Shown: piece after piece, positions 1 through 64,000 of the stretch | How the letters are laid out: every line of letters begins with the position of its first letter | Numbering within the stretch: the first letter of the stretch is position 1 | Source of the DNA: Pirellulaceae bacterium | GTDB taxonomy: Bacteria > Planctomycetota > Planctomycetia > Pirellulales > Pirellulaceae | DNA: 64,000 bases | Reading direction: 5' to 3' | Assembly: GCA_024102795.1 (NCBI GenBank) | Contig: JAGFJK010000430.1 | Coordinates: 1 to 64,000 of the forward strand | The notes under the pieces: model-generated | Database searches by the model: none | What the model saw: only the letters and a program-made list of their open reading frames with translations | What the model was told of the DNA's origin: nothing | Translations under genes and position numbers: made by a program

Positions 1-224
1 GGGTTGCGGCCGGCCTGATCGGACCACTGCCCGCGGCCCCGCCGGCGGCTCCGCTGGCCGCGCCGCGACCAAGAGACATCGGGCAGGGTGTGAGCCGACC
101 AGTGAACGTGGCGTTCGACCAGCGGTCCAGCGATCCGCTTGCCGACGCCCGCGACCTGTTGGAATTGGCAATTGACGAGATTGCCACCGACGTCGGACTG
201 CGCTGGCAGTCAAGCCAACGGTAA
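1..224 (+). CDS. C-terminal end of a large LEPR-XLL/dockerin-type surface protein (5' end outside window)
   Basis: An open frame enters from the left edge (codons in phase with position 3) and stops at TAA 222-224, giving about 73 residues. The first part is Ala/Pro-rich low complexity. The last part is an acidic amphipathic stretch, DLLELAIDEIATDVGLRW, followed by QSSQR. The ending IATDVGLRW matches in pattern the ends of two complete surface proteins in this window (LADDVTRAW and LAADVAGAW), so I read it as the tail of another secreted protein of the same class. The body, any dockerin and the start lie outside the window. What I see is the frame and the motif; membership of the surface-protein class is inferred. 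It is on the same strand as the giant gene that follows 400 bp downstream. Confidence 0.6.
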   Translation, partial: VAAGLIGPLPAAPPAAPLAAPRPRDIGQGVSRPVNVAFDQRSSDPLADARDLLELAIDEIATDVGLRWQSSQR

Positions 225-627
225 TCGCGCCGTACGGCTGGCGCGAGCAATCACGCGGGAAGAACATTCCGGCCCTGGGGGCGCCGTTGGTCGGGCATGG
301 CGGCCCGTCCTTCGGCGGTCATTTCAACCTGGTCAGTCCGTTTCCAGGAAAAGGACACCTCCCGACTTGCTTACCGCGAAGCCTCCACCTCTGGAGGGGG
401 TTCGTCGCGAGATCCCTGCGCGAAAAGTGCACCCAATTTATTTGGTTTTGGGAAATTTTGAAAGCCCGTTGATTGCAAGTAACCCGCATTTCTCGTACTA
501 TCGCTATCCTAACCGGTCACTCAGAACGTATTCATCTCCCCTATATTGCTCAATCGTCCAGCGGCGCGCGTGGACCGTTGTCAGTCCGAAGCACTTTGCA
601 CCTCCTCCAGTGAGTTGAAATCGAACG
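225..627 (+). other. Intergenic region upstream of the 22.8-kb gene
   Basis: This 403-bp gap lies between the stop of the partial surface gene and the ATG at 628. Positions about 430-510 are clearly more AT-rich than the surroundings and carry the best promoter-like match (473-501). I see no convincing gene here; frames crossing it have no ribosome-binding site or family resemblance. Nothing resembling a strong terminator with a T-run follows the upstream gene. Confidence 0.5.
473..501 (+). promoter_or_regulatory. Putative sigma70-type promoter for the giant surface gene
   Basis: TTGCAA (473-478) and TACTAT (496-501) are separated by exactly 17 bp, in a locally AT-rich stretch 127 bp before the ATG. 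The match to housekeeping-type boxes is good, but planctomycete promoters are poorly characterised, so this is a prediction. Confidence 0.4.
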
Positions 628-3600
628 ATGGCACACCACGAAATGAACACCGGCAACTGGCTTCTTGGCTTCGTGCGTTCTCCCCAGCGCCGCAAGGATC
701 GCGAGGCCCGGCGGCAACGGCAGCAGCGCCGGCGGATGTTCCAGGGTTTCGAATCGCTCGAGGAACGCCGGTTGCTGGCCACATTGTCCTTCGACACCAA
801 CAGTAACACCCTGATCTATCGCGATACGCTGGGCGAAGTGAACAACGTCCAGTACACGTTCAATGACTTGGGCAGCACGAAGGAATTCACGTTTACGGAC
901 ACGGCGCTGATCATCAACAGTACGGGCTGCGGTGCGCCGGCCGGGACAACGATCATTTGCAGTACGCTGCCGCAGACGGCCGCGGTGCGGTTCGAACTGG
1001 GCACCAACAACGACACGCTGATCCTGAACGCCTCGCGGATCGCCGGCGGCAACGCGGGGGCCGAAGACATCGCCATCGCGCCGGCCGGAGCGGGACAGCG
1101 CGTGACGGGCTTTGATCCCGGAGTGCCCGTCGACATCACGGGCACCGAAATCATCCGCTTCGTGGGCAACGGCAACGACGACAGCCTGACCGTGAATCCG
1201 GGTTCGGGCAACGACACGGTCCGCATCCAGAATGCCAATCCCAACACGGACGTCGTGCAGTCCAGCAGCCTGCCGAACATCGAGTTCACCGGGATGGCGG
1301 CGTTCGAGTTGAATGCCAACGCGGGCGCCGGCAATGGCAGCGACACGATCACGATCGAGACTCGCGACCTGGAGGGAGCCACCGCCTCGAACTACACCGT
1401 CGCCACGGACGCCAGCGACACGCTGATCATCGAGGGCCAGGGGTCGAACGACGCCTACAACCTGGACGATCCGGACGGCTTGGGACCTCAGGCGGCTCGC
1501 ATCATCGACTTCAACGGCAACAACGTGCAGGTGACGGTCGTATCGGACGACGTGGGGCTGGTGCGGTTCGACACGCTGGGTGGGGCCGACAGCCTGGACG
1601 TGGACGTCACGAACACGAACCTGCTGGTGGAGTACAACGGCGGGGCGGGCACCACCGACTCGCTGTTCGTGTTTGGCTCCGGGGTCACCAACCAGTCGTA
1701 CACCGTGGGCCCGGCCGTCGATGAGGGAACGCTGGAGTTTGACGGCCTTACGTTCATCACCTTCACGGGCCTCGAGCCGATTCTGGACCTGGTGACGGCG
1801 ACGAACCTGACGGTTAACGCCACCGGAGCGGGCAACGCCATCTCTTACACGAACCTGGGCGCCGACGGCGTGGTGGCGGTGGACGCGTTCGAGACGCTGC
1901 AGTTCAACAACAAGAAGCACCTGACGTTGAACGGGCTGGGTGGCGTGGACACCTTCTCGATCGGCACGGCCGCGGGACTCGATCCCGACGGATCGATTAC
2001 CGTCAACAGTGGCGATGCCGCCGACTCGGTGTTGATCAACGCCACGACGGCTCAGGATCCGATCCACGTCGACAACCTCGACCTGTTCTCCGCCCGCATC
2101 CTGGGCGCTCAGCCCGTGCCGATCCAGGTCGTGGCAACCGAAACGCTGACGATCGATGGCCAGACGGACAACGACGCCCTGACCGTGCACGGCACGAATA
2201 CCGACGACACAGCCACGGTCACGCCTGGACTACCGGTCGACTCCGGCGTGATCCAGGTCAACTCGCTGCTGGCGGTGAACTACCGCGGGATCGGCACGGG
2301 CGGCACGCTGACCTTCGCCGGCAATGAAGGTTCGAACGACCGCCTGGTCTACAACGGCACCGCGCTGCTCGACTCGTTCAATATCTCGGCCACCACCGGC
2401 TCGGTCGATCTGGTCAATGCGTTCGGAGTCTATCCGCAACTGCAGCAGATCGGTGTCGAGCGGCTGGACATCGCGGCGGGCGGCGACAGCGACCAGTTCA
2501 CGGTCAACGCCAACCAGCCCTACACCCGCATTCAGTTGGACGGCGGCGTCGGCGCTGACAGCGTGACCCTGAACGGCAACAGCCTGAACAACGCGGTGGT
2601 CGACTTCAGCGGTTCGCCGGCCACGGTGGCCGGAGCCGGTCTGGGAGTGGTCGCGCTGCCCGGAGTGGAAATCGCCACCGTCAACAACACGAATTCGGGC
2701 GTGATCATCAACGGTGGCAGCACGATCAACGTGCTTCCCACGTCGACGAACGCGGCCCGCGTTGTCGTAGACGGAGGCATCCCCGAAGTCCGCCTCACGG
2801 CCACGTCGCTGGCCATCGACGGGCTGGGTGGCAACGACACGCTGACGGTTTCCGGCACGCCGGGCAACGATATCGCGCTGGTCACGCCCGGCGCCTCGAC
2901 CGATGCCGGATCGATCGCCGTCAACGATCTCCTGCCCGTGGACTTTCGGAACCTGGGGGCCGGCGGCGCGCTGGTGTTCGCGGCCGGCGCCGGAACGGAC
3001 GAACTGGTTTACCACGCCACCGCCGGCGACGACGCTTTCCTGGTTGCTTCCACTGGCGACGTAACGCTGGTCAGTCCGCTGGGGATGCACCTGATCGTGC
3101 GCGAAACGGACGTCGAGGATCTGAGCCTGAACGGTCTGGACGGCGACGATGCCTTCACGGTCAACCCCGGCCACGGCTATCGCAGTGTGAATCTGTCGGG
3201 CGGCACTCCCGACGCGGGTTCCGACAGCGCGACTCTGAATGGCGACGGCACTCCCGTGACTGCCACCCTGGGCATCTCGCCCGCGACGGTCGCTGGCGGC
3301 GGCCTGGGTGTCGTGTCGCTGACCGGCGTCGAAACGGCCGCGGTCAACAACGTGGCGGGCCCGGTCAACGTCAACGGCGGCCCATCGGCCGACCGCTTCG
3401 ACGTCACTCCGCTGGACTTCGATTCGGCCCGCGTCCAGGCCAACGGCGCGTCGCCCGTCGTCACCGCCAACACGTTCGGTCCCCTGGCGATCAGCGCCGC
3501 CGGCAGCACGAACAATACGCTGGCCGTTCACTTGAGCACCGCCAGCGAGACGGTCACGGTGGACGACAACGAAGTGACCGTGACCGCCGGCGCCGTGTTG

Positions 3601-6600
3601 AAGCAAATCCTGTACAGCAACACAAACGTCGCCGCGTTGGCCGTGTACGGTAACGAAGGCAACGATACCTTCAACTTCACGCCCAGCGTTAACTCGCCCG
3701 AGATCCTGATCGACGGCGGCGACCCGATCGGCGTGGTGGGCGACACGCTGAACCTGTTGGCTATCGGGCCGGTCACCTTCGCTCCCGGTCCGGAAAGCGA
3801 TGAAGGCGGATTCCAGACTCCCGGTGTGGCCGAGGTCAGCTTCGACCACATTGAGCGGGTGAACATCGACCTGACCAATGCGGGCGGCATCGTGACCGTG
3901 TGCGGCACGGGCGACGACGACCAGATCACCGCGGCGGGCGTGGCGCCGAACACCGTCAACGTGCAAGTCAACGACGGGCCGCTGATGCAGTACGCGGGCG
4001 TCAACACGCTGAACCTGCAAGGCAAGAACGGCGACGACGATATCGATATCGACCTGATCGCCAATCTGGGCGTGAACTTCAACGTGGACGGCGGCCTGCC
4101 TACCGTGGATGGCGACACGCTGACGATCACGGGCACGGACGCCGCGGACACGGCCTCCTGGGTCCCCTCGGGTCCCGACGGCGGCACGATGATTGCCGTG
4201 GCGACCTTGATCAGCGTGACCACTACCGAAACCGTGGTCTACGACGGCCGCGACGGCGGCGACTCGTTGGGCATCGTCGGCACGCCGCAGGACGACAACT
4301 ACGCCTATAGCCCGGCTGGCGTCGGCACCGGCAGCATGACCAGCGACGGGGCTCCCGCGTTCAGCTTCCTGGGAGTGGACGACTTGACGGTCAGCGGCGG
4401 AGCGGGCGGCTTTGACCGGCTGGCGATCACCACTACCGAGGCGGCCGACATCGTGACCTCCGACGCGGACACGGTGATGCTGGCGGGCGGCGGCAACGCC
4501 ACGCTGGTCGGGGGCATAGATCGGGTGGAACTCCACACCCTGGGCGGCGGCGACCTGGTCGACCTGGACCTGCAGCTTGCTGGCGTGGAGAAGTTCATCG
4601 ACGCGGGCGATGGCAACGACCTGGTCGACCTGTCCGGTTCCATCGACGCCACGATACTGGGCGGCTCCGGCGACGACATTTTGATTGGCAGCCCGCTGGC
4701 CGACCTGATCATCGGCGGCGACGGCGACGACAATTTGCAGGGCGGCGCGGGAAGTGATCGGCTCGAGGGTGGCAGCGGCAGGGATTTCATCCAAGGAGGT
4801 ACCGGAACGGATGAAATCTTTGGCGGTGATGACGCTGACGAAATCACCTGGAACAACGGCGACGGTGACGATACGGTCGAGGGTGGGCAGGGGAACGACC
4901 TGCTGATCGTGAATGGGGACGTCGCCCTCGGCGAAAATTTTGTCCTCCGCCCGCTGTTCAACCCGCCACCCACCGGACCACGCGTGGTCCTGGAACGCAC
5001 CAACCTCACGCCCTTCCAACTGAACACGGACGACATCGAGGCGTTCGAGATCCAGGCGGGTGGCGGAGCCGACACGCTGATCGTGCAGGACCTGTTCGAA
5101 ACGGACGCGCGAACGGTCTTCTACGTGGCGGGCGTCGGGGCCGATGCCGACTCGCTGGTTGTCCATGCACGCAACACGGACGACGCGCTGCACCTAAACA
5201 ACACGGCGGGCATACTGACCGTCGAGGGCCTGACCTATGACGTGGCGATGGGCAACGGCAACGCAGCCAACGGCGACATGGTCACGATCAACGGCAACGA
5301 TGGGAACGACACCATCGAGGCCGGGCCGGGCACGGAACTCCTGGCGCTCCTCACGTTCAACGGCGGCGCCGGGAACGATACGCTGCTGGGCTCGGCCGGC
5401 AACGACGCGCTCAACGGCGGAGACGGCGAAGACACCATCAGCGGCAACGGTGGCATCGATTCGGTGCATGGCGGAGCCGGTGGCGACACCATCTGGATTC
5501 CCGGCACCAGCGGCAACGACGGCGTGGGTCTGATCATGACCGGAGCGGGCGGGCTGGTGACCAACGTCAACGGCGTCGTGACGACCTACATCGCGCCGGG
5601 AGCCGGGCCGATCGCCAACGCCTCGATCGCCGAAATCCGGTTCAACGGCCTGGCGGGCGACGACCTGATGACCGTGGACGGGTCGGTGGGTCTGGTCCCC
5701 ATCCCGATCACCTATCATGGCGAAGTGGGCAACGACCGCCTGACCGTGCTCAACAGCCAGGCCGTCACCGCCACGTACAACGTGGGGCCCGACGTCGGCG
5801 CGGGCCAGTTGATCCACTCGGCGGGCAACATCACGCAGACGATCAACTTCACCGGCCTGGAACCCGTTGTGGACCTCGCGCCCGGCACGCTGACGGTCAA
5901 CGCCACGGACGCCGACAATGCGGTGAACTACAGCCAGAGCGAACTGAATGCGACGATCGGTCGCGTGGCGGTGGACGGCTTCGAGTCGATTCACTTCAGC
6001 AACAAGACCACGCTCACGATCAATGCCGGCGCCGGCAGCGACGCGATCAACCTGAATAACCCCTCCATTCCCACGGGCCTGACCGGGATCACGGTCAACG
6101 GCGGCGATCCCACGGCCGGTAGCGACACGGTGGTCGTCAATGGCACCACCGGCATGGACACGATCAACGTGGGTTCGCTGACCAGCCAGGGCGCCGTCGT
6201 CACCGGCGCGCAACCGGTCCCCGTGACCATCGCCACCAGCGAGCGGCTGGTGATCAACGGGCAGGGTGGCAGTGACGATCTGACGGTGACCTCACCCGCG
6301 GGTGGATCGGAGATCAGTTTCAGGCCCGGAGCCACGGCCGACGCGGGTAGCGTCACGCACTTGGGCTTCAGCGCAAATTCCACGCTGCTGCCGCTGGATT
6401 ATCACGGTCTGGGCGAACTCGGCAGCCTGACCTTTGACGTGGCCGGCGGTGGCCGATCCAGCGGTTTGGATGTCCACGGCACCAGTGCCGACGACTTTTT
6501 CGGCGTCTCAGACACCCCCGACGGCTCGGTTCAAGTCATCAAGCCAGGATTCGGCGTTCCGGTCACGGTTCCCATTAGCACAACCGGAGTGGTCTACCTG

Positions 6601-9600
6601 AGGCTGCTCGGCCTGGATGGCGACGACACGTTCAGCGTTCCGGGCAACCATCCCATTCCGTTCGGCATCGAGGTCCAGGGCGGCAATCCGGGCAGCGGCA
6701 GCGACACGCTCGAATTCATCAGTATCGGCTCCACGACGGTCGACCTGGCGAACTCCGAAATTACGGACGCCGCCGGCGTCGGTTCACCAACCGCCAGCTA
6801 TTCCGGCATCGAGACGGTGGACTTGTTTACGGTCGGCGACGTCGCCGTCAACCTGACCGTGCTGGGCAGCGACGACGACGACCGCGTGGAGGTGACTCCG
6901 CTGGGACCCAACAGCGGCACGCTCCGCGCCAACGGAGCCAACCCGGTGGTCAATTTCTTCAATGCGGCCACCTTCACCGTCGACACGCTGGACGGTTCCG
7001 ATACGCTGGCGGTCACCGCCACGGCCGGGGCCGACGCGATTTCAGTCAACAACTCCACTGCGGTTCCCACTGTTACCGTTGTGGGGCGCGAAGCGGTCAA
7101 TCATGCCAACGTCGAAGCCGTTGAAGTCTACGCGCTGCAAGGCGCTGACACGATCACCGTCACACCCGGCGCGGCCAACGACATTCCCGTGTTCATCGAC
7201 GGCGGCGATCCGATCGGCGTGGCGCCCGGCGACACCCTGATCGTGACCGCCAACACGTCGCTGGTCCACACGGCCGGCCCGGAAAACGACGAAGGCGGCA
7301 TCGTGGCCGACGGGTTCGAGCCGGTCAGCTTCGACCACATCGAATCGATCGTGGTCTCGGATCCTGGTGGCAACGACCTGGATGTTACCGTCTGCGGCAC
7401 GGGCGACGACGACCAGATCACCGCTCAAGGACAGGCTCCCAACGAAGTCGCCGTGCAAGTGAACGATGGCCCGATCATCACCTACAGCGGTGTGGCCACG
7501 CTGACCTTGGAAGGCAAGAACGGCGATGACGAATTCGATATCGATATCAACGTGCCCAACCTGGGTGTGGTGTTCACGGTTGACGGCGGCCTGCCCAACG
7601 CCAGCGATACGTTGACCGTCACTGGAATCGACGACGACGCTGCGGACACCGTGACCTGGGTTCCCTCCACGGCCGATAGCGGCCAACTGAACGTCGTGGG
7701 CAACCCGATCAATGTTGTCGAAACCGAACACGTGATCTACGACGGCGAGTCGGACGGCGATACCGTGCAGGTAATCGGCTCCGGCACGTTCACGCACACG
7801 CCCAGCGCGGCGTTTGACTTCGGCGCGATGCAACTGCGCAGCGGCAACCAGACCATGCTGGGCATCGCCTACGAGAACCTGGGCGCGGGTGCGGTTACCG
7901 CCTTTGGCCTGGGACTGAGCGATACGCTGGTGGCCGAGGGGACGGCGGGCGAGGATTCCATCAACGTCGCGGCGACCACCGGCACCGTGGTGCTGACGAC
8001 CAGCGTCGGCGCTCACGTGCCGCTGCAGCAAGTGCTGATCGAGTTCCTGGAAGTCAACACGCTGGACGGCGATGACCAGATCACGGTGAACGTCCCGCAG
8101 CCCTATCAGTCGGTCATCGTCAACGGTGGCAGTCCCGGGAACAGCGACGTGCTGACGATTCAGGACGAACTGGGCGCCGACGACGAGTTCGAGGTGAATC
8201 CGGGCTTCCATCCGGGCACCGGCACGGTCGACATCAACACGGGCGCCACGCTGGTGCCGTTCACCGGCATCGAACACGTGCTGCTGCTGGCTTCGAATAA
8301 CCAGGACACGCTGACGATCAACGACGACCTGGCGGACAACCACTGGACCGTCAGCGCGGGCCCGGTGTTCGGCGATCGCGTGCAGATCGACAATCGCGAG
8401 TCGTACGATTATGACGGCTTCGATTCGGTGGAGCTGGTGAACAATTTCGGCACCGATACGTTCCAGGTGCATCCGACCGACTTGGACGGTTCGCTCAGCC
8501 TGTTGATTACGGGCGCCGGCAGCGACGCCTTGGTAGCGGTCGGCACGCCCAGTGGGGATCTGTTGAGTGTTGCTCCGGGACTGGGGACCGAAGGCACGGC
8601 CGTGGTCAACGGCGTTCCGGTGGACTTCAATTCGATCGCGTCGGTCGTGCTGCAAGGCGGCAATGGCAACGATCTGTTCGAAGTGACGCCGTCGATCAAC
8701 TACCAGGTGTTCGTGGATGGCGGCAATCCGGTCGGCACGACGGGCGACACGCTGCTGCTGACGGCCAACAGCTTGTCGATTTTCACGCCCGGTCCGGAAG
8801 CCGACTCGGGCGGCTTCGAGATTGACGGTCTGCTGCCGGTCACCTACGACCAGGTCGAAAGCATCGCGGTTAGCGATCCGGTTGGCGACAACCTGGTGGC
8901 GGTCGTCATGGGCACGCAGGGCGACGACGACATCACGGCCGTCGGGCTGGCTCCGAACGGCATGAACGTGACTGTCAACGACGGCGCGGTGGTCACGTAC
9001 CTGGGACTGGCGGACCTGACGCTGCAAGGCAAGAATGGCGACGACGACATCGACATCGACGTCAACGTGCCCAATCTGGGCGTGCGGATCACCGTCGACG
9101 GCGGCCTGCCCAACGCCAGCGACACGTTGACCGTCGCCGGTGTTACCAATGACGCGGCCGACACCGTGACCTGGGTTCCCGGCACGGCCAACAGCGGCGT
9201 GCTGACCGTGGCCGGCCAGACCATCCACGTCGTGGAAACCGAACATCTGATTTACGACGGCGAGTCGGCCGGCGACACGGTGCAAGTGATCGGCTCCGGC
9301 ACGTTCACGCACACGCCCGGCGCGGCTTTCGACTTCGGCCGGATGGAGCTGCGCAGCGGCAACGAGACCATGCTGGGTATCGCCTACGAGAATCTGGGCG
9401 CCGGTGCGGTCACCGCCTTCGGCCTGGGACTGAACGATACGCTGGTGGCCGAGGGGACGGCGAGCGAGGATTCCATCGACGTCGCGGCGACCACCGGCAC
9501 CGTGGTGCTGACGACCAGCGTCGGCGCTCACGTGCCCCTGCAACAGATCCTGGTCGAAAACCTGGTCATCGACGCCCTGGACGGCGACGACCAGATCACG

Positions 9601-12600
9601 CTGAACGTCCCGCAGCCCTATCAGTCGATCACGGTCAACGGCGGCAGTCCTGGGAACAGCGACGTGCTGACGGTCAACGACCAACTGGGCGCGAACGACG
9701 GCTTTGAGGTGACGCCCGGCTTCAGTCCCGGCACCGGCACCGTCAACATCAACACGGGCGCCACGCTGGTGCCGTTCACCGGCATCGAGCATGTGCTGCT
9801 GCTGGCGTCCAGCGACCAGGACATGCTGACGATCAACGACGACCTGGCCGACAACCACTGGACCGTGGCCGCCGGACCGGTGTTCGGCGATCGCGTGCAG
9901 ATCGACAACCGCGAATCGTACGACTACTCCGGCTTCGATTCCGTGGAGCTGGTGAATAATTTCGGCACCGACACGTTCGAGGTGCATCCGACCACCCTGG
10001 TCGGATCGCTCAACCTGTTGGTCACGGGCGGCGGCAGCGACGCTTTGGTAGCGGTCGGCACGCCCAGCGGGGATCTGTTGAGTGTTGCTCCGGGACTGGG
10101 GACCGAAGGCACGGCCGTGGTTAACGGCGTTCCGGTGGACTTCAATTCGATCGCGTCGGTCGTGCTGCAAGGCGGCAACGGCAACGACCTGTTCGACGTG
10201 ACGCCGTCGCTCAACTACCAGGTGTTCGTGGACGGCGGCAATCCGGTTGGCACCACGGGCGACACGCTGTTGCTGACGGCCGACAACTTGTCGATCTTCA
10301 CTCCAGGACCGGAAAGCGACTCGGGCGGCTTCGAGATCGACGGCCTGTTGCCGGTTACTTACGACCATATCGAAAGCATCGCGGTCAGCGATCCAGGCGG
10401 CAACAATCTGGTGGCGGTCGTCATGGGCACACAGGGCGACGACGACATCACGGCCGTCGGCCTGGCTCCGAACGCCATGAACGTGACCGTCAACGACGGC
10501 GCGGTGGTCACGTACCTTGGTCTGGCGGACCTGACGCTGCAAGGCAAGAACGGCGACGACGACATCGACATCGACGTCAACGTGCAGGGGCTGGGCGTGC
10601 GGATCACGGCCGATGGCGGGCTGCCGAGCACCGATCCCGATGTGGTGACGGTCACGGGCGTGGCGGGCCCCTTGGATCTGGCGGTCTGGACGCCCGCGAG
10701 CGAGGACGACGGTTTGCTGACGCTGGCTGGTATCGCGATCAACATCGTGGATGTGGAACGGCTGATTCTCGACGGCCAGAACGACTCGGAAGTTCTGACC
10801 GTCGCGGGTGGACCTGGCGGCGACCGCTTCGCCCACACTCCAGGAGCGGCCGTGGACGCGGGCAGCGTCTCGATCGAAAACGCCACTTCGACGCTGCTGG
10901 GGATCGATTACGTCACGCTCGGTCCGGGTGGCCTGGTGGTGATCGACGGCAACGGCGGCAGCGACACCCTGGCGGTTCGCGGCACGAGCGGATCCGACAC
11001 CATGAACGTCGGTTTCACGGCTCGCGACCAGGCGGTGATCGACGTGCGAACGTCGCAAGGCAACCATGTCGATCTGGTCAGCGACCAGGTCGAGAATTAC
11101 GAGCTGCATACGTTCGAGGGCGACGACAACGTCAACCTGCAAGCCACGATCGACATGAGCGGCACGTTCACGGTGAACGCCGGTGGTCCTGGCGGCGGCA
11201 GCGATACGTTGAATCTGGTCGGCGCCGCGGGAATCGTCGAAAGCGTGCAGATTCGCCCCGCCGCTTCCGCCAGCGACGACCAGGAGATCCTGGGCCTGTC
11301 GTCGCCCAATCCGATTATTGCTACCGGCCTGGAGTTGATCACGTTCGAAGGCGTCAACGACCTGGACACGTTGACTGTCAATCCCGGCAGTGGTGACAAC
11401 GCGGTCCGAGTGGAACGGGGTTCGGGCGCCGACCTGGTCACCTCGGACAGCCTGCCGGCGATCGAATTCCGCAATGTGAACACATTTGTCGTCAACGCCG
11501 ACGCCACGGCCGGGCAGAGCGGAGCGGACGTCGTGACGTTCGTGACCCGCGGCCTGATTGGAGCGGTTCCGGCCAACTACCAGCTTGTGGCGGACGAGTC
11601 CGACACGCTGGTGATCGAGGGCGTGGACGGCGCGGGCGACGATTACACGTTGACCAATCCGATCGGCCTGCCGTCGGTCCGCGTCCGCGACAACGCGGCG
11701 GCGCCCGACGTCCTGGTGACCGAGACCTCGGGCAACCTCGGCCGGTTGCAGGTCAATACCCTGGGCGGGGACGACCGCGTGCTGGTCGATGTCAACGTCG
11801 GCAGCGGCTCGGACTTGATCGCCGTGCCGATCACCTACGACGGCGGAGGCAACTCGGACCTGCTGACCATCAGCGGCACTCCGGCCGTGCAGGTGCTGAC
11901 GGTCGATTACCGTCCCGGCCCGGCAGTCACCGAAGGGCGTTTGACGTACAACACCAGCGCCATGATCATCGACTTCAACAACCTGGAGCCGGTGATCGAC
12001 CTGGTACCCGCCGTGAACTTCATCGTCAACGGCACCAACGCGCCGAACGCGATCACGTATGACGACGCGGGCGCTAACGGGCTGGTGACGGTCGATGCCT
12101 ACGAATCGATTCAGTTCAGCAACAAGACGATTCTCACGCTGAACGGGCACGACGGCGATGATTCCATCACGCTCAACGGCGGCGTCCTGCCGGCCGGGCT
12201 GGCCCAGATCGTGGTCAACGGCGGCAACTCCACCCACGGCGATACGCTGCGCGTGGTGGACAACAACGCGGGGCCGGATGTCGTGGTCAGTTCGCTGTCG
12301 TCGGACGGGGCGTCGATCACGGGCGCGCAGTTCGCGCCGGTCATTGCGGACACGGTCGAACGGATCTCGATTGACGGTGCCAGTTCGGGCGACCTGCTGA
12401 CCGTCAATACTCCGGCGGGCAGCCACACGATCACGTACACGCCTGGCCCAACTCCCGATTCAGGCGACATCCGCGTCGACAATTTCGTGCCGCTGCACTT
12501 CGAGACGCTGGATGCCGGCGCCGTCAACTTTACCAACACGGGCGGCGGTCGCTCGGACGTTCTGGTCCACCGCGGTTCGGACGTGGACGACCAGTTCCTC

Positions 12601-15600
12601 GTCGACGCGGGATTCGGTGGCGGCCGAGTGGTCTTCGAGAATAGCTCCGGCGTGCACGTGCCCGTACTTACGCCCGGCGTGCTGGCCCTCACGCTGGAAG
12701 GTCTCGACGGCGACGACCTGTTCACGGTCCGGGGCGATCACACGTACGAACAGATCGACGTTCGCGGCGGCAACCCGGACGACGGCGACACGCTGGCCGT
12801 GCTGGCCCCGAACGCGCCGCGCACCGTGGACCTCGGTCTGGCGACGGTGTTCGGCTACGGCGGACCCATTGTCTACACCGGCATCCAGACGATCGACGCC
12901 AACGCCGGCGGCGCGGCGCTGAACCTGCTCGGCACGGCGGGCGACGACACGATCACTGTCACGCCGCTCAACGCGACCAGCGGTGTCGCTCAGGCCAACG
13001 GCGCGGATCCGATCGTCCGCTACTCCAACACCGGCGGTGTTCTTGGGGCCACGCTGCGGGTCAATTCGCTCGGCGGCCAGGATACGCTGGTTGTCAACGC
13101 CAGTTCGCTGGCCGATCTGGTCGAGGTCGATGGGCCGAACCAGTTCGTCGATACGGGGGCCAACGGCGGCATCGTGGAATTCATCAATGCCAACCAGGAA
13201 GCCTTGACCGTCAACGGTCTGCAAGGCAGCGACACGTTCGACGTCACGCCCGCCCTGACGCTCAGCATTTTCATCGACGGCGGCGACCCGATTGGCCTGG
13301 TGGGCGACACGCTGATCCTGCAGGCCGACAACACGTCGGTCTACCACGCCGGCCCGGAGAACGACGAGGGCGGCTTCGAAATCGATGGCACGCCGATCAC
13401 CAGCTACGACCACATCGAGTCGATCGTGGTGAACGATCCGGGTACTGGCGGCAACGCCAATGATTTGGTGGCGACGGTCTGCGGCACGCACGGCGATGAC
13501 GACATCACCGCGCAAGGCATCGCCACCAACGTCGTCGATGTGACGGTCAACGACGGCCCCACGGTTCGCTACGACGGGGTGGCCGAATTGATCCTGGAAG
13601 GAAAGAACGGCGACGACGACATCGACATCGACATCCAGGTGGAAACGCTGAACGTCGAGTTCACGGCCGACGGCGGCCTGCCCAGCGTGGTGGGCGATAC
13701 CGTCACCGTGACCGGTGTGAACAACGATGCCCCCGATAACGTCACCTGGACACCCGATCCCACGTCCACCGAGAACGGAACGCTGGTTGTGGACGGCGAA
13801 ACGATCAACGTGGTCAACACCGAGAGTCTGCTGTACGACGGCGAGGCGGACGGCGACAATCTGTCAGTGATCGGCGGCGGCCGGTTCGTTCACACGCCGG
13901 GCAGCACCGCGGATGCCGGCCGCATGGCGCTCGGTTCGCTGCTGGCCATCGACTACGTGAACCTGGGAGCGGCGGGGACCGTGACCGCCGACGGCACCAG
14001 CGGCGGCGACACGCTGGTCGCTTTGGGCAGCAACGGCAGCGACACGCTGGACATCACGCTGACCAACGACGACGACATTGATATCGACCTGACCGGCGCC
14101 GCCGGAACTCACGTGGATCTGCGTTCGAACAACGTCGAAAGCTACGAGATCCGTTCGCTGGCCGGTGACGACCGGATCAACCTGAGCGCCACGTTCAACG
14201 TGTCGGGTACCTTCCGCGTATTCGCCGGCGATCCGGGCGCGGGCAGCGATTCGTTCTACTTCTCCGACCCCGGCACCGCCGCCGTCGGCATTACGCCGGA
14301 TGGAGGCGCGAGCGACAACCAACTGGTCAGCGGCGTCTTCACGGGCGCGATTTCGCTGAGCGGCGTCGAACTGATCCACTACGACGGCAACGCGAGTGAC
14401 ACGCTGACCGTCAATCCAGGCGCCGGCGACAACTCGGTCACGGTCCGCCGTGGCACCCACCTCGGAACCGATCAGGTCAATTCGGACAGTCTGCCGACGA
14501 TCGAGTTCGAGGGGGTCAACACGTTCCTGGTCGACGCCAGCGCGCAAGGCAGCGATACCGTGACGTTTGTGACCTGGTTCCTGACCGGAGCCGTGAATGC
14601 GAACTACCAGATGTCCGGTTCGGCCGTCGATACGCTGGTCATCCAGGGTTCGGACGGCGCGGGTGCCGGCAACGACTCGTTTCGAATCACCAATCCGGCT
14701 GGCGCCGCGCCCGTGGCCGTTCGCGACAACAATGGCACTCAAGTGACGGTAACCGCGATCAACGCCAGCCAGGGGCGTTTGCAGATCAATACCCTGGGCG
14801 GCGACGACACCGTGACGATCGACGTGGGTGGCACAAACGTGATCCCGACGCCGATCACCTTCGACGGTGGTTCCAACTCCGACCTGCTGATCCTGCAGGG
14901 CAATCCGCTCAGCCCGACCGCCGCGGTTTACTCGCCCGGGGCCGCGGTGACCGAAGGCCGCCTGCAATACTTCGAAGCTTCGGTCCCGCCCGTCACGATG
15001 ACCGTCGATTTCGCCAATCTGGAGCCGGTGATCGACACGATCAACGGCACGCTGACCGTCAACGGGACGGACGCCTCCAATCAGATCGACTACCGCCGGG
15101 GCACCAGCAACCGCGGTTTGGTGTCGGTGGATGGGTTCGAGCTGATCGAATTCGCCAACAAGACCAGCTTGACGTTGTCGGGCGGCGCCGGCGACGACAA
15201 GTTCAATCTGAACAATCAGGGGACCGCGCCCGCGGGGTTGACTTCAATCACGGTCCAGGGTGGCAACTCGACCACGGGCGACGAATTGGTCGTCAACGGC
15301 ACGACGCTGGCCGACAATATCGGCTTTGAACCGACCGCGTTCGATTCGGCCCGCGTCACCGGCGTGCAGAGCGTGGCGTTCGTGGACGCCTTCACCATCG
15401 AGAACGTGGTGCTGAACGGACTGGGAGACGCCAATGCCACGAACGGCGACGTGCTGACCGTGTTCACGCCGGATGGCACGCCGGCCAACCCGGTCCACAG
15501 CAGCGTGGAAGTCACGCCCGGCACGACGTTCGATTCTGGTCGGGTGCAGGTCGATACGCTGGTGCCGATGCGGTTCCTGAACCTTTCGACGATCGGGTCG

Positions 15601-18600
15601 CTGAACGTTTCCGACCCGGACGCGTTCGACCACGACCGCGTGATTTATAACGGCGGCGAGACCAGCGACACGTTCGTCGTGCCCGATCCGCGCATCGGTG
15701 GCGGCACGCCGTCGATCGCCAAGGTCCGCTTCGTCGGCTCGGTGCCGTTCCTGCAGATTCCGGTGACTTCCTCGGCCATCGAGAACTACACGCTCCGCGG
15801 TGCCAGCGGCAACGACACCTTCGACATCCGTCCCCTGGCCGGTGTGAACATCCGCGTGGAGGGCGACGATCCGGCTGCCGGCAGCGACACACTGAACTTC
15901 GACGCCGCCGCGGCCAGCGTGAATCTGGACCTGGAAACCGGCACGCTGGCTCAGGCCGGATTCGGCGACGTGGTCTACACCGGCATCGAGGACCTGAATA
16001 TCGACGCCAACGGCCAGAACCTGAACACCCTGGCCACCGGCGTGGACGACGTGGTGGAAGTCACGCCGCTGGGTACGAACTCCGGCCTGCTGCAGTCGTA
16101 CGACGCCCAGGGCAACGATACGTCGCCCGTGGTGAACTTCCGCGAAACGGGGACCTTCAACCTGGATACGGCCGGCGGCCAGAACCGGATCATCGTCAAC
16201 GGCACCACGGCCAGCGAAACCATCGCTGCGGATGGTGACAGCGTGACGGTCGGAACGCGCGAGACGGTCAACTACACCTCCACCGGCGGTGGTAACGCTC
16301 TGACTGTGAACGGCCACGAGGGCAGCGACACGTTCAACGTCACGCCCTCGCCCAGCGTGCCGATCTTTATCGACGGCGGCGACCCGATCGGGATCACCGG
16401 CGATCGCTTGAATGTGCAAGCGGAGAACAGCGTCCTGTACCACGCCGGACCGGAGAACGACGAGGGCGGAATTGAAGCGGACGGCAACCAGATCGTGAGC
16501 TTCGACCACATCGAGGCGGTCTCGATCACGGATCCGGCCGGCCCCGGTGATCCCGACCTGGAAGTGACCATCTGTGCCACCCACGCCGACGATGACATCA
16601 CCGCCTGGGGCGTGGCGACCAACGTCGTGAACGTCACGATCAACGACGGACCGATCATCACGCTCAACGGCGTGACCGACCTGATCCTGGAAGGCAAGAA
16701 CGGCGACGACGACATCGACATCGATGTGCAGGTGCCGAACCTGGGCGTCGAGATCACGGCCGACGGCGGCCTGCCCAGCACGACCGGCGACGAAGTCACC
16801 GTCACTGGCGTGGCCAATCCGCTCAACCCCGACGCGGCCACCTGGGAACCACTCGACGTCGATGCCGGCACCTTGACCGTGACCTACCTGGGCAACCCCG
16901 TCACGATCAACATCGTCAATACCGAGACGCTGACCTACGACGGCGAGAGCCACGATGAAACGTTGACGGTGATCGGCGATGGTTCGATCCCGATGTTCAA
17001 CAACGAGCAGGAACGGTTCATTCACACGCCGGGCCGGGCTCCCGACGCGGGCCGGGTCGACATCATCACGGTCGATACGAACCCGATCAGCAGCAACGAC
17101 ACGCTGCTGGGCATCAACTACGTCAATCTGGGGCTCGACGGCTCGGTCACCATCGACGGCAACAGCTCGGCCGTGCCGCAAGGCGACACGCTGGTCCTGC
17201 ACGGCACCGACGGCGACGATCGGATGAGTGTCGACTTCACGGCCGACAACGCCGCCACGTTCGCGCTGTTCCACGCCTTCGGGCCTCACGTCCGCGTGTT
17301 CAGCCAGGAGGTCGAGAATTACGAAGTCCGCATGCTGGCCGGTGACGACATTGTCGAGCTGCAGGCCGAAATCGCCGCCGACGGCACGTTCACCGTCCAT
17401 GGCGGCGGCCCGGGCAACAGCGACGTGCTGCGGATCACGGGCGATCCCAACACGGCCGAGTCGGTCCGCATCAGCCCCGATCCGCTGGTCAGCATCGACC
17501 AGTGGATCTCCGGCCTCTCGCCCAACCCGATGCTGATCGTCGGGATCGAGCGGATCAGCTACCAGGGCGTCAACGATCAGGACACGCTGACCGTCGATCC
17601 GGGCCCCGGCGACAACCAGGTCTTCGTCGAGCGCGGTAATAACGCCGACCTGGTCACTTCCGACAGTCTGCCGCCGATCGAATTCGATAACCTGAGCACG
17701 TTCGTGGTCGATGCGGCCACGGGCGGCGCCGACCGGGTAACCTTCGCCACCTGGAACTTGCGCGGCGCGATCAACAGCAATTACCAGATGACCGGCAGCG
17801 GCATCGACACCTTGATCATCGAAGGCGTGGACGGCGGTCGCGATGGCAACGACAGGTTGACCGTGACCAATCCGGCCGGCACGCCGTCGGTCGCGGTGAC
17901 CGACAACAACGGCGCCAACGTCACCGTCACGGCCACCACGGCTAACCTCGGACGGCTGCAGATCAACACGCTCGGCGGCGACGACCAGGTGCTGGTCGAC
18001 GTCGGTTCGACCGACCTGGTGAACGTGCCGATCACGTTCGACGGGGGTGGTAACAGCGACTTGCTGACGATCAGCGGCACGCCAGCCACGACCGTTACCA
18101 ACGTCGTTTACTCGCCGGGTGCCAGCGTGACCGAGGGCCGGCTGACGTACGACAGCGCGATGACCATCGATTTCCTCAACCTGGAACCGATCATCGACCT
18201 GGTGCCGGCCGCCAATCTGACGGTCAACGGCACGAATGCCGCCAATCAGATCGATTATCGCCAGGGTTCGGTGGCCGCACGGGGCGAAGTGTCCGTGGAC
18301 GGCTTCGAGGTGATTGAGTTCTCGTTGAAGGATCAGTTGACGATCAACGGCAACGCCGGTGACGACACGATCAACCTGGACAACGCGACCTATCCCACGG
18401 GCAATCTGCTCGCGGTATTGAATCGAGTTGTGGTCAACGGCGGCGGTTCGACCACCGGCGACAAGGTGATCGTCAATGGTTCCGCGGCCGCCGACAGCCT
18501 GACCTTCCTGCCGCTGGCGCCCGACGCCGCGGACGTGACCGGCGCCCAGGCGACCAACGGCGTGGACATCAACACCACGGAACTGGTCGTGATCAACGGC

Positions 18601-21600
18601 CTGGGATCGAACGACCGGCTGGACGTGCGGACGCCGGCCGGCGCGAACACCGTCACCTATTCACCCGCCGCGACTGTCGACGCGGGCAACGTGCGGGTCG
18701 ACAGCCTGGTGCCGTTGGATTTCGTGAACCTGGGCGCCACCGGCGTGCTGGGATTCGACGACGCCAGCGGCACACGAGTCGATACGCTGGTCCATCGCGC
18801 TTCCGACGTGAATGACCTGTTCCACGTGGCGGCGACAACCGGCTACGTCACGCTGACCAACTCGCCGGGCACCCACGTGCTGGTCGAAACCGACGGCGTG
18901 CGGAACCTGACGCTGAACGGCTTGGGCGGCGACGACATCTTCACCGTGGACGGCCTGCACCCGTACCTGCTGCTGGAAGTCCAAGGGCAGGAGCCCAGCG
19001 CCAGCGACGTGCTGAACGTCAACGGCACCGCGGCCGCCGAGACGATCCGCGTCAACCTGGAACCGGCGACGATCACTGGCCTGGGGACCGTGCCGGGCGA
19101 GTCGATCCGCTTCACGGGCATCGAGCACGTGAACATCGATGGCGGCGGGGGTACCGGCGGCAGCGACACGTTGACCGTGGTCGGCACCCAGGACGACGAC
19201 ATCCTGACCTACGAGCCGCTCGAGGCCGAGGATGGCAAGTTCCGCAACGAGGGCTCGAACACTGGTTTCGTGTTCCGCAACATCGGGGGCAACTTCACCG
19301 TGGATGGCGGGGCCGATGGAGCGGACAAGGTGATCCTGCTGGGCACGAACGACCATGACGTGATCGTGATCAACTCGCCGAGCCGCGTGGCCAGCGTCGA
19401 GGATACTTTCGGCGTGGTGCTGAAGCCGGTCAACCTGGCCACGACGGTCGAGGTGCTGAATGCCCAGGCCCGCGACGGAAACGACACCTTCCTGGTCGTG
19501 CCCGCGCCGCCGCTGTCCAGCAGCGTGGACGGCATTCCGCGCAACCTGCTGATCGACGTGGACGGCGGCGCGCCTTCGGCCAGCGACGCCCTGGTGATCG
19601 CCCGGATCGATGGCACTCCGCTGGCCAACACCGACTTCGTGGTGGTCAGCCACAGCCGCCGCTTTGACGAAGGCGTGATCCGCGTCTATCGCGATGCCAC
19701 GGGCGTGGTCGGCGATCAGGTGGTGAACGCCCTGATCACGCCTCCGGTGCGTTTCCCCGATATCGGTTACACCAATGTCGAGATCGTGGACGCCAAGGTC
19801 AGCAATCCGGCCACGAACCGGTTGATCCTGGGTCCGGACATTTATGAACAGAACGAGGCGTTGACCGACGCCACGTTCGTCGGCTCGGGCCAGACGCTGA
19901 ACCTGGAGAACCTGGCGATCTTCCCGCCGCGCGGCGAACATCGTTTCGTGGACGTGGATCAGGACTGGTACCGCTTCGTGGCCCAGTCCACTGGCACGCT
20001 GGACTTCCAGGTGTACTTCCACGAGTACAGCCCGGAACTGCTGCCACAAGGTGGCAACCTGCACATCGAGGTCTACGACGAGGACGGCGACCTGATCGCC
20101 GGCTACGGGCCGAACTTCGGTACGAACGACGAGAACCAGGGCCTGAACCCGCTGTTTGTCCGCGACGACAACGAACGGATCCGCATCCCGGCCGTCGCCG
20201 GCCAGACGTACTACCTGCGCGTGTTCGGACCGGACGATCCCACGGTGGATCCGATGCTGGCCTCGCGCGTGGTCAACGGCTACAGCCTGACGGTGATCAA
20301 CACGCCGCCCACGGTGCCGTACGACCTGGAGCTGGTCGATATCATCGGCCAGAGCACGGTGGCTGCCAGCCCCGCCAGTTCGACCACGACGGTCTATGCC
20401 GACCCGACGATGGCCCAGTCGCTGGTCCAGGAAGACGACTTCTACAACGGCAAGTACCTGTACTTCATCAGCGGCCAGCAGGCGGCTCGCCGGGCCCTGA
20501 TCACCGACTACGACTACAGCTTCAGCATGATGACGGGCGAGCGGTACCAGTTCACGCTGGACGGAGGCTGGTTGTCGGCGGCTCCGGCCATCGGCGATTC
20601 GTTCGTGATCGAGTCGCACGACACGGGCCGCAGCCAGTTGGACAACGTCACCCGCGACGACACGCCGGTGATCCGCTTCCGCTTGGACGATGCAATCTTC
20701 CTCAGCGATCTGCCGGGGAATTCGGATCCCAACAATCCGCCCGATGAAGTGATTCCGATTCCATTCAACGCGGATCAGACACAGACCACCTCGACGCCCG
20801 GTTACCGCGTGCCGGTGTTTATTGAGGGACCGCCGCAGAGCATCAGCGGTCCGCTGCCGCAGGTGCCGGTGGGTTATGCCCGCATGTTGGCGCAAGGCGT
20901 GTACGAGTTCGACTTTGGCCAGGATGCGATTGACCTGGCGGCCGACCCCACGGGCAACACGCTGGGCGCGTTCTCGCTGGAAGCCAACAACGGCAGCTAC
21001 TTCCTCAGCGCCAAGGTCGAGATCGACGATCCGGCCGACCCGACCGAGTTCGGTTTTGGCGACCGCAGCGTATCGCTCGAAATCATCGTCGACACGCAGC
21101 CGCCGCTGTTGTTTTTCGGCGACCCGCAGGTGGCCGACGACGGCCTGATGGCGGGCAGCGATTCCGGCGTGGCCGGCTACCCCAACACGTTCACCGACGA
21201 GGTGACCAACGTCACCAATCCCTGGTTCTGGGGCACGGCCGAGGCCAACGCGCTGGTGCAGTTGTGGTTCGATCAGAACGCCAACGGCGTGGTCGACGGG
21301 GCCGACGTGCGGATCGCCCAGACCGTGGCCATCCCGCTGGACGGCACCAACCAGTATCCCAGCGGCCAGTGGAGCGTGCAGTCGAGCATCGACCTGAACG
21401 ACCCGCAGTATTTCGCCGAGGGCGGAGTGCGCCGGATCCTGGCCACGGCCGAGGACGTGGCGGGCAACGTGACCAGCGTGGCCAGCCTGGACATCTTCAT
21501 CGATACCGAGGGCCCGATCGTCACCAGCGTGTTTGTGACCACCGCGCCGGGCTACGACCTGTTCGATCCCAAGCCGTCCACCGACGGCCCGACCCCGCCG

Positions 21601-23424
21601 GTCACCAGCCTGTCGATTACCGTGCGCGACTGGCCGGCTCGCAGCAACCTGGATCCCGACTTCCTCTATCCGGCCCTGCTGGAAGCGGTGGTCGAAACGC
21701 CCGGCAACATCCGGCTGGTCGGCGATCACAGCGGTGTGATCGCCATCGACACGATCGACTTCGTGAGCAACCCCGTGGTCAACGGCCAGCCCGCCACCGG
21801 GACGATCATCCTGACGTTCACCCAACCGCTGCCGGACGACCGCTTCACGCTGACGATCTTCGACAACGTGGTCGACCCGGTCGGGAACCGGCTGGATGGC
21901 GAGACGGACACGATCGAGCCCGAGGACGATCCGCGGCTGCCCAGCGGCGACGGACAGCCGGGCGGCGACTTTATCGCCCGCTTCACGATCGACAGCCGGC
22001 CCGAAATCGCCACCGTCTGCTGCGGCGGCATCTACGTGGATGCCAACGGTAATCTGATCTTCGACCCCGAAGGTCAGGACAACGATGCCACGAATCGCGA
22101 CCTGGTGTTCAGCTTTGGCCTGTCCAGCGACGCGATTTTCGCCGGCAACTTCGCTCCTGCCGGAGCGACCAGCGCGTCGGGATTCGACAAGCTAGGCGCG
22201 TATGGCTACGTCGGCGGCCAGTACCGATTCCTGCTGGACTTCGACCACGACGGCGTGCCGGACTTCAGCAGCGTCAGCCACTGGCAGGTGAACGGGATTC
22301 CGGTGGCGGGAGATTTCGCGCCGAGTCATCCCGGTGATGAAATCGGTCTGTTTGACGGGACCCGCTGGTACCTGGATACCAACGGCAACAACATCCTGGA
22401 TCCGGCCGACCAGGTCATCAACAGCTCGATCCAGGGTCTGCCGATCGTGGGCGACTTCGACGGCAACGGCACGGACGACCTGGGCACCTTCGCCGCGGGC
22501 GTCAACACCTTCTACCTGGATCTGAATCGCGACGGCGCGGCCGATCGGACCGTCAACTTCGGCTTCGCCGGCATCCACGAACGTCCGGTGACGGGCGACT
22601 TGAACCTGGATGGCGTGGACGATCTGGGCCTGTGGGTCCCGGGCCGGGCCGGACAGATTCCAAGGGAAGCGGCCGAATGGTACTTCCTGGTCTCGGATTC
22701 CGCCAGCGGCCAGTTTGATCCCTACAGCCCTGCACCGCTGGGCAACGACATTTTCGCCCAGTTTGGCGACGAGTTCGCCCTGCCGTTGTTCGGCAACTTC
22801 GATCCGCCGGTGACGGATTCTCCCGAAGAGATTTCGCTGACGAATCCGGACAATGCCTACGACACGAACATGGATGGCAGGGTGACGCCGGTCGACGTGC
22901 TGGTGGTCATCAACTGGTTGAATGCCCCTCCATCGCAACCCACCGGTGTGACTCGCCCCGATGTGACCGCCGACAAGCGGGTGGCTCCCAACGACGCCTT
23001 GAGCGTGATCAACTACCTGAACGTGCGGGGTGCTGGCGAAGGCGAGGGGCTGGTCGGGACGCCGCAAGACGGCCTCACCGCGGCTTCCGTGGAGGTGCTG
23101 GTAACGCCCGCCAGCGAGCGTGACGAGCGACGCTCGGCGCCCGCCCGCAAGCTGCTGGTGGTTGATACGGTTCAAGTGGCCGCCAGCAATCGGGTTTCAG
23201 CGGCCGGAGACGCCGGTGCTGTCGCGGCGACTGCGGCGAACGTCGAGCAGTTGCCGCCGCGAGCCCGCGCGGTAGCCGACCGGTTGTTCGCGGATGCCCA
23301 GTTGTGGGGAACGGATTGGTCCGATGTCGCCGATTCGGAAGCGGATTCGGATTCGGGGGCGTTGCTGGGGTTGCTGGCGGACGACGTGACCCGCGCCTGG
23401 CTGGGCGAGAAGGACCAGGACTAG
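628..23424 (+). CDS. Giant (7598 aa) LEPR-XLL repeat protein with RTX-like, PPC, Ig-like, integrin-alpha-like and dockerin domains
   Basis: A secreted or surface structural protein, probably adhesive or matrix-forming (inferred). An Arg/Gln-rich leader (residues ~19-37) precedes FESLEERRLLA (~41-51). Most of the body is Asp/Gly/Thr-rich beta-repeat sequence. A large module marked by GGDPIG..GDTL, DEGGFE, GKNGDDDIDID and DGGLP occurs six times; GKNGDDDIDID-type blocks begin at residues about 1132, 2296, 2801, 3306, 4325 and 5356. RTX-type GGxGxD nonapeptides lie at ~1325-1425 and ~1558-1628. The end carries a PPC-like domain (~6405-6560), a bacterial Ig-like domain (~6855-6965), FG-GAP/integrin-alpha-like repeats with DFDGNGTDDLG (~7185-7345) and a dockerin pair (DTNMDGRVTPVD; ~7410-7467). 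A GAGEGEG linker and the terminal motif LADDVTRAW follow. The ATG at 628 has only a weak ribosome-binding site; a second Met lies five codons downstream. Confidence 0.93.
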   Translation: MAHHEMNTGNWLLGFVRSPQRRKDREARRQRQQRRRMFQGFESLEERRLLATLSFDTNSNTLIYRDTLGEVNNVQYTFNDLGSTKEFTFTDTALIINSTGCGAPAGTTIICSTLPQTAAVRFELGTNNDTLILNASRIAGGNAGAEDIAIAPAGAGQRVTGFDPGVPVDITGTEIIRFVGNGNDDSLTVNPGSGNDTVRIQNANPNTDVVQSSSLPNIEFTGMAAFELNANAGAGNGSDTITIETRDLEGATASNYTVATDASDTLIIEGQGSNDAYNLDDPDGLGPQAARIIDFNGNNVQVTVVSDDVGLVRFDTLGGADSLDVDVTNTNLLVEYNGGAGTTDSLFVFGSGVTNQSYTVGPAVDEGTLEFDGLTFITFTGLEPILDLVTATNLTVNATGAGNAISYTNLGADGVVAVDAFETLQFNNKKHLTLNGLGGVDTFSIGTAAGLDPDGSITVNSGDAADSVLINATTAQDPIHVDNLDLFSARILGAQPVPIQVVATETLTIDGQTDNDALTVHGTNTDDTATVTPGLPVDSGVIQVNSLLAVNYRGIGTGGTLTFAGNEGSNDRLVYNGTALLDSFNISATTGSVDLVNAFGVYPQLQQIGVERLDIAAGGDSDQFTVNANQPYTRIQLDGGVGADSVTLNGNSLNNAVVDFSGSPATVAGAGLGVVALPGVEIATVNNTNSGVIINGGSTINVLPTSTNAARVVVDGGIPEVRLTATSLAIDGLGGNDTLTVSGTPGNDIALVTPGASTDAGSIAVNDLLPVDFRNLGAGGALVFAAGAGTDELVYHATAGDDAFLVASTGDVTLVSPLGMHLIVRETDVEDLSLNGLDGDDAFTVNPGHGYRSVNLSGGTPDAGSDSATLNGDGTPVTATLGISPATVAGGGLGVVSLTGVETAAVNNVAGPVNVNGGPSADRFDVTPLDFDSARVQANGASPVVTANTFGPLAISAAGSTNNTLAVHLSTASETVTVDDNEVTVTAGAVLKQILYSNTNVAALAVYGNEGNDTFNFTPSVNSPEILIDGGDPIGVVGDTLNLLAIGPVTFAPGPESDEGGFQTPGVAEVSFDHIERVNIDLTNAGGIVTVCGTGDDDQITAAGVAPNTVNVQVNDGPLMQYAGVNTLNLQGKNGDDDIDIDLIANLGVNFNVDGGLPTVDGDTLTITGTDAADTASWVPSGPDGGTMIAVATLISVTTTETVVYDGRDGGDSLGIVGTPQDDNYAYSPAGVGTGSMTSDGAPAFSFLGVDDLTVSGGAGGFDRLAITTTEAADIVTSDADTVMLAGGGNATLVGGIDRVELHTLGGGDLVDLDLQLAGVEKFIDAGDGNDLVDLSGSIDATILGGSGDDILIGSPLADLIIGGDGDDNLQGGAGSDRLEGGSGRDFIQGGTGTDEIFGGDDADEITWNNGDGDDTVEGGQGNDLLIVNGDVALGENFVLRPLFNPPPTGPRVVLERTNLTPFQLNTDDIEAFEIQAGGGADTLIVQDLFETDARTVFYVAGVGADADSLVVHARNTDDALHLNNTAGILTVEGLTYDVAMGNGNAANGDMVTINGNDGNDTIEAGPGTELLALLTFNGGAGNDTLLGSAGNDALNGGDGEDTISGNGGIDSVHGGAGGDTIWIPGTSGNDGVGLIMTGAGGLVTNVNGVVTTYIAPGAGPIANASIAEIRFNGLAGDDLMTVDGSVGLVPIPITYHGEVGNDRLTVLNSQAVTATYNVGPDVGAGQLIHSAGNITQTINFTGLEPVVDLAPGTLTVNATDADNAVNYSQSELNATIGRVAVDGFESIHFSNKTTLTINAGAGSDAINLNNPSIPTGLTGITVNGGDPTAGSDTVVVNGTTGMDTINVGSLTSQGAVVTGAQPVPVTIATSERLVINGQGGSDDLTVTSPAGGSEISFRPGATADAGSVTHLGFSANSTLLPLDYHGLGELGSLTFDVAGGGRSSGLDVHGTSADDFFGVSDTPDGSVQVIKPGFGVPVTVPISTTGVVYLRLLGLDGDDTFSVPGNHPIPFGIEVQGGNPGSGSDTLEFISIGSTTVDLANSEITDAAGVGSPTASYSGIETVDLFTVGDVAVNLTVLGSDDDDRVEVTPLGPNSGTLRANGANPVVNFFNAATFTVDTLDGSDTLAVTATAGADAISVNNSTAVPTVTVVGREAVNHANVEAVEVYALQGADTITVTPGAANDIPVFIDGGDPIGVAPGDTLIVTANTSLVHTAGPENDEGGIVADGFEPVSFDHIESIVVSDPGGNDLDVTVCGTGDDDQITAQGQAPNEVAVQVNDGPIITYSGVATLTLEGKNGDDEFDIDINVPNLGVVFTVDGGLPNASDTLTVTGIDDDAADTVTWVPSTADSGQLNVVGNPINVVETEHVIYDGESDGDTVQVIGSGTFTHTPSAAFDFGAMQLRSGNQTMLGIAYENLGAGAVTAFGLGLSDTLVAEGTAGEDSINVAATTGTVVLTTSVGAHVPLQQVLIEFLEVNTLDGDDQITVNVPQPYQSVIVNGGSPGNSDVLTIQDELGADDEFEVNPGFHPGTGTVDINTGATLVPFTGIEHVLLLASNNQDTLTINDDLADNHWTVSAGPVFGDRVQIDNRESYDYDGFDSVELVNNFGTDTFQVHPTDLDGSLSLLITGAGSDALVAVGTPSGDLLSVAPGLGTEGTAVVNGVPVDFNSIASVVLQGGNGNDLFEVTPSINYQVFVDGGNPVGTTGDTLLLTANSLSIFTPGPEADSGGFEIDGLLPVTYDQVESIAVSDPVGDNLVAVVMGTQGDDDITAVGLAPNGMNVTVNDGAVVTYLGLADLTLQGKNGDDDIDIDVNVPNLGVRITVDGGLPNASDTLTVAGVTNDAADTVTWVPGTANSGVLTVAGQTIHVVETEHLIYDGESAGDTVQVIGSGTFTHTPGAAFDFGRMELRSGNETMLGIAYENLGAGAVTAFGLGLNDTLVAEGTASEDSIDVAATTGTVVLTTSVGAHVPLQQILVENLVIDALDGDDQITLNVPQPYQSITVNGGSPGNSDVLTVNDQLGANDGFEVTPGFSPGTGTVNINTGATLVPFTGIEHVLLLASSDQDMLTINDDLADNHWTVAAGPVFGDRVQIDNRESYDYSGFDSVELVNNFGTDTFEVHPTTLVGSLNLLVTGGGSDALVAVGTPSGDLLSVAPGLGTEGTAVVNGVPVDFNSIASVVLQGGNGNDLFDVTPSLNYQVFVDGGNPVGTTGDTLLLTADNLSIFTPGPESDSGGFEIDGLLPVTYDHIESIAVSDPGGNNLVAVVMGTQGDDDITAVGLAPNAMNVTVNDGAVVTYLGLADLTLQGKNGDDDIDIDVNVQGLGVRITADGGLPSTDPDVVTVTGVAGPLDLAVWTPASEDDGLLTLAGIAINIVDVERLILDGQNDSEVLTVAGGPGGDRFAHTPGAAVDAGSVSIENATSTLLGIDYVTLGPGGLVVIDGNGGSDTLAVRGTSGSDTMNVGFTARDQAVIDVRTSQGNHVDLVSDQVENYELHTFEGDDNVNLQATIDMSGTFTVNAGGPGGGSDTLNLVGAAGIVESVQIRPAASASDDQEILGLSSPNPIIATGLELITFEGVNDLDTLTVNPGSGDNAVRVERGSGADLVTSDSLPAIEFRNVNTFVVNADATAGQSGADVVTFVTRGLIGAVPANYQLVADESDTLVIEGVDGAGDDYTLTNPIGLPSVRVRDNAAAPDVLVTETSGNLGRLQVNTLGGDDRVLVDVNVGSGSDLIAVPITYDGGGNSDLLTISGTPAVQVLTVDYRPGPAVTEGRLTYNTSAMIIDFNNLEPVIDLVPAVNFIVNGTNAPNAITYDDAGANGLVTVDAYESIQFSNKTILTLNGHDGDDSITLNGGVLPAGLAQIVVNGGNSTHGDTLRVVDNNAGPDVVVSSLSSDGASITGAQFAPVIADTVERISIDGASSGDLLTVNTPAGSHTITYTPGPTPDSGDIRVDNFVPLHFETLDAGAVNFTNTGGGRSDVLVHRGSDVDDQFLVDAGFGGGRVVFENSSGVHVPVLTPGVLALTLEGLDGDDLFTVRGDHTYEQIDVRGGNPDDGDTLAVLAPNAPRTVDLGLATVFGYGGPIVYTGIQTIDANAGGAALNLLGTAGDDTITVTPLNATSGVAQANGADPIVRYSNTGGVLGATLRVNSLGGQDTLVVNASSLADLVEVDGPNQFVDTGANGGIVEFINANQEALTVNGLQGSDTFDVTPALTLSIFIDGGDPIGLVGDTLILQADNTSVYHAGPENDEGGFEIDGTPITSYDHIESIVVNDPGTGGNANDLVATVCGTHGDDDITAQGIATNVVDVTVNDGPTVRYDGVAELILEGKNGDDDIDIDIQVETLNVEFTADGGLPSVVGDTVTVTGVNNDAPDNVTWTPDPTSTENGTLVVDGETINVVNTESLLYDGEADGDNLSVIGGGRFVHTPGSTADAGRMALGSLLAIDYVNLGAAGTVTADGTSGGDTLVALGSNGSDTLDITLTNDDDIDIDLTGAAGTHVDLRSNNVESYEIRSLAGDDRINLSATFNVSGTFRVFAGDPGAGSDSFYFSDPGTAAVGITPDGGASDNQLVSGVFTGAISLSGVELIHYDGNASDTLTVNPGAGDNSVTVRRGTHLGTDQVNSDSLPTIEFEGVNTFLVDASAQGSDTVTFVTWFLTGAVNANYQMSGSAVDTLVIQGSDGAGAGNDSFRITNPAGAAPVAVRDNNGTQVTVTAINASQGRLQINTLGGDDTVTIDVGGTNVIPTPITFDGGSNSDLLILQGNPLSPTAAVYSPGAAVTEGRLQYFEASVPPVTMTVDFANLEPVIDTINGTLTVNGTDASNQIDYRRGTSNRGLVSVDGFELIEFANKTSLTLSGGAGDDKFNLNNQGTAPAGLTSITVQGGNSTTGDELVVNGTTLADNIGFEPTAFDSARVTGVQSVAFVDAFTIENVVLNGLGDANATNGDVLTVFTPDGTPANPVHSSVEVTPGTTFDSGRVQVDTLVPMRFLNLSTIGSLNVSDPDAFDHDRVIYNGGETSDTFVVPDPRIGGGTPSIAKVRFVGSVPFLQIPVTSSAIENYTLRGASGNDTFDIRPLAGVNIRVEGDDPAAGSDTLNFDAAAASVNLDLETGTLAQAGFGDVVYTGIEDLNIDANGQNLNTLATGVDDVVEVTPLGTNSGLLQSYDAQGNDTSPVVNFRETGTFNLDTAGGQNRIIVNGTTASETIAADGDSVTVGTRETVNYTSTGGGNALTVNGHEGSDTFNVTPSPSVPIFIDGGDPIGITGDRLNVQAENSVLYHAGPENDEGGIEADGNQIVSFDHIEAVSITDPAGPGDPDLEVTICATHADDDITAWGVATNVVNVTINDGPIITLNGVTDLILEGKNGDDDIDIDVQVPNLGVEITADGGLPSTTGDEVTVTGVANPLNPDAATWEPLDVDAGTLTVTYLGNPVTINIVNTETLTYDGESHDETLTVIGDGSIPMFNNEQERFIHTPGRAPDAGRVDIITVDTNPISSNDTLLGINYVNLGLDGSVTIDGNSSAVPQGDTLVLHGTDGDDRMSVDFTADNAATFALFHAFGPHVRVFSQEVENYEVRMLAGDDIVELQAEIAADGTFTVHGGGPGNSDVLRITGDPNTAESVRISPDPLVSIDQWISGLSPNPMLIVGIERISYQGVNDQDTLTVDPGPGDNQVFVERGNNADLVTSDSLPPIEFDNLSTFVVDAATGGADRVTFATWNLRGAINSNYQMTGSGIDTLIIEGVDGGRDGNDRLTVTNPAGTPSVAVTDNNGANVTVTATTANLGRLQINTLGGDDQVLVDVGSTDLVNVPITFDGGGNSDLLTISGTPATTVTNVVYSPGASVTEGRLTYDSAMTIDFLNLEPIIDLVPAANLTVNGTNAANQIDYRQGSVAARGEVSVDGFEVIEFSLKDQLTINGNAGDDTINLDNATYPTGNLLAVLNRVVVNGGGSTTGDKVIVNGSAAADSLTFLPLAPDAADVTGAQATNGVDINTTELVVINGLGSNDRLDVRTPAGANTVTYSPAATVDAGNVRVDSLVPLDFVNLGATGVLGFDDASGTRVDTLVHRASDVNDLFHVAATTGYVTLTNSPGTHVLVETDGVRNLTLNGLGGDDIFTVDGLHPYLLLEVQGQEPSASDVLNVNGTAAAETIRVNLEPATITGLGTVPGESIRFTGIEHVNIDGGGGTGGSDTLTVVGTQDDDILTYEPLEAEDGKFRNEGSNTGFVFRNIGGNFTVDGGADGADKVILLGTNDHDVIVINSPSRVASVEDTFGVVLKPVNLATTVEVLNAQARDGNDTFLVVPAPPLSSSVDGIPRNLLIDVDGGAPSASDALVIARIDGTPLANTDFVVVSHSRRFDEGVIRVYRDATGVVGDQVVNALITPPVRFPDIGYTNVEIVDAKVSNPATNRLILGPDIYEQNEALTDATFVGSGQTLNLENLAIFPPRGEHRFVDVDQDWYRFVAQSTGTLDFQVYFHEYSPELLPQGGNLHIEVYDEDGDLIAGYGPNFGTNDENQGLNPLFVRDDNERIRIPAVAGQTYYLRVFGPDDPTVDPMLASRVVNGYSLTVINTPPTVPYDLELVDIIGQSTVAASPASSTTTVYADPTMAQSLVQEDDFYNGKYLYFISGQQAARRALITDYDYSFSMMTGERYQFTLDGGWLSAAPAIGDSFVIESHDTGRSQLDNVTRDDTPVIRFRLDDAIFLSDLPGNSDPNNPPDEVIPIPFNADQTQTTSTPGYRVPVFIEGPPQSISGPLPQVPVGYARMLAQGVYEFDFGQDAIDLAADPTGNTLGAFSLEANNGSYFLSAKVEIDDPADPTEFGFGDRSVSLEIIVDTQPPLLFFGDPQVADDGLMAGSDSGVAGYPNTFTDEVTNVTNPWFWGTAEANALVQLWFDQNANGVVDGADVRIAQTVAIPLDGTNQYPSGQWSVQSSIDLNDPQYFAEGGVRRILATAEDVAGNVTSVASLDIFIDTEGPIVTSVFVTTAPGYDLFDPKPSTDGPTPPVTSLSITVRDWPARSNLDPDFLYPALLEAVVETPGNIRLVGDHSGVIAIDTIDFVSNPVVNGQPATGTIILTFTQPLPDDRFTLTIFDNVVDPVGNRLDGETDTIEPEDDPRLPSGDGQPGGDFIARFTIDSRPEIATVCCGGIYVDANGNLIFDPEGQDNDATNRDLVFSFGLSSDAIFAGNFAPAGATSASGFDKLGAYGYVGGQYRFLLDFDHDGVPDFSSVSHWQVNGIPVAGDFAPSHPGDEIGLFDGTRWYLDTNGNNILDPADQVINSSIQGLPIVGDFDGNGTDDLGTFAAGVNTFYLDLNRDGAADRTVNFGFAGIHERPVTGDLNLDGVDDLGLWVPGRAGQIPREAAEWYFLVSDSASGQFDPYSPAPLGNDIFAQFGDEFALPLFGNFDPPVTDSPEEISLTNPDNAYDTNMDGRVTPVDVLVVINWLNAPPSQPTGVTRPDVTADKRVAPNDALSVINYLNVRGAGEGEGLVGTPQDGLTAASVEVLVTPASERDERRSAPARKLLVVDTVQVAASNRVSAAGDAGAVAATAANVEQLPPRARAVADRLFADAQLWGTDWSDVADSEADSDSGALLGLLADDVTRAWLGEKDQD
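4600..4905 (+). repeat. RTX-type nonapeptide repeat block inside the giant gene
   Basis: The encoded protein shows successive GGSGDDIL, GGDGDDNL, GGAGSDRL, GGSGRDFI, GGTGTDEI and GGDDADEI units, the haemolysin-type calcium-binding pattern that folds as a parallel beta-roll when calcium is bound. A second, shorter block of the same kind is encoded at about 5340-5505 (GGAGNDTL, GSAGNDAL, GGDGEDTI, GGAGGDTI). Confidence 0.75.
7513..10542 (+). repeat. Two adjacent 1515-bp (505-codon) tandem units within the giant gene
   Basis: The GKNGDDDIDID-coding block starts at 7513, 9028 and 10543, spacings of exactly 1515 bp. Long stretches are nearly identical at nucleotide level; for example the block starting GGTAGCGGTCGGCACGCCC occurs at 8532 and again at 10047. 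Such near-identity in a coding region points to recent duplication or gene conversion. Only the start of the third unit resembles the others before the sequence diverges. Confidence 0.85.
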
Positions 23425-23653
23425 ACCGTCCGGTGGGCTCTCAGTGGGCCGCCCTTGCGACCTTTGCGAATGCAGCAGCCGGCATGACCGCTGTGGTTTA
23501 CCACAGCCTGCCGGCGGAAATCGCGGTTCGTGGCCCCTCTGGATTTGCCGCGGTACTAGAATATAGTTTGGTCATAAGACCTTAACGTCTGGTCAAGAAT
23601 TACGGGTCGGGCAGGTTGCCCGTTCCGCACCATTCAAAGAAGGGGGTTGGTAC

Positions 23654-26572
23654 ATGATCTTCCGACCTTGGAACAACCTGGCGGCGGCCGTGGCCCTGCT
23701 GGGACTTTCCAGTGTTCTTGGGGCTTCCGCGGCAGCCCAGGCGCCGGGTGGCGGCGCCGGCCCGGATGGATTTCCGGCGTACAGCGACGTCATTCAGGGT
23801 TACGAGAAGGTCGTTTCGACCATCGACGGCGCGCCCAGCCTGTACACCATCTGGATCCGCAAGAAGGATCAGCAACTGCTGGCCGAGCTGCCCAAGGACT
23901 GGGCGTCCGCCAAGCAGTATTTCGCGTTGACGGTAGCCAGCGGCGAAACGTACGCGGGTCTGCAGGCGGGCGAACACTACCTGTACTGGCGGATGTACGA
24001 CAAGCGGTTGGCGCTGATCGAACCCAACGTCGAAATCCGTTCGACGGGCGAACAGGAATCGAAAGACTCGGTCAAACGCCTGTTCACCGATCGCGTCGTC
24101 CTGGACGTGCCGATCCTGACGCTGACTCCCCAGAAAGTACCGGTAATCGATCTGGACGCCTTGCTGCTGGAGCAGGCCGGCAAGTTCTTCCCGTCGGGGG
24201 AGGTTCGCGGCGCGAATTCGCGGCTGGCCACCATCAAGACCGCCAAGGCATTTCCGGAGAACGTCGAACTCGGCTTCGAGTTGCCGATGGCCGACGGCCG
24301 GCTGAAGACGCTGCATTACTCGATCAGCCGCATCCCGGACAGCACGGGATACACGCCCCGCGAAGCCGATTTGCGTGTCGGTTATTTCACCACTTCGTTC
24401 ACCGATCTGGGTAAGTACACCGAGGACGACAAGCAGGTGCGGTATATCAACCGCTGGCACCTGGAGAAGGCGGATCCGAGCTTGAAGCTGAGCCCGCCCA
24501 AGAATCCGATCGTGTTCTACATCGAGCACACGACTCCCCGCCGTTACCGCTACTGGGTCAAGCAGGGCGTCCTGCAATGGAACGAGGCGTTTGAGCGGAT
24601 CGGTATCCGCGACGCGGTTGTGGTCTATCAGCAGGATGCCGATCCGAAGAACCCGACGCACATGGAAAAGGATCCAGAAGACGTCCGTTACAACTTCATC
24701 CGCTGGCTGAATAACGACATCGGCACGGCGATTGGACCCAGCCGGGTACATCCGCTGACGGGCCAGATCCTGGACGCGGATATCATTCTGACCGATGGCT
24801 GGATTCGTTACTACGAACGGCAGTTCAGCGAAGTGCTGCCCAAGCTGGCGATGGAGGGATTCAGTCCGCAGACCCTGGCCTGGCTCCATTCGAACCCCCG
24901 CTGGGATCCGCGAATTCGGTTGGCTCCGCCGTCGCAGCGAGCCATGTTGATTGCCGAGCGAGCCGGGCAGGCGGCACAACCGCACGGCGGACATCCCGCC
25001 GCGCTGGTCGATCCGACGCTGCTGGGAGACGACGAATATGACGGGCTGATCGGGCGGATCAGCCAGGTGAACGGCATGTGCCTGGCCGCTGAAGGCAAGG
25101 CGATGGAGCTGACCATGCTGCGGATGACGCTGGACATGCTCACCCAGGAACTGGCCGCCGCCGAGGAGCAGGAGGAGGGCGCCAAGGACGAGAAGGAAGG
25201 CGAGGATGGTAAGAAGGATGAGGAGAAGAAGGACGAACCAAAGAAAGAGGAGGAGCAGAAGCTGGACGGCGTGCCCGAAAGCTTCATGGGTCCGCTGATC
25301 GCCGAGCTGGTGGCGCACGAGGTGGGCCACACGCTGGGTCTGCGGCACAACTTCAAGGCGTCGAGCATCTACACGTTGGACGAGATCAACGGCGAGCAGG
25401 GCAAGCAGCGGCAACTGGCCGGGTCCGTGATGGACTACCTGCCGATCAACATGCCGGACGAACAGGGAAAACCTCACGGCGCCTACTCCATGACGGGCGT
25501 GGGCCCCTACGACCTGTGGGCGATCGAATACGGATACAGCCTGGAGAAGGATCTGAAGCCGGTTCTGGCCCGCGTGGCCGAACCGGAGTTGGTCTACGGG
25601 ACGGACGAGGACACCTGGGGCCCGGATCCGCGAGCTCGCCGCTACGACTTCAGCCAGAACCCGCTGGATTATGCCAAGAGCCAGATCCGGCTGGCCAACA
25701 ACCACCGGGCGCGCTTGCTGAAGGATTTCGTGAAGGACGGCGAGAGCTGGTCGAAGGCCCGTCGCGGCTACGAGATGACGCTGGCGTTCCAGATGCGGGC
25801 CAACAGCATGATGGCCAACTGGATCGGCGGCACGTTCCTCTCGCGGGATCGCAAGGGGGACAAGAACGGCCGTCAGCCGTTGCAGGTCGTGCCGGTGGAG
25901 CGGCAGCGCGAGGCGCTGGATTTCGTCATCGAGAACTCGTTCCGCGACGAGGCCTACGGGTTGACGCCGGAATTGATGCAGCACCTGGCGACCGACATGT
26001 GGCTCGATCAGCGATCGCTGAGGACCGATGCCGACTGGCCGGTGCACGACCGGATCATGGGACTGCAAGCGTCCGTCATGACGATGCTCATGAATCCCGA
26101 CACGCTGCGCCTGGTGTACGACAACGAACTGCGTACCCCGGCGGACCAGGACATGCTGACACTGCCTGAAATGCTGGGCAAAATCAGTTCGGCTGCCTGG
26201 ACAGAGCTGGAAAAGCCGCCGGCCGAGAAATGCTCGGATCGCAAGCCCTGGATCAGCAGCTTGCGGCGCAACCTGCAGCGCGAACACCTGGAGCGGCTGA
26301 TTGACCTGGCCGGCCCGGATGCCGGGCTGACGGCCGCGTACAAGCCGATCTCGAACCTGGCGCTCACTCAGCTCCGGTCGCTCAAGGACCGGATCGCCAA
26401 CGTGCTCAAGCAGCAGGATAAGCTGGACGCCTATTCGGTGGCGCACCTGAGCGAAGCCCAGTTGCGGATCGAGACGGTGCTGGATCCGCAGTACATCTAT
26501 AATGTGCCGACGTCCAGCCCGCCCAGGCTGACGTTGCCGGCCGGACATCCGGTGACGCCTCCAGCCCGGTAG
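23654..26572 (+). CDS. Secreted zinc-dependent metalloprotease (DUF5117/EcxA-type metzincin)
   Basis: A 972-residue exported protease. Residues 1-29 form a signal peptide ending in SAAAQ. The N-terminal ~60-300 region resembles DUF5118/DUF5117 (DRVVLDVPIL, YFTTSFTDLG). The zinc site is HEVGHTLGLRH, with H555, H559 and H565 as ligands and E556 as the general base. A met-turn SVMDYLP places its Met at 593, as expected for a metzincin. An unusual Lys/Glu-rich low-complexity stretch (~residues 505-535, EEQEEGAKDEKEGEDG then lysine-rich) sits just before the catalytic motif and probably forms a surface loop. The C-terminal third is helical with no recognised motif. An AAGAAGGGGG ribosome-binding region supports ATG 23654. 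It stands alone, convergent with the barrel gene; its natural substrate cannot be read from the sequence. Confidence 0.9.
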   Translation: MIFRPWNNLAAAVALLGLSSVLGASAAAQAPGGGAGPDGFPAYSDVIQGYEKVVSTIDGAPSLYTIWIRKKDQQLLAELPKDWASAKQYFALTVASGETYAGLQAGEHYLYWRMYDKRLALIEPNVEIRSTGEQESKDSVKRLFTDRVVLDVPILTLTPQKVPVIDLDALLLEQAGKFFPSGEVRGANSRLATIKTAKAFPENVELGFELPMADGRLKTLHYSISRIPDSTGYTPREADLRVGYFTTSFTDLGKYTEDDKQVRYINRWHLEKADPSLKLSPPKNPIVFYIEHTTPRRYRYWVKQGVLQWNEAFERIGIRDAVVVYQQDADPKNPTHMEKDPEDVRYNFIRWLNNDIGTAIGPSRVHPLTGQILDADIILTDGWIRYYERQFSEVLPKLAMEGFSPQTLAWLHSNPRWDPRIRLAPPSQRAMLIAERAGQAAQPHGGHPAALVDPTLLGDDEYDGLIGRISQVNGMCLAAEGKAMELTMLRMTLDMLTQELAAAEEQEEGAKDEKEGEDGKKDEEKKDEPKKEEEQKLDGVPESFMGPLIAELVAHEVGHTLGLRHNFKASSIYTLDEINGEQGKQRQLAGSVMDYLPINMPDEQGKPHGAYSMTGVGPYDLWAIEYGYSLEKDLKPVLARVAEPELVYGTDEDTWGPDPRARRYDFSQNPLDYAKSQIRLANNHRARLLKDFVKDGESWSKARRGYEMTLAFQMRANSMMANWIGGTFLSRDRKGDKNGRQPLQVVPVERQREALDFVIENSFRDEAYGLTPELMQHLATDMWLDQRSLRTDADWPVHDRIMGLQASVMTMLMNPDTLRLVYDNELRTPADQDMLTLPEMLGKISSAAWTELEKPPAEKCSDRKPWISSLRRNLQREHLERLIDLAGPDAGLTAAYKPISNLALTQLRSLKDRIANVLKQQDKLDAYSVAHLSEAQLRIETVLDPQYIYNVPTSSPPRLTLPAGHPVTPPAR

Positions 26573-26598
26573 ACCGACTCGGCGGGAGACGTGTCAAC

Positions 26599-26642
26599 AA
26601 AAAAATCCGCGGCTGGATTTTCCAGCCGCGGATGTTTTTTTT
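26599..26642. terminator. Bidirectional intrinsic terminator between convergent genes
   Basis: A perfect 12-bp stem, ATCCGCGGCTGG (26605-26616) pairing with CCAGCCGCGGAT (26622-26633), has a 5-nt loop. It is flanked by a run of A on the left and a run of T on the right, so it can end transcription from both the metalloprotease gene and the facing barrel gene. Confidence 0.93.
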
Positions 26643-26687
26643 CCGCAATCAATCCCGCGGTGGCGAACCGCGCGGCGGGCAGATGGT

Positions 26688-28370
26688 CTACAGCCGCAGT
26701 TCGAAGCCCGCCACCAGGCCATCGAACGTCAGGAAGTCGTCGTCCTCCAGAGGAGCACCCGACGTGACTTCCGACAGGAACGAGTTGGTTCGCAGCGTGT
26801 TGTGCCAGCCCATCACCATGTAGCCGGCCGTCAGCCGCACGTGGCCCTTGGGACTCTGCCAGCCCACGCCCAGCTCGGCTTCCAGGATCGTCGTCAGCCG
26901 GTAGTCCTCGCGGCTGACCGAGATGTTCGTGCCGGCGCCGAACTGGTTGATCTGCACGTAATCCGCCCGGTAGTTGCCGCCCAGAAAGCTGGCCGCACCG
27001 CTGCCGTAGATGAACAGCCCCGTCCTGGAGCTGATCCGTTCCCCGTCCAGCCCCAGGCGGACGCCCAGGCCGTCGAAGTCCACGTCGGTCAGCACCGTCG
27101 CCAGTCCGGCGGCGGAACCGATCTCCTGCCGGGCGATGAACTCCTGTTCGAGGCGGCCGTAGCGAACGCCCGCCGACCAGTTGATCGACGAGGCACAACT
27201 GCCCCACAGCTCGCGGCGATAAGCCAGGTCGACCAGTTCGAAATCCAGATCATACTTGGCGCTGGACACGCGGCTGTTGGCGCCGCAGTTTTCGAAAGCG
27301 GGGTGTCCCACGTTGAACGACAGCACGGCGTCCGGAATGTCCTGGGCCACAATGTAGCTGTTGGTGTCGGACTGGAACCAGGTGTAGCTGGCCACGATGC
27401 TGGAACACGACGACAGCGGGATGATGATGCCCGTCCGGAAACCGGCCTCGGCGTCGGGAGCGATCAGGCCCTCCGGTCCGGTCGGCGTGGCGAATTCGGG
27501 TTCACAACCCAGTTGTTCGGTCGCGTAGACAATATCCGCGTTGCCCGGGCGCAGGTACATCGCCTGGGCAAAGAAGCCCAGACAGTGGCATTTGCTCTTC
27601 GGGCAGCAGTCCACCACTCCACAAGCCGTGCAGGGGGGCGCGTAGGGGATGCCGGACGACGGATCCAGAATGCCCGCGACTTCTTCCTGGTGGTTGACGC
27701 GGCTGAGTCCCTGCCGGGTGCCGGCCTGCTTCGTCGGACCCTGCTGAATGCCACCGGGCGAGACGTAGTAGTTGACCGTGACGTCCCCGTAGTAATTCGA
27801 CAGGGCCGGCAATGAGCCGCCTTCCTGCTCGGCACCTTCCTGACCCTGCTTCGGCGTGGCCGCCAGCATGGCTTGTCCGAGCCCGGCCAGCTCGCGGCCC
27901 GCGTTGGACACTTCGCGGCTGGCATCCAGCAACTGGGGCGAAGCCTGAACCGGCTCCAGCGCCAGGGACTGCTTCCCGGCCGCCGGCCGGTGGGCCGCCT
28001 GTTGGTGGTTGGCCTTGATCGGCTGCGTTTGACTCGTGGTGGCGGCAGCCGGCTGGACTTCGTGGCGCGAGCGGGTCGCGGCGGCCTGCTCCGCGGCCGC
28101 GGTCCGCTGCGTCTCGGCAGCGGGAGAGGACGATTGCCGCTCGCTCGCCACGGGGTCGATCGAGGGACGGACTTGGAAGATGTTGGCTTTCGAGCGGCGG
28201 ACCGCTTCGCCGTCGATCACCGGAGCCGGCTCTTGCTGTCCAAGCTCAGGAGCGAAAGAATTGCTGGACGTGGGATTTGCCGCTGTTTGGGGCGATTGCG
28301 CGTATAACGCTGCACCCGTCGCGACAAGAGCCCCCATCAAAGCGAGGGTGGGCCAGTTGAGGAGTCGCAT
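26688..28370 (-). CDS. Outer-membrane beta-barrel protein (Lpg1974/BBP7-like)
   Basis: A 560-residue envelope protein. The chosen ATG (28370) begins MRLLNWPTLALMGALVATG, a signal peptide, and has AGGA about 9 nt upstream; a TTG eight codons earlier lacks such a signal. Residues ~25-210 are low-complexity, rich in Ala, Gln, Ser and Thr, and probably periplasmic. A short Cys-rich knot follows (PPCTACGVVDCCPKSKCHC, ~235-255), perhaps disulfide or metal bound. The rest alternates aromatic and polar residues as in a barrel (GFFAQAMYLRPG, VASYTWFQSD, DLAYRRELWG, HVRLTAGYMVMGWHN) and ends GFELRL, close to the terminal strand expected for BAM-assembled proteins. This resembles the pore-forming Lpg1974/MOMP-like proteins common in planctomycetes. 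Pore activity is inferred. Confidence 0.8.
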   Translation of the reverse strand: MRLLNWPTLALMGALVATGAALYAQSPQTAANPTSSNSFAPELGQQEPAPVIDGEAVRRSKANIFQVRPSIDPVASERQSSSPAAETQRTAAAEQAAATRSRHEVQPAAATTSQTQPIKANHQQAAHRPAAGKQSLALEPVQASPQLLDASREVSNAGRELAGLGQAMLAATPKQGQEGAEQEGGSLPALSNYYGDVTVNYYVSPGGIQQGPTKQAGTRQGLSRVNHQEEVAGILDPSSGIPYAPPCTACGVVDCCPKSKCHCLGFFAQAMYLRPGNADIVYATEQLGCEPEFATPTGPEGLIAPDAEAGFRTGIIIPLSSCSSIVASYTWFQSDTNSYIVAQDIPDAVLSFNVGHPAFENCGANSRVSSAKYDLDFELVDLAYRRELWGSCASSINWSAGVRYGRLEQEFIARQEIGSAAGLATVLTDVDFDGLGVRLGLDGERISSRTGLFIYGSGAASFLGGNYRADYVQINQFGAGTNISVSREDYRLTTILEAELGVGWQSPKGHVRLTAGYMVMGWHNTLRTNSFLSEVTSGAPLEDDDFLTFDGLVAGFELRL

Positions 28371-28887
28371 GACTAGAGTTCCTGTGTTCGCCAACTCGGG
28401 TTGCTCAGATTGCGGGAATCCAGGATACGCGGCAGAATCCGTCGAATCGTTTCGACACGCGCATCTGTTATCATCTGATCGAACGGTCCGGGAGGAATGT
28501 TCACGACATTTGGATCAACCCGGAATGTCAGCATAACCCGGAAACACGACGCATCTTCCCTGTGTTAAACGCTTTGATTGCGAGGATGTGTGTCGGGTAC
28601 GGCCGGCGGCGGTTGCTGTAAACTGTTGTCAAGCAGCAGTTTGGCAGAGTTCTCCCGGGTGGCGCGTCGGGGACGATTCGAGAGTTGCCGGAGTCGGCTG
28701 GTTCGGGCAGGCTAGTTCGGGCAGCCGGCGACTTGCCAGGCGATCTCCCCCGAAAACGAAGCGGCCGCCCGCCCACCGTCCCCGAAATCGGGCCCGCTGG
28801 TGGCCAGCGGGCCCCCGGACTGGCATAATGGGGCGACTGCCGAAAGGATCACCGCCCCCACTCTCGTTTTTTTTCAAGGATTTCGCC
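28371..28887. other. Divergent intergenic region with a strong hairpin
   Basis: This 517-bp gap separates the divergent barrel gene (minus) from the DUF6263-like operon (plus) and must hold promoters for both. I see no coding frame with a believable start. The right half contains the 11-bp perfect stem at 28790-28814, then CATAAT (about 28823-28828), a -10-like box with no clear -35 partner, and an AAGGA ribosome-binding site at 28876-28880. Confidence 0.5.
28790..28814. repeat. Perfect 11-bp inverted repeat with 3-nt loop
   Basis: GGGCCCGCTGG (28790-28800), TGG, CCAGCGGGCCC (28804-28814). It lies about 75 bp before the ATG of the DUF6263-like gene and has no T-run, so it is not a standard terminator for the plus strand. 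It could be an operator, a transcript-stabilising hairpin or an attenuator; the sequence alone does not decide. Confidence 0.6.
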
Positions 28888-29808
28888 ATGCGACTGGCCA
28901 CAATCGGAGCGTTGCTGCTGTTGGGACTTGTTGGCGTCACTCAGGCTCAGGCTCAGGTCCAGCTCCGCTGGAAATTTGAGTCCGCCGAGCCTCAGGTTTC
29001 GACCAGCCAGCAGAATGTTTCCCAGGTACTGTCGATTGCCGGGAACGACATCGCCACCGGGCAGGAGCAGACAGTGGAGACCAGCTCCACGTTCGGCCAG
29101 AAGCAGGCGGATGGCAGCTTCAGCGTCGAGACGAGATTCACCGGCTTGAAGTCGAAGCTCACACTGCCCGGCGGCGTGGAATTGAAGTTCGACTCCAGCC
29201 AGGAGAACCCGCCGGCGGGAACTCAGTTCGACTTTCTGCTGGATGTCTTCAAGGGTCTCTCCAAGATGCGGATGACCACGTCTTACGATCGCGACGCTCG
29301 CGTGGTGAAAGTGGTCGTGGACGAGAAGTCGCTGGAAGGCGTGGACGAGACCGGGCGGGCGCTGCTCAAGGAACAGATCGATCCCGAGTTCCTGCGCGAC
29401 GCCATCGCCCAGGAGATGAAGGTCGTGCCAGACAAGCCCGTCAGCGTGGGCGATACCTGGGACCTGGAGAAGACGATGCGTTTGTCGGGCGGTCAGTCGA
29501 TGATCTTCACGGTCAGCTACAAGTACGAGGGCACCGTGGACCGCGACGGCAAACAACTGGACAAGATCAGCGGCAAGGCGACCAAGGTCGAGTACCGGCA
29601 GACCGACGATGCGCCGTTGAAGGTGACTGCCAGCGATCTGAAGGTGGATTCGTCCGCCAGTCAAATCCTGTTCGATCGGCAGCGCGGCCAGGTGGTCGAG
29701 CGGCAGGAGAAGACCCGCGTCATGGGCTCGCTGACCTTCGAACTGGCTGGCAATCCCGTGGACGGCAAGTTGGATCTGACTCTGGAAAACAAGACGGTGG
29801 TCAAGTAG
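28888..29808 (+). CDS. Exported DUF6263-like protein
   Basis: A 306-residue protein with a clear signal peptide (MRLATIGALLLLGLVGV, cleavage near AQAQ). The mature part is rich in beta-strand patterns and charged residues, with LRWKFE near the start, VPDKPVSVGDTWDLEK in the middle and repeated short hydrophobic strands. This matches the planctomycete secreted family DUF6263, whose role is unknown. ATG 28888 follows AAGGA by 7 nt. Its stop codon abuts the ATG of the PQQ-like gene with no gap, so the two are almost certainly translated from one transcript. The length is normal for the family. I would not assign a function beyond an envelope or periplasmic location. Confidence 0.8.
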   Translation: MRLATIGALLLLGLVGVTQAQAQVQLRWKFESAEPQVSTSQQNVSQVLSIAGNDIATGQEQTVETSSTFGQKQADGSFSVETRFTGLKSKLTLPGGVELKFDSSQENPPAGTQFDFLLDVFKGLSKMRMTTSYDRDARVVKVVVDEKSLEGVDETGRALLKEQIDPEFLRDAIAQEMKVVPDKPVSVGDTWDLEKTMRLSGGQSMIFTVSYKYEGTVDRDGKQLDKISGKATKVEYRQTDDAPLKVTASDLKVDSSASQILFDRQRGQVVERQEKTRVMGSLTFELAGNPVDGKLDLTLENKTVVK

Positions 29809-31056
29809 ATGCGACAAGCCGTGATTGCCGGTTTGCTGGTCCTGGGCGCATGGCCGGCCTGGGCGTGTGCCGAGGACCATTGGAATCAGTTTCGCGGAGC
29901 TCGAGGCGATGGGCGAGCGGAACGGGGCTCGCCACCGATCGAGTGGAGTGAGTCCAGCAATGTCCGGTGGAAAACACCGGTCCACGGCAAGGCCTGGTCT
30001 TCGCCCGTGGTCTGGCAAGACCGGATCTGGCTGACGACGGCCACCGAGGACGGGAAGCGGTTGTCGGCAGTGTGCGTCGATGCGGACACCGGTCGGATCG
30101 AGCACGATGTCTGCGTGTTCGAGATCGCCGAGCCGATGTTCTGTTATCCCTACAACAGCTATGCCAGCTCGACGCCGGTGGTCGAGCAGGGACGGTTATG
30201 GGTGCATTACGGCAGCGCGGGCACGGCCTGCCTGGACACGAACACGGGTCAAGTTCTCTGGTCGCGCCAGGATCTGCCCTGCAATCACCACCGCGGGCCC
30301 GGTTCGTCGCCGATCGTGTTCGACCGCCTGCTGATCATCAATTTCGACGGTTTTGACCAGCAGTACGTGGTGGCCCTGGACAAGAACACCGGGGAAACCG
30401 TCTGGCGCCGCAACCGCGACATCAATTACGGCACCGAGAACGGCGATGCCAAGAAGGCCTACAGCACGCCGTCGGTGATTGAGCACCAAGGACGGCTGCA
30501 ACTGGTCAGCCCGGCGGCGGTGGCCACGGAATCCTACGACCCGGCGACGGGCGAGCCGTTGTGGAAGGTGTATCACGGCGGTTTCAATGCGGCCGCCCGC
30601 CCGCTGTACAGCCACGGCATGGTGTTCCTGAACCTGGAGGGCGGCGACCGGTTGATCGCCGTGCGTCCGGACGGATCAGGTGACGTGACGCGGACTCATG
30701 TGGTCTGGACCTGCAAGAAGGCCACCCCCACTCGTCCCAGCCAGTTGATCGTGGGCAATTACTTCTACATGGTCAATGACGCTGGAATTGTCTCCTGCCT
30801 GGAAATCAAATCGGGCGAAGTGCTCTGGACGCACCGCATGGGTGGCCGGCACAGCGCCTCGCCCGTGTATGCCGACGGCCGGATTTACTGCTGTGACGAG
30901 GACGGCAAGACGCGGGTCGTGGCGGCCGATCCGCGCGAGTTCCGGCTGCTGGCCGAGAATTCGCTCGACGCCGGTTGCATGGCGTCGCCCGCCGTCCTGG
31001 GCAATTCCCTGATCGTACGGACCAAAACTCACCTCTACCGGATCGAACAGCCATGA
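29809..31056 (+). CDS. Secreted PQQ-binding-like beta-propeller protein
   Basis: A 415-residue protein with a short signal peptide (MRQAVIAGLLVLGAWPAWA) and the pattern of PQQ-like/quinoprotein-type propeller blades. Repeated strands such as WNQFRGARGDG, WSSPVVWQDRIWL, LDTNTGQVLWSR, LDKNTGETVWRR and LEIKSGEVLWTH each end in a Trp-docking motif. Proteins of this planctomycete family usually lack the residues needed for a quinone-dependent dehydrogenase and may act as scaffolds or ligand binders; catalysis is therefore not claimed. It begins directly after the stop of the DUF6263-like gene and its stop overlaps the next ATG (ATGA), so it is the middle gene of a tight operon. Confidence 0.88.
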   Translation: MRQAVIAGLLVLGAWPAWACAEDHWNQFRGARGDGRAERGSPPIEWSESSNVRWKTPVHGKAWSSPVVWQDRIWLTTATEDGKRLSAVCVDADTGRIEHDVCVFEIAEPMFCYPYNSYASSTPVVEQGRLWVHYGSAGTACLDTNTGQVLWSRQDLPCNHHRGPGSSPIVFDRLLIINFDGFDQQYVVALDKNTGETVWRRNRDINYGTENGDAKKAYSTPSVIEHQGRLQLVSPAAVATESYDPATGEPLWKVYHGGFNAAARPLYSHGMVFLNLEGGDRLIAVRPDGSGDVTRTHVVWTCKKATPTRPSQLIVGNYFYMVNDAGIVSCLEIKSGEVLWTHRMGGRHSASPVYADGRIYCCDEDGKTRVVAADPREFRLLAENSLDAGCMASPAVLGNSLIVRTKTHLYRIEQP

Positions 31057-32480
31057 CCCGCTTGCGAACTGCCTTTCTGGCTCTGGCTGGCCTGGCGAGC
31101 CTGCTGATACTGCTCCCTGTGGCCGCTCGGGCCGACAACTTGCGGGCGGGCGCGGCCACCAGCAACATCACGCCCGAACTGGGCGAACCGATCATCGGGG
31201 GCTTCGTCCCGTTCCCGTCGAAGTACGTGCACGACGAGCTGCACGCCCGCTGCCTGGTCCTGGATGATGGCCAGACGCGGCTGGTCCTGGTGGTTTGCGA
31301 TCTGCTGGGCATCCACCAGGTGGTCAGCGACGAGGCTCGGCGGTTGATTCAGGAGCGGAGCGGCATCCCGCCGGAGCAGGTGCTGGTCTGCGGAACGCAC
31401 ACCCACTCGGCTTCCAGCGCGCTGGGCCGCGACCGGCTGAAGTACGAGCAAACGCCGGACGACTACCAGAAGTTCGTCGCTCGCCGCATCGCCGACGGCG
31501 TGGCGCGAGCGGTTCACGACCTGCGGCCGGCCGAGCTGGCGTTTGGGACGGCCGAGGCGCCGGAGCATGTCTTTAACCGTCGCTGGTCGATGCGCCCCGG
31601 CACGATGCCGGAGAATCCCTTCGGCGGCACGGACCTGGTGAAGATGAATCCGCCGGCCGGTAGCGAGAACCTGGTGCAGCCGGCTGGACCCACCGATCCC
31701 GTGGTGTCCTTCCTGGCGGTGCGAGAGCTCGATGGTCCTCCGATCTCGGTGTTCGCGTCGTACTCGCTGCACTACGTCGGCGGCGTGGGCGATGGCCACG
31801 TGTCGGCCGATTATTTCGCCGTGTTCAGCGAGGAACTGGCCCGGCTGCTGGACGCGGATCGGCAGCAGCCGCCCTTCGTGGCGATGCTTTCCAACGGTAC
31901 CAGCGGCGACATCAACAATATCAACTTCCGCCAGCCGCGAGGCCGCAAGCAGCCTTACGAACAGATGGAATACGTGGGCCGCGACGTGGCCGCCAAGGTC
32001 CATGCGGCTCTGGAGAAGCTGGAGTATCGCAGCGACGTTCCGCTGGCCGCTCGTTATCGGTTGCTGCCAGTGGCCTGGCGCAAGCCGGACGCCGAAATGC
32101 GGCAGTGGGCCGAGCGGACGCTGGCGGCGGGGCCTCAGTCGCCCAGGGACCTGTCGTACATCTACGCCCAGCGCGTCACGGGCCTGGCCGGTTTCCCCGA
32201 AACGGCCGAAGTCCCGCTGCAAGTGCTGCGGATCGGCGACGTCTGTATCGGCACGATGCCTTGCGAGGTGTTCTGCGAGATCGGCCTGGAGTTCAAACGC
32301 CGCAGTCCTCGGCAACCGGCCTTTCTGGTCTCGCTGGCTCACGGCTACCTGGGCTACCTGCCCACTCCGCGGCAGCACGAACTGGGTGGCTACGAAACCT
32401 GGCTCGGCACCAACCGGCTGGAAAAACAGGCCTCGGTCAAAATGCTCGACGCGCTGCTGCAAATGGCGGAGGACTTCTAA
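31053..32480 (+). CDS. Secreted neutral/alkaline ceramidase-like amidase
   Basis: A 475-residue exported protein related to the N-terminal catalytic domain of neutral/alkaline non-lysosomal ceramidases. Residues 1-27 are a signal peptide ending ARA-D. Family signatures are GAATSNITPELGEPIIGG near the mature start, GTHTHSASS with candidate zinc ligands H116 and H118, YSLHYVGG, and SNGTSGDINN around residues 280-289. The protein is shorter than the ~650-residue bacterial ceramidases and lacks their C-terminal immunoglobulin-like domain, as is usual for the planctomycete branch. Its true substrate may not be a ceramide. The start overlaps the stop of the propeller gene by 4 bp. A ribosome-binding site and the trypsin-like gene follow 42 bp downstream. 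Confidence 0.85.
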   Translation: MTRLRTAFLALAGLASLLILLPVAARADNLRAGAATSNITPELGEPIIGGFVPFPSKYVHDELHARCLVLDDGQTRLVLVVCDLLGIHQVVSDEARRLIQERSGIPPEQVLVCGTHTHSASSALGRDRLKYEQTPDDYQKFVARRIADGVARAVHDLRPAELAFGTAEAPEHVFNRRWSMRPGTMPENPFGGTDLVKMNPPAGSENLVQPAGPTDPVVSFLAVRELDGPPISVFASYSLHYVGGVGDGHVSADYFAVFSEELARLLDADRQQPPFVAMLSNGTSGDINNINFRQPRGRKQPYEQMEYVGRDVAAKVHAALEKLEYRSDVPLAARYRLLPVAWRKPDAEMRQWAERTLAAGPQSPRDLSYIYAQRVTGLAGFPETAEVPLQVLRIGDVCIGTMPCEVFCEIGLEFKRRSPRQPAFLVSLAHGYLGYLPTPRQHELGGYETWLGTNRLEKQASVKMLDALLQMAEDF

Positions 32481-32522
32481 TCCGCCGCGCACTTTGCTGC
32501 GCCCATTCGACAGGAGATCGCC

Positions 32523-33608
32523 ATGAACTTGTCTGAGTGGATGGATCAGGAGGTAGCCTGGCGAGGGCGCCCGGAGTTTCTTCCGGATCGCGGTCCAGCC
32601 GCCGGGCGGGTGGCCGGAGCGACGGGAAACGAGGACCGGGCGAATCTGCTGCTGGGCGGCTTGTTCTGGCAGAGCTATCTGGCGTCGAAGGCGGTCGAAC
32701 GAAACGTGCCGTCGGACCTGCTGCGTTACGTAGTCGAAGCCGAGCCGATGATCGTATTCCACGGCAGCGGCCTGTTCACGTTGCTGCTGGAAGCGCCGGG
32801 GTTGGAGAAAGTCGTGACGGTTCCCGCGTCGCCCACGGCCGGTGAGTTGGAGGAGGGCTATTTCCGTTACCGATCGGGCTGGTACTTTCCGGAGTCGCTC
32901 AGCCGCCGGGTGTCCTCGATTGAAACCAGCCGCAATCGCGAGCTGGTGCATAGCCAGTATCAACTGTCGATCGAAGCCTTGTGGGAGGTTCAAGGTGCCC
33001 AGCAGCCGTTCGTTCTGACGTTTGCCGACCTGCCGGCGGAGAATACCAGTGGGCTCGGTGGCGGGCCGCTGGAAGTTCGCGATCCGGGCGGGCAGTTCGG
33101 GCCGTCCACGGCGGGGTGCTGGGTCCAGGACACGCAGGGCCGGACGGGAGTGACCGCGGCCGCGCACGCGGTGCCCGGAGTTGGCGGCACGGTGGAAGTG
33201 GAGGGCGTGCCGGGGACGGTTCGCGCGCACGACCCCGGATTCACCGATAGCGCCTTCGTGGAGTTGGCGTTGCCTGGCCCGTCACCGAACGTATCGCGGG
33301 GACCGCTGAAAAAGGCCCCGCGCCAACACGGCACCTGCCATTTCGTGGGCTGCAGGTCGCAGCGTCAGAACGCCGTGGTGTTCGCGTTCAATTACGAACT
33401 GCCGGCCGTGGACCTGGACCTGCAGCAGCGGGTGGTCACCGATCGTGTGACCGCGCGAGGCGACAGCGGCGCGGGGCTGCTGGACGACGATGGCTACCTG
33501 CTCGGCTTCGCCCACAAGCGCAGTGCTTCCTCGGCCAATCCCAGTTGGTCGTCGTGGATCTGGGCGCTGGCGGTGTTTGAGAAACACCAGCTCGCGCTTT
33601 GCGAATGA
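32523..33608 (+). CDS. Intracellular trypsin-fold serine protease with an unrecognised N-terminal domain
   Basis: A 361-residue protein with no signal peptide or membrane segment. The C-terminal half (~residues 185-350) carries an apparently complete chymotrypsin-type triad: H215 in VTAAAHAVPG, D242 in GFTDSAFVEL and S315 in ARGDSGAGLLDDDGYLLGFA. The spacing and order (His, Asp, then GDSG) fit the fold, though it is compact. The first ~170 residues (YVVEAEPMIVFHGSG, FRYRSGWYFPESL) do not match a family I know. AGGAGA lies 9 nt before ATG 32523. The next gene starts 28 bp after its stop, so the pair is probably co-transcribed. Trypsin-like domains without export signals occur as effectors in some bacterial defence or regulated proteolysis systems; here that is only a possibility. 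Confidence 0.7.
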   Translation: MNLSEWMDQEVAWRGRPEFLPDRGPAAGRVAGATGNEDRANLLLGGLFWQSYLASKAVERNVPSDLLRYVVEAEPMIVFHGSGLFTLLLEAPGLEKVVTVPASPTAGELEEGYFRYRSGWYFPESLSRRVSSIETSRNRELVHSQYQLSIEALWEVQGAQQPFVLTFADLPAENTSGLGGGPLEVRDPGGQFGPSTAGCWVQDTQGRTGVTAAAHAVPGVGGTVEVEGVPGTVRAHDPGFTDSAFVELALPGPSPNVSRGPLKKAPRQHGTCHFVGCRSQRQNAVVFAFNYELPAVDLDLQQRVVTDRVTARGDSGAGLLDDDGYLLGFAHKRSASSANPSWSSWIWALAVFEKHQLALCE

Positions 33609-33636
33609 GCTGCCGGCGGATTTCCGCGGGGGCGAG

Positions 33637-34704
33637 ATGGCGGTTTGTAAACTCTGGCAAAGGCTGTTCAGGTCGAGCAGGAAGCCCGCCGCGGCGGGTG
33701 GGAGCGGCAAGATGGCGATTTGGGATTTCTGGACGTCGAAGTCCGTCGAGTACACGCACGGCTTCCTCAAGCCCGAACAGGTTCCCGCCGAACTGGACTT
33801 GGGCACCTTGCAGGCGAACGCAACGTACCTCAGCGTCTGGCTGCGGCGGATGCGGATCGAGAACGTTCGCGTCGGGTGGAAGAAGTTTCATGCGGCCGTG
33901 CATTCCGAGGTGGGAGCGCTGCACGCCAGCGGGGCGCCGACCGTATTTCGTTCGGTCATCTCGCCTCCGCAGATGCGGGACGTGGACCCCAAGACGCTCA
34001 ACCGCGTGATCCTTACCAACCAGCCGTTGTTCGGCCCCTTGCCCTATCGCGGGCATGGCGTGCGGTTGAACGCGGCGTTGCTGGCGGTCCAGGTGGCCGA
34101 TCTCTCTGGTCCGTTTCTGGATGTGCTGACGGACCTGGCTGGCGCGGCTGGCGTTTCCTATGTGGCCGTCGCCAAACCGTTCCTCGAACCGCTCAACAAG
34201 GGGATCGATCTGCTGCTGGGAGTTTCCGGCAGCCAGGGCCTGGAGATCTATCTGGTCACCAACATCACGCAGCCTCGGACGGGTGTGTATGTGGTGCTGC
34301 GGGCCCCGGCCAGTGAAGTCCCGCTCGATTCGCTCAAGCTGAATCCCGACTACACATTGACTTCCAGCAGGAAGTCCGACCTGTCGCGGTATCCCTACCT
34401 GGTGCTTACGCTGGAAGCTCGGCCCGATCGGGAGGACTGGCGGGGGATTCCAGAAATTGGCAAGGCGTATGAACTGTTTCGTTCGGCGCTCCAGGCCGAC
34501 CGGCCGGACGACATCGAATCGTCGTTCCAGTTCTTGCGCAGGACGGTCCTGCTGTCGGACGACCTGCACGAGTCGCATGCGGACAAGATCGTCGAGAAGG
34601 CGATCAAGTTGCGCGAAAAGTTCGACGGCGCTTCGCTGACCGCGGCGGAAGCCATCGACGTTCCTGGGATCGACGTGCTCGACCCGTTTGAGGGCCCGGC
34701 ATAG
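33637..34704 (+). CDS. Uncharacterised partner protein of the trypsin-like protease
   Basis: A 355-residue protein I do not recognise. No signal peptide is evident with the ATG at 33637; a second possible start is Met 26 (MAIWDFWTSKSVEYTHG, ATG 33712). Residues ~30-110 are mixed alpha/beta with Arg-rich WLRRMRIENVRVGWKK. A central region (~145-240) has strongly hydrophobic strands (LNAALLAVQVADLSG, GLEIYLVTNITQPRTG, VYVVLRAP). The C-terminal third is acidic and helical (DDIESSFQFLRRTVLL). It follows the protease by 28 bp in the same direction and codon usage matches its neighbours, so I consider it a real gene. It could be a substrate, regulator or sensor of the protease; nothing in the sequence decides this. 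Confidence 0.65.
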   Translation: MAVCKLWQRLFRSSRKPAAAGGSGKMAIWDFWTSKSVEYTHGFLKPEQVPAELDLGTLQANATYLSVWLRRMRIENVRVGWKKFHAAVHSEVGALHASGAPTVFRSVISPPQMRDVDPKTLNRVILTNQPLFGPLPYRGHGVRLNAALLAVQVADLSGPFLDVLTDLAGAAGVSYVAVAKPFLEPLNKGIDLLLGVSGSQGLEIYLVTNITQPRTGVYVVLRAPASEVPLDSLKLNPDYTLTSSRKSDLSRYPYLVLTLEARPDREDWRGIPEIGKAYELFRSALQADRPDDIESSFQFLRRTVLLSDDLHESHADKIVEKAIKLREKFDGASLTAAEAIDVPGIDVLDPFEGPA

Positions 34705-34791
34705 TCCGGGAATCGCACCCGATCCGCGACTTGTTGCGGCGGTTACTGAACCTGGCCAGCATGCTCGACGCCGACAACCCGCAAGATCGGC

Positions 34792-34863
34792 TTGAATACC
34801 TGGCCGACACTGCCGGCGCCAATCAAGGCCGGCATCCTGGCGATGATCCGCGCGGCCGAGTAG
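34792..34863 (+). pseudogene. Short remnant ending LPAPIKAGILAMIRAAE
   Basis: In the otherwise gene-poor stretch 34705-34990, the frame ending at TAG 34861-34863 encodes TWPTLPAPIKAGILAMIRAAE. Endings of this style (W-P-x-L-P-x-x-I-x-A-G-I-x-A-M-x-x-A) are familiar to me from the C-termini of planctomycete recombinase-like and mobile-element proteins. The upstream sequence in this frame does not look coding, so if real it is only a scar. The rest of the gap holds nothing I can name. Confidence 0.3.
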
Positions 34864-34990
34864 GTCCGGCGAGCGCTCCCGATATTCCCAGAAGGTACTT
34901 CCCCGCCGGCATCGCTTGGCGACTGCCGGGGGAACCCTCGCAACATCGAGGACACTTTCTTTCACGCATCATGCATGAGGGGATTCGACC

Positions 34991-35290
34991 ATGCGAACTT
35001 TGGCAACGGACACCACGGCCGACCAATTGCTTGACTACCTGGCCAGCGATGGAGCCGGCGGCGAGTGGACATACTACGCCGACCTGGCCGAGTGGGAGTC
35101 GTTCTACAACTTGCTTGGCGAGCCGCATTTCATTGGGCGACTGGCCCGCAACCTGGCCGGCCGGGAACTGGCCGAAACGCGGCGAGCGGCCGTGGGAATG
35201 CAACTGCGGTTGACGCCTGCCGGAATAGCCCTGGGTGAGGAACGCAAGCGGACAATAGCCGATGCGCTACGCCCTTTGCGGCTGATATAA
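34991..35290 (+). CDS. Small hypothetical protein (99 aa)
   Basis: A 99-residue soluble protein, not recognised. AGGGGATT lies 6-12 nt before ATG 34991, a good ribosome-binding site. The sequence is rich in helices ([43 protein letters not shown]) with a central aromatic stretch ([14 protein letters not shown]), somewhat like a small winged-helix or effector-associated fold. It is on the same strand as its neighbours, 287 bp after the protease partner gene. A TATAAT-like box overlaps its last codons. I see no catalytic motif. Confidence 0.55.
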
Positions 35291-35291
35291 T
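35286..35291 (+). promoter_or_regulatory. TATAAT -10-like box before the membrane-protein gene
   Basis: A perfect TATAAT lies 62 bp before ATG 35354, but I find no convincing -35 at 16-18 bp. It overlaps the 3' end of the preceding small gene. Weak evidence for an internal promoter. Confidence 0.3.
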
Positions 35292-35353
35292 GGTCGCACC
35301 GATGGTTGTTGTTTTCGTCGAGGACGAATCTGTATCCCGGAGGTTTGTTGAGA

Positions 35354-36523
35354 ATGCCGCTCTTGCCGATCACTGCCGCAATCCGCACCGGACTAATCAC
35401 GTCTGTCGCGTTGGTTGTGTGTTCGGCGAACATCGCACATGCCGGTTTGAGTGGTCCACCCCCATCGTATTGTCAGCCGACTTCCGACGGTAAGCACATG
35501 CTTGTCATGCTCTCGACAGTTCCCGTCGGGGATGACTCGGGGAACGCATGCACTTTGCCGGACGGACAGAAAGTCAAGTTGCGGGATGAGTTCCCCACAG
35601 GTGGTCTCTACCAGGTTGGTTCAACAAGGCCGGTGTGGACGGCTGACTGGTACGGAGAGCGAAGGCACGTTGTGTTGTCCGCTGATGGCCGCTATGCCGT
35701 GCGAATTAACCGCTTCGGAGATTGTGCCTATGCCAGCGGAGGGACTCTTTCGTGGGGCCTAAAGTTCTACGAACGAGGCGTCGAGATCAAGAGCCACGAC
35801 GTTGCCGACCTGATTGACTATCCATCACTCATGGAGTTCACGTCCTCTGATTGGCATTTTCTTTGGTATCACGACTTTCCAGAAGTGTTGGCAGGAAGAT
35901 ACTTTGACCTGAGCACCTCGACGCGAGACACATACCGGTTCGACGTCACAACCGGCGAGATCGTTGAAGAGCAACGGTTTTGGCGCAACGTGGCACGTGC
36001 GAGTATTGTTGCCGTCGTGGCCATGGCAATCTTGGGAGGGGCATGGTCGGCAGTGCGGATTCACAAACGCAGTGCTACGCCAACGGCCGCACTACCTGCC
36101 GACAGCCTTCATGATCCAACCAACGATGCAAGGAAGCGGTCCTATGGCCTTCGATCTCTATTTGTCGTGATGACGACCGTCGCCATCTTCTGTTGGATAC
36201 CCCACGTCGCCACATTTGCGTTGACCATCGTTCTTGCCGTCCTCGCGACGAGATGGTCGAGACGGCGAATGCGTACGATGACCGGATCTTCGTGGCAAAA
36301 GAGCGCTGCTCGCATGCTTCTGATCATTCCCGGTCTTGGGTGGTTCTTGTGTTACACACTGAGTCTAGGTCCGACATTGTTTTTGGTGAACTACTTCCGA
36401 TTGCCTCACGACGTCCGCCAAGTGCTGCTTCAAGTCCCCTACGCGCCCTTGCTCTGGCTATCTCGGACTTTTCCGGTAGAGAGTATCCCGCCGCTGGATT
36501 GGTATCTTGAAGCGTGGAGTTAG
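35354..36523 (+). CDS. Membrane-anchored hypothetical protein with N-terminal exported domain
   Basis: A 389-residue protein. ATG 35354 follows GGAGG by 10 nt and begins a signal-like segment (LITSVALVVCSANIAHAG); an ATG 16 codons upstream lacks a comparable site. Residues ~30-210 form a polar, aromatic-rich domain (HVVLSADGRYAVRINRFG, YFDLSTSTRDTYRFD), suggestive of a beta fold outside the membrane. Hydrophobic helices follow: VAVVAMAILGGAWSAV, the planctomycete-style SLFVVMTTVAIFCW, ATFALTIVLAVLA and LLIIPGLGWFLCYTL. I do not recognise the family. Its base composition is visibly lower in GC than the flanking genes, consistent with acquisition in the island. Orientation matches its neighbours. 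Confidence 0.6.
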   Translation: MPLLPITAAIRTGLITSVALVVCSANIAHAGLSGPPPSYCQPTSDGKHMLVMLSTVPVGDDSGNACTLPDGQKVKLRDEFPTGGLYQVGSTRPVWTADWYGERRHVVLSADGRYAVRINRFGDCAYASGGTLSWGLKFYERGVEIKSHDVADLIDYPSLMEFTSSDWHFLWYHDFPEVLAGRYFDLSTSTRDTYRFDVTTGEIVEEQRFWRNVARASIVAVVAMAILGGAWSAVRIHKRSATPTAALPADSLHDPTNDARKRSYGLRSLFVVMTTVAIFCWIPHVATFALTIVLAVLATRWSRRRMRTMTGSSWQKSAARMLLIIPGLGWFLCYTLSLGPTLFLVNYFRLPHDVRQVLLQVPYAPLLWLSRTFPVESIPPLDWYLEAWS

Positions 36524-36636
36524 CTTGGCGGTTGGTTGTGTCGGCAACCCGGAGAATCAACGGAAGCGAGTCGCGAGCGATGAAAGACTGCGGCAAATCG
36601 ACGCCACGCCTACCGATTGAGCGGGAGAATCCGGCG

Positions 36637-36787
36637 ATGCTCCACGCGGCTATTCCGCTCGATACCTGTCAGGCAATGTACAAGCGGGCGGCTGACGACG
36701 CCCTCGGCCGGCCACGCCAAGGCCCGCGTCGAGGCGGCAAAGGCCAAGGTGGAAGCGATGACTCTGGGGACGAAGCCGGCGACATGA
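36637..36787 (+). pseudogene. Probable frameshifted small gene
   Basis: One frame from ATG 36637 reads AMYKRAADDAL (ending near 36705). From about 36710 a different frame reads GHAKARVEAAKAKVEAM and ends at TGA 36785-36787. Joined, they would make a short coiled-coil-like protein, so a single-base indel in the GC-rich stretch around 36700-36712 is suspected. The stop overlaps the next ATG as ATGA, as expected of a genuine small operon member. A sequencing error or a coincidental match cannot be excluded. Confidence 0.35.
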
Positions 36788-36903
36788 GCATGAGCGAATT
36801 CCCAACAATGCGGGTTGATCGCTCCCAGTCGCAATCGGTCGAACCGCTGGAAAGCAAGCCAAAGTTCTGGTTTCGCCTCGTCGAGGAGGCCACCGCGCGA
36901 TGA
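36784..36903 (+). CDS. Very small ORF (39 aa) linked by ATGA overlaps
   Basis: A 39-residue frame, MSMSEFPTMRVDRSQSQSV through PKFWFRLVEEATAR. Its ATG overlaps the preceding stop (ATGA at 36784-36787) and its own stop overlaps the ATG of the DUF6883 gene (ATGA at 36900-36903). Two consecutive 4-bp overlaps argue for translational coupling and against chance. No family recognised; it may be an antitoxin-like or leader peptide of the DUF6883/DUF4926 unit. An alternative reading in the same frame extends upstream to GTG 36514. Confidence 0.4.
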   Translation: MSMSEFPTMRVDRSQSQSVEPLESKPKFWFRLVEEATAR

Positions 36904-37232
36904 AGCTTCCGAACGCCGAACACGCAGTAGTCGAGATGCAAAAGCTCGTGGACTATTGCCTCGACCCAGATCACCCGCGCGGAAAACACAAGGCCCGCGT
37001 CTTTCTGTCGTCCTGCGGATTGACGGCCGAACATGCTGACGAATTACGTGTCGCTCTGTTGAACGCGGCCCAGAATCTCGACACCGAGTTGGGCGAACAA
37101 GATGACTACGGGCAGCGATACGTGATAGACTTGGAAGTGAGGGGACCGGCGGGAACGGCTCAGGTCCGAAGCGCCTGGATCATTCGCAAGGGTGAGGACT
37201 ATCCGCGATTTGTTTCTTGTTACGTACTGTAG
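36900..37232 (+). CDS. DUF6883 domain protein
   Basis: A 110-residue soluble protein matching in pattern the DUF6883 family: KLPNAEHAVVEMQKLVDYCL at the start, then DHPRGKHKARVFLSSCGL and a C-terminal half with WIIRKGEDYPRFVSCYVL. Proteins of this family occur alone or as C-terminal domains and are often next to DUF4926 genes, as here (3 bp gap). That arrangement suggests a toxin-immunity or toxin-antitoxin-like pair, but neither biochemical activity nor catalytic residues are established to my knowledge. The start is set by the ATGA overlap with the 39-aa ORF. Full length for the family. Confidence 0.75.
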   Translation: MKLPNAEHAVVEMQKLVDYCLDPDHPRGKHKARVFLSSCGLTAEHADELRVALLNAAQNLDTELGEQDDYGQRYVIDLEVRGPAGTAQVRSAWIIRKGEDYPRFVSCYVL

Positions 37233-37235
37233 GCG

Positions 37236-37463
37236 ATGACCATGAACGATCAACAATTCAAGCTTCTCGACGTTGTCGCTTTGACGAATGACCTGCCCCA
37301 ACGCGGCTTGGTCCGTGGTCAAGTTGGCACAATTGTTGAAACATTACCTCCCGATGCCTTTGAAGTGGAATTCTGCGATAACGACGGCCGAACGTACGCA
37401 ATGCTGGCGCTAAAGGCGTCCCAACTGATGTTGCTTCACCACGAACCGGTGGAAGCCACCTAG
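37236..37463 (+). CDS. DUF4926 domain protein
   Basis: A 75-residue protein with the DUF4926 pattern: FKLLDVVALTNDLPQRGLV, GQVGTIVETLPPDAFEVEF, CDNDGRTYAMLALKASQLM. The predicted fold is a small SH3-like beta-barrel. It begins 3 bp after the DUF6883 stop and may be the cognate binding or immunity partner (inferred from recurrent adjacency). A second in-frame ATG two codons in (37242) is possible. The gene is complete. Confidence 0.78.
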   Translation: MTMNDQQFKLLDVVALTNDLPQRGLVRGQVGTIVETLPPDAFEVEFCDNDGRTYAMLALKASQLMLLHHEPVEAT

Positions 37464-37571
37464 ATCGTGGCGACGGATTGGGAGATTGACGCGGGCTAGG
37501 CAAAAGTTTGATTGCCGGCTAAGGCGGTTGCCCCGTCCGGCCGAAGCCGAGACGCAATGAAAGGCAACATC

Positions 37572-38528
37572 ATGGCCGACGCGATTGTTCCTACTCCAAG
37601 TGAGCATGGCGATCGCGCGGATGATCGTGCCCAGCAAACGGCGACGCGGTTGATTGCTCTTATCGGTCGGCTCTCTTCCACATGGACCACGATCGACACG
37701 GCCCAAGCGGATCGGCTTGACGGCGTAGCTTTGTATTTACTGTGTGGCGCCGGCTTGCTGGAGCTTCAGTTTTCCGGGCGCGCCTGGACGGACGAATCCG
37801 CATTGGACTTTGAGGCTACGGCTTGCGGTGTATGGATCGACGCCGAGCGTAAGAGTATTCTGCCCGAAGAACTACGCCATGCGGTGCCAGCTTGGGCAAC
37901 AAGTGCCGTGGCAGTGCAGCTAAGCTCGGTGGTAGAAGCGCGATTAACTTCCCACGGCGAGCACATAAAGCACGAACTATCTTCCTGCGGCGTGGATTTG
38001 CTCTTGGACTTTGTCTGCGCGACTCCCATTCGTGGGCGTGTGACAGTCCGACTCGTCGGCAACCAAGGCCCCGCGCCGGGGGCAGTGAAGCGGGACGATG
38101 TTGGCGGCGGCATCCTGGCGGCACTTCAAGGTATTGAGGCATCACAAAGGGTTATTGCAGGGGCAGTGGACGGCGGCGATGCGGCGGCGCAACCTTCCGA
38201 ACCCTCAGCAGAACTGTTCCACGATGTGACGCTGGCTGCGAAAGTAGTCGTTGGTGGAAAACGCACTGCCGGACTATCGCGACTCGTCGAGATCGCGAAG
38301 TCAAAAGAACCGGCTGGCCGCAAGTTGCACCTGATGGAAAAAACCGGCCTGATTCGGCCGGACGTATCGGCGGCTGAGTTGGCCGCGCTATTGAAAGTGA
38401 CGCCGGCAGCCGTCAAGAAGACGCGCTGGTGGAAGACGCGAATGGCGCAGCGACGCAGTGCAACGGCTGAGGCCAACGCGCCGTATAAAGATCGCCGCCG
38501 GCCCGGCCAACGCGGGCGCCGCCGGTAA
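37572..38528 (+). CDS. Hypothetical protein with C-terminal HTH-like segment
   Basis: A 318-residue soluble protein, not recognised. I chose ATG 37572 because AAAGG sits 8 nt upstream; ATG 37557 is an alternative. Residues ~20-150 are mixed alpha/beta (LDGVALYLLCGAGLLELQF, SVVEARLTSHGEHIKHEL). Residues ~230-300 are basic and end in a helix-turn-helix-like stretch (SAAELAALLKVTPAAVKKT) followed by a very basic tail (KDRRRPGQRGRRR). This suggests nucleic-acid binding. It is the last gene before the intergenic stretch that precedes the excisionase-like gene, so it may belong to the element's regulation or be cargo. Confidence 0.55.
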   Translation: MADAIVPTPSEHGDRADDRAQQTATRLIALIGRLSSTWTTIDTAQADRLDGVALYLLCGAGLLELQFSGRAWTDESALDFEATACGVWIDAERKSILPEELRHAVPAWATSAVAVQLSSVVEARLTSHGEHIKHELSSCGVDLLLDFVCATPIRGRVTVRLVGNQGPAPGAVKRDDVGGGILAALQGIEASQRVIAGAVDGGDAAAQPSEPSAELFHDVTLAAKVVVGGKRTAGLSRLVEIAKSKEPAGRKLHLMEKTGLIRPDVSAAELAALLKVTPAAVKKTRWWKTRMAQRRSATAEANAPYKDRRRPGQRGRRR

Positions 38529-38659
38529 GCGAAAGTTACTGGTAAGTTACCGGTAACCATTTTCTACGAACTTCTCAATGCCGCACGGCACAACGCCTTG
38601 CGGTTTTTTTCTGCGCACGTGGTTGCCGTTTTAGGTTGCCTTCTGCAGCCCTCTATTGA

Positions 38660-38678
38660 GGGCCACGCCGTGTGGCCC
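38660..38678. promoter_or_regulatory. Palindrome upstream of the excisionase-like gene (possible operator)
   Basis: GGGCCAC, loop GCCGT, GTGGCCC: a perfect 7-bp dyad ending 14 bp before ATG 38693. Its position just before a HTH gene suits an operator or a start-proximal hairpin. No T-run, so not a terminator. Confidence 0.4.
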
Positions 38679-38692
38679 ATTCGAGGACTCAC

Positions 38693-38938
38693 ATGGAGCG
38701 AATGACGATGGCAACGCAAATCGTGCAATCCCTGGCCCTCCGCCCGCGCGAAGCGGCGAAGGCCCTGGGCATTTCCGCCCGCACGCTCTGGGGACTTACG
38801 GCCCCGCGAGGCCCGATTCCCTGCCTGCGGATCGGCCACGGCAAGCGACAAACCGTGCTGTACCCCGTGGCCGAGTTGCAAGCGTGGCTGAGCCGGCAAG
38901 CCGAAGCCGAGAAAGGGGGCGACGATGACGCCCGTTGA
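38693..38938 (+). CDS. Excisionase/AlpA-like helix-turn-helix protein
   Basis: An 81-residue DNA-binding protein. LRPREAAKALGISARTLWGL is a MerR/excisionase-type HTH; then CLRIGHGKRQTVLYPVAELQ, the wing with the typical strand-Pro-helix pattern, and a charged tail (SRQAEAEKGGDDDAR). Small proteins like this direct excision or activate integrase in integrative elements. ATG 38693 is preceded by GAGG at 7 nt; in-frame ATGs at 38702 and 38708 are alternatives. Its end overlaps the following primase gene by 14 bp, so the two are coupled. It probably cooperates with the integrase 3 kb downstream. Confidence 0.75.
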   Translation: MERMTMATQIVQSLALRPREAAKALGISARTLWGLTAPRGPIPCLRIGHGKRQTVLYPVAELQAWLSRQAEAEKGGDDDAR

Positions 38939-41136
38939 ACGGCTGTTGGCCAAGCTGCCCGACGCCAAGCAAGCCGTCAAGGGCTGGTCGGCGCGCTGCC
39001 CGGCCCATGAAGACCGACGGGCGAGCCTGTCCATTGGCGAAGGGGAAGACGGCCGGGCGCTGGTCAAGTGCCACGCCGGCTGCAAACCCGATGCAATCTG
39101 CGCGGCGGTCGGCCTGCGCGTGGTGGACCTGATGCCCACGGCCGATACGTTGCCGAAGCCGAGCAAGCCCAGGGGCAACGGCAAGCCCCGCATCGTCGCC
39201 CAGTACGATTACCGCGACGAAGCCGGCAACGTGCTGTTTCAAGCCGTGCGATTCGATCCGAAGGATTTTCGGCAACGGCGGCCGAAGCCCGGCGGTGGCT
39301 GGGAGTGGAGCGTCAAAGGGGTGCGCGTAGTTCCCTATCGGCTGCCGGAACTACTTGCCGAGCCGGCGCGGGCGGTGGTGGTTGCCGAAGGGGAGAAGGA
39401 TTGCGACAACCTTGCGCGTATGGGCGTATTGGCGACCTGCAACGCCAGCGGCGCGGGGAAGTGGACGGCCGAGCATTCGGCATTCCTGCGCGGCCGGCGG
39501 GACGAACGACGAACTGAAACGGCTGGCCGAAGCCGCGCCCGTTTGGACACCCGACGCGCAGCCGTGGCCGGAAATCATTTCTTTCGGCGTGATGGACCTG
39601 CCCAACTTTCCGACGCACGTATTGCCCGACGCGCTGCGGCGATGGGTGGAAGCCGAGTCGCACGCCACGCAAACGCCGGCGGACCTGGCGGCGCTGTTGG
39701 CGTTGTCGGTTTGCTCCGTCGGAATCGCCCGGCGCGTGGTGGTGGAACCTCGCCCCGGCTGGCGCGAGCCCGTGAACCTGTTTACGGCCGTGCTGCTTGA
39801 ACCTGGAAACCGCAAGTCTGCCGTCTTCGCCGATGCGATGAAACCGCTTCGCGAGTTGGAAGCGGAGATGATCGAAGCTGCGCGGCCGGAAGTGGCCCGC
39901 GCACAATCCGACCGGCGGCAAGATGAAGCCCGACTGCGGAAACTGGAAAAGACGGCGGCCGAGAAACACGGCGACGAAGCCGCGCAAGCCCGACACGATG
40001 CCGGCAACCTGGCGGCGGACCTGGCCGACGGGGCCGAGCCGGTCTTGCCCCGGTTGATTGTCGATGATGCCACGGCGGAAAAGCTGGGCATCATGCTGGC
40101 CGAGCAAGGCGGACGCATCGCCAGTATGTCGCCCGAAGGGGGCGTGTTTGACCTGATGGCCGGCTTGTATTCCAAGAGCGGCATTCCGCAATTCGGCGTG
40201 TACCTGATGGGGCATTCCGGCGATGACCTGATTACGGATCGGGTGAGCCGCAAGAGCGTGCGCGTGGAACGGCCAGCGCTGACGTGCGCCTACGCGATGC
40301 AGCCGGCAGTCATCGAGGGGCTGGCCGAGAATGCGGCCTTTCGCGGGCGGGGGCTGCTGGCCCGGTTTCTCTACGCGGCCCCGCAAAGCTGGATTGGCCG
40401 GCGGGAAATCGCGCCCGCGCCGGTTTCCGACGCCACGCGGGAAGCGTATCGCCAAGCGGTGCGGGCGCTGGCCGAACTCGAAGGCGAAATCGTCTTGCAA
40501 CTGTCGGCCGGCGCGGCGGCCTTACTCCGCGATTGGGAAGCCGAAGTCGAAGCGATGTTGGCCGAAGGCGGGCAAATGGAAATCATGCGAGATTGGGGCG
40601 CGAAGCTGGCCGGCGCAACGCTGCGACTGGCGGCCGTGCTGCATTGCGTGGATCATGGCCCGGCCGGGCACATCGAGGGGCCGACCATCGCGGCGGCGGT
40701 GGAAATCTCCCGCTATCTGGTTCCGCACGCCGAAGCCGTGCTGAACATGATGTTGGCCAGCGAAGAAACTTCCGACGATGACGCCCGCTATGTCTTGCGG
40801 TGGATCGAACGCCACGGCCGGCGGGAGTTCACCAAGCGGGACGCCCAACAACACGGCAAGCGGCGATTCCCAAAGGCCGATGACATTGACCCCGCGTTAG
40901 CCGAACTGACGCGGCGAGGATACATCCGGCTGCGGCCGGTTGAAGCGAGCGGCCCCGGCCGGCCCCCGTCGCCCACGTTCGACGTGAACCCGGCGACGCT
41001 TGCCGACGCGAAGCCTGAAAAGTGTTCTCACAATTCCCACAATTCGCCCGTCGAACCGGAAAGCGGCAATTCTGGGAATATCAAGAGCGCTCTGGAGCAG
41101 ACTGAAAACACGAACCGCGTGCGGGTGACGATATGA
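38925..41136 (+). pseudogene. Primase (CHC2 zinc finger/TOPRIM)-DUF3987 helicase gene, broken by an internal deletion
   Basis: The N-terminal part (38925 to ~39500) has a CHC2-like zinc site, C25, H28, C49 and C53 (RCPAHEDRRASLSIG, KCHAGC), then the TOPRIM start AEGEKDCDNLARMG and GAGKW. At 39490-39501 the frame changes and continues to 41136 with AAGGTNDELKRL and a DUF3987 ATPase-like domain: EPGNRKSAVF as a degenerate P-loop, then GGRIASMSPEGGVFDLMAG. The expected rest of TOPRIM, including the metal-binding V-V-L-P-D-N-D segment and G-D-V-S-D-W, is absent. The joint reads GCGGCCGGCGGG, which could encode either flank (RGRR or AAGG), so a deletion between short direct repeats explains both the loss and the frameshift. 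Replicative primase function is probably lost; the DUF3987 part might still be translated from an internal Met. Confidence 0.75.
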
Positions 41137-41498
41137 CGCGCACGCCTTCCACACTCGCCGACCTGTTGGCCGACTGCGACGCTCACGGAATCCGGCTTGC
41201 GCTGGCTGATGGCGACGGGCTGGCAATCGACGCCCCGCAAGACGCCCTGACTCCCGACCTGTTGGCCCGGCTGAAAGCCCACAAGGCCGACTTGCTGGCC
41301 ATGCTGCGGTCCGCGCCCGAAGTGACCCTCAACAACCAAGCCGATGCGGCGGCGGTCTGGCAAGCGGCCCTGGATCGGCTGGATGGTGACCCGCTGTTTC
41401 CGGCCGATGTGATGGAAGCCATGCGGGCGGCAGAGGCCCGATGGATTGACGATGTGAACGATTGCGAACCGAGAATAACTACTAGACACAACGGATAG
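41133..41498 (+). CDS. Small protein with TubC N-terminal docking-like domain
   Basis: A 121-residue protein. Residues ~6-55 (TLADLLADCDAHGIRLALAD, DGLAIDAPQDAL, LLARLKAHKADLLAML) match the TubC_N docking-domain pattern, a small alpha/beta fold that mediates protein-protein contacts. In mobile elements it occurs after primase genes, as here, and is unlikely to act in polyketide synthesis. The C-terminal half is helical and acidic with no motif. ATG 41133 overlaps the stop of the primase gene (ATGA), implying translational coupling to the DUF3987 part and supporting continued expression of that 3' region. Confidence 0.68.
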   Translation: MTRTPSTLADLLADCDAHGIRLALADGDGLAIDAPQDALTPDLLARLKAHKADLLAMLRSAPEVTLNNQADAAAVWQAALDRLDGDPLFPADVMEAMRAAEARWIDDVNDCEPRITTRHNG

Positions 41499-41517
41499 TA
41501 TCGGCGATAATCTGGAC

Positions 41518-41751
41518 ATGGCGAAGAAACGAACAAGAAGCAAAAAGCTGACTGACCAGTTGCGGCAGGCAATCGACGATTCCGGCATGACGCGGTATCG
41601 CATCGCCCAGGAAACCGGAATCAGCGAAGCGACATTGAGCAAGTTCTACTTGGGCCAGCGGGGGCTTTCGATGGAAGCCTTGAACGCCTTGGGCGAGTGT
41701 TTGCAACTGACAATTCACCTGGGCCGCAAGCCCGAACAGAAAGGTAAGTGA
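41518..41751 (+). CDS. XRE-family helix-turn-helix regulator
   Basis: A 77-residue DNA-binding protein. A basic N-terminus (MAKKRTRSKKL) leads into LRQAIDDSGMTRYRIAQETG and ISEATLSKFYLGQRGLS, the Cro/C1-type HTH with the recognition helix around ATLSKF. It ends just before the integrase ATG (3 bp gap), so it probably controls or is co-transcribed with integrase. Complete and standard in size. It may act as the element's repressor or as a small transcription activator. Confidence 0.82.
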   Translation: MAKKRTRSKKLTDQLRQAIDDSGMTRYRIAQETGISEATLSKFYLGQRGLSMEALNALGECLQLTIHLGRKPEQKGK

Positions 41752-41754
41752 ACG

Positions 41755-43107
41755 ATGGCTAGCATCGCCAAAGATAGGAACGGCACTCGGCGGATTCTTT
41801 TCGTGGCCCCCGACGGGCGGCGGCCGACGATCCGGCTGGGCAAGGTTTCCCAGCGGGCGGCTGAGAGCATCAAGTACCGCGTGGAGCAACTGCTTGAAGC
41901 GCTTAATCTCAAACGCCCGATGGAAGCTGACTTGGCCCAATGGGTAACGGACCTGGAACCGTGGTTGGCCAAGAGGCTTGCGGCTGCGGGATTGATTGCC
42001 AACCCCGAAGCCAAGGCGGCGGCAACGCTGGGGCCGTTTCTGACGGACTTTGTGGAACGTCGCATCGACGTGAAGCCGGCGACGAAAGAAGTATGGTCGC
42101 AAGTGGTGCGGAACCTTGAGGACCATTTCGGCGGGGATCGGGACTTGGCCGACGTGACCGAAGCCGACGCCGAAGACTTCAAGATGTACCTTGTAGGGCA
42201 AAAGCTGGCGCCGACCACGGTTGCCAAGCGACTGCAATTCGCCCGCATGTTCTTCAAGGCGGCGAAGAAACGAAAGCTGATTGCCAACAACCCATTCGCC
42301 GAAGTGTCGGCCAAAGCAGTAATGCGGCAGGATCGGCAGCGATTCATCACGCCAGAGGAAACCGACCGGCTGTTGGCGGTCTGCAATCCGACGTGGCGGG
42401 TAATCGTCGCCCTGTCGCGTTACGGTGGCCTGCGATGCCCCAGCGAAGTTCTCTCGCTCCGCTGGCAGGATGTTGATTGGGAGGCCGGCCGCATCGTGGT
42501 GCAATCGCCGAAGACGGAACATCACGTTGGCAAGGCGAGTCGCACCATACCGCTATTCGCCGAACTGCGGCCGATCCTGTCCGAAGCCTTCGACCTGGCC
42601 CCCGACGGCGCGGTGTACGTTGTGGACGGCAACCACCGCGAAGCGGCGAACACGGCGAGCGGCTGGCGGAATTGCAATCTGCGAACGCAATTCGAGCGGA
42701 TCGTCAAGCGCGCCGGCCTACAACCCTGGCCCCGGCTGTTCCACGCCATGCGGGCGAGCCGTGAAACCGAACTGGCGAAGGAATACCCGATCCACGTTGT
42801 AACCGCGTGGCTGGGCAACACGCCCCGCATCGCCTTGAAGCATTACCTGCAAGTGACCGACGCCGACTTTGAACGGGCGGCGGAAGCGTCAAAGGAAGGC
42901 GGCGCAGAAAGCGGCGCACGAAGCGCACAAAATGCGGCGCAGAGGGGACGCGCCGCGAAGGGCGGGGAATCGCAAGAGGAAGGCGCAACCCCTGTTGGCT
43001 GCGCCGCTTTTGCGACTCCTGACGATACGCAACGTGTTACTACAAAAGGACTTAGCGGAGAGGACAGGATTCGAACCTGCGGACCAGTTACCCGGTCACG
43101 GATTTAG
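41755..43107 (+). CDS. Tyrosine-type site-specific integrase
   Basis: A 450-residue phage-type integrase that would cut and join DNA at the tRNA-Ser site. An N-terminal arm-binding region (~1-70) and a SAM-like core-binding domain (~85-190; TVAKRLQFARMFFKAAKKR) precede the catalytic domain. Active-site residues are R227 (YGGLRCPSE), H330 and R333 (FHAMRASRE) and the nucleophile Y364 (KHYLQV); the remaining conserved positions fit. After Y364 an extra ~85-residue Ala/Gly/Arg-rich tail runs to the stop. The last ~17 codons (SGEDRIRTCG onward) are the complement of the tRNA-Ser gene, so the natural C-terminus depends on the insertion junction. It follows the XRE gene by 3 bp. Confidence 0.92.
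   Translation: MASIAKDRNGTRRILFVAPDGRRPTIRLGKVSQRAAESIKYRVEQLLEALNLKRPMEADLAQWVTDLEPWLAKRLAAAGLIANPEAKAAATLGPFLTDFVERRIDVKPATKEVWSQVVRNLEDHFGGDRDLADVTEADAEDFKMYLVGQKLAPTTVAKRLQFARMFFKAAKKRKLIANNPFAEVSAKAVMRQDRQRFITPEETDRLLAVCNPTWRVIVALSRYGGLRCPSEVLSLRWQDVDWEAGRIVVQSPKTEHHVGKASRTIPLFAELRPILSEAFDLAPDGAVYVVDGNHREAANTASGWRNCNLRTQFERIVKRAGLQPWPRLFHAMRASRETELAKEYPIHVVTAWLGNTPRIALKHYLQVTDADFERAAEASKEGGAESGARSAQNAAQRGRAAKGGESQEEGATPVGCAAFATPDDTQRVTTKGLSGEDRIRTCGPVTRSRI
43056..43080. other. Likely attachment site (attR/attL side) at the tRNA-Ser 3' end
   Basis: The tRNA acceptor 3' half and T-arm coincide with the 3' end of the integrase gene, the usual recombination target of tyrosine integrases. 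The exact core length cannot be given because the second copy was not found in the window. Confidence 0.45.
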
Positions 43108-43142
43108 CAAACCCGCGCTTTCGACCACTCAGCCACCTCTCC
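43056..43142 (-). tRNA. tRNA-Ser(GCU)
   Basis: Read on the minus strand, GGAGAGG (43142-43136) pairs with CCTCTCC (43063-43057) as the acceptor stem, with discriminator G at 43056. The D-arm GGCTGAGTGG, the anticodon loop TTGCTAA with anticodon GCT (43108-43106), a long class II variable arm (GACCGGGTAACTGGTC) and the T-arm GCAGGTTCGAATCCTG are all present. The long variable arm fits serine. CCA is not encoded (CTA follows the discriminator), so it must be added enzymatically. The integrase gene overlaps its 3' half antisense, with its stop codon in the anticodon loop. Confidence 0.97.
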
Positions 43143-43211
43143 CGGTGGGCCGTGCTGAGGTCCAGAACGGACCGTTCATCCGCTCCAACCCAAACACCGG
43201 CGTCTGGTCTT

Positions 43212-43239
43212 AATTTACACCATTTTCGGCCGCTCGCAA
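43212..43239 (-). promoter_or_regulatory. Putative promoter of tRNA-Ser
   Basis: On the minus strand TTGCGA (43239-43234), 16-bp spacer, TAAATT (43217-43212), about 70 bp before the tRNA 5' end. Reasonable sigma70-type boxes in an AT-richer pocket; prediction only. Confidence 0.4.
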
Positions 43240-43347
43240 CCTGTGGATTCGATACCTCCCCGCGGACCCGTTACCATGAGCGTGAGCAGGCCGCGAGACG
43301 CGGCTGCCAGGTTTTCCCATCCCTCCCGCACCCACAGGAATCCGCTC

Positions 43348-44097
43348 ATGCCACGCCGCTCGCCGCTCGCTCGTTCGCCTTTTCGCACCCTGTTGGTCCC
43401 GCTGCTGGGCTGGCTGCTGTCAAGCTGGCCAGTCCGGGCCGACGAACCGCTGCGGTACACCGAACTGTTCAACGGCCAGGACCTGTCCGGTTGGGTCAAC
43501 GTCAATACGGGGCCCGACACCTGGTCGGTACGCGACGGGTTGCTGGTTTGCAGCGGACAGCCGATCGGCGTGATGCGCAGCGAGAAACAATACGAAAACT
43601 TCCTGCTGCACATCGAGTGGCGGCACATGGAGGCGGGCGGCAATTCGGGCGTGTTTATCTGGAGCGAGGGCGCCGTGCCCGAAGGCCGGCGGCTGCCCAA
43701 GGGAATGGAGGTTCAGATGCTGGAACTGGACTGGGTCAAGCTGCATCCGCAAAAGGACGGCACCCTGCCGCCAATTGCCTACGTGCACGGCGAACTGTTC
43801 GGAGCCAACGGGCTGACCACGCTGCCCGATAACCCGCGCGGCAACCGCAGCAAGTCAATTGAAAACCGCTGCCTGGGCAAGGGCCAGTGGAACTCGTACG
43901 ACGTCGTGGCCGTCGATGGCGTCGTCAAACTGGCCGTCAACGGCAAGTTTGTCAACGGCGTCAGCCAGGCGTCGGTAAAGAAAGGCTACCTGTGCCTCGA
44001 ATCCGAAGGGGCCGAAATCCACTTCCGCAACATCCGCATCCTGGAACTGCCGCCAGGCGTGATCAGCGAGGAGCAGATCGCGCCGGTCGTGGACTGA
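43348..44097 (+). CDS. Secreted DUF1080 (3-keto-disaccharide hydrolase-like) protein
   Basis: A 249-residue exported protein. ATG 43348 follows AGGAA by 7 nt and begins a signal peptide ([19 protein letters not shown]). The mature protein is a single concanavalin-like DUF1080 domain: [92 protein letters not shown]. This family is heavily expanded in planctomycetes and includes hydrolases and carbohydrate-binding proteins acting on polysaccharide products. No partner gene is adjacent: the tRNA lies upstream and the convergent subtilisin gene downstream, so substrate cannot be inferred. Confidence 0.92.
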
Positions 44098-44126
44098 GCC
44101 GCGCGGCGGTACGGGTCTGAGCGAAA

Positions 44127-44199
44127 GCAGCCCTGCTGCGGGTGTCCGGCCGCCCGGGAAGCGTACAGCGTGGGGCGCGCTACTTTCGCGGAGCGAAAG
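44127..44199. terminator. Two small hairpins between convergent genes
   Basis: GCAGC-CCT-GCTGC (44127-44139) and CTTTCGC-GGA-GCGAAAG (44183-44199) lie between the DUF1080 stop and the convergent subtilisin stop. Stems are 5 and 7 bp, and neither has a clear T-run, so termination is a weak inference. The second is compact and could also be an interspersed palindrome. Confidence 0.35.
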
Positions 44200-44211
44200 G
44201 CGACTATGGCC

Positions 44212-47200
44212 TTAGCTCAGCCACGCCCCGGCCACGTCCGCCGCCAGCTCGTCCAGCACCTCGTCCAACGAGCTCCGGCCCGCCGGTTCGGTCCCCAGTT
44301 GCACGTCCGCCCTGAGCGGGGCGGCCGCCACGGCGCTGGTCCGAGCGTCGCGGTGCGGTCCGGGCAGCGTGCCGCTATCGGCCGAGCTGGTGGTGACCGT
44401 GCGACGCCGCGGCAGTTGCGATTCGACTTCGCCCGTCGGCGAGATCAACAGTTCCGGGCGAACCGCGGGAGCGGCCGTTCGCGGCGGCCCGGCCGACACG
44501 GAGGACTCGTCCACGGCCGGCACGACCAGGCCCGCGGCGGCGACTGGGGCATCCAGTTCACTGCCCACGTACCACGCGCCATACTCACCCTCGCCATTGC
44601 CGCCCGAGCCGCCGTTCAGGTAGTTGATCACACCCAGGGCGTCGACGGCGGAGATGAAGTTGTCGCGGTTGGTGTCCAGCGACCGCAACGCCTCCAGCGT
44701 CTGCTCGCCCTCGCCGCCGCTGGCGAACGTGGGCAGAGCCATGGGGCCGTTCGAGTTGAGGAAGTTGATCACGTTCAGCACGTCCGCCGGCGAAATCACG
44801 CCGTTGCGGTCCGTGTCATACTCGCCCTCCCCGCCTCCGCCTCCTCCGCCGATCACCAAGTCGTCAAAGCCGTAGCCGATCTGGGGAATCGTCAGCGGCG
44901 TGGTCGGCTGGAACAGCAGCGTATCGTGTTCGGGCAGGATATCGGCTGGGTCGCCGACAAATGTCGCCACACCCGACGCCTCGGTCCGCAGGCGGATGCT
45001 GGCCATCAGGAACGCGCCGGTGCCGAGTGGATTCTGCGAGCGGGCGAACGAGCCGAATTCGTCGATCAGGCCCGGGATCGCCGGGTTGCCGGACGCGCCG
45101 TTGCCGAAGTCGGCGCTGAACGTGACGGCGAATCCCAGCGGATTGGTTCCGGAAGGTACCACCGAGACCAGGTCGGAATCGTAAAGGACGTCCAGATAGG
45201 CGGCGAACACGCCTTCCTGCGAAATCGGTGCATTCGGTCGCACATCCTCGACGATCACGTTCAGCAGGAACTCCTGGCCAACGCCGATCGACGTCAGGTC
45301 GTTGCCTGCCAGGTCGGTGACCATCAGCCGGATGTCGACCCGGTCGTCCAGGCTCGCGCCCGGCTGGACCTGCATGGTCACCTGAGCCGTGTCGGTGCCG
45401 CCCAAGCCGTTGACGATGGTGTACGTGAACTGGTCGGTGCCCCCAAAGCCGGCGTCCGGCGTGTACAGAATCCGGTCGTCGCTGGGGTCCCCCGTTCCGC
45501 GCGTGTCAATCGTGGCGGTTCCGTTGGGCGGATCGGACACCACCAGCAGCCGGATCGGCGGGCTGGTACCGACAATGTCGTTGGCCAGCACCGGCAAGGG
45601 GTTATTGCGCGACCCTTCCTGCACCGTGTAGGAATCGTCCACGGCCACCGGATTGACGAACGTCGGCGTGATGTTGACCGAGACCGTGGTGGTGGACTGG
45701 TTGTTGGCCGCGTCCGCGATCGTGTACTGGAACGTCAGCACGGGCGGGCTGGAGAAATTGGTCGGGGACGAAAAGATCAAGGCGTCCTGCGCAGGCTGGC
45801 GAATCGACACGCTGGCCCCGTTGCCAGGCTGCGTGACCGAAACGATACGGGTGCCGCCGTTGGCGCTTTCGAAATCGTTGGCCAGCACGTCCAGCACCTC
45901 GCCGATCACCCCCTGCTGCAACACGTAGCTGTCCGGATTGGCCAGCGGGTTGAAGCCCCGCACGGGCTTCATGTACTCTTCGACCTCGCCCGCCTGGTAT
46001 CGACCCTGCGGACCCAGGTCGCGTTCGTAGCCGTAGCGGAAACGGAACCGCGTGTCGCCCGGGATAATCGAAGCGGGCGTGGAGAAAGTCACTTCGTGGA
46101 TGCCTTCGCCCAGCCGGACGTTGCGGATAATCTGTTCGCCGGGGTCGGTCATGTCGCCGTCGTGGTTGAAGTCGGCCCAGCCCTGCAGATAGCCGCGGGG
46201 ATTGTTGCCCGTCGACACCTCGACCAGCAGCGTCGTCGTGCGGCCGGCCAGGACCGACGACGCGAACAGGATGCCGTCGTTGTCCGCGGCGGCCGTCGCG
46301 GCGCCCATCCCATCGGGTCCTTCGCCGGCCACGGTCGCTCCGAGATGGAAATTCGGCACGATGCCATGCACGGGCGGGTTGGTCAAATCGGCGATGATCG
46401 TGCTGGGCGTGTCCCCGTAGTCCAGGTTGGACTGGAACCCGAAGTCCACCGCTTCCGCTCCACCGTCCGGCGGAATATCGATCGTCTGGAAATCGTCGTC
46501 CACCGGGAACGTGCGAGCCCAGCCGGGGTCCGATCCGAAAGCGACGCGGACCACATACTCGCCCGGTTGCTGCAGATCGATGTTGTAAGTTCCGTCCGGA
46601 CCGGTGACGAACTTCGGTTCGTACAGCGACATCCGGCCGTTGTCGTCCAGGTCCAGATAGACGTAGACGCCGGGCAGGCCGACTTCTGTCTCCGCATCAT
46701 AGCGTCCATTGCCGTCCAAGTCGTTCCAGACCACGCCGCTCAAGTCGCCCGCGCCGATGCGGTTGCCGAAATCCACGTTCGGCACGTCCTGGTCGCGGAC
46801 GACCACGATGACGGTCCGAGAGCCGTCCGAGGGGTTGGTCGGCTGGAAGCCCGGCAGCGGCAACTGGATGATCTCAAAGGTGCCGGGTCCCCGGAAGTTG
46901 TTGATCGTATAGCGCCCGTCAAAACCCGACGTGGCGAACGGCTCGGTCGGGTCCAGGGTGCCGTTCTGGTTGACGTCCATGAACACCGTGGCGTTGGGCA
47001 GGCCCAACTCGCCGGCGTCCCGGATGCCGTTACCGTTCTGGTCCTGGTAGACCATGCCGCTGATCTCGCCGCTGGGCAGCAAGCGGATCGAGTTGGCCAG
47101 GTTCAGCCGGCCGCCCGTGCCGATGAAATCCTGGTAACCGTCAATCGGGTCGACGCCCCGCAGGATGACGTCCTTCAGCTCGGTCACCGACAGCGTCGGA

Positions 47201-48504
47201 TCGAGTCCCGCCAGGATGCTGGCCACGCCCGTCACGTGGGGCGCGGCCATCGAGGTGCCGCTGTTGAAACCAATGCCGCCTTGTGCCAGCGGGAAGGTAC
47301 TCAACACATCGACGCCAGGCGCCGCCAGGTCGACGGAGAACTGGCCGTAGTTCGAGAAGAATCCCAGGTTGTCGTTCAGGTCCGAGGCGGCCACCGAGAT
47401 GATGCCGTCCAGATTGTAGCCCGAGGGAAAGTGAGCTTGCAGGTCGTTGTCGTCGCCGATCCCGTCCGCTCCGCCGTTGCCGGCCGAGGCGATGAAGATG
47501 ATGCCGGCGTCGATCGTTGTGCCGATGACGAATTCCTCGATAGCCGAGTACCCGCCGCCGCCCCAACTGTTGTTGCTGGCCACGATGTTCACGCCGTACT
47601 GGGTTTTCATCATGACCATGTAGTTCAAGGCCTCGATGATCGCCGCCGACGCTCCGCCGAACGAAGTGAAGGCCTGCAGCGCCATGATCTTGGTATTCCA
47701 GTCGACGCCGACCGTGCCAATGGCGTTGTCGGCCCCGGCGCCGATCGTCCCGGACACGTGCGTCCCGTGCCCATCGGTGTCGAAGGGGTCCGAGTCGCCG
47801 TTGGCCGGGTCAATGCCCACCATGTCGTCGATGTAGCCGTTGCCGTCGTTGTCCACCCCGTCGCCGGGAATCTCGCCCTCATTGCGCCACAACCGGCCGT
47901 TGAAGTCCGGATGGGTGTAGTCGATGCCCGTGTCGATCACAGCCACCACCGTGTTGGGTGAGCCGGTCGAGATCTCCCAGCCCTCCGGCGCGTCAATGTC
48001 GGCGTCAAAGGTGCCCAAGGGCGGGTTCTGGGCGATGTTGTGCAAGTGCCACATCTGGCCGAACAGCGGATCGTTGGGAATCAACTGCTCGACCGTCCGC
48101 AAATAGTTCGGTTCGGCCACGCGCACCTGCGACAGCCCGTTCCACTCGGCCACCTCGCTGGTAATGTTCACATTGCCGCCGCTGAACTCGACCAGCGCGA
48201 TGTTGTGATTCCAGGCGCGAACCACGGAAGCGCCCTGCGAAGCCGCCAGTTGGTTGCGCTGCTGGGGCGTGACGGACGAATTGAACCAGACCAGCATCTG
48301 ATTCGGCACGAACGACACTTGCGCCGCCTCACCCTCGCCCCGCAGCCAATCCCCCCGCGCTTCCACGTCGGTTCCACCGGCCAGCGCCGCCAGCAGGCAG
48401 CGGCTCTCCAAGCCCTCCATCTGCAGAACGCGCCTCCGGGAACCCGGCTGCACTCGACCAGTCTCGCGGCGCGAACGAACCGACTTGGGATGGCGACGTA
48501 TCAC
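44212..48504 (-). CDS. Secreted subtilisin-family (S8) protease with SdrD_B, GEVED, cadherin-like, cohesin-like and dockerin domains
   Basis: A 1430-residue surface protease. I chose GTG 48504 because GAGGGG precedes it closely; an upstream ATG at 48588 has no such site. After an Arg-rich leader and GLESRCLLA (~28-36), an inhibitor-like prodomain (~50-140) leads to the catalytic domain: D near 190 (VVAVIDTGIDYTHPDF), H near 247 (GHGTHVSG), oxyanion N (ASNNSWGGGG) and S near 416 (SGTSMAAPHVTG). Then come two SdrD_B-type repeats (GNGIRDAGELGLPNATVFMD; DGNGRYDAETEVGLPG), GEVED (YQAGEVEEYM), two cadherin/Big_9-like repeats (DVLANDF, PVLANDIVG), a cohesin-like domain and a dockerin pair (DTDRNGVISPADV; DTNRDNFISAVDA). 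The tail ends LAADVAGAW. Divergent from the second giant gene. Confidence 0.92.
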   Translation of the reverse strand: MIRRHPKSVRSRRETGRVQPGSRRRVLQMEGLESRCLLAALAGGTDVEARGDWLRGEGEAAQVSFVPNQMLVWFNSSVTPQQRNQLAASQGASVVRAWNHNIALVEFSGGNVNITSEVAEWNGLSQVRVAEPNYLRTVEQLIPNDPLFGQMWHLHNIAQNPPLGTFDADIDAPEGWEISTGSPNTVVAVIDTGIDYTHPDFNGRLWRNEGEIPGDGVDNDGNGYIDDMVGIDPANGDSDPFDTDGHGTHVSGTIGAGADNAIGTVGVDWNTKIMALQAFTSFGGASAAIIEALNYMVMMKTQYGVNIVASNNSWGGGGYSAIEEFVIGTTIDAGIIFIASAGNGGADGIGDDNDLQAHFPSGYNLDGIISVAASDLNDNLGFFSNYGQFSVDLAAPGVDVLSTFPLAQGGIGFNSGTSMAAPHVTGVASILAGLDPTLSVTELKDVILRGVDPIDGYQDFIGTGGRLNLANSIRLLPSGEISGMVYQDQNGNGIRDAGELGLPNATVFMDVNQNGTLDPTEPFATSGFDGRYTINNFRGPGTFEIIQLPLPGFQPTNPSDGSRTVIVVVRDQDVPNVDFGNRIGAGDLSGVVWNDLDGNGRYDAETEVGLPGVYVYLDLDDNGRMSLYEPKFVTGPDGTYNIDLQQPGEYVVRVAFGSDPGWARTFPVDDDFQTIDIPPDGGAEAVDFGFQSNLDYGDTPSTIIADLTNPPVHGIVPNFHLGATVAGEGPDGMGAATAAADNDGILFASSVLAGRTTTLLVEVSTGNNPRGYLQGWADFNHDGDMTDPGEQIIRNVRLGEGIHEVTFSTPASIIPGDTRFRFRYGYERDLGPQGRYQAGEVEEYMKPVRGFNPLANPDSYVLQQGVIGEVLDVLANDFESANGGTRIVSVTQPGNGASVSIRQPAQDALIFSSPTNFSSPPVLTFQYTIADAANNQSTTTVSVNITPTFVNPVAVDDSYTVQEGSRNNPLPVLANDIVGTSPPIRLLVVSDPPNGTATIDTRGTGDPSDDRILYTPDAGFGGTDQFTYTIVNGLGGTDTAQVTMQVQPGASLDDRVDIRLMVTDLAGNDLTSIGVGQEFLLNVIVEDVRPNAPISQEGVFAAYLDVLYDSDLVSVVPSGTNPLGFAVTFSADFGNGASGNPAIPGLIDEFGSFARSQNPLGTGAFLMASIRLRTEASGVATFVGDPADILPEHDTLLFQPTTPLTIPQIGYGFDDLVIGGGGGGGEGEYDTDRNGVISPADVLNVINFLNSNGPMALPTFASGGEGEQTLEALRSLDTNRDNFISAVDALGVINYLNGGSGGNGEGEYGAWYVGSELDAPVAAAGLVVPAVDESSVSAGPPRTAAPAVRPELLISPTGEVESQLPRRRTVTTSSADSGTLPGPHRDARTSAVAAAPLRADVQLGTEPAGRSSLDEVLDELAADVAGAWLS

Positions 48505-48947
48505 AGTGTTTCCCCTCTGGGGTCGAGCCAAATTGCGGGTACTGTCGAGCGACGGCGGGGACAGCCGAACCGTGCGGTGTCCCCGCACTTGAGTCTAGTA
48601 GCGGGCCAGATTTTACGCCACTATTTTGCAGCCTTGCCTTCCCGTGAAATCCGTCCCCTGGCGCCGGCACGGGCCGCGACGGGCTTCCGGGCATCCTAAG
48701 TTTGCTCGCGTTTCGGCACCTGTCAACTTGCCGCGGATGTCCGCGAGGGCGAAAACCGGGGCCGCTGGCCGTTTCTCCCGATCAAACGGATTGGCACCCC
48801 CTTCGCAGGGTGGTACCAGGTCGGCCAATGGCCAGATGGAACGGTCCGCCGGATCGTCGCAACTGTCCGCCGGCTGGGATATACTCAAGCCGCTCCCTGC
48901 GCCATTCAGCTCTTCCCTTCTCTCGGCGGCACCCAGGAGGTGGTGGT
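48505..48947. other. Divergent intergenic region between two surface-protein genes
   Basis: This 443-bp gap holds the two start regions (GTG 48504 on minus, GTG 48948 on plus) and must contain both promoters, possibly co-regulated. The left part carries overlapping inverted repeats (48555-48588). The right end has AGGAGG at 48935-48940. Frames crossing it show no family resemblance, and I see no clear -35/-10 pair. Confidence 0.45.
48555..48588 (-). promoter_or_regulatory. Overlapping, mutually exclusive hairpins in the subtilisin leader region
   Basis: A 9-bp perfect stem GCGGGGACA/TGTCCCCGC (48555-48563 with 48578-48586, 14-nt loop) shares bases with a second 6-bp stem GTGCGG/CCGCAC (48572-48577 with 48583-48588). 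Only one can form at a time. They lie 51-84 nt upstream of the subtilisin GTG start. A leader switch or a protein-binding dyad are both possible. Confidence 0.4.
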
Positions 48948-51900
48948 GTGAGAACTTCTCTTTCCAAACTGCGCCGTGGTATGCGCCGGCAGAACTCGAA
49001 GGCCCGGCGGCGCCGTCCTCGCCCTCTGGCCTGCTCGCTCGGCTTCGAATCGCTCGAACATCGCCGCCTGCTGGCAACGCTGGACATCAACCCGTCCGAC
49101 CACTTGCAGGGGAGCTTCGCCGATCTGACGATCTCCCGCGTCGGCTCCGATTACCACTTCACGGATGCGACCGACACCATCACGCTGACCGGCGACGCCC
49201 TGCTGGACTGCACGACGATCACCACCCAGCAGGTCTCGTGCCCCGTGGCCGCCGTCAGCTCCATCGACATCACGGCCCAGACGATCCTGGTCTCTGGAGA
49301 TATCCAGACCACGGGCGACATCAGCCTGCTGGCCCAGGCTGCCAGCACCAGCGCCACCAGCGACGTCCAGGCCACGCTGACGGTGGCCAGCGTCCTGATC
49401 CAGGGCGCGAATATCAGCCTGGAGGCCGAGACCGCGCTGAACGTCAGCGAGAGCGGCAGCAACTTCGAACGCATCGCCAAGATCGTCTTGAGCCTTGAAG
49501 TGCCAGTCGCAGCCAGCGCCCTGGTCACGATCAACGACTCGACCATCAACGCCACGGGCGACGTGACCGTGACGGCGGCCACGACGGTCAACGCGGGGGT
49601 GACCGCCGAGGCCGACGCCGACGCCAACACCGCGCGGGACGCCTCGATCGCCATCGCCTTGATCGACAGCCTGGCTGTGGCCGAGATCACCGGCTCAACC
49701 TCCATCTCGCTGACCGGCACGCTGCGCGTGGCGGCGGACAACGACGTCCTTCTGGCCACTCTCTCCGACGGCACGGCCAACGGGCCCGGCATCGGCGGCG
49801 CGTCGCTGGGCTTGTCCGTGCTGCATGCCACGACGCTCGCCTCGCTACGGGACGGTGCCGCGGTCAGCGGAGCTGCCGATATCGCCGTGGAAGCCGACGC
49901 GAACCTGGCCGTGTCGACCAAGGCGTTAGCCACCGCCAAGGGAGCGACCGAGGGCACGCCTGGCGACAGCCGCTCGGAAAACGAACTGGCCGCGCACGGA
50001 GCCGAAACCAGCGAGGGCCAGATCACTCACGCGGCCGCCGTCGCCCTGGCCAACGTCCAGGAATTGACCACTGCCGAGATCACCACCAGCGGCAGCGTGC
50101 AATCCGGCGGCTCGCTGTTGGTTCAAGCGCTGAGCAATCACGACCTGACAACCAGCGCCAACGCCAGCAGTGTCGATAGCAGCGAAGCCAACCTGGGCGT
50201 CGGCGTGGCCGTCGCCATCAATCGCTTGGAGGGCGAAAATCGTGCCTCCGTGGGCGGCAGCGGGCAACTGGTCGCTGCCTCGCCCATCATCGTTCGTGCG
50301 AACCAATCCCCGGCGGACACGATCAGCCAGATTGTGGCCGAAGCCGTGGCGGGCGCGGGAGCGAACGTGGGCGTGGCTGGCTCGCTGGCCATGAACCTGG
50401 TGACCTACACCAGCGAGGCGCTGGTCGGCGGCGGCGCCACGCTCGATTTCCAGAGCAGCGACCTGGAACTGACCAGCGGCGGCAACTCCCGCGTGTACGC
50501 CAGGTCGGTCGCCGAGGGGAATGAGGACGAGAACAATCCGGGATCGGGCAGTTCGCCCGAAGTGGGTGTCGGAGCGTCCGTGGCCTTGAACCTGTCGAAC
50601 CAGCGAACACGGGCCGCAGTTGACGATTCCGCGACTCCGCTGAACGTCCGCCACCTGACGATTGATGCCGCCGGCGTCTACGACGTCTTCACCGTGGCCA
50701 ACGGCGGATCGCAAGGCGGCCTGGCGTTTACACCCGTCGTGGCCACGACCATCGCCAACCACGCGACACAGGCCGAGGTGGCGGCCGGCAGCTTGCTGGC
50801 GGTAAGTGGCGATCTGGTCTTGCAGGCCGATCATACGGACGACGTGGCCAGCCTGGCTCAAGGTGATGTGGATGGACTGAACGCGGCGATCGGTGCGTCC
50901 CTGGCGTTGACGGTCGCCCATTCGATTGGCCTGGCCACCATCGCCCGCGACGTGACGGCCGACGGCGCGATTCATGCCACCAGCCGCAAGGCAGGCACCG
51001 CGGCCACCCGATCGCTGGCCAGCGCCACGGGAGCCGAAGGCGACGACGGCATCGCGGGCAGCTCGGACGACGACGCCGTGAACCAGCAGTTGCAGGAGCA
51101 GCGCGATTTCGCCGATCAGGTGGCCGTGAACGAAGGGGTGGATGGGTCGGGGCCGACAAGCTCTCCGTCGGCCGAGAACTCGGATGGCACGCTGAGCGTG
51201 GCGGCCGCCGTTTCGCTGAGCATCGTCGAGGCGGTGGCGGCCGCCCGTGTGCAAGGCGGCGTGACCTTGGTGGCCGGCGGGCAGTTGACGCTGGAATCGT
51301 GGGACAACACCGATGTGACCGTCCAGGCGGATGCCAGTTCGACCATGGGCACCACCGGAATCGGCGCCGCCGCGTCGCTGAGCCTGGCGACGATCACCAA
51401 CACGGCCACGGTCGAGCCCGGCGCGGACGTCACGGCCGCGGGCGTGACGCTGTCGGCCGGGATGCAGAACCTGGTCGATGACCAGACGCATACGCTGTTC
51501 TCCGAAGCCAGGTCCGGCGCCAGCGCCGACACGGTGGGCGTGGCCGGAGCGCTGTCGATCGCCATCGTGCGAACCGATACAACGGCCGCGCTGGAAGGCG
51601 GCTCGACCACGGATGCCGACGGCGCCGATGCGAACCTGTTCGCCGCCAGCCAGACGGACAGCACGTCGCGAGCCGTGCCGCTGGAACAGATCACGTCGGG
51701 CGAGAGCCTGGGAGTGGGCGCGTCGGTGGCGATTCATATCGTCGATCACTCGACGCGGGCCGAAGTGGAAGACGACGCGGCGCTGATCGGCACGCATGAC
51801 TTGAACCTGGACGCCAATTCGAACCAGACGACGACCACCTCGGCGATCGGCGGCGCGGAAGGCGGCACGGCGATCACGCCCGTGGTGGCTATCTCGCTGG

Positions 51901-54900
51901 TCAACAGCAGTTCGCTCGCTCGGCTGGGCACGCTGCCGGGCACCACCACGGTCGGCGGCGCCATCACGGCAACGGCCGATCACGTGGGACGAACCACCAC
52001 TACGGCCGAAGGCGACGCGGAGGGTGCAAACGCCGCGTTCGGCGCGTCGCTGGCCCTGGCGACGGCCAACGATACGGCGCGGGCCACGACCCAGCGGAAC
52101 CTGGCGGCCGGCGGTTCGATCGGCTTCGTCTCGACCGCGCATACCGATTCGACCGCCCATTCGTCGGCCAGCGCCACCGGCGCCGAGGGCGACGACGGCG
52201 TCCCGAACAGCAGCGACGACGACATGGTCGAGCAGCAGGTGCAGTCGCAGTTGGACGTGGCCAACGACACGGCGACCGACAACGGCGCGGAGGATTCGGG
52301 CACCTCGACCGCACCGGAGACGGAAACGTCGGATGGCAAGCTGAGCGTGGCGGCGGCGATCACGGTGAACCTGGTCGATTCGCGGGCCGCTTCGTCGGTG
52401 GGCGACAACGTGACGCTGGTGGCCGGCGGCGACTTGCTGGTCGCTTCGTCTCACAACGCGGACGCTCGTTCCACATCCGACGCCAGCGCGATGCAGGCCG
52501 ATACGGGCATCGCGGCGGCCGTGACCTTCAGCCGAGTGGAGATCACCAACACGGCCACGGTCGAGCCCGGCGCGGACGTCACGGCCGCGGGCGTGACGCT
52601 GTCGGCCGGGATGCAGGACCTGGTCGATGATCAGACGCATACGTTGTTCTCCGAAGCCAGGTCCGGCGCCAGCGCCGACACGGTGGGCGTGGCCGGAGCG
52701 CTGTCGATCGCCATCGTGCGAACCGACACGTCGGCCGCGCTGGAAGGCGGTTCGACCACCGATGCCGACGGCGGCGATGCGAACCTGGTCGCCACCAGCC
52801 AGACGGACAGCACGTCGCGAGCCGTGCCGCTGGAACAGATCACGTCGGGCGAGAGCCTCGGAGTCGGCGCGTCGGTGGCGATTCATATCGTCGATCACTC
52901 GACGCGGGCCGAGGTGGAAGACGACGCAGCGCTGATTGGCACTCACGATCTGAACCTGGACGCCAGCTCGAACCAGACGACGACCACCACGGCGATCGGC
53001 GGCGCGGAGGGCGGCACGGCGATCACGCCCGTGGTGGCGATCTCGCTGGTCAACAGCAGCTCGCTCGCTCGGCTGGGCACGCTGCCGGGCACCACCACGG
53101 TCGGCGGCAACATCACGGCAGCGGCCGATCACGTGGGACGAACCACCACCACGGCCGAAGGCGACGCGGAAGGCGCGAGCGCCGCGTTCGGCGCGTCGCT
53201 GGCCCTGGCGACGGCCAACGATACGGCGCGGGCCACGACCGAGCGGAACCTGGCGGCCGGCGGTTCGATCGGCTTCGTCTCGACCGCTCATACCGATTCG
53301 ACCGCCCATTCGTCGGCCAGCGCCACCGGCGCCGAGGGCGACGACGGCGTGCCGAACAGCAGCGACGACGACATGGTCGAGCAGCAGGTGCAGTCGCAGT
53401 TGGACGTGGCCAACGACACGGCGACCAACAACGGCGCGGAGGATTCGGGCACGGCGACCGCACCGGAGACGGAGACTTCGGATGGCAAGCTGAGCGTGGC
53501 GGCGGCGATCACGGTGAACCTGATCGATTCGCGGGCCGCGTCGTCGGTGGGCGACAACGTGACGCTGGTGGCCGGCGGCGACCTGCTGGTCGCTTCGTCT
53601 CACAACGCGGACGCTCGTTCCACGTCGGACGCCAGCGCGATGCAGGCCGACACGGGCATCGCGGCGGCCGTGACCTTCAGCCGAGTGGAAATCACCAACA
53701 CGGCCACGGTCGAGCCCGGCGCGGACGTCACCGCCGCGGGTGTGACGCTGTCGGCGGACATGCAATTGGTGGGACGCGATTCGACACACGAGATCTGGTC
53801 CGAGGCCAAGTCCGGCGCGGGGGCCAGCAACGTGGGCGTCGCTGGTTCGCTGGCAATTTCCCTGGTCCAGACCAATACATTGGCCCGGATCGAAGAGCTG
53901 GCGGACGTTGACGCCGATGCGGGCGACACCACCTTGAAAGCTATCGGCCGCTCGCTGGTCACCACGCGGGCCGTGCCGCTCGAACACGGAACAACCGGCG
54001 AGAGCCTGGGCGTCGGCGCGTCGGCGGCGATCGCCATCATCAACCACGACGTGGTGGCCGAGGTGGTCGATGACGCGGTATTGGACAACACGGCCGATTT
54101 AACTCTGACGGCCGATTCGAACCAGCAGACATTGACCGAAGCCGTGGGCGGCACGGCGGGCGGCGTGGCGATCACGCCCGTGGTGGCGATTTCCCTGGTC
54201 GACAACGACGTGGCGGCACGCGTGGGCAGTTCCACAACCGCGGTCACGGCATCCGGAAACGTATCGCTGAACGCCTGGCACACGGCGGGCACATGGACCA
54301 GCGCCGCAGGCGACGCGGAGGGGACGAACGCCGCGATCGGCGCGGCGTTGGCACTGGCCGTGCCGCGGGATACCGTGACCGCCGCACTGCACCGCGACCT
54401 GCAGGCGGATGGCGCCGTGTCGCTGACCAGCTCGTCGCACACCTGGTCGGACGGGTACGCTTGGGCGAGCGCTCGCGGCGCCGCGGGCGACGATGGCATC
54501 ACGGGCAGTTCCGATGACGCGGGCGTCAACGACCAGGTGGACGCGCAGCGAAGCTTCGTCGACGGCGTGGCCACCGGCAACTCGCTGGAGGATACGGGAG
54601 CGGCCAGCACGCCATCGGCCGAAACCTCGGACGGCACGGTCAGCGTGGCGGCGGCAGTCAGCGTGAACATTGTGACCACGCAGGCCTGGTCCCAGATCGC
54701 CGACAACGTATCAGTGGTGGCTGGCGGGCAGTTGAGCGTTCTCGCGCGGCACAACGCGGACGCTCTTTCCAACGCTGACGGCCAGGCCACCAACGGCAAG
54801 GTCGGGATCGGCGCGGCGGTGGCGCTGAACCGGTTCGATTTGACGAATGTGGCATCGATCGGCAGCGGCGCGACGATCCAGGCCGATGGTGTCTCGGTGC

Positions 54901-57900
54901 GAGCGGAAACGCAGCCGATTGGTCTCAAGGACTCGCGGCACCGGGTCGTCACGCTTTCGACGGCCGGAGCGGGCGGCCAGCAACTGGGTGTGGCCGGCAG
55001 CGTGGCCATCGCGCTGATCGATACGCTGACCGAAGCCCGGATTCAGGCGACAACGTCCGTGACGTTCGCCGACGGACCGGATTCCGACACCATGGCCGGA
55101 TCGCTGGATATGGCGGCCAGCGAACTGATGCTGGTCAGCACGCACGCCACGATCAGCGGCTCAGACAATCCCGATTCGCAGGTGGGCATCGGTGCCTCGT
55201 TCGCGCTGAGCCGCATCGATAACCGCATCGCGTCCGAGGTCGAGGACGGCGTGGTCTTCAGCGGCGCCGCCGCCAAGGTCGGCATGGTGACCGTTTCGAC
55301 TCACGACGTCACAACGCTGGCCGACGCCGGTGCGGTTGGCGGGACCGCCGTGGCTCCAGCAGTCGCGCTGAGCGTTATCGAGAACGACGTTGATACCCGG
55401 CTGGGCACTGGCAACGTGCTGGTAACGCTGGGCACGGCCGGATTGCAGACGGCGCACACGAACCGGGTGACGACGAATGCCAACGCCGACGCGGCCGGCA
55501 GTCGCGTGGGCGTCGGCGCGGCCGTGGCGATTGCCGTGATCGACGACCGAAGCGATGCCGAGACGTACCGCGATCTGCAGGCGGCCAGCGCGATCACCGT
55601 CCATTCCGACTCGCTGGTTCTGAGCTGGATGGAGGCCAAGGGCAGCCAGCAGGGCAATCAGTCGAGCGGCAGCCACGTGGACGACGAGGCGGACCATCAG
55701 GCCAGTGGATCGTCACAGACAGGACTGGGCAGCGGCGCGCTGCCCGCGGCGGAGGATTCCACCGACCATGCCGACTCGACGACCACCTCGCAGGCCGGTG
55801 CCGGCAGCCGCGGCGTGGGTGTGGCCGCGGCGGTTGCCGTCAACGTGGTCACGGTCGCGAATACCGCGCGAGTGGCTGACGGTGTGAGCGTCACGACCGA
55901 TGATTTGCTGTCCGTGATGGCGCGCCGTGAAACCGACTTGATCACCAAGGCCAATGCGAGTGCGCTGAGTTTTGACGGCGATTCGAATATCGGGGCCGCC
56001 GTTGGACTGAACAAGGTTCACGCGACGAACCAGGCTCTGGTCGGTTCGAACGCCGTGCTGGACGTCGGCGCGTTGAACGTCGCGGCGACGGTGTTCGCCA
56101 AAATGACGGACGATTACCTGGTCCATGCGCTCGGCGGCGGCGTGGGGACCGGGCGGTTCGGGATCGCCGGCTCGGTGGCGATCAACCTGATCACGTCGGA
56201 TACGGACGCCGAGCTGGGAGCGGCATCCGACACGCTGTCCGCGTCTGATGCGTCGCTGCTGGCGCGCGTTGCCCAGGGCGTACAGACGGTGGCCGGCGGC
56301 GTGGGAATCGGGGAGCAGGCGGGCATCGGGGCGGGCGTGGCGGTAACGATTATCGACAACCAGACGGACGCGCTGGTGGACCAGGACGCGCTGGTGGATG
56401 CCGCTCAGCGATTTGAGGTTGTGGCTAGCGCCAGCCTGGCTCCGATCAGCGGCACCTTCCCGCAGGATCCGTTTGCCTTCGCGGCCGGCGCCGGCGCCTC
56501 GGCGGGCGCGGCCGGTATCGCCGGTTCGGTCGTGGTGAACGATCTGGAGCTGGCCACCCGGGCGCGGTTGGGTAACCAGGTGGAAGTCAATCAGCGAATT
56601 ATTCCCGCTTTGAACCAGGACGTGGCGATTCGCGCCGACGATTGGACGAACTTGAAGAACGGCGCGGGAGCGCTGGGCGGAGCCATCGGTTCGGTCGGTT
56701 TCGGCGCGGGCGTCGATGTGACGCTGCTGGACAAGTCGACGCTGGCCCAGATCGGCGATACGGCGCAGGTCCAGGCCGCTCGAGACGTGTTTGTCGAGGC
56801 CGCGGCGCACGAGTCGGTCCTGGCGTTCGCCGCGGCCGTGGGTTTCGGCGGTTCGGTTGGCATCGCCGGCGCGGCGGTGGTGCACCTGCCGACGACGCGG
56901 ACCTACGCGGGAATCGAATCGTCGCTGGGAAATTCAAGCGAGGTCCACGCGGGGCGCACGCTGCTGGTTTCCGCCGGCAATTCGGCCGACTACGACCTGT
57001 ACGCGGGCGCCTTGGGAATCGGTCTGCAAGCGGCCAGCGTGGGCGCCTCGAACACGACGCTGCTGAGGCACGACGTGGTCGAGGCGTACGCGGGGCGGTA
57101 CGCCGATCTCGCGGCCGCCGGAGACATTGGCCTGCGGATCGAAGCGGATTCGACCGAAGACATCTTGACGATCGCCGTCGGTGGTTCGGGCAGCGGCAGC
57201 GTGGGTGTGGCGGGCTCCGCCACGGTGAACGACCTGTACGAATCGACGCGCGCGTTCATCGACGTGGGCAGCCAGGTCGATGCCACCGGATCGCATCTGC
57301 TGACACCGCCGGGAATCGCCGTGGTGGCGCACGATGCGACCGATCTGCTCAGCCTGGCCGGATCGATCGGACTGGGCGGCACGCTGGGCATCGGCGCCGG
57401 TGCCGACGTCGGCCTGCTGAACAAACACACGGTGGCGTTCATCGCCGCCGACGTCACGGCGGTCGCGGAGAACGATATCCTGGTCCAGGCCGATTCGGTC
57501 CAGGATCTGGCCAGCGTGTCGGCCGCGGCCGCGATTGGCGGATCGGTCGGCATCATGGGCTCGGCCAGCGTCTACGACCTGGACATTTATACCCGTGCGT
57601 TCCTGGGAGACGATCCGTCCGACAAGTTCCAGCCCAGCGGCGTGACGAACATTCACGCCTACAACAACATCCACGTCGATGCCAACGACCAGACCGAAGT
57701 CGACCTGATTGTGGGCAACATCGGCGGAGCGGGCAGCGTGAGCGTGGGAGCGGCCGGCGGCATCACGACGATGGACAAGACGGTCGAGGCGTTTGTCGGC
57801 GACCGGGCGATTGTGACGGCCGAAGCCTGGGGCAAGGGGATCGTGGCCAAGACGGGCGGTTTCCGCGTCGATTTTGTCGAACCGGGGATGAACCGGCTGG

Positions 57901-60900
57901 ATGAAGTCGGATTGCCTCCCGTCGCGCGGCAAGCCAACCTGGACGCGAACCAGGACGCGGTCAGCGACGTGAAGAATCCGTCGTTCAGCTTGCAGCGCGC
58001 CGTGACGCCCGAAACGGGCCTGTTCCACGGTCTGGCGGTCACGGCCTGGAACCGCGACGACATCGAATCAATCGTGGTCAGCGGCAGTGCCGCGGGCGCG
58101 GTCGCCGTGAATGTGGCGGGCGGAGTTCACACCGGCAACGTGGATACGCGGGCGTATATCGGCCAGTACGCGATCATCAACGGCAGCCTGCCGATTGCCG
58201 GCGATCAACAGTCGGTGCGCGTGGTGGCCTGCAGTGACTACTATCGCCTGGGGATCAGCGGCGTCGGAGCGGGCGCGGGCACGGTGGCGGTCGGGCCGGG
58301 CGTGGACGTGGGCGTGACGCACTACGACACGGTGGCCGAGATCCGGCGCAGCGCGCTGGTCAACGCGCAGCGCGACGTGCTGGTGGTGGCCGACGCGGCC
58401 GAGCATGTGCTGTCGATTTCGGCCGGCCTGGCCGTGTCGGGAGTGGTCTCGATCGCGGGCAGCGTGTCGACGCTGAAGATCGACAACCTGACGCAGGCCC
58501 AGATCGGCCGCAGCGCCGACATCAACGCCCGCGGCAACGCGCTGGTGGCGGCCCGCGATGAAACGGATGCCGACATGTTTACGGGCAGTGCGGCGATCGG
58601 GATCGGAGCGGGCGGGCTGAGTGCGTCGGTCGGTGTGGTGACGATCGAAAAGGATACCGACGCTCTGGTGGCGCAAGACGCACTGGTGGACGGCCGCGGG
58701 TTTGGCGGAGCCCTGTCGCCGATCCTGGCGGGAGCCATCCTGCCGGCGGGATTTGCCACCGAGTCGCTGCAGGGCGTGGCGGTGCAGGCTGAGTCGCGGG
58801 AGACGCTGCAAAACTTCGCGGTGGCCGGCGGCGGAGGAGTGTATTTCGGCATCGCCGGCGGAGTGGCGGTGACGATGGTCGATTCGCAGACCAGCGCGCA
58901 AGTCGGACGCAGTGCGCGGATCAACACGGAGCCCGGCGAGACGCATCAGTTGCAAAGTGTCAGCGTGGCGGCCGCCAACCAGGCGGACGTGACGACCTTT
59001 GCGGGCGGCATCTCCGGCGGTTTCGTGGGGCTGGCGGGCGGCATCGACGTGGGCAACGTCCGCAACGATGTGACGGCCCAGATCGACACGCTGGCCGACG
59101 TCCGCGCGCTGCGGGACATCGACGTCAACGCGCTGTCGATCAAGCACGTCGACGGCTTCACGCTGGGCGGCACGCTGGGAGTGGTCGGGCTGGCGGCGTC
59201 GGTCTCGGTCTGGTCCCTGGGCACGCCGCTGGACAAGATCTACACCGACCAGAACAACGCCTCGCCCACCAACCCCCTGCAGCAAGGGCCGCATGTGACC
59301 GAGACCTACGCCGGTTCACAGGTCGCGGGTGGCTCGGTGCCGATCAGTTCGACGCTGTCCGCTTATGGGCCGGGGACCAGTCCCAACAGCGTCCGCGTGG
59401 ACTCGGCCATGCAGTCCGCCAGCGGCCTGGTGGCGGGACGCACGCCCACGCAAGGGCAGATTGTATCCACTATCAACAACAGCTCGACGCCGCTTGGCAT
59501 CCGAGCCATTGTGGCCGACAACTCGTCGTTGCTGGCCGGCAACGACATCAGCGTGCGGGCCCTGGAAGACGTGGATTACGAGGTGACGGCTGGCGGCGTG
59601 GGCATTGGCGTAGTGGGCGGCGGAGCGTCGGTGGTGGTCAGCAAGCTGGCCAGCAACACGTCAGCTTCGATTTCGGGGTTTGCCCGCACGGGCAACGACG
59701 TGCGGATCGTGGCGGGGCTGACCGAGGACGTGCAAGGCACGGCGCTGGCCGGCGGCGCGGGCCTGGTGGCGCTGGGTGCGGCCGTCACGCAGATCAAGGA
59801 TTTCAGCACCCAGCGGGCCTTCCTCGGCAACGGCGGCTTCATCACCAATGCCGACGACGTGCTGATCAGCGCCACGGCGACGCAGAAAATCGCCGGCGAG
59901 TCGGACCAGGCGCAGATCGGTGCCGCGGCGCTGGGCGCCGCCTTCAACCGCCTGATCGCGGATGGTTCCGCGCTGGCCTACGTCGGCAACGCGGCGATCG
60001 GTGGCGCGAAGATCGGTGCGGTCAACGATGTGCTGGTGCTGGCCGACGTGGACCTGGACGTGGACGCGCAAGCGACGGCGATTGTCGGCGGCTTGGGGCT
60101 GGGCGGCTCGGCCAACTTCGCCTACTCCGAGGTGACGCCGCTGGTGCGGGCGTACACGCAGGGAGGGGCGGATATCGACGTGCTGGGCGGAGTTGAGATC
60201 CGGGCGGAGTCGGCGGCGGACGCGGACGCGAACCTGCGGGGCTTCACCGTCGGAGGGCTGACGATTGGCACGATGTTCACGCGGGCCAACATGCGTCCCG
60301 ACGTGGAAAGCTACGTGACCGGCGGCGCTCAGATCGTGGCCCAGGGCGGCAGCATCGTGGTGCGGGCGCTGCACAACGTGACGCCCGGCGGCACGGCGCT
60401 GGCCAACGTCGTCACCGCCAGCTCCGACGCTCCGGGCGGCGGAGTGGGCTCGTTCAACGGGGCGATTCCTCGAGCGTTCGCCATCCCGCAGGTCAACTCC
60501 TACGTGTCGAACGGCGCGTGGCTCAGCGCCGGCGGCGACGTGCAGGTGGCAGCCGAGGCGAATAATCCGGCCCAGGCCTTGGCCAACGCCTTTACGGTGG
60601 GTCTGATCGGCGGCGGGACGAGCTTTCCAACGGCCCAGTCCAGCGGCGCCGCGCGGGCCCATCTGGACGGCGACGTCTATCAGGCCAATCACGTCATGGT
60701 CCGGGCACGCAACGAGAACGAGGGTCAGGCCACGGGCGAGGCTTCGGCTTTTGGCCTCGTGGCCGGCACGGGTTCCGTAACGCTGGCCGAAGCCAAGGGC
60801 ACGACGCAGGCCTATATCCCGGCCAGCGCCAGCCTGGGCTCGGTGAGGGACGTGACGATCGAGTCGCTGGCGGAAAATTTCGCGGACAGCGTGACCAACG

Positions 60901-63900
60901 GTGCGGCCGGCGGCCTGCTGGCGATCGGTCTGGTGCGGGCGACCGCCGATTCCAGCGGGACCACGCACGCCTGGCTGGCGGCCAACCTGAACCTGACGGG
61001 CAGCTTGTCGATCACGGCTCGTTCCACCGACGACGCGGCGGCGGAAACTCGAGCGGCCAACGGTGGGATCATTTCGGGCCTTGGAACCGCGTCGCGAGCC
61101 GACGCGCGGCCGGTAGTCCTGGCCTGGATCGCCAACAACACGCAGGTCCGCACGGAACAGGACGTGCAACTGCTGGCCCACGGTTTCACCGACGCGGATG
61201 CATTCGCGCGGGGTGTCAGCGGCGGGCTGTTCCAGGTGGGCAAGGCCGACGCAAAGGCGTATACCGCCACCACGCTGGACGCGTCCGTCGGGCGGTTTGC
61301 CAATCTCCAGGCGGGGCGGGACCTGCTGGTGCGAGCCCTGCACAACTACCAGACCAGCGGACTGCTGGTATCCAACGGTGCCCGGGCGCACGCCGAAACC
61401 GCCAGCGGTCAGTTGATCGGTCTGGACGGTGCGGACGCCGACGCCTATGCCGACGGCAGCGTCAGCGCGCGCTTCGATATCCAGTCGACCAGCGTCGCCG
61501 GCCGCAACCTGCTGATCCAATCCCACTCGTTCCACAACGCCACCGCCCTGGCCGAAGGCGACACGTTCGGGCTGGGAGTCAAGGGATCGGTAGATGCCAA
61601 CGCCGACGCCCGCGGCGTCGTGCAGGCCTACGTGGGCAATGACAGTGACCTGGAGGCGGGTAGTGTGCAGGCGGGCAATCTGAACGTTGAAGCGCTGGCT
61701 TTCCACGAAGCGACTGCCGATGCCGACGCGGCGTCGGGTGGCGTGATTTCCATCAAGGGCGCCGCGGCGACCGCCACCGCTCAACCCACGGTGCGAGCGT
61801 ACCTGGGACAACGCAACGACGTCCTGGCCAATGGCTCGGTCGATGTCCTGGCGCGAGCACTCGGACAGGCCGCGGCCGATGCGACCGGGCGCGGCGGCGG
61901 CGTGGTCGATGTCGGTTCGTCCGATGCCACGGCCACGTGGCAGCCGAGCGTGGTCGCGTACCTGGGTCTTCGCAGCGACGTCGACGCCAGCCAGGACGTG
62001 AGCGTTCGCGGGTTGATCAACCATAACTTGTCCGGCTCGATCGACAGCGCCAGGGCCACCACCGCCTCGGCCAACACCTCGCAAGGCGCCCTGCTCGGCA
62101 GCACGGGCGCCACCTCCGTGGCCAACTCGATCGCCAGCGTCCTGGCCTATACCGATGAGCATACGCTGGTGAACGCCGGGCGCGACGTGCTGATCCAGAC
62201 CCGTTCCGGGAACATCGTCGACGCGCGAACCGACGGCCAGGCGTTCGGCTTCGCCACCAAGGGACGAACCGACGCCCGGACCACGATCACCAATCTCAGC
62301 CGCGTGACCGTCGGCCGCGATGCCCAGGTCCATTCAGACCGCGACGTGATCCTGTCCTCCAATTCGGACCTCCGCGTGCGCCGGACCGAAGCGATTGGCG
62401 GCGCGGGAGGGTTGCTGAACATTGCCGGTGCCAAGGTCAAGTCCACCGTGACCAACGAGACCACGACGCTGGTCGATGACCGGGCACTGATCTGCGCCTA
62501 CCGGCACGTGATCGCCGAGGCCTTGACGCAGATCGACGTGAACGCCTTCGTGCGGGTGGAAACGACCGCGCTGATTACCGCCAACGAAAGCGAGGCGGAT
62601 GTCGATATCGTCTCGCTGACCACGGTGGAAATCGACCGCGACGCGCTGGTCCACGCGATCACCGGCGACGTCCGCCTGGTGGCCCGCGTCACGTTGTTGG
62701 ACGTCGATGCCGAATCGTCGTCCAGGTCGCTGGCCGCGATCAACACGACCAAGGCCCAGACTTATGTCGATGTGATCTCCACCGCCAAGGTCTACGTCCG
62801 CACCGGCGCCGACGTCTACGCCGGTACCACAATCCAGATCGTCTCGCGGCACGACAACGTGGACAGCGACAGCATCGCCCGAGCGCGCATCATCGGCTTT
62901 ACGGGCATCGTCCGCTCGCACGCGCATCACAACCTGGTGCTGCGCTCCGATATCTGCGTCGAAAGCGGCTCGACGCTCAACGCGCCCAACCATGTCTTCG
63001 ACGCCTTCTCGCCCACCTCCAGCGGCACCTACAACCGCGTCTCCGACGCCACGGGCGACACGATCGTCAACTACATCGTGCAGACGATCCAGACCGTCAA
63101 ATCGGTGCTCAGCAAGATTCCCCTGCTGGGTTGGATCATCAAGCAGATCCTGTGCTGGGTGACCCAGGTGATCGAGCAGATCCTGTACAGCGACGAGGAA
63201 GCCACGGTGTCCGGAGCGTTCAGCAGCACCAGCAACGTGATGATCGACGGCCAGGTCAACCAGTCTTCCAACCACGTGACGCCCTGCACGCCGCAGCCGC
63301 CGCTGAACACGAATGTGGAACTGCGAGTCGGCATCAATGGGACGCTGCTCGCCAGCCGCAATATCCTGCCCACGCTGACCGACCGCGCGGTGCTGCTGCC
63401 CAACATCGTCAACCAGCCGCTGGGCCGAGTCGTCATCCTGGCGCCCAACGGCACGGTCAGCGGCCGGGGCTCGATCCGGCTCCGTAACCAATTCGACAGC
63501 GTGACGATTGTGAATGAATCTGACCTGGATCTGCAGTTGGGCGAAATCCGCCTGCAACCGATCATCGGCGAGCCGCAGTTCACGATGCTCGTGGGACAGG
63601 ATGAATCCCAGTTGCAGTTGCTCGGACCAGAGAACGTTCCGCAAGTGGTGGTCCACAACCTGGGCTCCGGGCAACTCATTCTGGGCGGCCCTGTCGTGAA
63701 CCCCGAAGGGATCGCGGAACTGGCCAGTCCCCGCGGCGGCGTGCAGGCCGTTCCCGGCGCGTCGATCGAGGCGGCGACGATTCAAATCATGGCTGGCAAT
63801 GCCCATGGCGGCTTGCCCGGCGCGCCGCTGGTGCTGCGGCCCGTCAATGGCCAGCGGCCCGGACAGGTGCTTGTGGACGGGGGCAACCTGAACCTGGAAG

Positions 63901-64000
63901 TCCACGCCGTCGAATACCAGTTCCCCGGCGACGACGGGCAGACCTCGCCCGTGGGCTCCGTTCAGATCGATCGCGTGCAGGCGCTCGGACAACTGCAGCT
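48948..64000 (+). CDS. Giant (at least 5017 aa) LEPR-XLL modular repeat protein, 3' end outside window
   Basis: The frame from GTG 48948 (AGGAGG 7 nt upstream) stays open to the window edge, about 15 kb. The leader is strongly basic (KLRRGMRRQNSKARRRRPRP) and followed by FESLEHRRLLA. No ordinary hydrophobic signal core is visible. The body is Ala/Gly/Val/Thr-rich beta-repeat with motifs such as VGVGASVAL and AGSVAVN, likely a long beta-solenoid adhesin. Residues ~355-1900 are built of 383-390-residue modules (anchor SDG-x-x-SVAAA at residues 745, 1128, 1511 and 1894). Later parts are more divergent, with many TAYV/RAYLG elements. Near residues 4708-4750 an unusual hydrophobic stretch (TVKSVLSKIPLLGWIIKQI) interrupts the beta pattern. 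Any dockerin and C-terminal motif would lie beyond the window. Function as adhesin or matrix fibre is inferred. Confidence 0.9.
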   Translation, partial: MRTSLSKLRRGMRRQNSKARRRRPRPLACSLGFESLEHRRLLATLDINPSDHLQGSFADLTISRVGSDYHFTDATDTITLTGDALLDCTTITTQQVSCPVAAVSSIDITAQTILVSGDIQTTGDISLLAQAASTSATSDVQATLTVASVLIQGANISLEAETALNVSESGSNFERIAKIVLSLEVPVAASALVTINDSTINATGDVTVTAATTVNAGVTAEADADANTARDASIAIALIDSLAVAEITGSTSISLTGTLRVAADNDVLLATLSDGTANGPGIGGASLGLSVLHATTLASLRDGAAVSGAADIAVEADANLAVSTKALATAKGATEGTPGDSRSENELAAHGAETSEGQITHAAAVALANVQELTTAEITTSGSVQSGGSLLVQALSNHDLTTSANASSVDSSEANLGVGVAVAINRLEGENRASVGGSGQLVAASPIIVRANQSPADTISQIVAEAVAGAGANVGVAGSLAMNLVTYTSEALVGGGATLDFQSSDLELTSGGNSRVYARSVAEGNEDENNPGSGSSPEVGVGASVALNLSNQRTRAAVDDSATPLNVRHLTIDAAGVYDVFTVANGGSQGGLAFTPVVATTIANHATQAEVAAGSLLAVSGDLVLQADHTDDVASLAQGDVDGLNAAIGASLALTVAHSIGLATIARDVTADGAIHATSRKAGTAATRSLASATGAEGDDGIAGSSDDDAVNQQLQEQRDFADQVAVNEGVDGSGPTSSPSAENSDGTLSVAAAVSLSIVEAVAAARVQGGVTLVAGGQLTLESWDNTDVTVQADASSTMGTTGIGAAASLSLATITNTATVEPGADVTAAGVTLSAGMQNLVDDQTHTLFSEARSGASADTVGVAGALSIAIVRTDTTAALEGGSTTDADGADANLFAASQTDSTSRAVPLEQITSGESLGVGASVAIHIVDHSTRAEVEDDAALIGTHDLNLDANSNQTTTTSAIGGAEGGTAITPVVAISLVNSSSLARLGTLPGTTTVGGAITATADHVGRTTTTAEGDAEGANAAFGASLALATANDTARATTQRNLAAGGSIGFVSTAHTDSTAHSSASATGAEGDDGVPNSSDDDMVEQQVQSQLDVANDTATDNGAEDSGTSTAPETETSDGKLSVAAAITVNLVDSRAASSVGDNVTLVAGGDLLVASSHNADARSTSDASAMQADTGIAAAVTFSRVEITNTATVEPGADVTAAGVTLSAGMQDLVDDQTHTLFSEARSGASADTVGVAGALSIAIVRTDTSAALEGGSTTDADGGDANLVATSQTDSTSRAVPLEQITSGESLGVGASVAIHIVDHSTRAEVEDDAALIGTHDLNLDASSNQTTTTTAIGGAEGGTAITPVVAISLVNSSSLARLGTLPGTTTVGGNITAAADHVGRTTTTAEGDAEGASAAFGASLALATANDTARATTERNLAAGGSIGFVSTAHTDSTAHSSASATGAEGDDGVPNSSDDDMVEQQVQSQLDVANDTATNNGAEDSGTATAPETETSDGKLSVAAAITVNLIDSRAASSVGDNVTLVAGGDLLVASSHNADARSTSDASAMQADTGIAAAVTFSRVEITNTATVEPGADVTAAGVTLSADMQLVGRDSTHEIWSEAKSGAGASNVGVAGSLAISLVQTNTLARIEELADVDADAGDTTLKAIGRSLVTTRAVPLEHGTTGESLGVGASAAIAIINHDVVAEVVDDAVLDNTADLTLTADSNQQTLTEAVGGTAGGVAITPVVAISLVDNDVAARVGSSTTAVTASGNVSLNAWHTAGTWTSAAGDAEGTNAAIGAALALAVPRDTVTAALHRDLQADGAVSLTSSSHTWSDGYAWASARGAAGDDGITGSSDDAGVNDQVDAQRSFVDGVATGNSLEDTGAASTPSAETSDGTVSVAAAVSVNIVTTQAWSQIADNVSVVAGGQLSVLARHNADALSNADGQATNGKVGIGAAVALNRFDLTNVASIGSGATIQADGVSVRAETQPIGLKDSRHRVVTLSTAGAGGQQLGVAGSVAIALIDTLTEARIQATTSVTFADGPDSDTMAGSLDMAASELMLVSTHATISGSDNPDSQVGIGASFALSRIDNRIASEVEDGVVFSGAAAKVGMVTVSTHDVTTLADAGAVGGTAVAPAVALSVIENDVDTRLGTGNVLVTLGTAGLQTAHTNRVTTNANADAAGSRVGVGAAVAIAVIDDRSDAETYRDLQAASAITVHSDSLVLSWMEAKGSQQGNQSSGSHVDDEADHQASGSSQTGLGSGALPAAEDSTDHADSTTTSQAGAGSRGVGVAAAVAVNVVTVANTARVADGVSVTTDDLLSVMARRETDLITKANASALSFDGDSNIGAAVGLNKVHATNQALVGSNAVLDVGALNVAATVFAKMTDDYLVHALGGGVGTGRFGIAGSVAINLITSDTDAELGAASDTLSASDASLLARVAQGVQTVAGGVGIGEQAGIGAGVAVTIIDNQTDALVDQDALVDAAQRFEVVASASLAPISGTFPQDPFAFAAGAGASAGAAGIAGSVVVNDLELATRARLGNQVEVNQRIIPALNQDVAIRADDWTNLKNGAGALGGAIGSVGFGAGVDVTLLDKSTLAQIGDTAQVQAARDVFVEAAAHESVLAFAAAVGFGGSVGIAGAAVVHLPTTRTYAGIESSLGNSSEVHAGRTLLVSAGNSADYDLYAGALGIGLQAASVGASNTTLLRHDVVEAYAGRYADLAAAGDIGLRIEADSTEDILTIAVGGSGSGSVGVAGSATVNDLYESTRAFIDVGSQVDATGSHLLTPPGIAVVAHDATDLLSLAGSIGLGGTLGIGAGADVGLLNKHTVAFIAADVTAVAENDILVQADSVQDLASVSAAAAIGGSVGIMGSASVYDLDIYTRAFLGDDPSDKFQPSGVTNIHAYNNIHVDANDQTEVDLIVGNIGGAGSVSVGAAGGITTMDKTVEAFVGDRAIVTAEAWGKGIVAKTGGFRVDFVEPGMNRLDEVGLPPVARQANLDANQDAVSDVKNPSFSLQRAVTPETGLFHGLAVTAWNRDDIESIVVSGSAAGAVAVNVAGGVHTGNVDTRAYIGQYAIINGSLPIAGDQQSVRVVACSDYYRLGISGVGAGAGTVAVGPGVDVGVTHYDTVAEIRRSALVNAQRDVLVVADAAEHVLSISAGLAVSGVVSIAGSVSTLKIDNLTQAQIGRSADINARGNALVAARDETDADMFTGSAAIGIGAGGLSASVGVVTIEKDTDALVAQDALVDGRGFGGALSPILAGAILPAGFATESLQGVAVQAESRETLQNFAVAGGGGVYFGIAGGVAVTMVDSQTSAQVGRSARINTEPGETHQLQSVSVAAANQADVTTFAGGISGGFVGLAGGIDVGNVRNDVTAQIDTLADVRALRDIDVNALSIKHVDGFTLGGTLGVVGLAASVSVWSLGTPLDKIYTDQNNASPTNPLQQGPHVTETYAGSQVAGGSVPISSTLSAYGPGTSPNSVRVDSAMQSASGLVAGRTPTQGQIVSTINNSSTPLGIRAIVADNSSLLAGNDISVRALEDVDYEVTAGGVGIGVVGGGASVVVSKLASNTSASISGFARTGNDVRIVAGLTEDVQGTALAGGAGLVALGAAVTQIKDFSTQRAFLGNGGFITNADDVLISATATQKIAGESDQAQIGAAALGAAFNRLIADGSALAYVGNAAIGGAKIGAVNDVLVLADVDLDVDAQATAIVGGLGLGGSANFAYSEVTPLVRAYTQGGADIDVLGGVEIRAESAADADANLRGFTVGGLTIGTMFTRANMRPDVESYVTGGAQIVAQGGSIVVRALHNVTPGGTALANVVTASSDAPGGGVGSFNGAIPRAFAIPQVNSYVSNGAWLSAGGDVQVAAEANNPAQALANAFTVGLIGGGTSFPTAQSSGAARAHLDGDVYQANHVMVRARNENEGQATGEASAFGLVAGTGSVTLAEAKGTTQAYIPASASLGSVRDVTIESLAENFADSVTNGAAGGLLAIGLVRATADSSGTTHAWLAANLNLTGSLSITARSTDDAAAETRAANGGIISGLGTASRADARPVVLAWIANNTQVRTEQDVQLLAHGFTDADAFARGVSGGLFQVGKADAKAYTATTLDASVGRFANLQAGRDLLVRALHNYQTSGLLVSNGARAHAETASGQLIGLDGADADAYADGSVSARFDIQSTSVAGRNLLIQSHSFHNATALAEGDTFGLGVKGSVDANADARGVVQAYVGNDSDLEAGSVQAGNLNVEALAFHEATADADAASGGVISIKGAAATATAQPTVRAYLGQRNDVLANGSVDVLARALGQAAADATGRGGGVVDVGSSDATATWQPSVVAYLGLRSDVDASQDVSVRGLINHNLSGSIDSARATTASANTSQGALLGSTGATSVANSIASVLAYTDEHTLVNAGRDVLIQTRSGNIVDARTDGQAFGFATKGRTDARTTITNLSRVTVGRDAQVHSDRDVILSSNSDLRVRRTEAIGGAGGLLNIAGAKVKSTVTNETTTLVDDRALICAYRHVIAEALTQIDVNAFVRVETTALITANESEADVDIVSLTTVEIDRDALVHAITGDVRLVARVTLLDVDAESSSRSLAAINTTKAQTYVDVISTAKVYVRTGADVYAGTTIQIVSRHDNVDSDSIARARIIGFTGIVRSHAHHNLVLRSDICVESGSTLNAPNHVFDAFSPTSSGTYNRVSDATGDTIVNYIVQTIQTVKSVLSKIPLLGWIIKQILCWVTQVIEQILYSDEEATVSGAFSSTSNVMIDGQVNQSSNHVTPCTPQPPLNTNVELRVGINGTLLASRNILPTLTDRAVLLPNIVNQPLGRVVILAPNGTVSGRGSIRLRNQFDSVTIVNESDLDLQLGEIRLQPIIGEPQFTMLVGQDESQLQLLGPENVPQVVVHNLGSGQLILGGPVVNPEGIAELASPRGGVQAVPGASIEAATIQIMAGNAHGGLPGAPLVLRPVNGQRPGQVLVDGGNLNLEVHAVEYQFPGDDGQTSPVGSVQIDRVQALGQLQ
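51180..54626 (+). repeat. Three exact-length 1149-bp (383-codon) tandem modules
   Basis: The codon block for S-D-G lies at 51180, 52329, 53478 and 54627, each 1149 bp apart. A second landmark, CACGGCCACGGTCGAGCCCG, is at 51401, 52550 and 53699, again exactly 1149 bp apart. Long parts of the middle copies are nearly identical in DNA. A diverged copy precedes at about 50010 (1170 bp earlier), and another follows at about 55.8 kb. Confidence 0.9.

Follow-up and report, generated by a model that had tools for sequence, protein, structure and literature searches.

How proteins of planctomycetes that run to thousands of residues and have no recognisable Sec signal are exported is a question touched by a short stretch at the ends of three proteins in the DNA examined here. 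The window, meaning the whole 64,000 bases analysed, comprises bases 1-64000 of contig C62 (64816 bases) from a genome of 8.56 Mb in 519 contigs. A sequence-only reading had noted the motif [LI]A-x-D-V-x3-W at three C-termini in this window, and direct reading finds all three as it wrote them. A different terminal motif of planctomycete surface proteins, LEPR-XLL (Planc_extracel, PF07595), is described as an N-terminal export signal (Studholme et al. 2004, as cited in PMC8567305).

The first of the three proteins is cut by the contig start and only its C-terminal end is present (3..223, + strand; profile match, E=0.001). It ends in IATDVGLRW followed by QSSQR, with the motif at 180-206 (+), and its terminal helix, here called helix A, reads LLELAIDEIATDVGLRW (156-206, +; read directly) with five residues before the stop. 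The second is a giant of 7598 aa (628..23424, +) with a LEPR-XLL-like N-terminal region (LEERRLLA, 724..780, +; a weak PF07595 match and direct reading), RTX-type calcium-binding repeats (PF00353, 4687..5439, +; three matches, at 4687-4791, 4768-4845, and 5353-5439), a dockerin pair (type I dockerin at 22858..23022, +), and a tail. Helix A of this giant, SGALLGLLADDVTRAW (23353..23400, +; pattern and profile), is followed by seven residues and the stop, the end being LADDVTRAW then LGEKDQD (motif at 23374-23400, +). The third, a 1458-aa subtilase on the other strand (44212..48588, -), has a LEPR-XLL-like region near its start (LESRCLLA, 48385..48438, -), SdrD_B, GEVED, and Big_9 domains, a dockerin (44614..44820, -), and a tail whose helix A, SLDEVLDELAADVAGAW (44221..44271, -; pattern, profile, and a predicted helix), leaves two residues before the stop, so that the protein ends in LAADVAGAW and LS (motif at 44221-44247, -). 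A fourth long ORF (48702..63998, +; LEPR at 49044-49076) is also a LEPR giant, and its C-terminus lies off the end of both window and contig. Elsewhere in the window, the C-terminal half of an ORF at 41755-43107 (+) resembles, by eye only, a tyrosine recombinase.

Across all six frames, the window contains [LIVM]A.DV...W three times, each 2-7 residues before a stop. Genome-wide, the DNA form of A.DV...W has 52 matches versus 45 for a reversed control, and the number of matches alone is therefore uninformative. The non-random feature is position. Among the 51 matches read (the one on C496 was left out), five long ORFs end no more than 7 residues after the motif, three on C62 and one each on C38 and C487, and all five encode LEPR or dockerin proteins. 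The C38 and C487 ORFs end at their stops with ENVLDELAADVYEAWING and EQTLDEIAEDVGLQWGIGSP, respectively, and another dockerin protein of the source genome, on C266, ends with VAADILRAWRSR. The remaining matches near stops are short frames and an ORF of about 180 aa outside the LEPR/dockerin class (L188), which ends 10 residues after the W. In the three window proteins the motif is not a product of chance.

A 17-column profile (A2) was built, without dockerins and without stops, from ten tails picked among the ends of 92 LEPR/dockerin ORFs of the source genome. Applied to the whole source genome at E<=0.01, it finds its own ten tails and nothing else, while in 199 genomes of the family it gives 12 matches in 12 genomes besides the source genome, all within 0-21 residues of the stop. 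A dockerin pair lies upstream of the tail in 11 of these outside matches, the twelfth (L219) being a short ORF. Tails from other genomes include ELDALLDELAEDVTNAWN, SLEDALDDIATDVGEVWR, and QWESLLDLLAEDVLAAWLDGE, each ending at the stop. Tryptophan is present in 17 of 29 aligned tails. The 9-residue motif is real, but the conserved part is longer and its tryptophan optional; what was noted is one form (helix A, LDELLDELAxDVxxxW) of a broader tail. A phylum-wide search with a 29-sequence profile at E<=0.003, a cut-off that also lost most family members, returned the source genome and one internal match in a doubtful frame.

This broader tail has an acidic amphipathic helix and often, after it, a terminal box resembling DDxFAxL. 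A dockerin alignment (A3) led to 80 loci from named genomes, and comparison of their ends found helix A in some and the terminal box in more, for example SLDSFFAEVFG, KDDLFAQWE, and AIDDLLSDWE. Expectation-maximisation on 92 non-redundant 45-residue ends converged on a motif close to [LV]D[DE][LFVI][FL]A[DE][LVW], with a log-likelihood of 340 versus 161-190 for eight shuffles. The general form of the box is [DE]-x-hydrophobic-[FL]-x-x-hydrophobic, and it often follows the helix or is fused with it; proteins on C186, C220, and C433 have helix A and then the box. The C220 protein is a conserved giant of about 5200 aa whose end is matched in 128 of 149 family genomes by a query that also hits paralogs. 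In a discovery set of conserved-giant ends, the box occurs within the last 45 residues in 26 of 30, compared with 0-2 in upstream windows. Since the box pattern had been chosen after viewing sequences of this kind, it was then frozen for a hold-out set of 20 unseen conserved-giant ends, of which 17 have the box versus 0-2 of 20 upstream, with a shuffle mean of 3.2 and a maximum of 9 in 1000. Helix A is found in 3 of the 20 hold-out ends versus 0.05.

Across the window and the fetched loci, the box is present in 55 of 96 LEPR/dockerin ORFs versus 14 of 182 other ORFs (p about 3e-19), the controls being a mechanical, uncurated choice and the box being degenerate enough that about 8% of them have it. 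Helix A occurs in 9 of the 96 and in none of the 182. Over the last 45 residues, net acidity is on average 5.8 in LEPR/dockerin ORFs and -1.6 in the others. In 7 of 10 groups of close orthologs, conservation is higher over the final 18 residues than over the preceding 70. These results establish the tail as real and terminal; control proteins have it rarely or not at all, and in most ortholog groups its conservation exceeds that of the linker. The profile, the shuffles, and the non-LEPR controls together bear out the earlier claim of a conserved terminal helix in differing exported proteins.

In physical terms the tail is an amphipathic helix, acidic and about 14 residues long, that comes at the end of a linker with predicted disorder. 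For helix A the helical moment averages 0.43, versus 0.22 for shuffles, and the net charge is near -4.6. The AlphaFold model of the subtilase end contains a high-confidence dockerin pair, then about 110 low-confidence residues, and finally, at residues 187-202 of 204, a helix with pLDDT of about 62-75. This spacing, together with tailed LEPR proteins that have no C-terminal dockerin match, sets the tail apart from the calcium-binding dockerin fold. No description of the tail was found in the open-access literature on LEPR-XLL, planctomycete dockerins, or planctomycete secretion.

The proteins that carry the tail are different from one another, as had been claimed, but they are not wholly without relation: most have in common a LEPR-XLL region at the N-terminus and a dockerin pair at the C-terminus. 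An arginine-rich start with LExRxLL is present in 11 of the 14 tailed ORFs whose starts were read, the three others being cut or unclear (G067, G007, G063). Both complete window proteins also have a LEPR start, although the 7598-aa giant scores weakly. A Sec-like hydrophobic stretch is absent from 11 of the 14 tailed ORFs read and from both complete window proteins; the maximum 15-residue hydropathy is about 0.5-1.8 in the LEPR-start tailed ORFs versus 2.15 in a Sec-type neighbour at 23654. Like LEPR-XLL, the tail is a brief, conserved motif at one end of planctomycete surface proteins, and most of the tailed proteins read begin with LEPR-XLL. LEPR-XLL, however, is N-terminal and arginine-rich, while the tail is C-terminal, acidic, and found on only part of the LEPR proteins.

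By a strict pattern that misses clear cases such as C487, the tail is found in the source genome on 8 of 14 LEPR ORFs with C-terminal dockerins, on 3 of 16 LEPR ORFs ending in RTX-like repeats, and on 6 of 31 other LEPR ORFs. Because many LEPR proteins lack it, the tail is not a universal LEPR tag and does not mark the LEPR class as a whole. The planctomycete family in which some LEPR-XLL exported proteins bear the tail is the Pirellulaceae, judging from the relatives matched through the dockerin. On some LEPR proteins RTX ends seem to replace the tail. RTX repeats also occur within some tailed proteins, namely the 7598-aa window giant, C186, C487, and L221/L222, and the listed matches include none for the subtilase or for most other tailed proteins; L221 and L222 (genomes G014 and G077) have RTX nonapeptide repeats, a dockerin pair, and the tail in succession in one protein. 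A second shared type of LEPR C-terminus, with a ATDAALLALLAAW-like segment, RTX-like repeats, and a D-V-x-D ending, is seen on contigs C180, C263, C387, C381, C284, C256, C132, C358, and C70.

A possible link to an export machinery came from gene neighbourhoods. A locus described in 2015 combines a secondary SecA_DEAD protein with HlyD-type proteins bearing M50-like or GAF domains, its role being given as unknown and no substrates being named (Kamneva et al. 2015, PMC4452313). SecA_DEAD counts per genome were set aside as a co-occurrence test, since almost all family genomes have two or more matches and copies this common cannot discriminate; the source genome has two. A region of G042 was fetched because a second SecA lies near the conserved giant, and the link to this gene, secA2, was noticed post hoc. 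In four genomes, G042, G128, G139, and G106 (loci L403, L405, L406, and L407), the gene order is HlyD/M50-like, HlyD, GAF/HlyD, secA2, BBP7 porin, and LEPR proteins. Three LEPR proteins are found in the cluster, and a giant follows in the first genus only (G042, G128, G139), G106 belonging to another genus. Every complete LEPR protein in these clusters ends in the box, with VDAAFASM, ADEVLAIWEDETAL, AVDAILSDLDASLELL, and VDEVFADLEIEDLHLTM among the examples. By pattern, the box is present in 10 of 10 LEPR proteins versus 4 of 24 others, three of these four being giant ends or an ortholog of a LEPR protein, and the machinery and porin are without the tail. Two of the LEPR proteins (824 aa and 681 aa in L403) carry the tail and have no C-terminal dockerin match, which makes the tail separable from the dockerin.

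In two genera, then, tailed LEPR proteins have the same gene set as the 2015 locus beside them, and the link between that locus and tailed proteins is a proposal from gene order. A tailed dockerin gene lies directly upstream of secA2 in L283, a locus found through its dockerin. When secA2 loci were fetched regardless of neighbours, LEPR genes were present in one of three (G106); the G032 locus (L409) has a BBP7 porin near secA2 and no LEPR genes, and the third (L408), a short contig, has none. Most LEPR genes are not near secA2. We therefore take the gene linkage of tailed proteins to the secA2 locus as suggestive, not as proof. Of the secA2 operon, the source genome has the HlyD part on C475 (63% identity), and C294 holds a copy that is more distant. 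The BBP7 porin gene adjoins secA2 in five fetched genomes, even where LEPR genes are not nearby (L409, 8569-12516), and the porin may be the outer-membrane part of the system.

On the basis of these sequence patterns, we tentatively favour a reading in which the tail would be an uncleaved C-terminal export or targeting element, most likely for the secondary-SecA/HlyD route. Export or surface assembly would be the stage at which it is read, along with the N-terminal LEPR-XLL region, and the best candidate reader is the secondary-SecA / HlyD-M50-like / HlyD / HlyD-GAF locus, to which BBP7 porins may add an outer-membrane component. The tail might act like a type I signal, with a helix and a bulky or aromatic residue at the chain end being presented to an exporter based on a membrane fusion protein. 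A more far-reaching version, possible but doubtful, is that the tail and LEPR-XLL mark the substrates of a separate Planctomycetes export system, made up of a shortened second SecA ATPase, HlyD-M50-like and HlyD-GAF fusions, and the BBP7 porin, and serving giant surface proteins. No substrate of the secondary-SecA/HlyD locus has become known since 2015, and the tailed proteins are candidates; the short tail, and the gene clusters that join tailed proteins to this locus, make both this question and that of giant-protein export testable.

Of the sorting, anchoring, or export tag suggested by the sequence-only reading, an export or assembly recognition element appears to fit best. A membrane-anchored sorting tag of the PEP-CTERM, GlyGly-CTERM, or LPXTG kind would suit a C-terminal position in exported proteins, and PEP-CTERM and GlyGly-CTERM are likewise short C-terminal homology regions found on many exported proteins that differ elsewhere. 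Anchoring in the membrane, as with PEP-CTERM, is nonetheless unlikely because the tail is acidic and soluble, and no membrane helix or sortase-like motif was found in it. Unlike PEP-CTERM and GlyGly-CTERM, it lacks a transmembrane helix, a basic cluster, and a matching model: the tails have no hydrophobic segment (the maximum 15-residue hydropathy averages 0.51), their last 45 residues average 11.4 acidic versus 2.2 basic residues, and a search of six tails against Pfam and NCBIfam gave nothing relevant at E up to 10, which leaves a sorting tag of this kind barely conceivable. The dockerin-pair and GEGE-linker module common to most profile-positive proteins raises another explanation, in which the tail is without a function of its own, having come along when the dockerin module was copied and having persisted through recent common descent. 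The sequence that links dockerin to tail varies while the tail stays in place, and the conservation of the tail over the linker in most ortholog groups and its occurrence without a C-terminal dockerin also make this quite improbable. A third possibility is that the tail is an extracellular interaction peptide, a tethered short helix that binds a cohesin, a porin, or another surface protein after export and so aids surface-layer assembly. A long linker of low model confidence joins the tail to the dockerin pair, which is itself a module for interaction; a helix that is acidic and amphipathic is suited to binding, and orthologs keep the tail while linkers change. The dockerin/cohesin 'planctosome' proposed for freshwater planctomycetes (PMC6461901) similarly involves dockerin proteins with peptidase modules, but it concerns the dockerin itself, while the tail lies after the dockerin and occurs without it. 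The two L403 proteins without a C-terminal dockerin match, and the very different proteins that carry the tail, fit a general handling step better than a single partner, and we consider an interaction peptide rather unlikely.

The tail could also be a classical type I secretion signal for an ABC exporter of the HlyB/PrtD type, in which case dockerins would take the part that RTX repeats play elsewhere in calcium-triggered folding. The HlyA signal has the same architecture, a helix and then an aromatic residue (PMC8870123), although for the tail the amphipathic helix with an aromatic near the C-terminus applies to the helix A variant only; both stand at the extreme C-terminus, the HlyA signal being uncleaved and the tail presumably so. 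RTX repeats accompany the tail in the window giant and in L221/L222, and LEPR-start proteins with RTX ends occur both in the source genome and in Vibrio (PMC10868602). RTX repeats are not, however, a constant companion of the tail, the LEPR proteins that end in RTX repeats have a different end, and the tail, unlike a type I signal, has a recognisable acidic consensus. The source genome does have an ABC and HlyD pair, on C446, but its ABC, the nearest type I exporter, is not associated with the tailed conserved giant: a phylogenetic profile of this ABC over 149 genomes gave 80 with both, 48 with the giant only, 15 with the ABC only, and 6 with neither (p=0.47), and it was rejected as the cognate exporter. 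A type I signal of the classical sort is for these reasons unlikely. The exporter on C405 was likewise rejected as a reader of the tail, as it belongs to a lanthipeptide cluster, in which a LanM lanthipeptide synthetase, a peptidase-C39 ABC exporter, and a HlyD-type protein are encoded consecutively (L320, 2092-8666).

What the first reader, a model, noticed from the sequence alone, without database searches (positions are those of the whole stretch)
36637..37463. Chain of tiny ATGA-overlapping genes ending in a DUF6883/DUF4926 pair
A frameshifted small ORF, a 39-aa ORF and DUF6883 are linked by two successive 4-bp overlaps, and DUF4926 follows after 3 bp. DUF6883 and DUF4926 genes recur as neighbours, a pattern typical of toxin-immunity or toxin-antitoxin partners. 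The extra 39-aa ORF could be a third component not normally annotated because of its size.
Basis: partly seen in the sequence, partly recalled or inferred. Interest (0 to 1): 0.52.

Follow-up and report, generated by a model that had tools for sequence, protein, structure and literature searches.

The report
Toxin-antidote pair beside restriction-gene scars
The two small genes look like a ribonuclease toxin and its antidote, and the tiny open frames before them are not new genes but leftovers of restriction-enzyme and kinase genes, marking where such pairs are dropped in behind restriction genes.

Summary
The DUF6883/DUF4926 pair is real and most likely a BECR-fold RNase toxin with its immunity/antitoxin partner. 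Six of six provirus relatives carry DUF6883 as the C-terminal domain of a MuF head protein (a known polymorphic-toxin slot); the AlphaFold model (pLDDT 96.7) matches CdiA-CT tRNases best (Z 11.6), with their active-site residue types conserved. DUF4926 is a predicted SH3-like barrel that follows DUF6883 almost always. The 39-aa ORF is not a third component: its first 28 codons match HipA-like kinase N-termini, its last 9 codons plus stop match the 3' end of type IIG restriction-modification (RM) genes. The frameshifted ORF before it resembles a type I specificity-subunit C-terminus (tentative). The ATGA chain thus reads as two decayed 'RM tail + toxin module' units. In one relative the architecture is intact: a type IIG gene followed by DUF6883/4926, PIN, HicAB and ParE/Phd modules separated by ~100-bp copies of the RM gene's 3' end. 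Flanking direct repeats occur at 8 of 42 pairs versus 27 of 973 control points. Long target duplication is known for RM systems; here it, or tail-tail recombination, appears for toxin pairs. Function is inferred, not shown.

The parts
36710..36787 (+). End of the 'frameshifted small ORF': remnant resembling the C-terminus of a type I RM specificity subunit
   Evidence: 55 bp (36714-36768), 82% identical to G296:C67, inside a 233-aa open frame whose last 63 aa match the C-terminus of a 492-aa Methylase_S protein (36% over 50 aa, E 7.1e-5). The 233-aa frame itself has no Pfam match, so this label is tentative.
36784..36873 (+). Front of the 39-aa ORF: 5' fragment (28 aligned codons) of a HipA-like kinase gene
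   Evidence: 68% aa identity to the N-terminus of L250/L243 (HipA_C E 2.4e-6, 27.8 bits against a cut-off of 30.5) and weaker matches to four more kinases; rest of the kinase absent from the window.
36874..36903 (+). End of the 39-aa ORF (RLVEEATAR + stop): remnant of the 3' end of a type IIG RM gene, its TGA overlapping the DUF6883 ATG
   Evidence: 26 of 30 bases identical to L066 2975-3004, where it is the end of an intact tail (R)LVYELYGLTDEEIRIVEEAAAR, a sequence type that ends many TaqI_C RM genes. The tail profile alone scores it only -2.4 bits.
36900..37232 (+). DUF6883 protein, 110 aa: predicted BECR-fold RNase toxin
   Evidence: Pfam PF21814; MuF fusions; AF2 model and fold matches; active-site columns.
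37236..37463 (+). DUF4926 protein, 75 aa (73 from 37242): predicted SH3-like immunity/antitoxin partner
   Evidence: Pfam PF16277; adjacency and co-occurrence; AF2 model pLDDT 88.7 with SH3/KOW-type matches.
37464..37493 (+). Remnant of the front part of the same type of RM tail (IVATDWEIDA) just after the DUF4926 stop
   Evidence: 5.3 bits with a profile of 15 type IIG tails, above the best of 602 control chunk-strands of the window (3.3); BLAST alignment with L066 extends to 37490.

Best explanation
DUF6883 is a small RNase toxin of the BECR fold (nearest solved relatives: the CdiA-CT tRNase domains of Kp342 and EC3006) and DUF4926 is the SH3-like protein that neutralises it, probably by binding over the active site. 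The pair moves as a module of about 0.6 kb that lands directly behind the 3' ends of other genes, in several cases type IIG RM genes, leaving copies of that 3' end on both sides. The RM stop codon overlaps the toxin's start codon, so toxin translation may be coupled to the upstream frame. In this window the site has decayed: a type I RM tail end, a HipA-like kinase 5' fragment and a type IIG tail end now form the 'chain of tiny genes'. Shown by computation: homologies, repeats, fold prediction, linkage. Inferred: RNase activity, tRNA as target, neutralisation by DUF4926, mode of movement.
For: Toxin: DUF6883 is C-terminal to Phage_Mu_F in 6 of 6 provirus loci found and lies in a 'minor capsid protein' among phage genes on a plasmid; model pLDDT 96.7, three helices plus a four-strand meander; top PDB matches 6cp9_G CdiA-CT Kp342 (Z 11.6, rmsd 2.4, 100 aligned) and 6cp8/6vek CdiA-CT EC3006 (Z 9.8), then RelE/HigB-type toxins; published active sites K157/Y160/H170/R252/T255 and K204/Y208/H256/R260/T330 correspond in type to K15 (42 of 42 rows with a residue), Y19 (43/43), H25 (38/39), R103 (36/41), S/T106 (36/39). 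Partner: 28 of 28 DUF6883 genomes have DUF4926 versus 11 of 260 others; 41 of 43 DUF6883 starts have DUF4926 downstream within 250 bp. Module: homology with the nearest relative covers only 36874-37490; flanking direct repeats 8 of 42 pairs versus 27 of 973 control points, p 4e-5; L073 array of RM tail copies with TA modules between.
Against: No toxicity, RNase or binding data. Only 2 of the 6 provirus loci show a DUF4926-like next gene (L240 E 2.5e-11; L239 E 0.0013, below the curated cut-off). Type IIG tails were found in 6 of 45 DUF6883/DUF4926 loci, so most pairs lack this context, and none of the 4 plasmid loci has one. Window remnants are short: upstream pieces score 0.4 and -2.4 bits alone and the window has no tail hit at E 0.01. 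R103 is H or Q in 4 of 6 provirus copies.
Confidence: 0.76

Rival explanations
1. Three-component system: the 39-aa ORF is a genuine small protein (leader, chaperone or third partner) made with the toxin pair.
For: Intact 39-codon frame with a 4-bp overlap to DUF6883. Tail-derived frames end exactly at the toxin start in L066, L071, L072 and L073 too, so a coupling leader is conceivable.
Against: Peptide absent upstream of other DUF6883 genes except for 9 residues in L066; its front is a kinase N-terminus; frames of this size ending at an ATGA occur at 9 of 232 sites in the window.
Confidence: 0.06
2. The flanking repeats come from movement by homologous recombination between RM tails: a cassette made of toxin pair plus tail enters at a resident tail by a single crossover, as in an integrase-free cassette array.
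For: A single crossover would give exactly tail-pair-tail (L066, L073). L073 tail copies keep their frame and differ from the resident tail with dN 0.05-0.10 against dS 0.24-0.54, more like pieces of working RM genes than neutral local copies. Different modules share one tail type.
Against: Repeats also flank pairs at non-RM sites (preA-like, mnmE-like, a secreted-protein gene), for which a tail-specific carrier is less natural. Counts per copy are small. Circles were not looked for.
Confidence: 0.45
3. The repeats come from insertion with long target duplication, as proposed for RM systems: the module inserts and about 50-170 bp of target is duplicated.
For: Repeat lengths 48-173 bp at varied target genes; literature describes long and variable target duplications of about 100 bp for RM systems (PMC3874152, PMC3031569 passages).
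Against: Repeat copies are 78-100% identical rather than identical, and L073 copies share residues that differ from the resident tail.
Confidence: 0.45
4. DUF6883 is a defence or housekeeping protein that merely sits near RM genes, not a toxin.
For: RM association in some loci; no experiment.
Against: MuF C-terminal position 6 of 6, BECR fold with a conserved active-site set, and occurrence in the same slots as HicAB, ParE/Phd and PIN modules.
Confidence: 0.1

Closest known systems
CdiA-CT/CdiI of Klebsiella pneumoniae 342 and E. coli 3006 (BECR tRNase toxin and immunity; PDB 6cp9, 6cp8)
   Same: Predicted fold over 94-100 residues (Z 9.8-11.6) and the K, Y, H, R, T residue set; two-gene toxin-antidote order.
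   Different: Stand-alone 110-aa protein without delivery domain here; immunity partner is a small SH3-like barrel, whereas a review describes CdiI Kp342 as mostly beta-strands and CdiI EC3006 as all-helical; tRNA target untested.
MuF polymorphic toxins of temperate phages
   Same: DUF6883 itself is the C-terminal domain of MuF proteins in 6 of 6 provirus loci.
   Different: In the window it stands alone, outside any head gene.
Type II toxin-antitoxin modules (HicAB, RelBE/ParDE, PIN/antitoxin)
   Same: Small two-gene modules; share array slots behind an RM gene in L073.
   Different: Toxin gene comes first; DUF4926 has no recognised DNA-binding domain; labile antitoxin behaviour untested.
RM systems inserting with long target duplication (Nobusato 2000, Furuta 2010, known here through citing papers)
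   Same: Direct repeats of the order of 100 bp around the insert.
   Different: The insert is a toxin pair, the duplicated target is in several cases an RM gene's 3' end, and inserts can form arrays.
Integron cassette arrays
   Same: Serial small cassettes separated by repeats.
   Different: The repeat is a protein-coding gene tail; attC sites and an integron integrase were not tested.

Membership tests
BECR-fold RNase toxins | N-terminal helices followed by a four-stranded meander | tested here: met
   AF2 model elements H13-20 H29-39 H43-59 E63-67 E71-82 E85-96 E103-109; best PDB matches are BECR toxins. Predicted model, not a solved structure.
BECR-fold RNase toxins | Active-site residues like those of CdiA-CT Kp342/EC3006 (K, Y, H, R, T) | tested here: met
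   K15, Y19, H25, R103, S/T106 conserved. The ends of the structural alignment (9-110 against 151-259) put K15 on K157, R103 on R252 and S106 on T255 if ungapped at the ends; coordinates were not superposed residue by residue here.
BECR-fold RNase toxins | RNA cleavage | not testable with these tools
   Needs purified protein and RNA.
Toxin-immunity / toxin-antitoxin pair | Adjacent co-oriented genes that co-occur across genomes | tested here: met
   41 of 43 starts within 250 bp; 28 of 28 versus 11 of 260 genomes.
Toxin-immunity / toxin-antitoxin pair | First protein toxic, second neutralises it | not testable with these tools
   Needs an expression assay.
MuF polymorphic toxin C-terminal domains | Fusion to Phage_Mu_F | tested here: met
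   Six of six provirus relatives (PF04233 below its curated cut-off in L236, L237, L241). Met by the domain family, not by the window copy itself, which stands alone.
Insertion with long target duplication | Direct repeats of target DNA flanking the insert | tested here: inconclusive
   8 of 42 pairs versus 27 of 973 control points. In the window itself no repeat is detectable any more; only two different pieces of one tail type.
Insertion with long target duplication | Empty target site in a close relative | not tested
   No sister strain pair with and without the insert was searched for.
Integron cassette | attC sites and integron integrase | not tested
   Not searched; the repeats found are coding 3' ends of RM genes.
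HipA-like kinase (39-aa ORF) | Kinase domain | tested here: not met
   Only 28 N-terminal codons present; the rest is absent from the window. It is a remnant, not a kinase.

The most novel reading that the evidence does not exclude
The 3' ends of restriction-modification genes serve as docking sites at which small toxin-antidote cassettes accumulate in arrays; each cassette carries or receives a copy of the RM gene's last ~100 bp, whose frame is kept and whose stop codon overlaps the next toxin's start, so that the tail copies act both as recombination sites and as translational couplers, and the toxins' addiction effect keeps the array from being lost.
Probability: 0.3. Interest if true: 0.8.

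Novelty: new variant of a known kind. Interest (0 to 1): 0.6.

Why it matters
It gives a testable function (RNase toxin and antidote) to two families of unknown function, DUF6883 and DUF4926; full-text searches of the held library found no paper naming DUF6883 and one naming DUF4926. It also suggests how toxin modules may enter genomes without a transposase or integrase of their own, behind defence genes, leaving coding repeats that gene finders report as tiny unexplained genes. Tail copies give a simple handle for finding further toxin pairs.

Tried and rejected
Rejected: 39-aa ORF as a conserved third gene. Pair as cargo of the tRNA-Ser element ending near 43107: no second copy of the tRNA end was found in the window, so the element's left end is unknown. 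A 33-aa tail query against the own genome found nothing; the tool warns that an empty answer shows nothing. Own Eco57I loci: 0 of 5 show a repeated 3' end. Tail profile on HicA loci: 1 of 30, and that one is the L073 locus again, so RM tails are not general for HicA, although flank repeats are commoner there (8 of 30 versus 1 of 30 response-regulator loci; several of the 8 are low-complexity or non-coding matches, about four look like real duplications). Sequence search of PDB: best E 1.8 for DUF6883 and 0.076 for DUF4926, not useful. PHROGs, NCBIfam and PADLOC: no match for the pair. The fold table of DUF4926 is crowded with SH3/KOW barrels and names no immunity protein. Not done: attC search, complex prediction, empty-site comparison.

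Full report
What is there. The pair is as described: DUF6883 at 36900-37232 and DUF4926 at 37236-37463. The genome is an 8.56-Mb, 519-contig assembly with three clear DUF6883 loci and four DUF4926 matches. The two small upstream frames exist, but the ATGA overlaps alone are weak evidence: 24 of 43 DUF6883 starts read ATGA and 9 of 232 ATGA sites in the window have an upstream ATG-started frame of at least 39 codons ending there.

The pair is linked across genomes. DUF6883 was found in 30 of 294 genomes of the phylum sample; all 30 also have DUF4926. In a second sample of 288 genomes DUF4926 occurs in 39; 28 of these are DUF6883-positive genomes (the other two positives, G289 and G292, do not appear in that sample), leaving 11 of 260 (Fisher p 3e-30). 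I counted DUF6883 starts in the window plus 45 loci (L066-L110), leaving out domain fragments that begin after profile position 10: 43 starts, of which 41 have DUF4926 downstream within 250 bp, one (L104) is interrupted by about 2 kb, and one (L087) has DUF4926 upstream instead. Pairs also occur on plasmids of Rubrobacter and three cyanobacteria (4 of 4 stand-alone cases opened, of 9 records listed).

DUF6883 is a toxin domain. A scan of viral contigs found six loci; in all six DUF6883 is the C-terminal domain of a Phage_Mu_F protein (PF04233 is below its curated cut-off in three, L236, L237 and L241). MuF proteins with variable C-terminal toxins are an established polymorphic-toxin class (PMC3482391, passages including the abstract; PMC5576092, search listing only). 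In L240 the next gene is DUF4926 (E 2.5e-11), in L239 a weak DUF4926 match (0.0013); in the other four none was seen. The AlphaFold model from 12 sequences has pLDDT 96.7 and three helices followed by a four-strand meander. Foldseek's only match below 0.001 is CdiA-CT of K. pneumoniae 342 (TM 0.70); VIA-align gives Z 11.6 (rmsd 2.4, 100 residues) for it, 9.8 for CdiA-CT of E. coli 3006, then RelE/HigB-type toxins at about 4-7. A review gives these two as tRNA-Ile nucleases with active sites K157/Y160/H170/R252/T255 and K204/Y208/H256/R260/T330 (PMC9086364, passages; PMC6851490, passages). In a 52-row alignment, counting rows that have a residue, DUF6883 keeps K15 in 42 of 42, Y19 in 43 of 43, H25 in 38 of 39, R103 in 36 of 41 and S/T106 in 36 of 39. 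In provirus copies R103 is H or Q in four of six. That the target is tRNA is inference. DUF4926 is predicted as a five-strand SH3/KOW-like barrel (pLDDT 88.7), a fit but not a proof of an immunity protein.

The tiny genes are remnants. The nearest relative (L066, a Binatia MAG, 79% protein identity) shares DNA with the window only from 36874 to 37490. In L066 the pair is flanked by a 65-bp direct repeat (100 bp in the wider alignment) coding for LVYELYGLTDEEIRIVEEAAA. The same kind of sequence ends many TaqI_C-type RM proteins in the phylum. The last 30 bases of the 39-aa ORF match the end of that tail in L066 at 26 of 30 positions, and the stretch after the DUF4926 stop (IVATDWEIDA) scores 5.3 bits with a profile of 15 such tails, above all 602 control chunk-strands of the window (maximum 3.3); the upstream pieces score only 0.4 and -2.4 by themselves, and nothing in the window passes E 0.01. 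The front of the 39-aa ORF (28 codons) matches N-termini of five HipA-like kinases, best 68% identity; HipA_C is hit at 2.4e-6, slightly below its cut-off. In two of these genomes the kinase follows an open frame with a type I specificity domain (L253 E 8e-25; L251 0.0038, below cut-off). The frameshifted ORF resembles a tail in G296 that itself matches the C-terminus of a Methylase_S protein; the 233-aa frame in G296 has no Pfam match, so this step is tentative. The window thus reads: type I tail end, ATGA, kinase fragment, type IIG tail end, ATGA, DUF6883-DUF4926, front of a type IIG tail.

The intact form. In L073 (G061) a type IIG RM gene (PADLOC REase_MTase_IIG, Pfam Eco57I) ends in a tail whose TGA overlaps the DUF6883 ATG; after DUF4926 follow four more copies of the tail, separated by a PIN toxin with an unassigned small protein, HicA/HicB and ParE/Phd-like pairs. 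Tail copies c3 and c4 overlap the next toxin start by GTGA; c2 and c5 do not abut a toxin start directly. Tail copies differ from the resident tail by dS 0.24-0.54 and dN 0.05-0.10 with frames kept. Type IIG tails were found in 6 of 45 DUF6883/DUF4926 loci (L066, L071, L072, L073, L075, L105; in L105 the pair is on the other strand), in 1 of 30 HicA loci (the L073 locus) and in 0 of 30 response-regulator loci (6/45 versus 0/30 p 0.04; the loci differ in length, so this is only a rough comparison).

From the RM side. I took 55 TaqI_C places from the upper part's list plus 5 Eco57I places of the own genome. A repeat of the last 220 bp downstream was found in 6 of 60: five clear (L129, L140, L151 and the near-identical L157/L159) and L123 weak and away from the gene end; none of the own five. 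Between the copies lie small gene pairs that look like RelBE, DUF433/DUF5615 and nucleotidyltransferase/HEPN modules, besides larger genes, and in L129 a small transposase-like gene (these labels are from recall, not from a family search).

Repeats in general. With one fixed geometry, 8 of 42 testable pairs have a direct repeat on both sides versus 27 of 973 control points in the same loci (E 1e-4; p 4e-5; one start skipped at a contig end); four of the control positives are the L073 array itself. Targets differ: RM tails, a PreA-like gene's 3' end (L070), an MnmE-like 3' end (L094) and the 5' part of a secreted-protein gene (L091) (PreA and MnmE are my reading of the sequences, from recall). 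HicA loci gave 8 of 30 against 1 of 30 response-regulator loci (p 0.013), but only about four of the eight look like real duplications.

Known background. RM systems are described as inserting with long and variable target duplications of the order of 100 bp (PMC3874152 and PMC3031569, passages; the 2010 paper was not held, and the 2000 paper was not looked up). SGI1 integrates at the 3' end of trmE (PMC8409611, abstract in listing). I did not find a description of toxin-antitoxin arrays separated by RM gene tails in the searches; this is no proof of absence.

Verdict. Pair: most likely a BECR RNase toxin with its immunity/antitoxin partner. Chain: remnants, not a third component. Architecture: a variant of insertion with long target duplication, or tail-tail recombination, applied to toxin modules behind RM genes; the two cannot be told apart with these data.

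Noticed in passing
window 38672-43142: Gene group with HTH_17, DUF3987, a TubC_N docking-like protein, a Cro-type regulator and a phage integrase whose 3' end overlaps a tRNA-Ser gene: looks like a small integrative element; its left end was not found.
   Followed up: partly
L075 10561-10710 (G000:C56): Another DUF6883/DUF4926 pair of the same genome has an orphan type IIG tail fragment (EAELDFIINYDIKYRMG) upstream, behind an ATPase-like gene.
   Followed up: partly
L129 1047-1629: A small transposase-like gene (looks like a REP-associated tyrosine transposase, from recall) sits between an RM gene's 3' end and a 39-bp copy of it.
   Followed up: no
L104 5401-7612: A DUF6883 gene split by about 2 kb of inserted DNA; several other planctomycete copies carry stops or frameshifts, suggesting fast turnover.
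   Followed up: no
L253 2245-3643, L251 2323-3310: HipA-like kinase genes directly behind type I specificity-subunit genes, in L253 with overlapping ends.
   Followed up: partly
L073 14592-15116: A second, broken DUF6883/DUF4926 copy lies between the SNF2-type helicase gene and the type IIG gene.
   Followed up: no
window 52400-53800: Repetitive long frame with near-identical internal repeats (216 bp at 95% in one control test).
   Followed up: no
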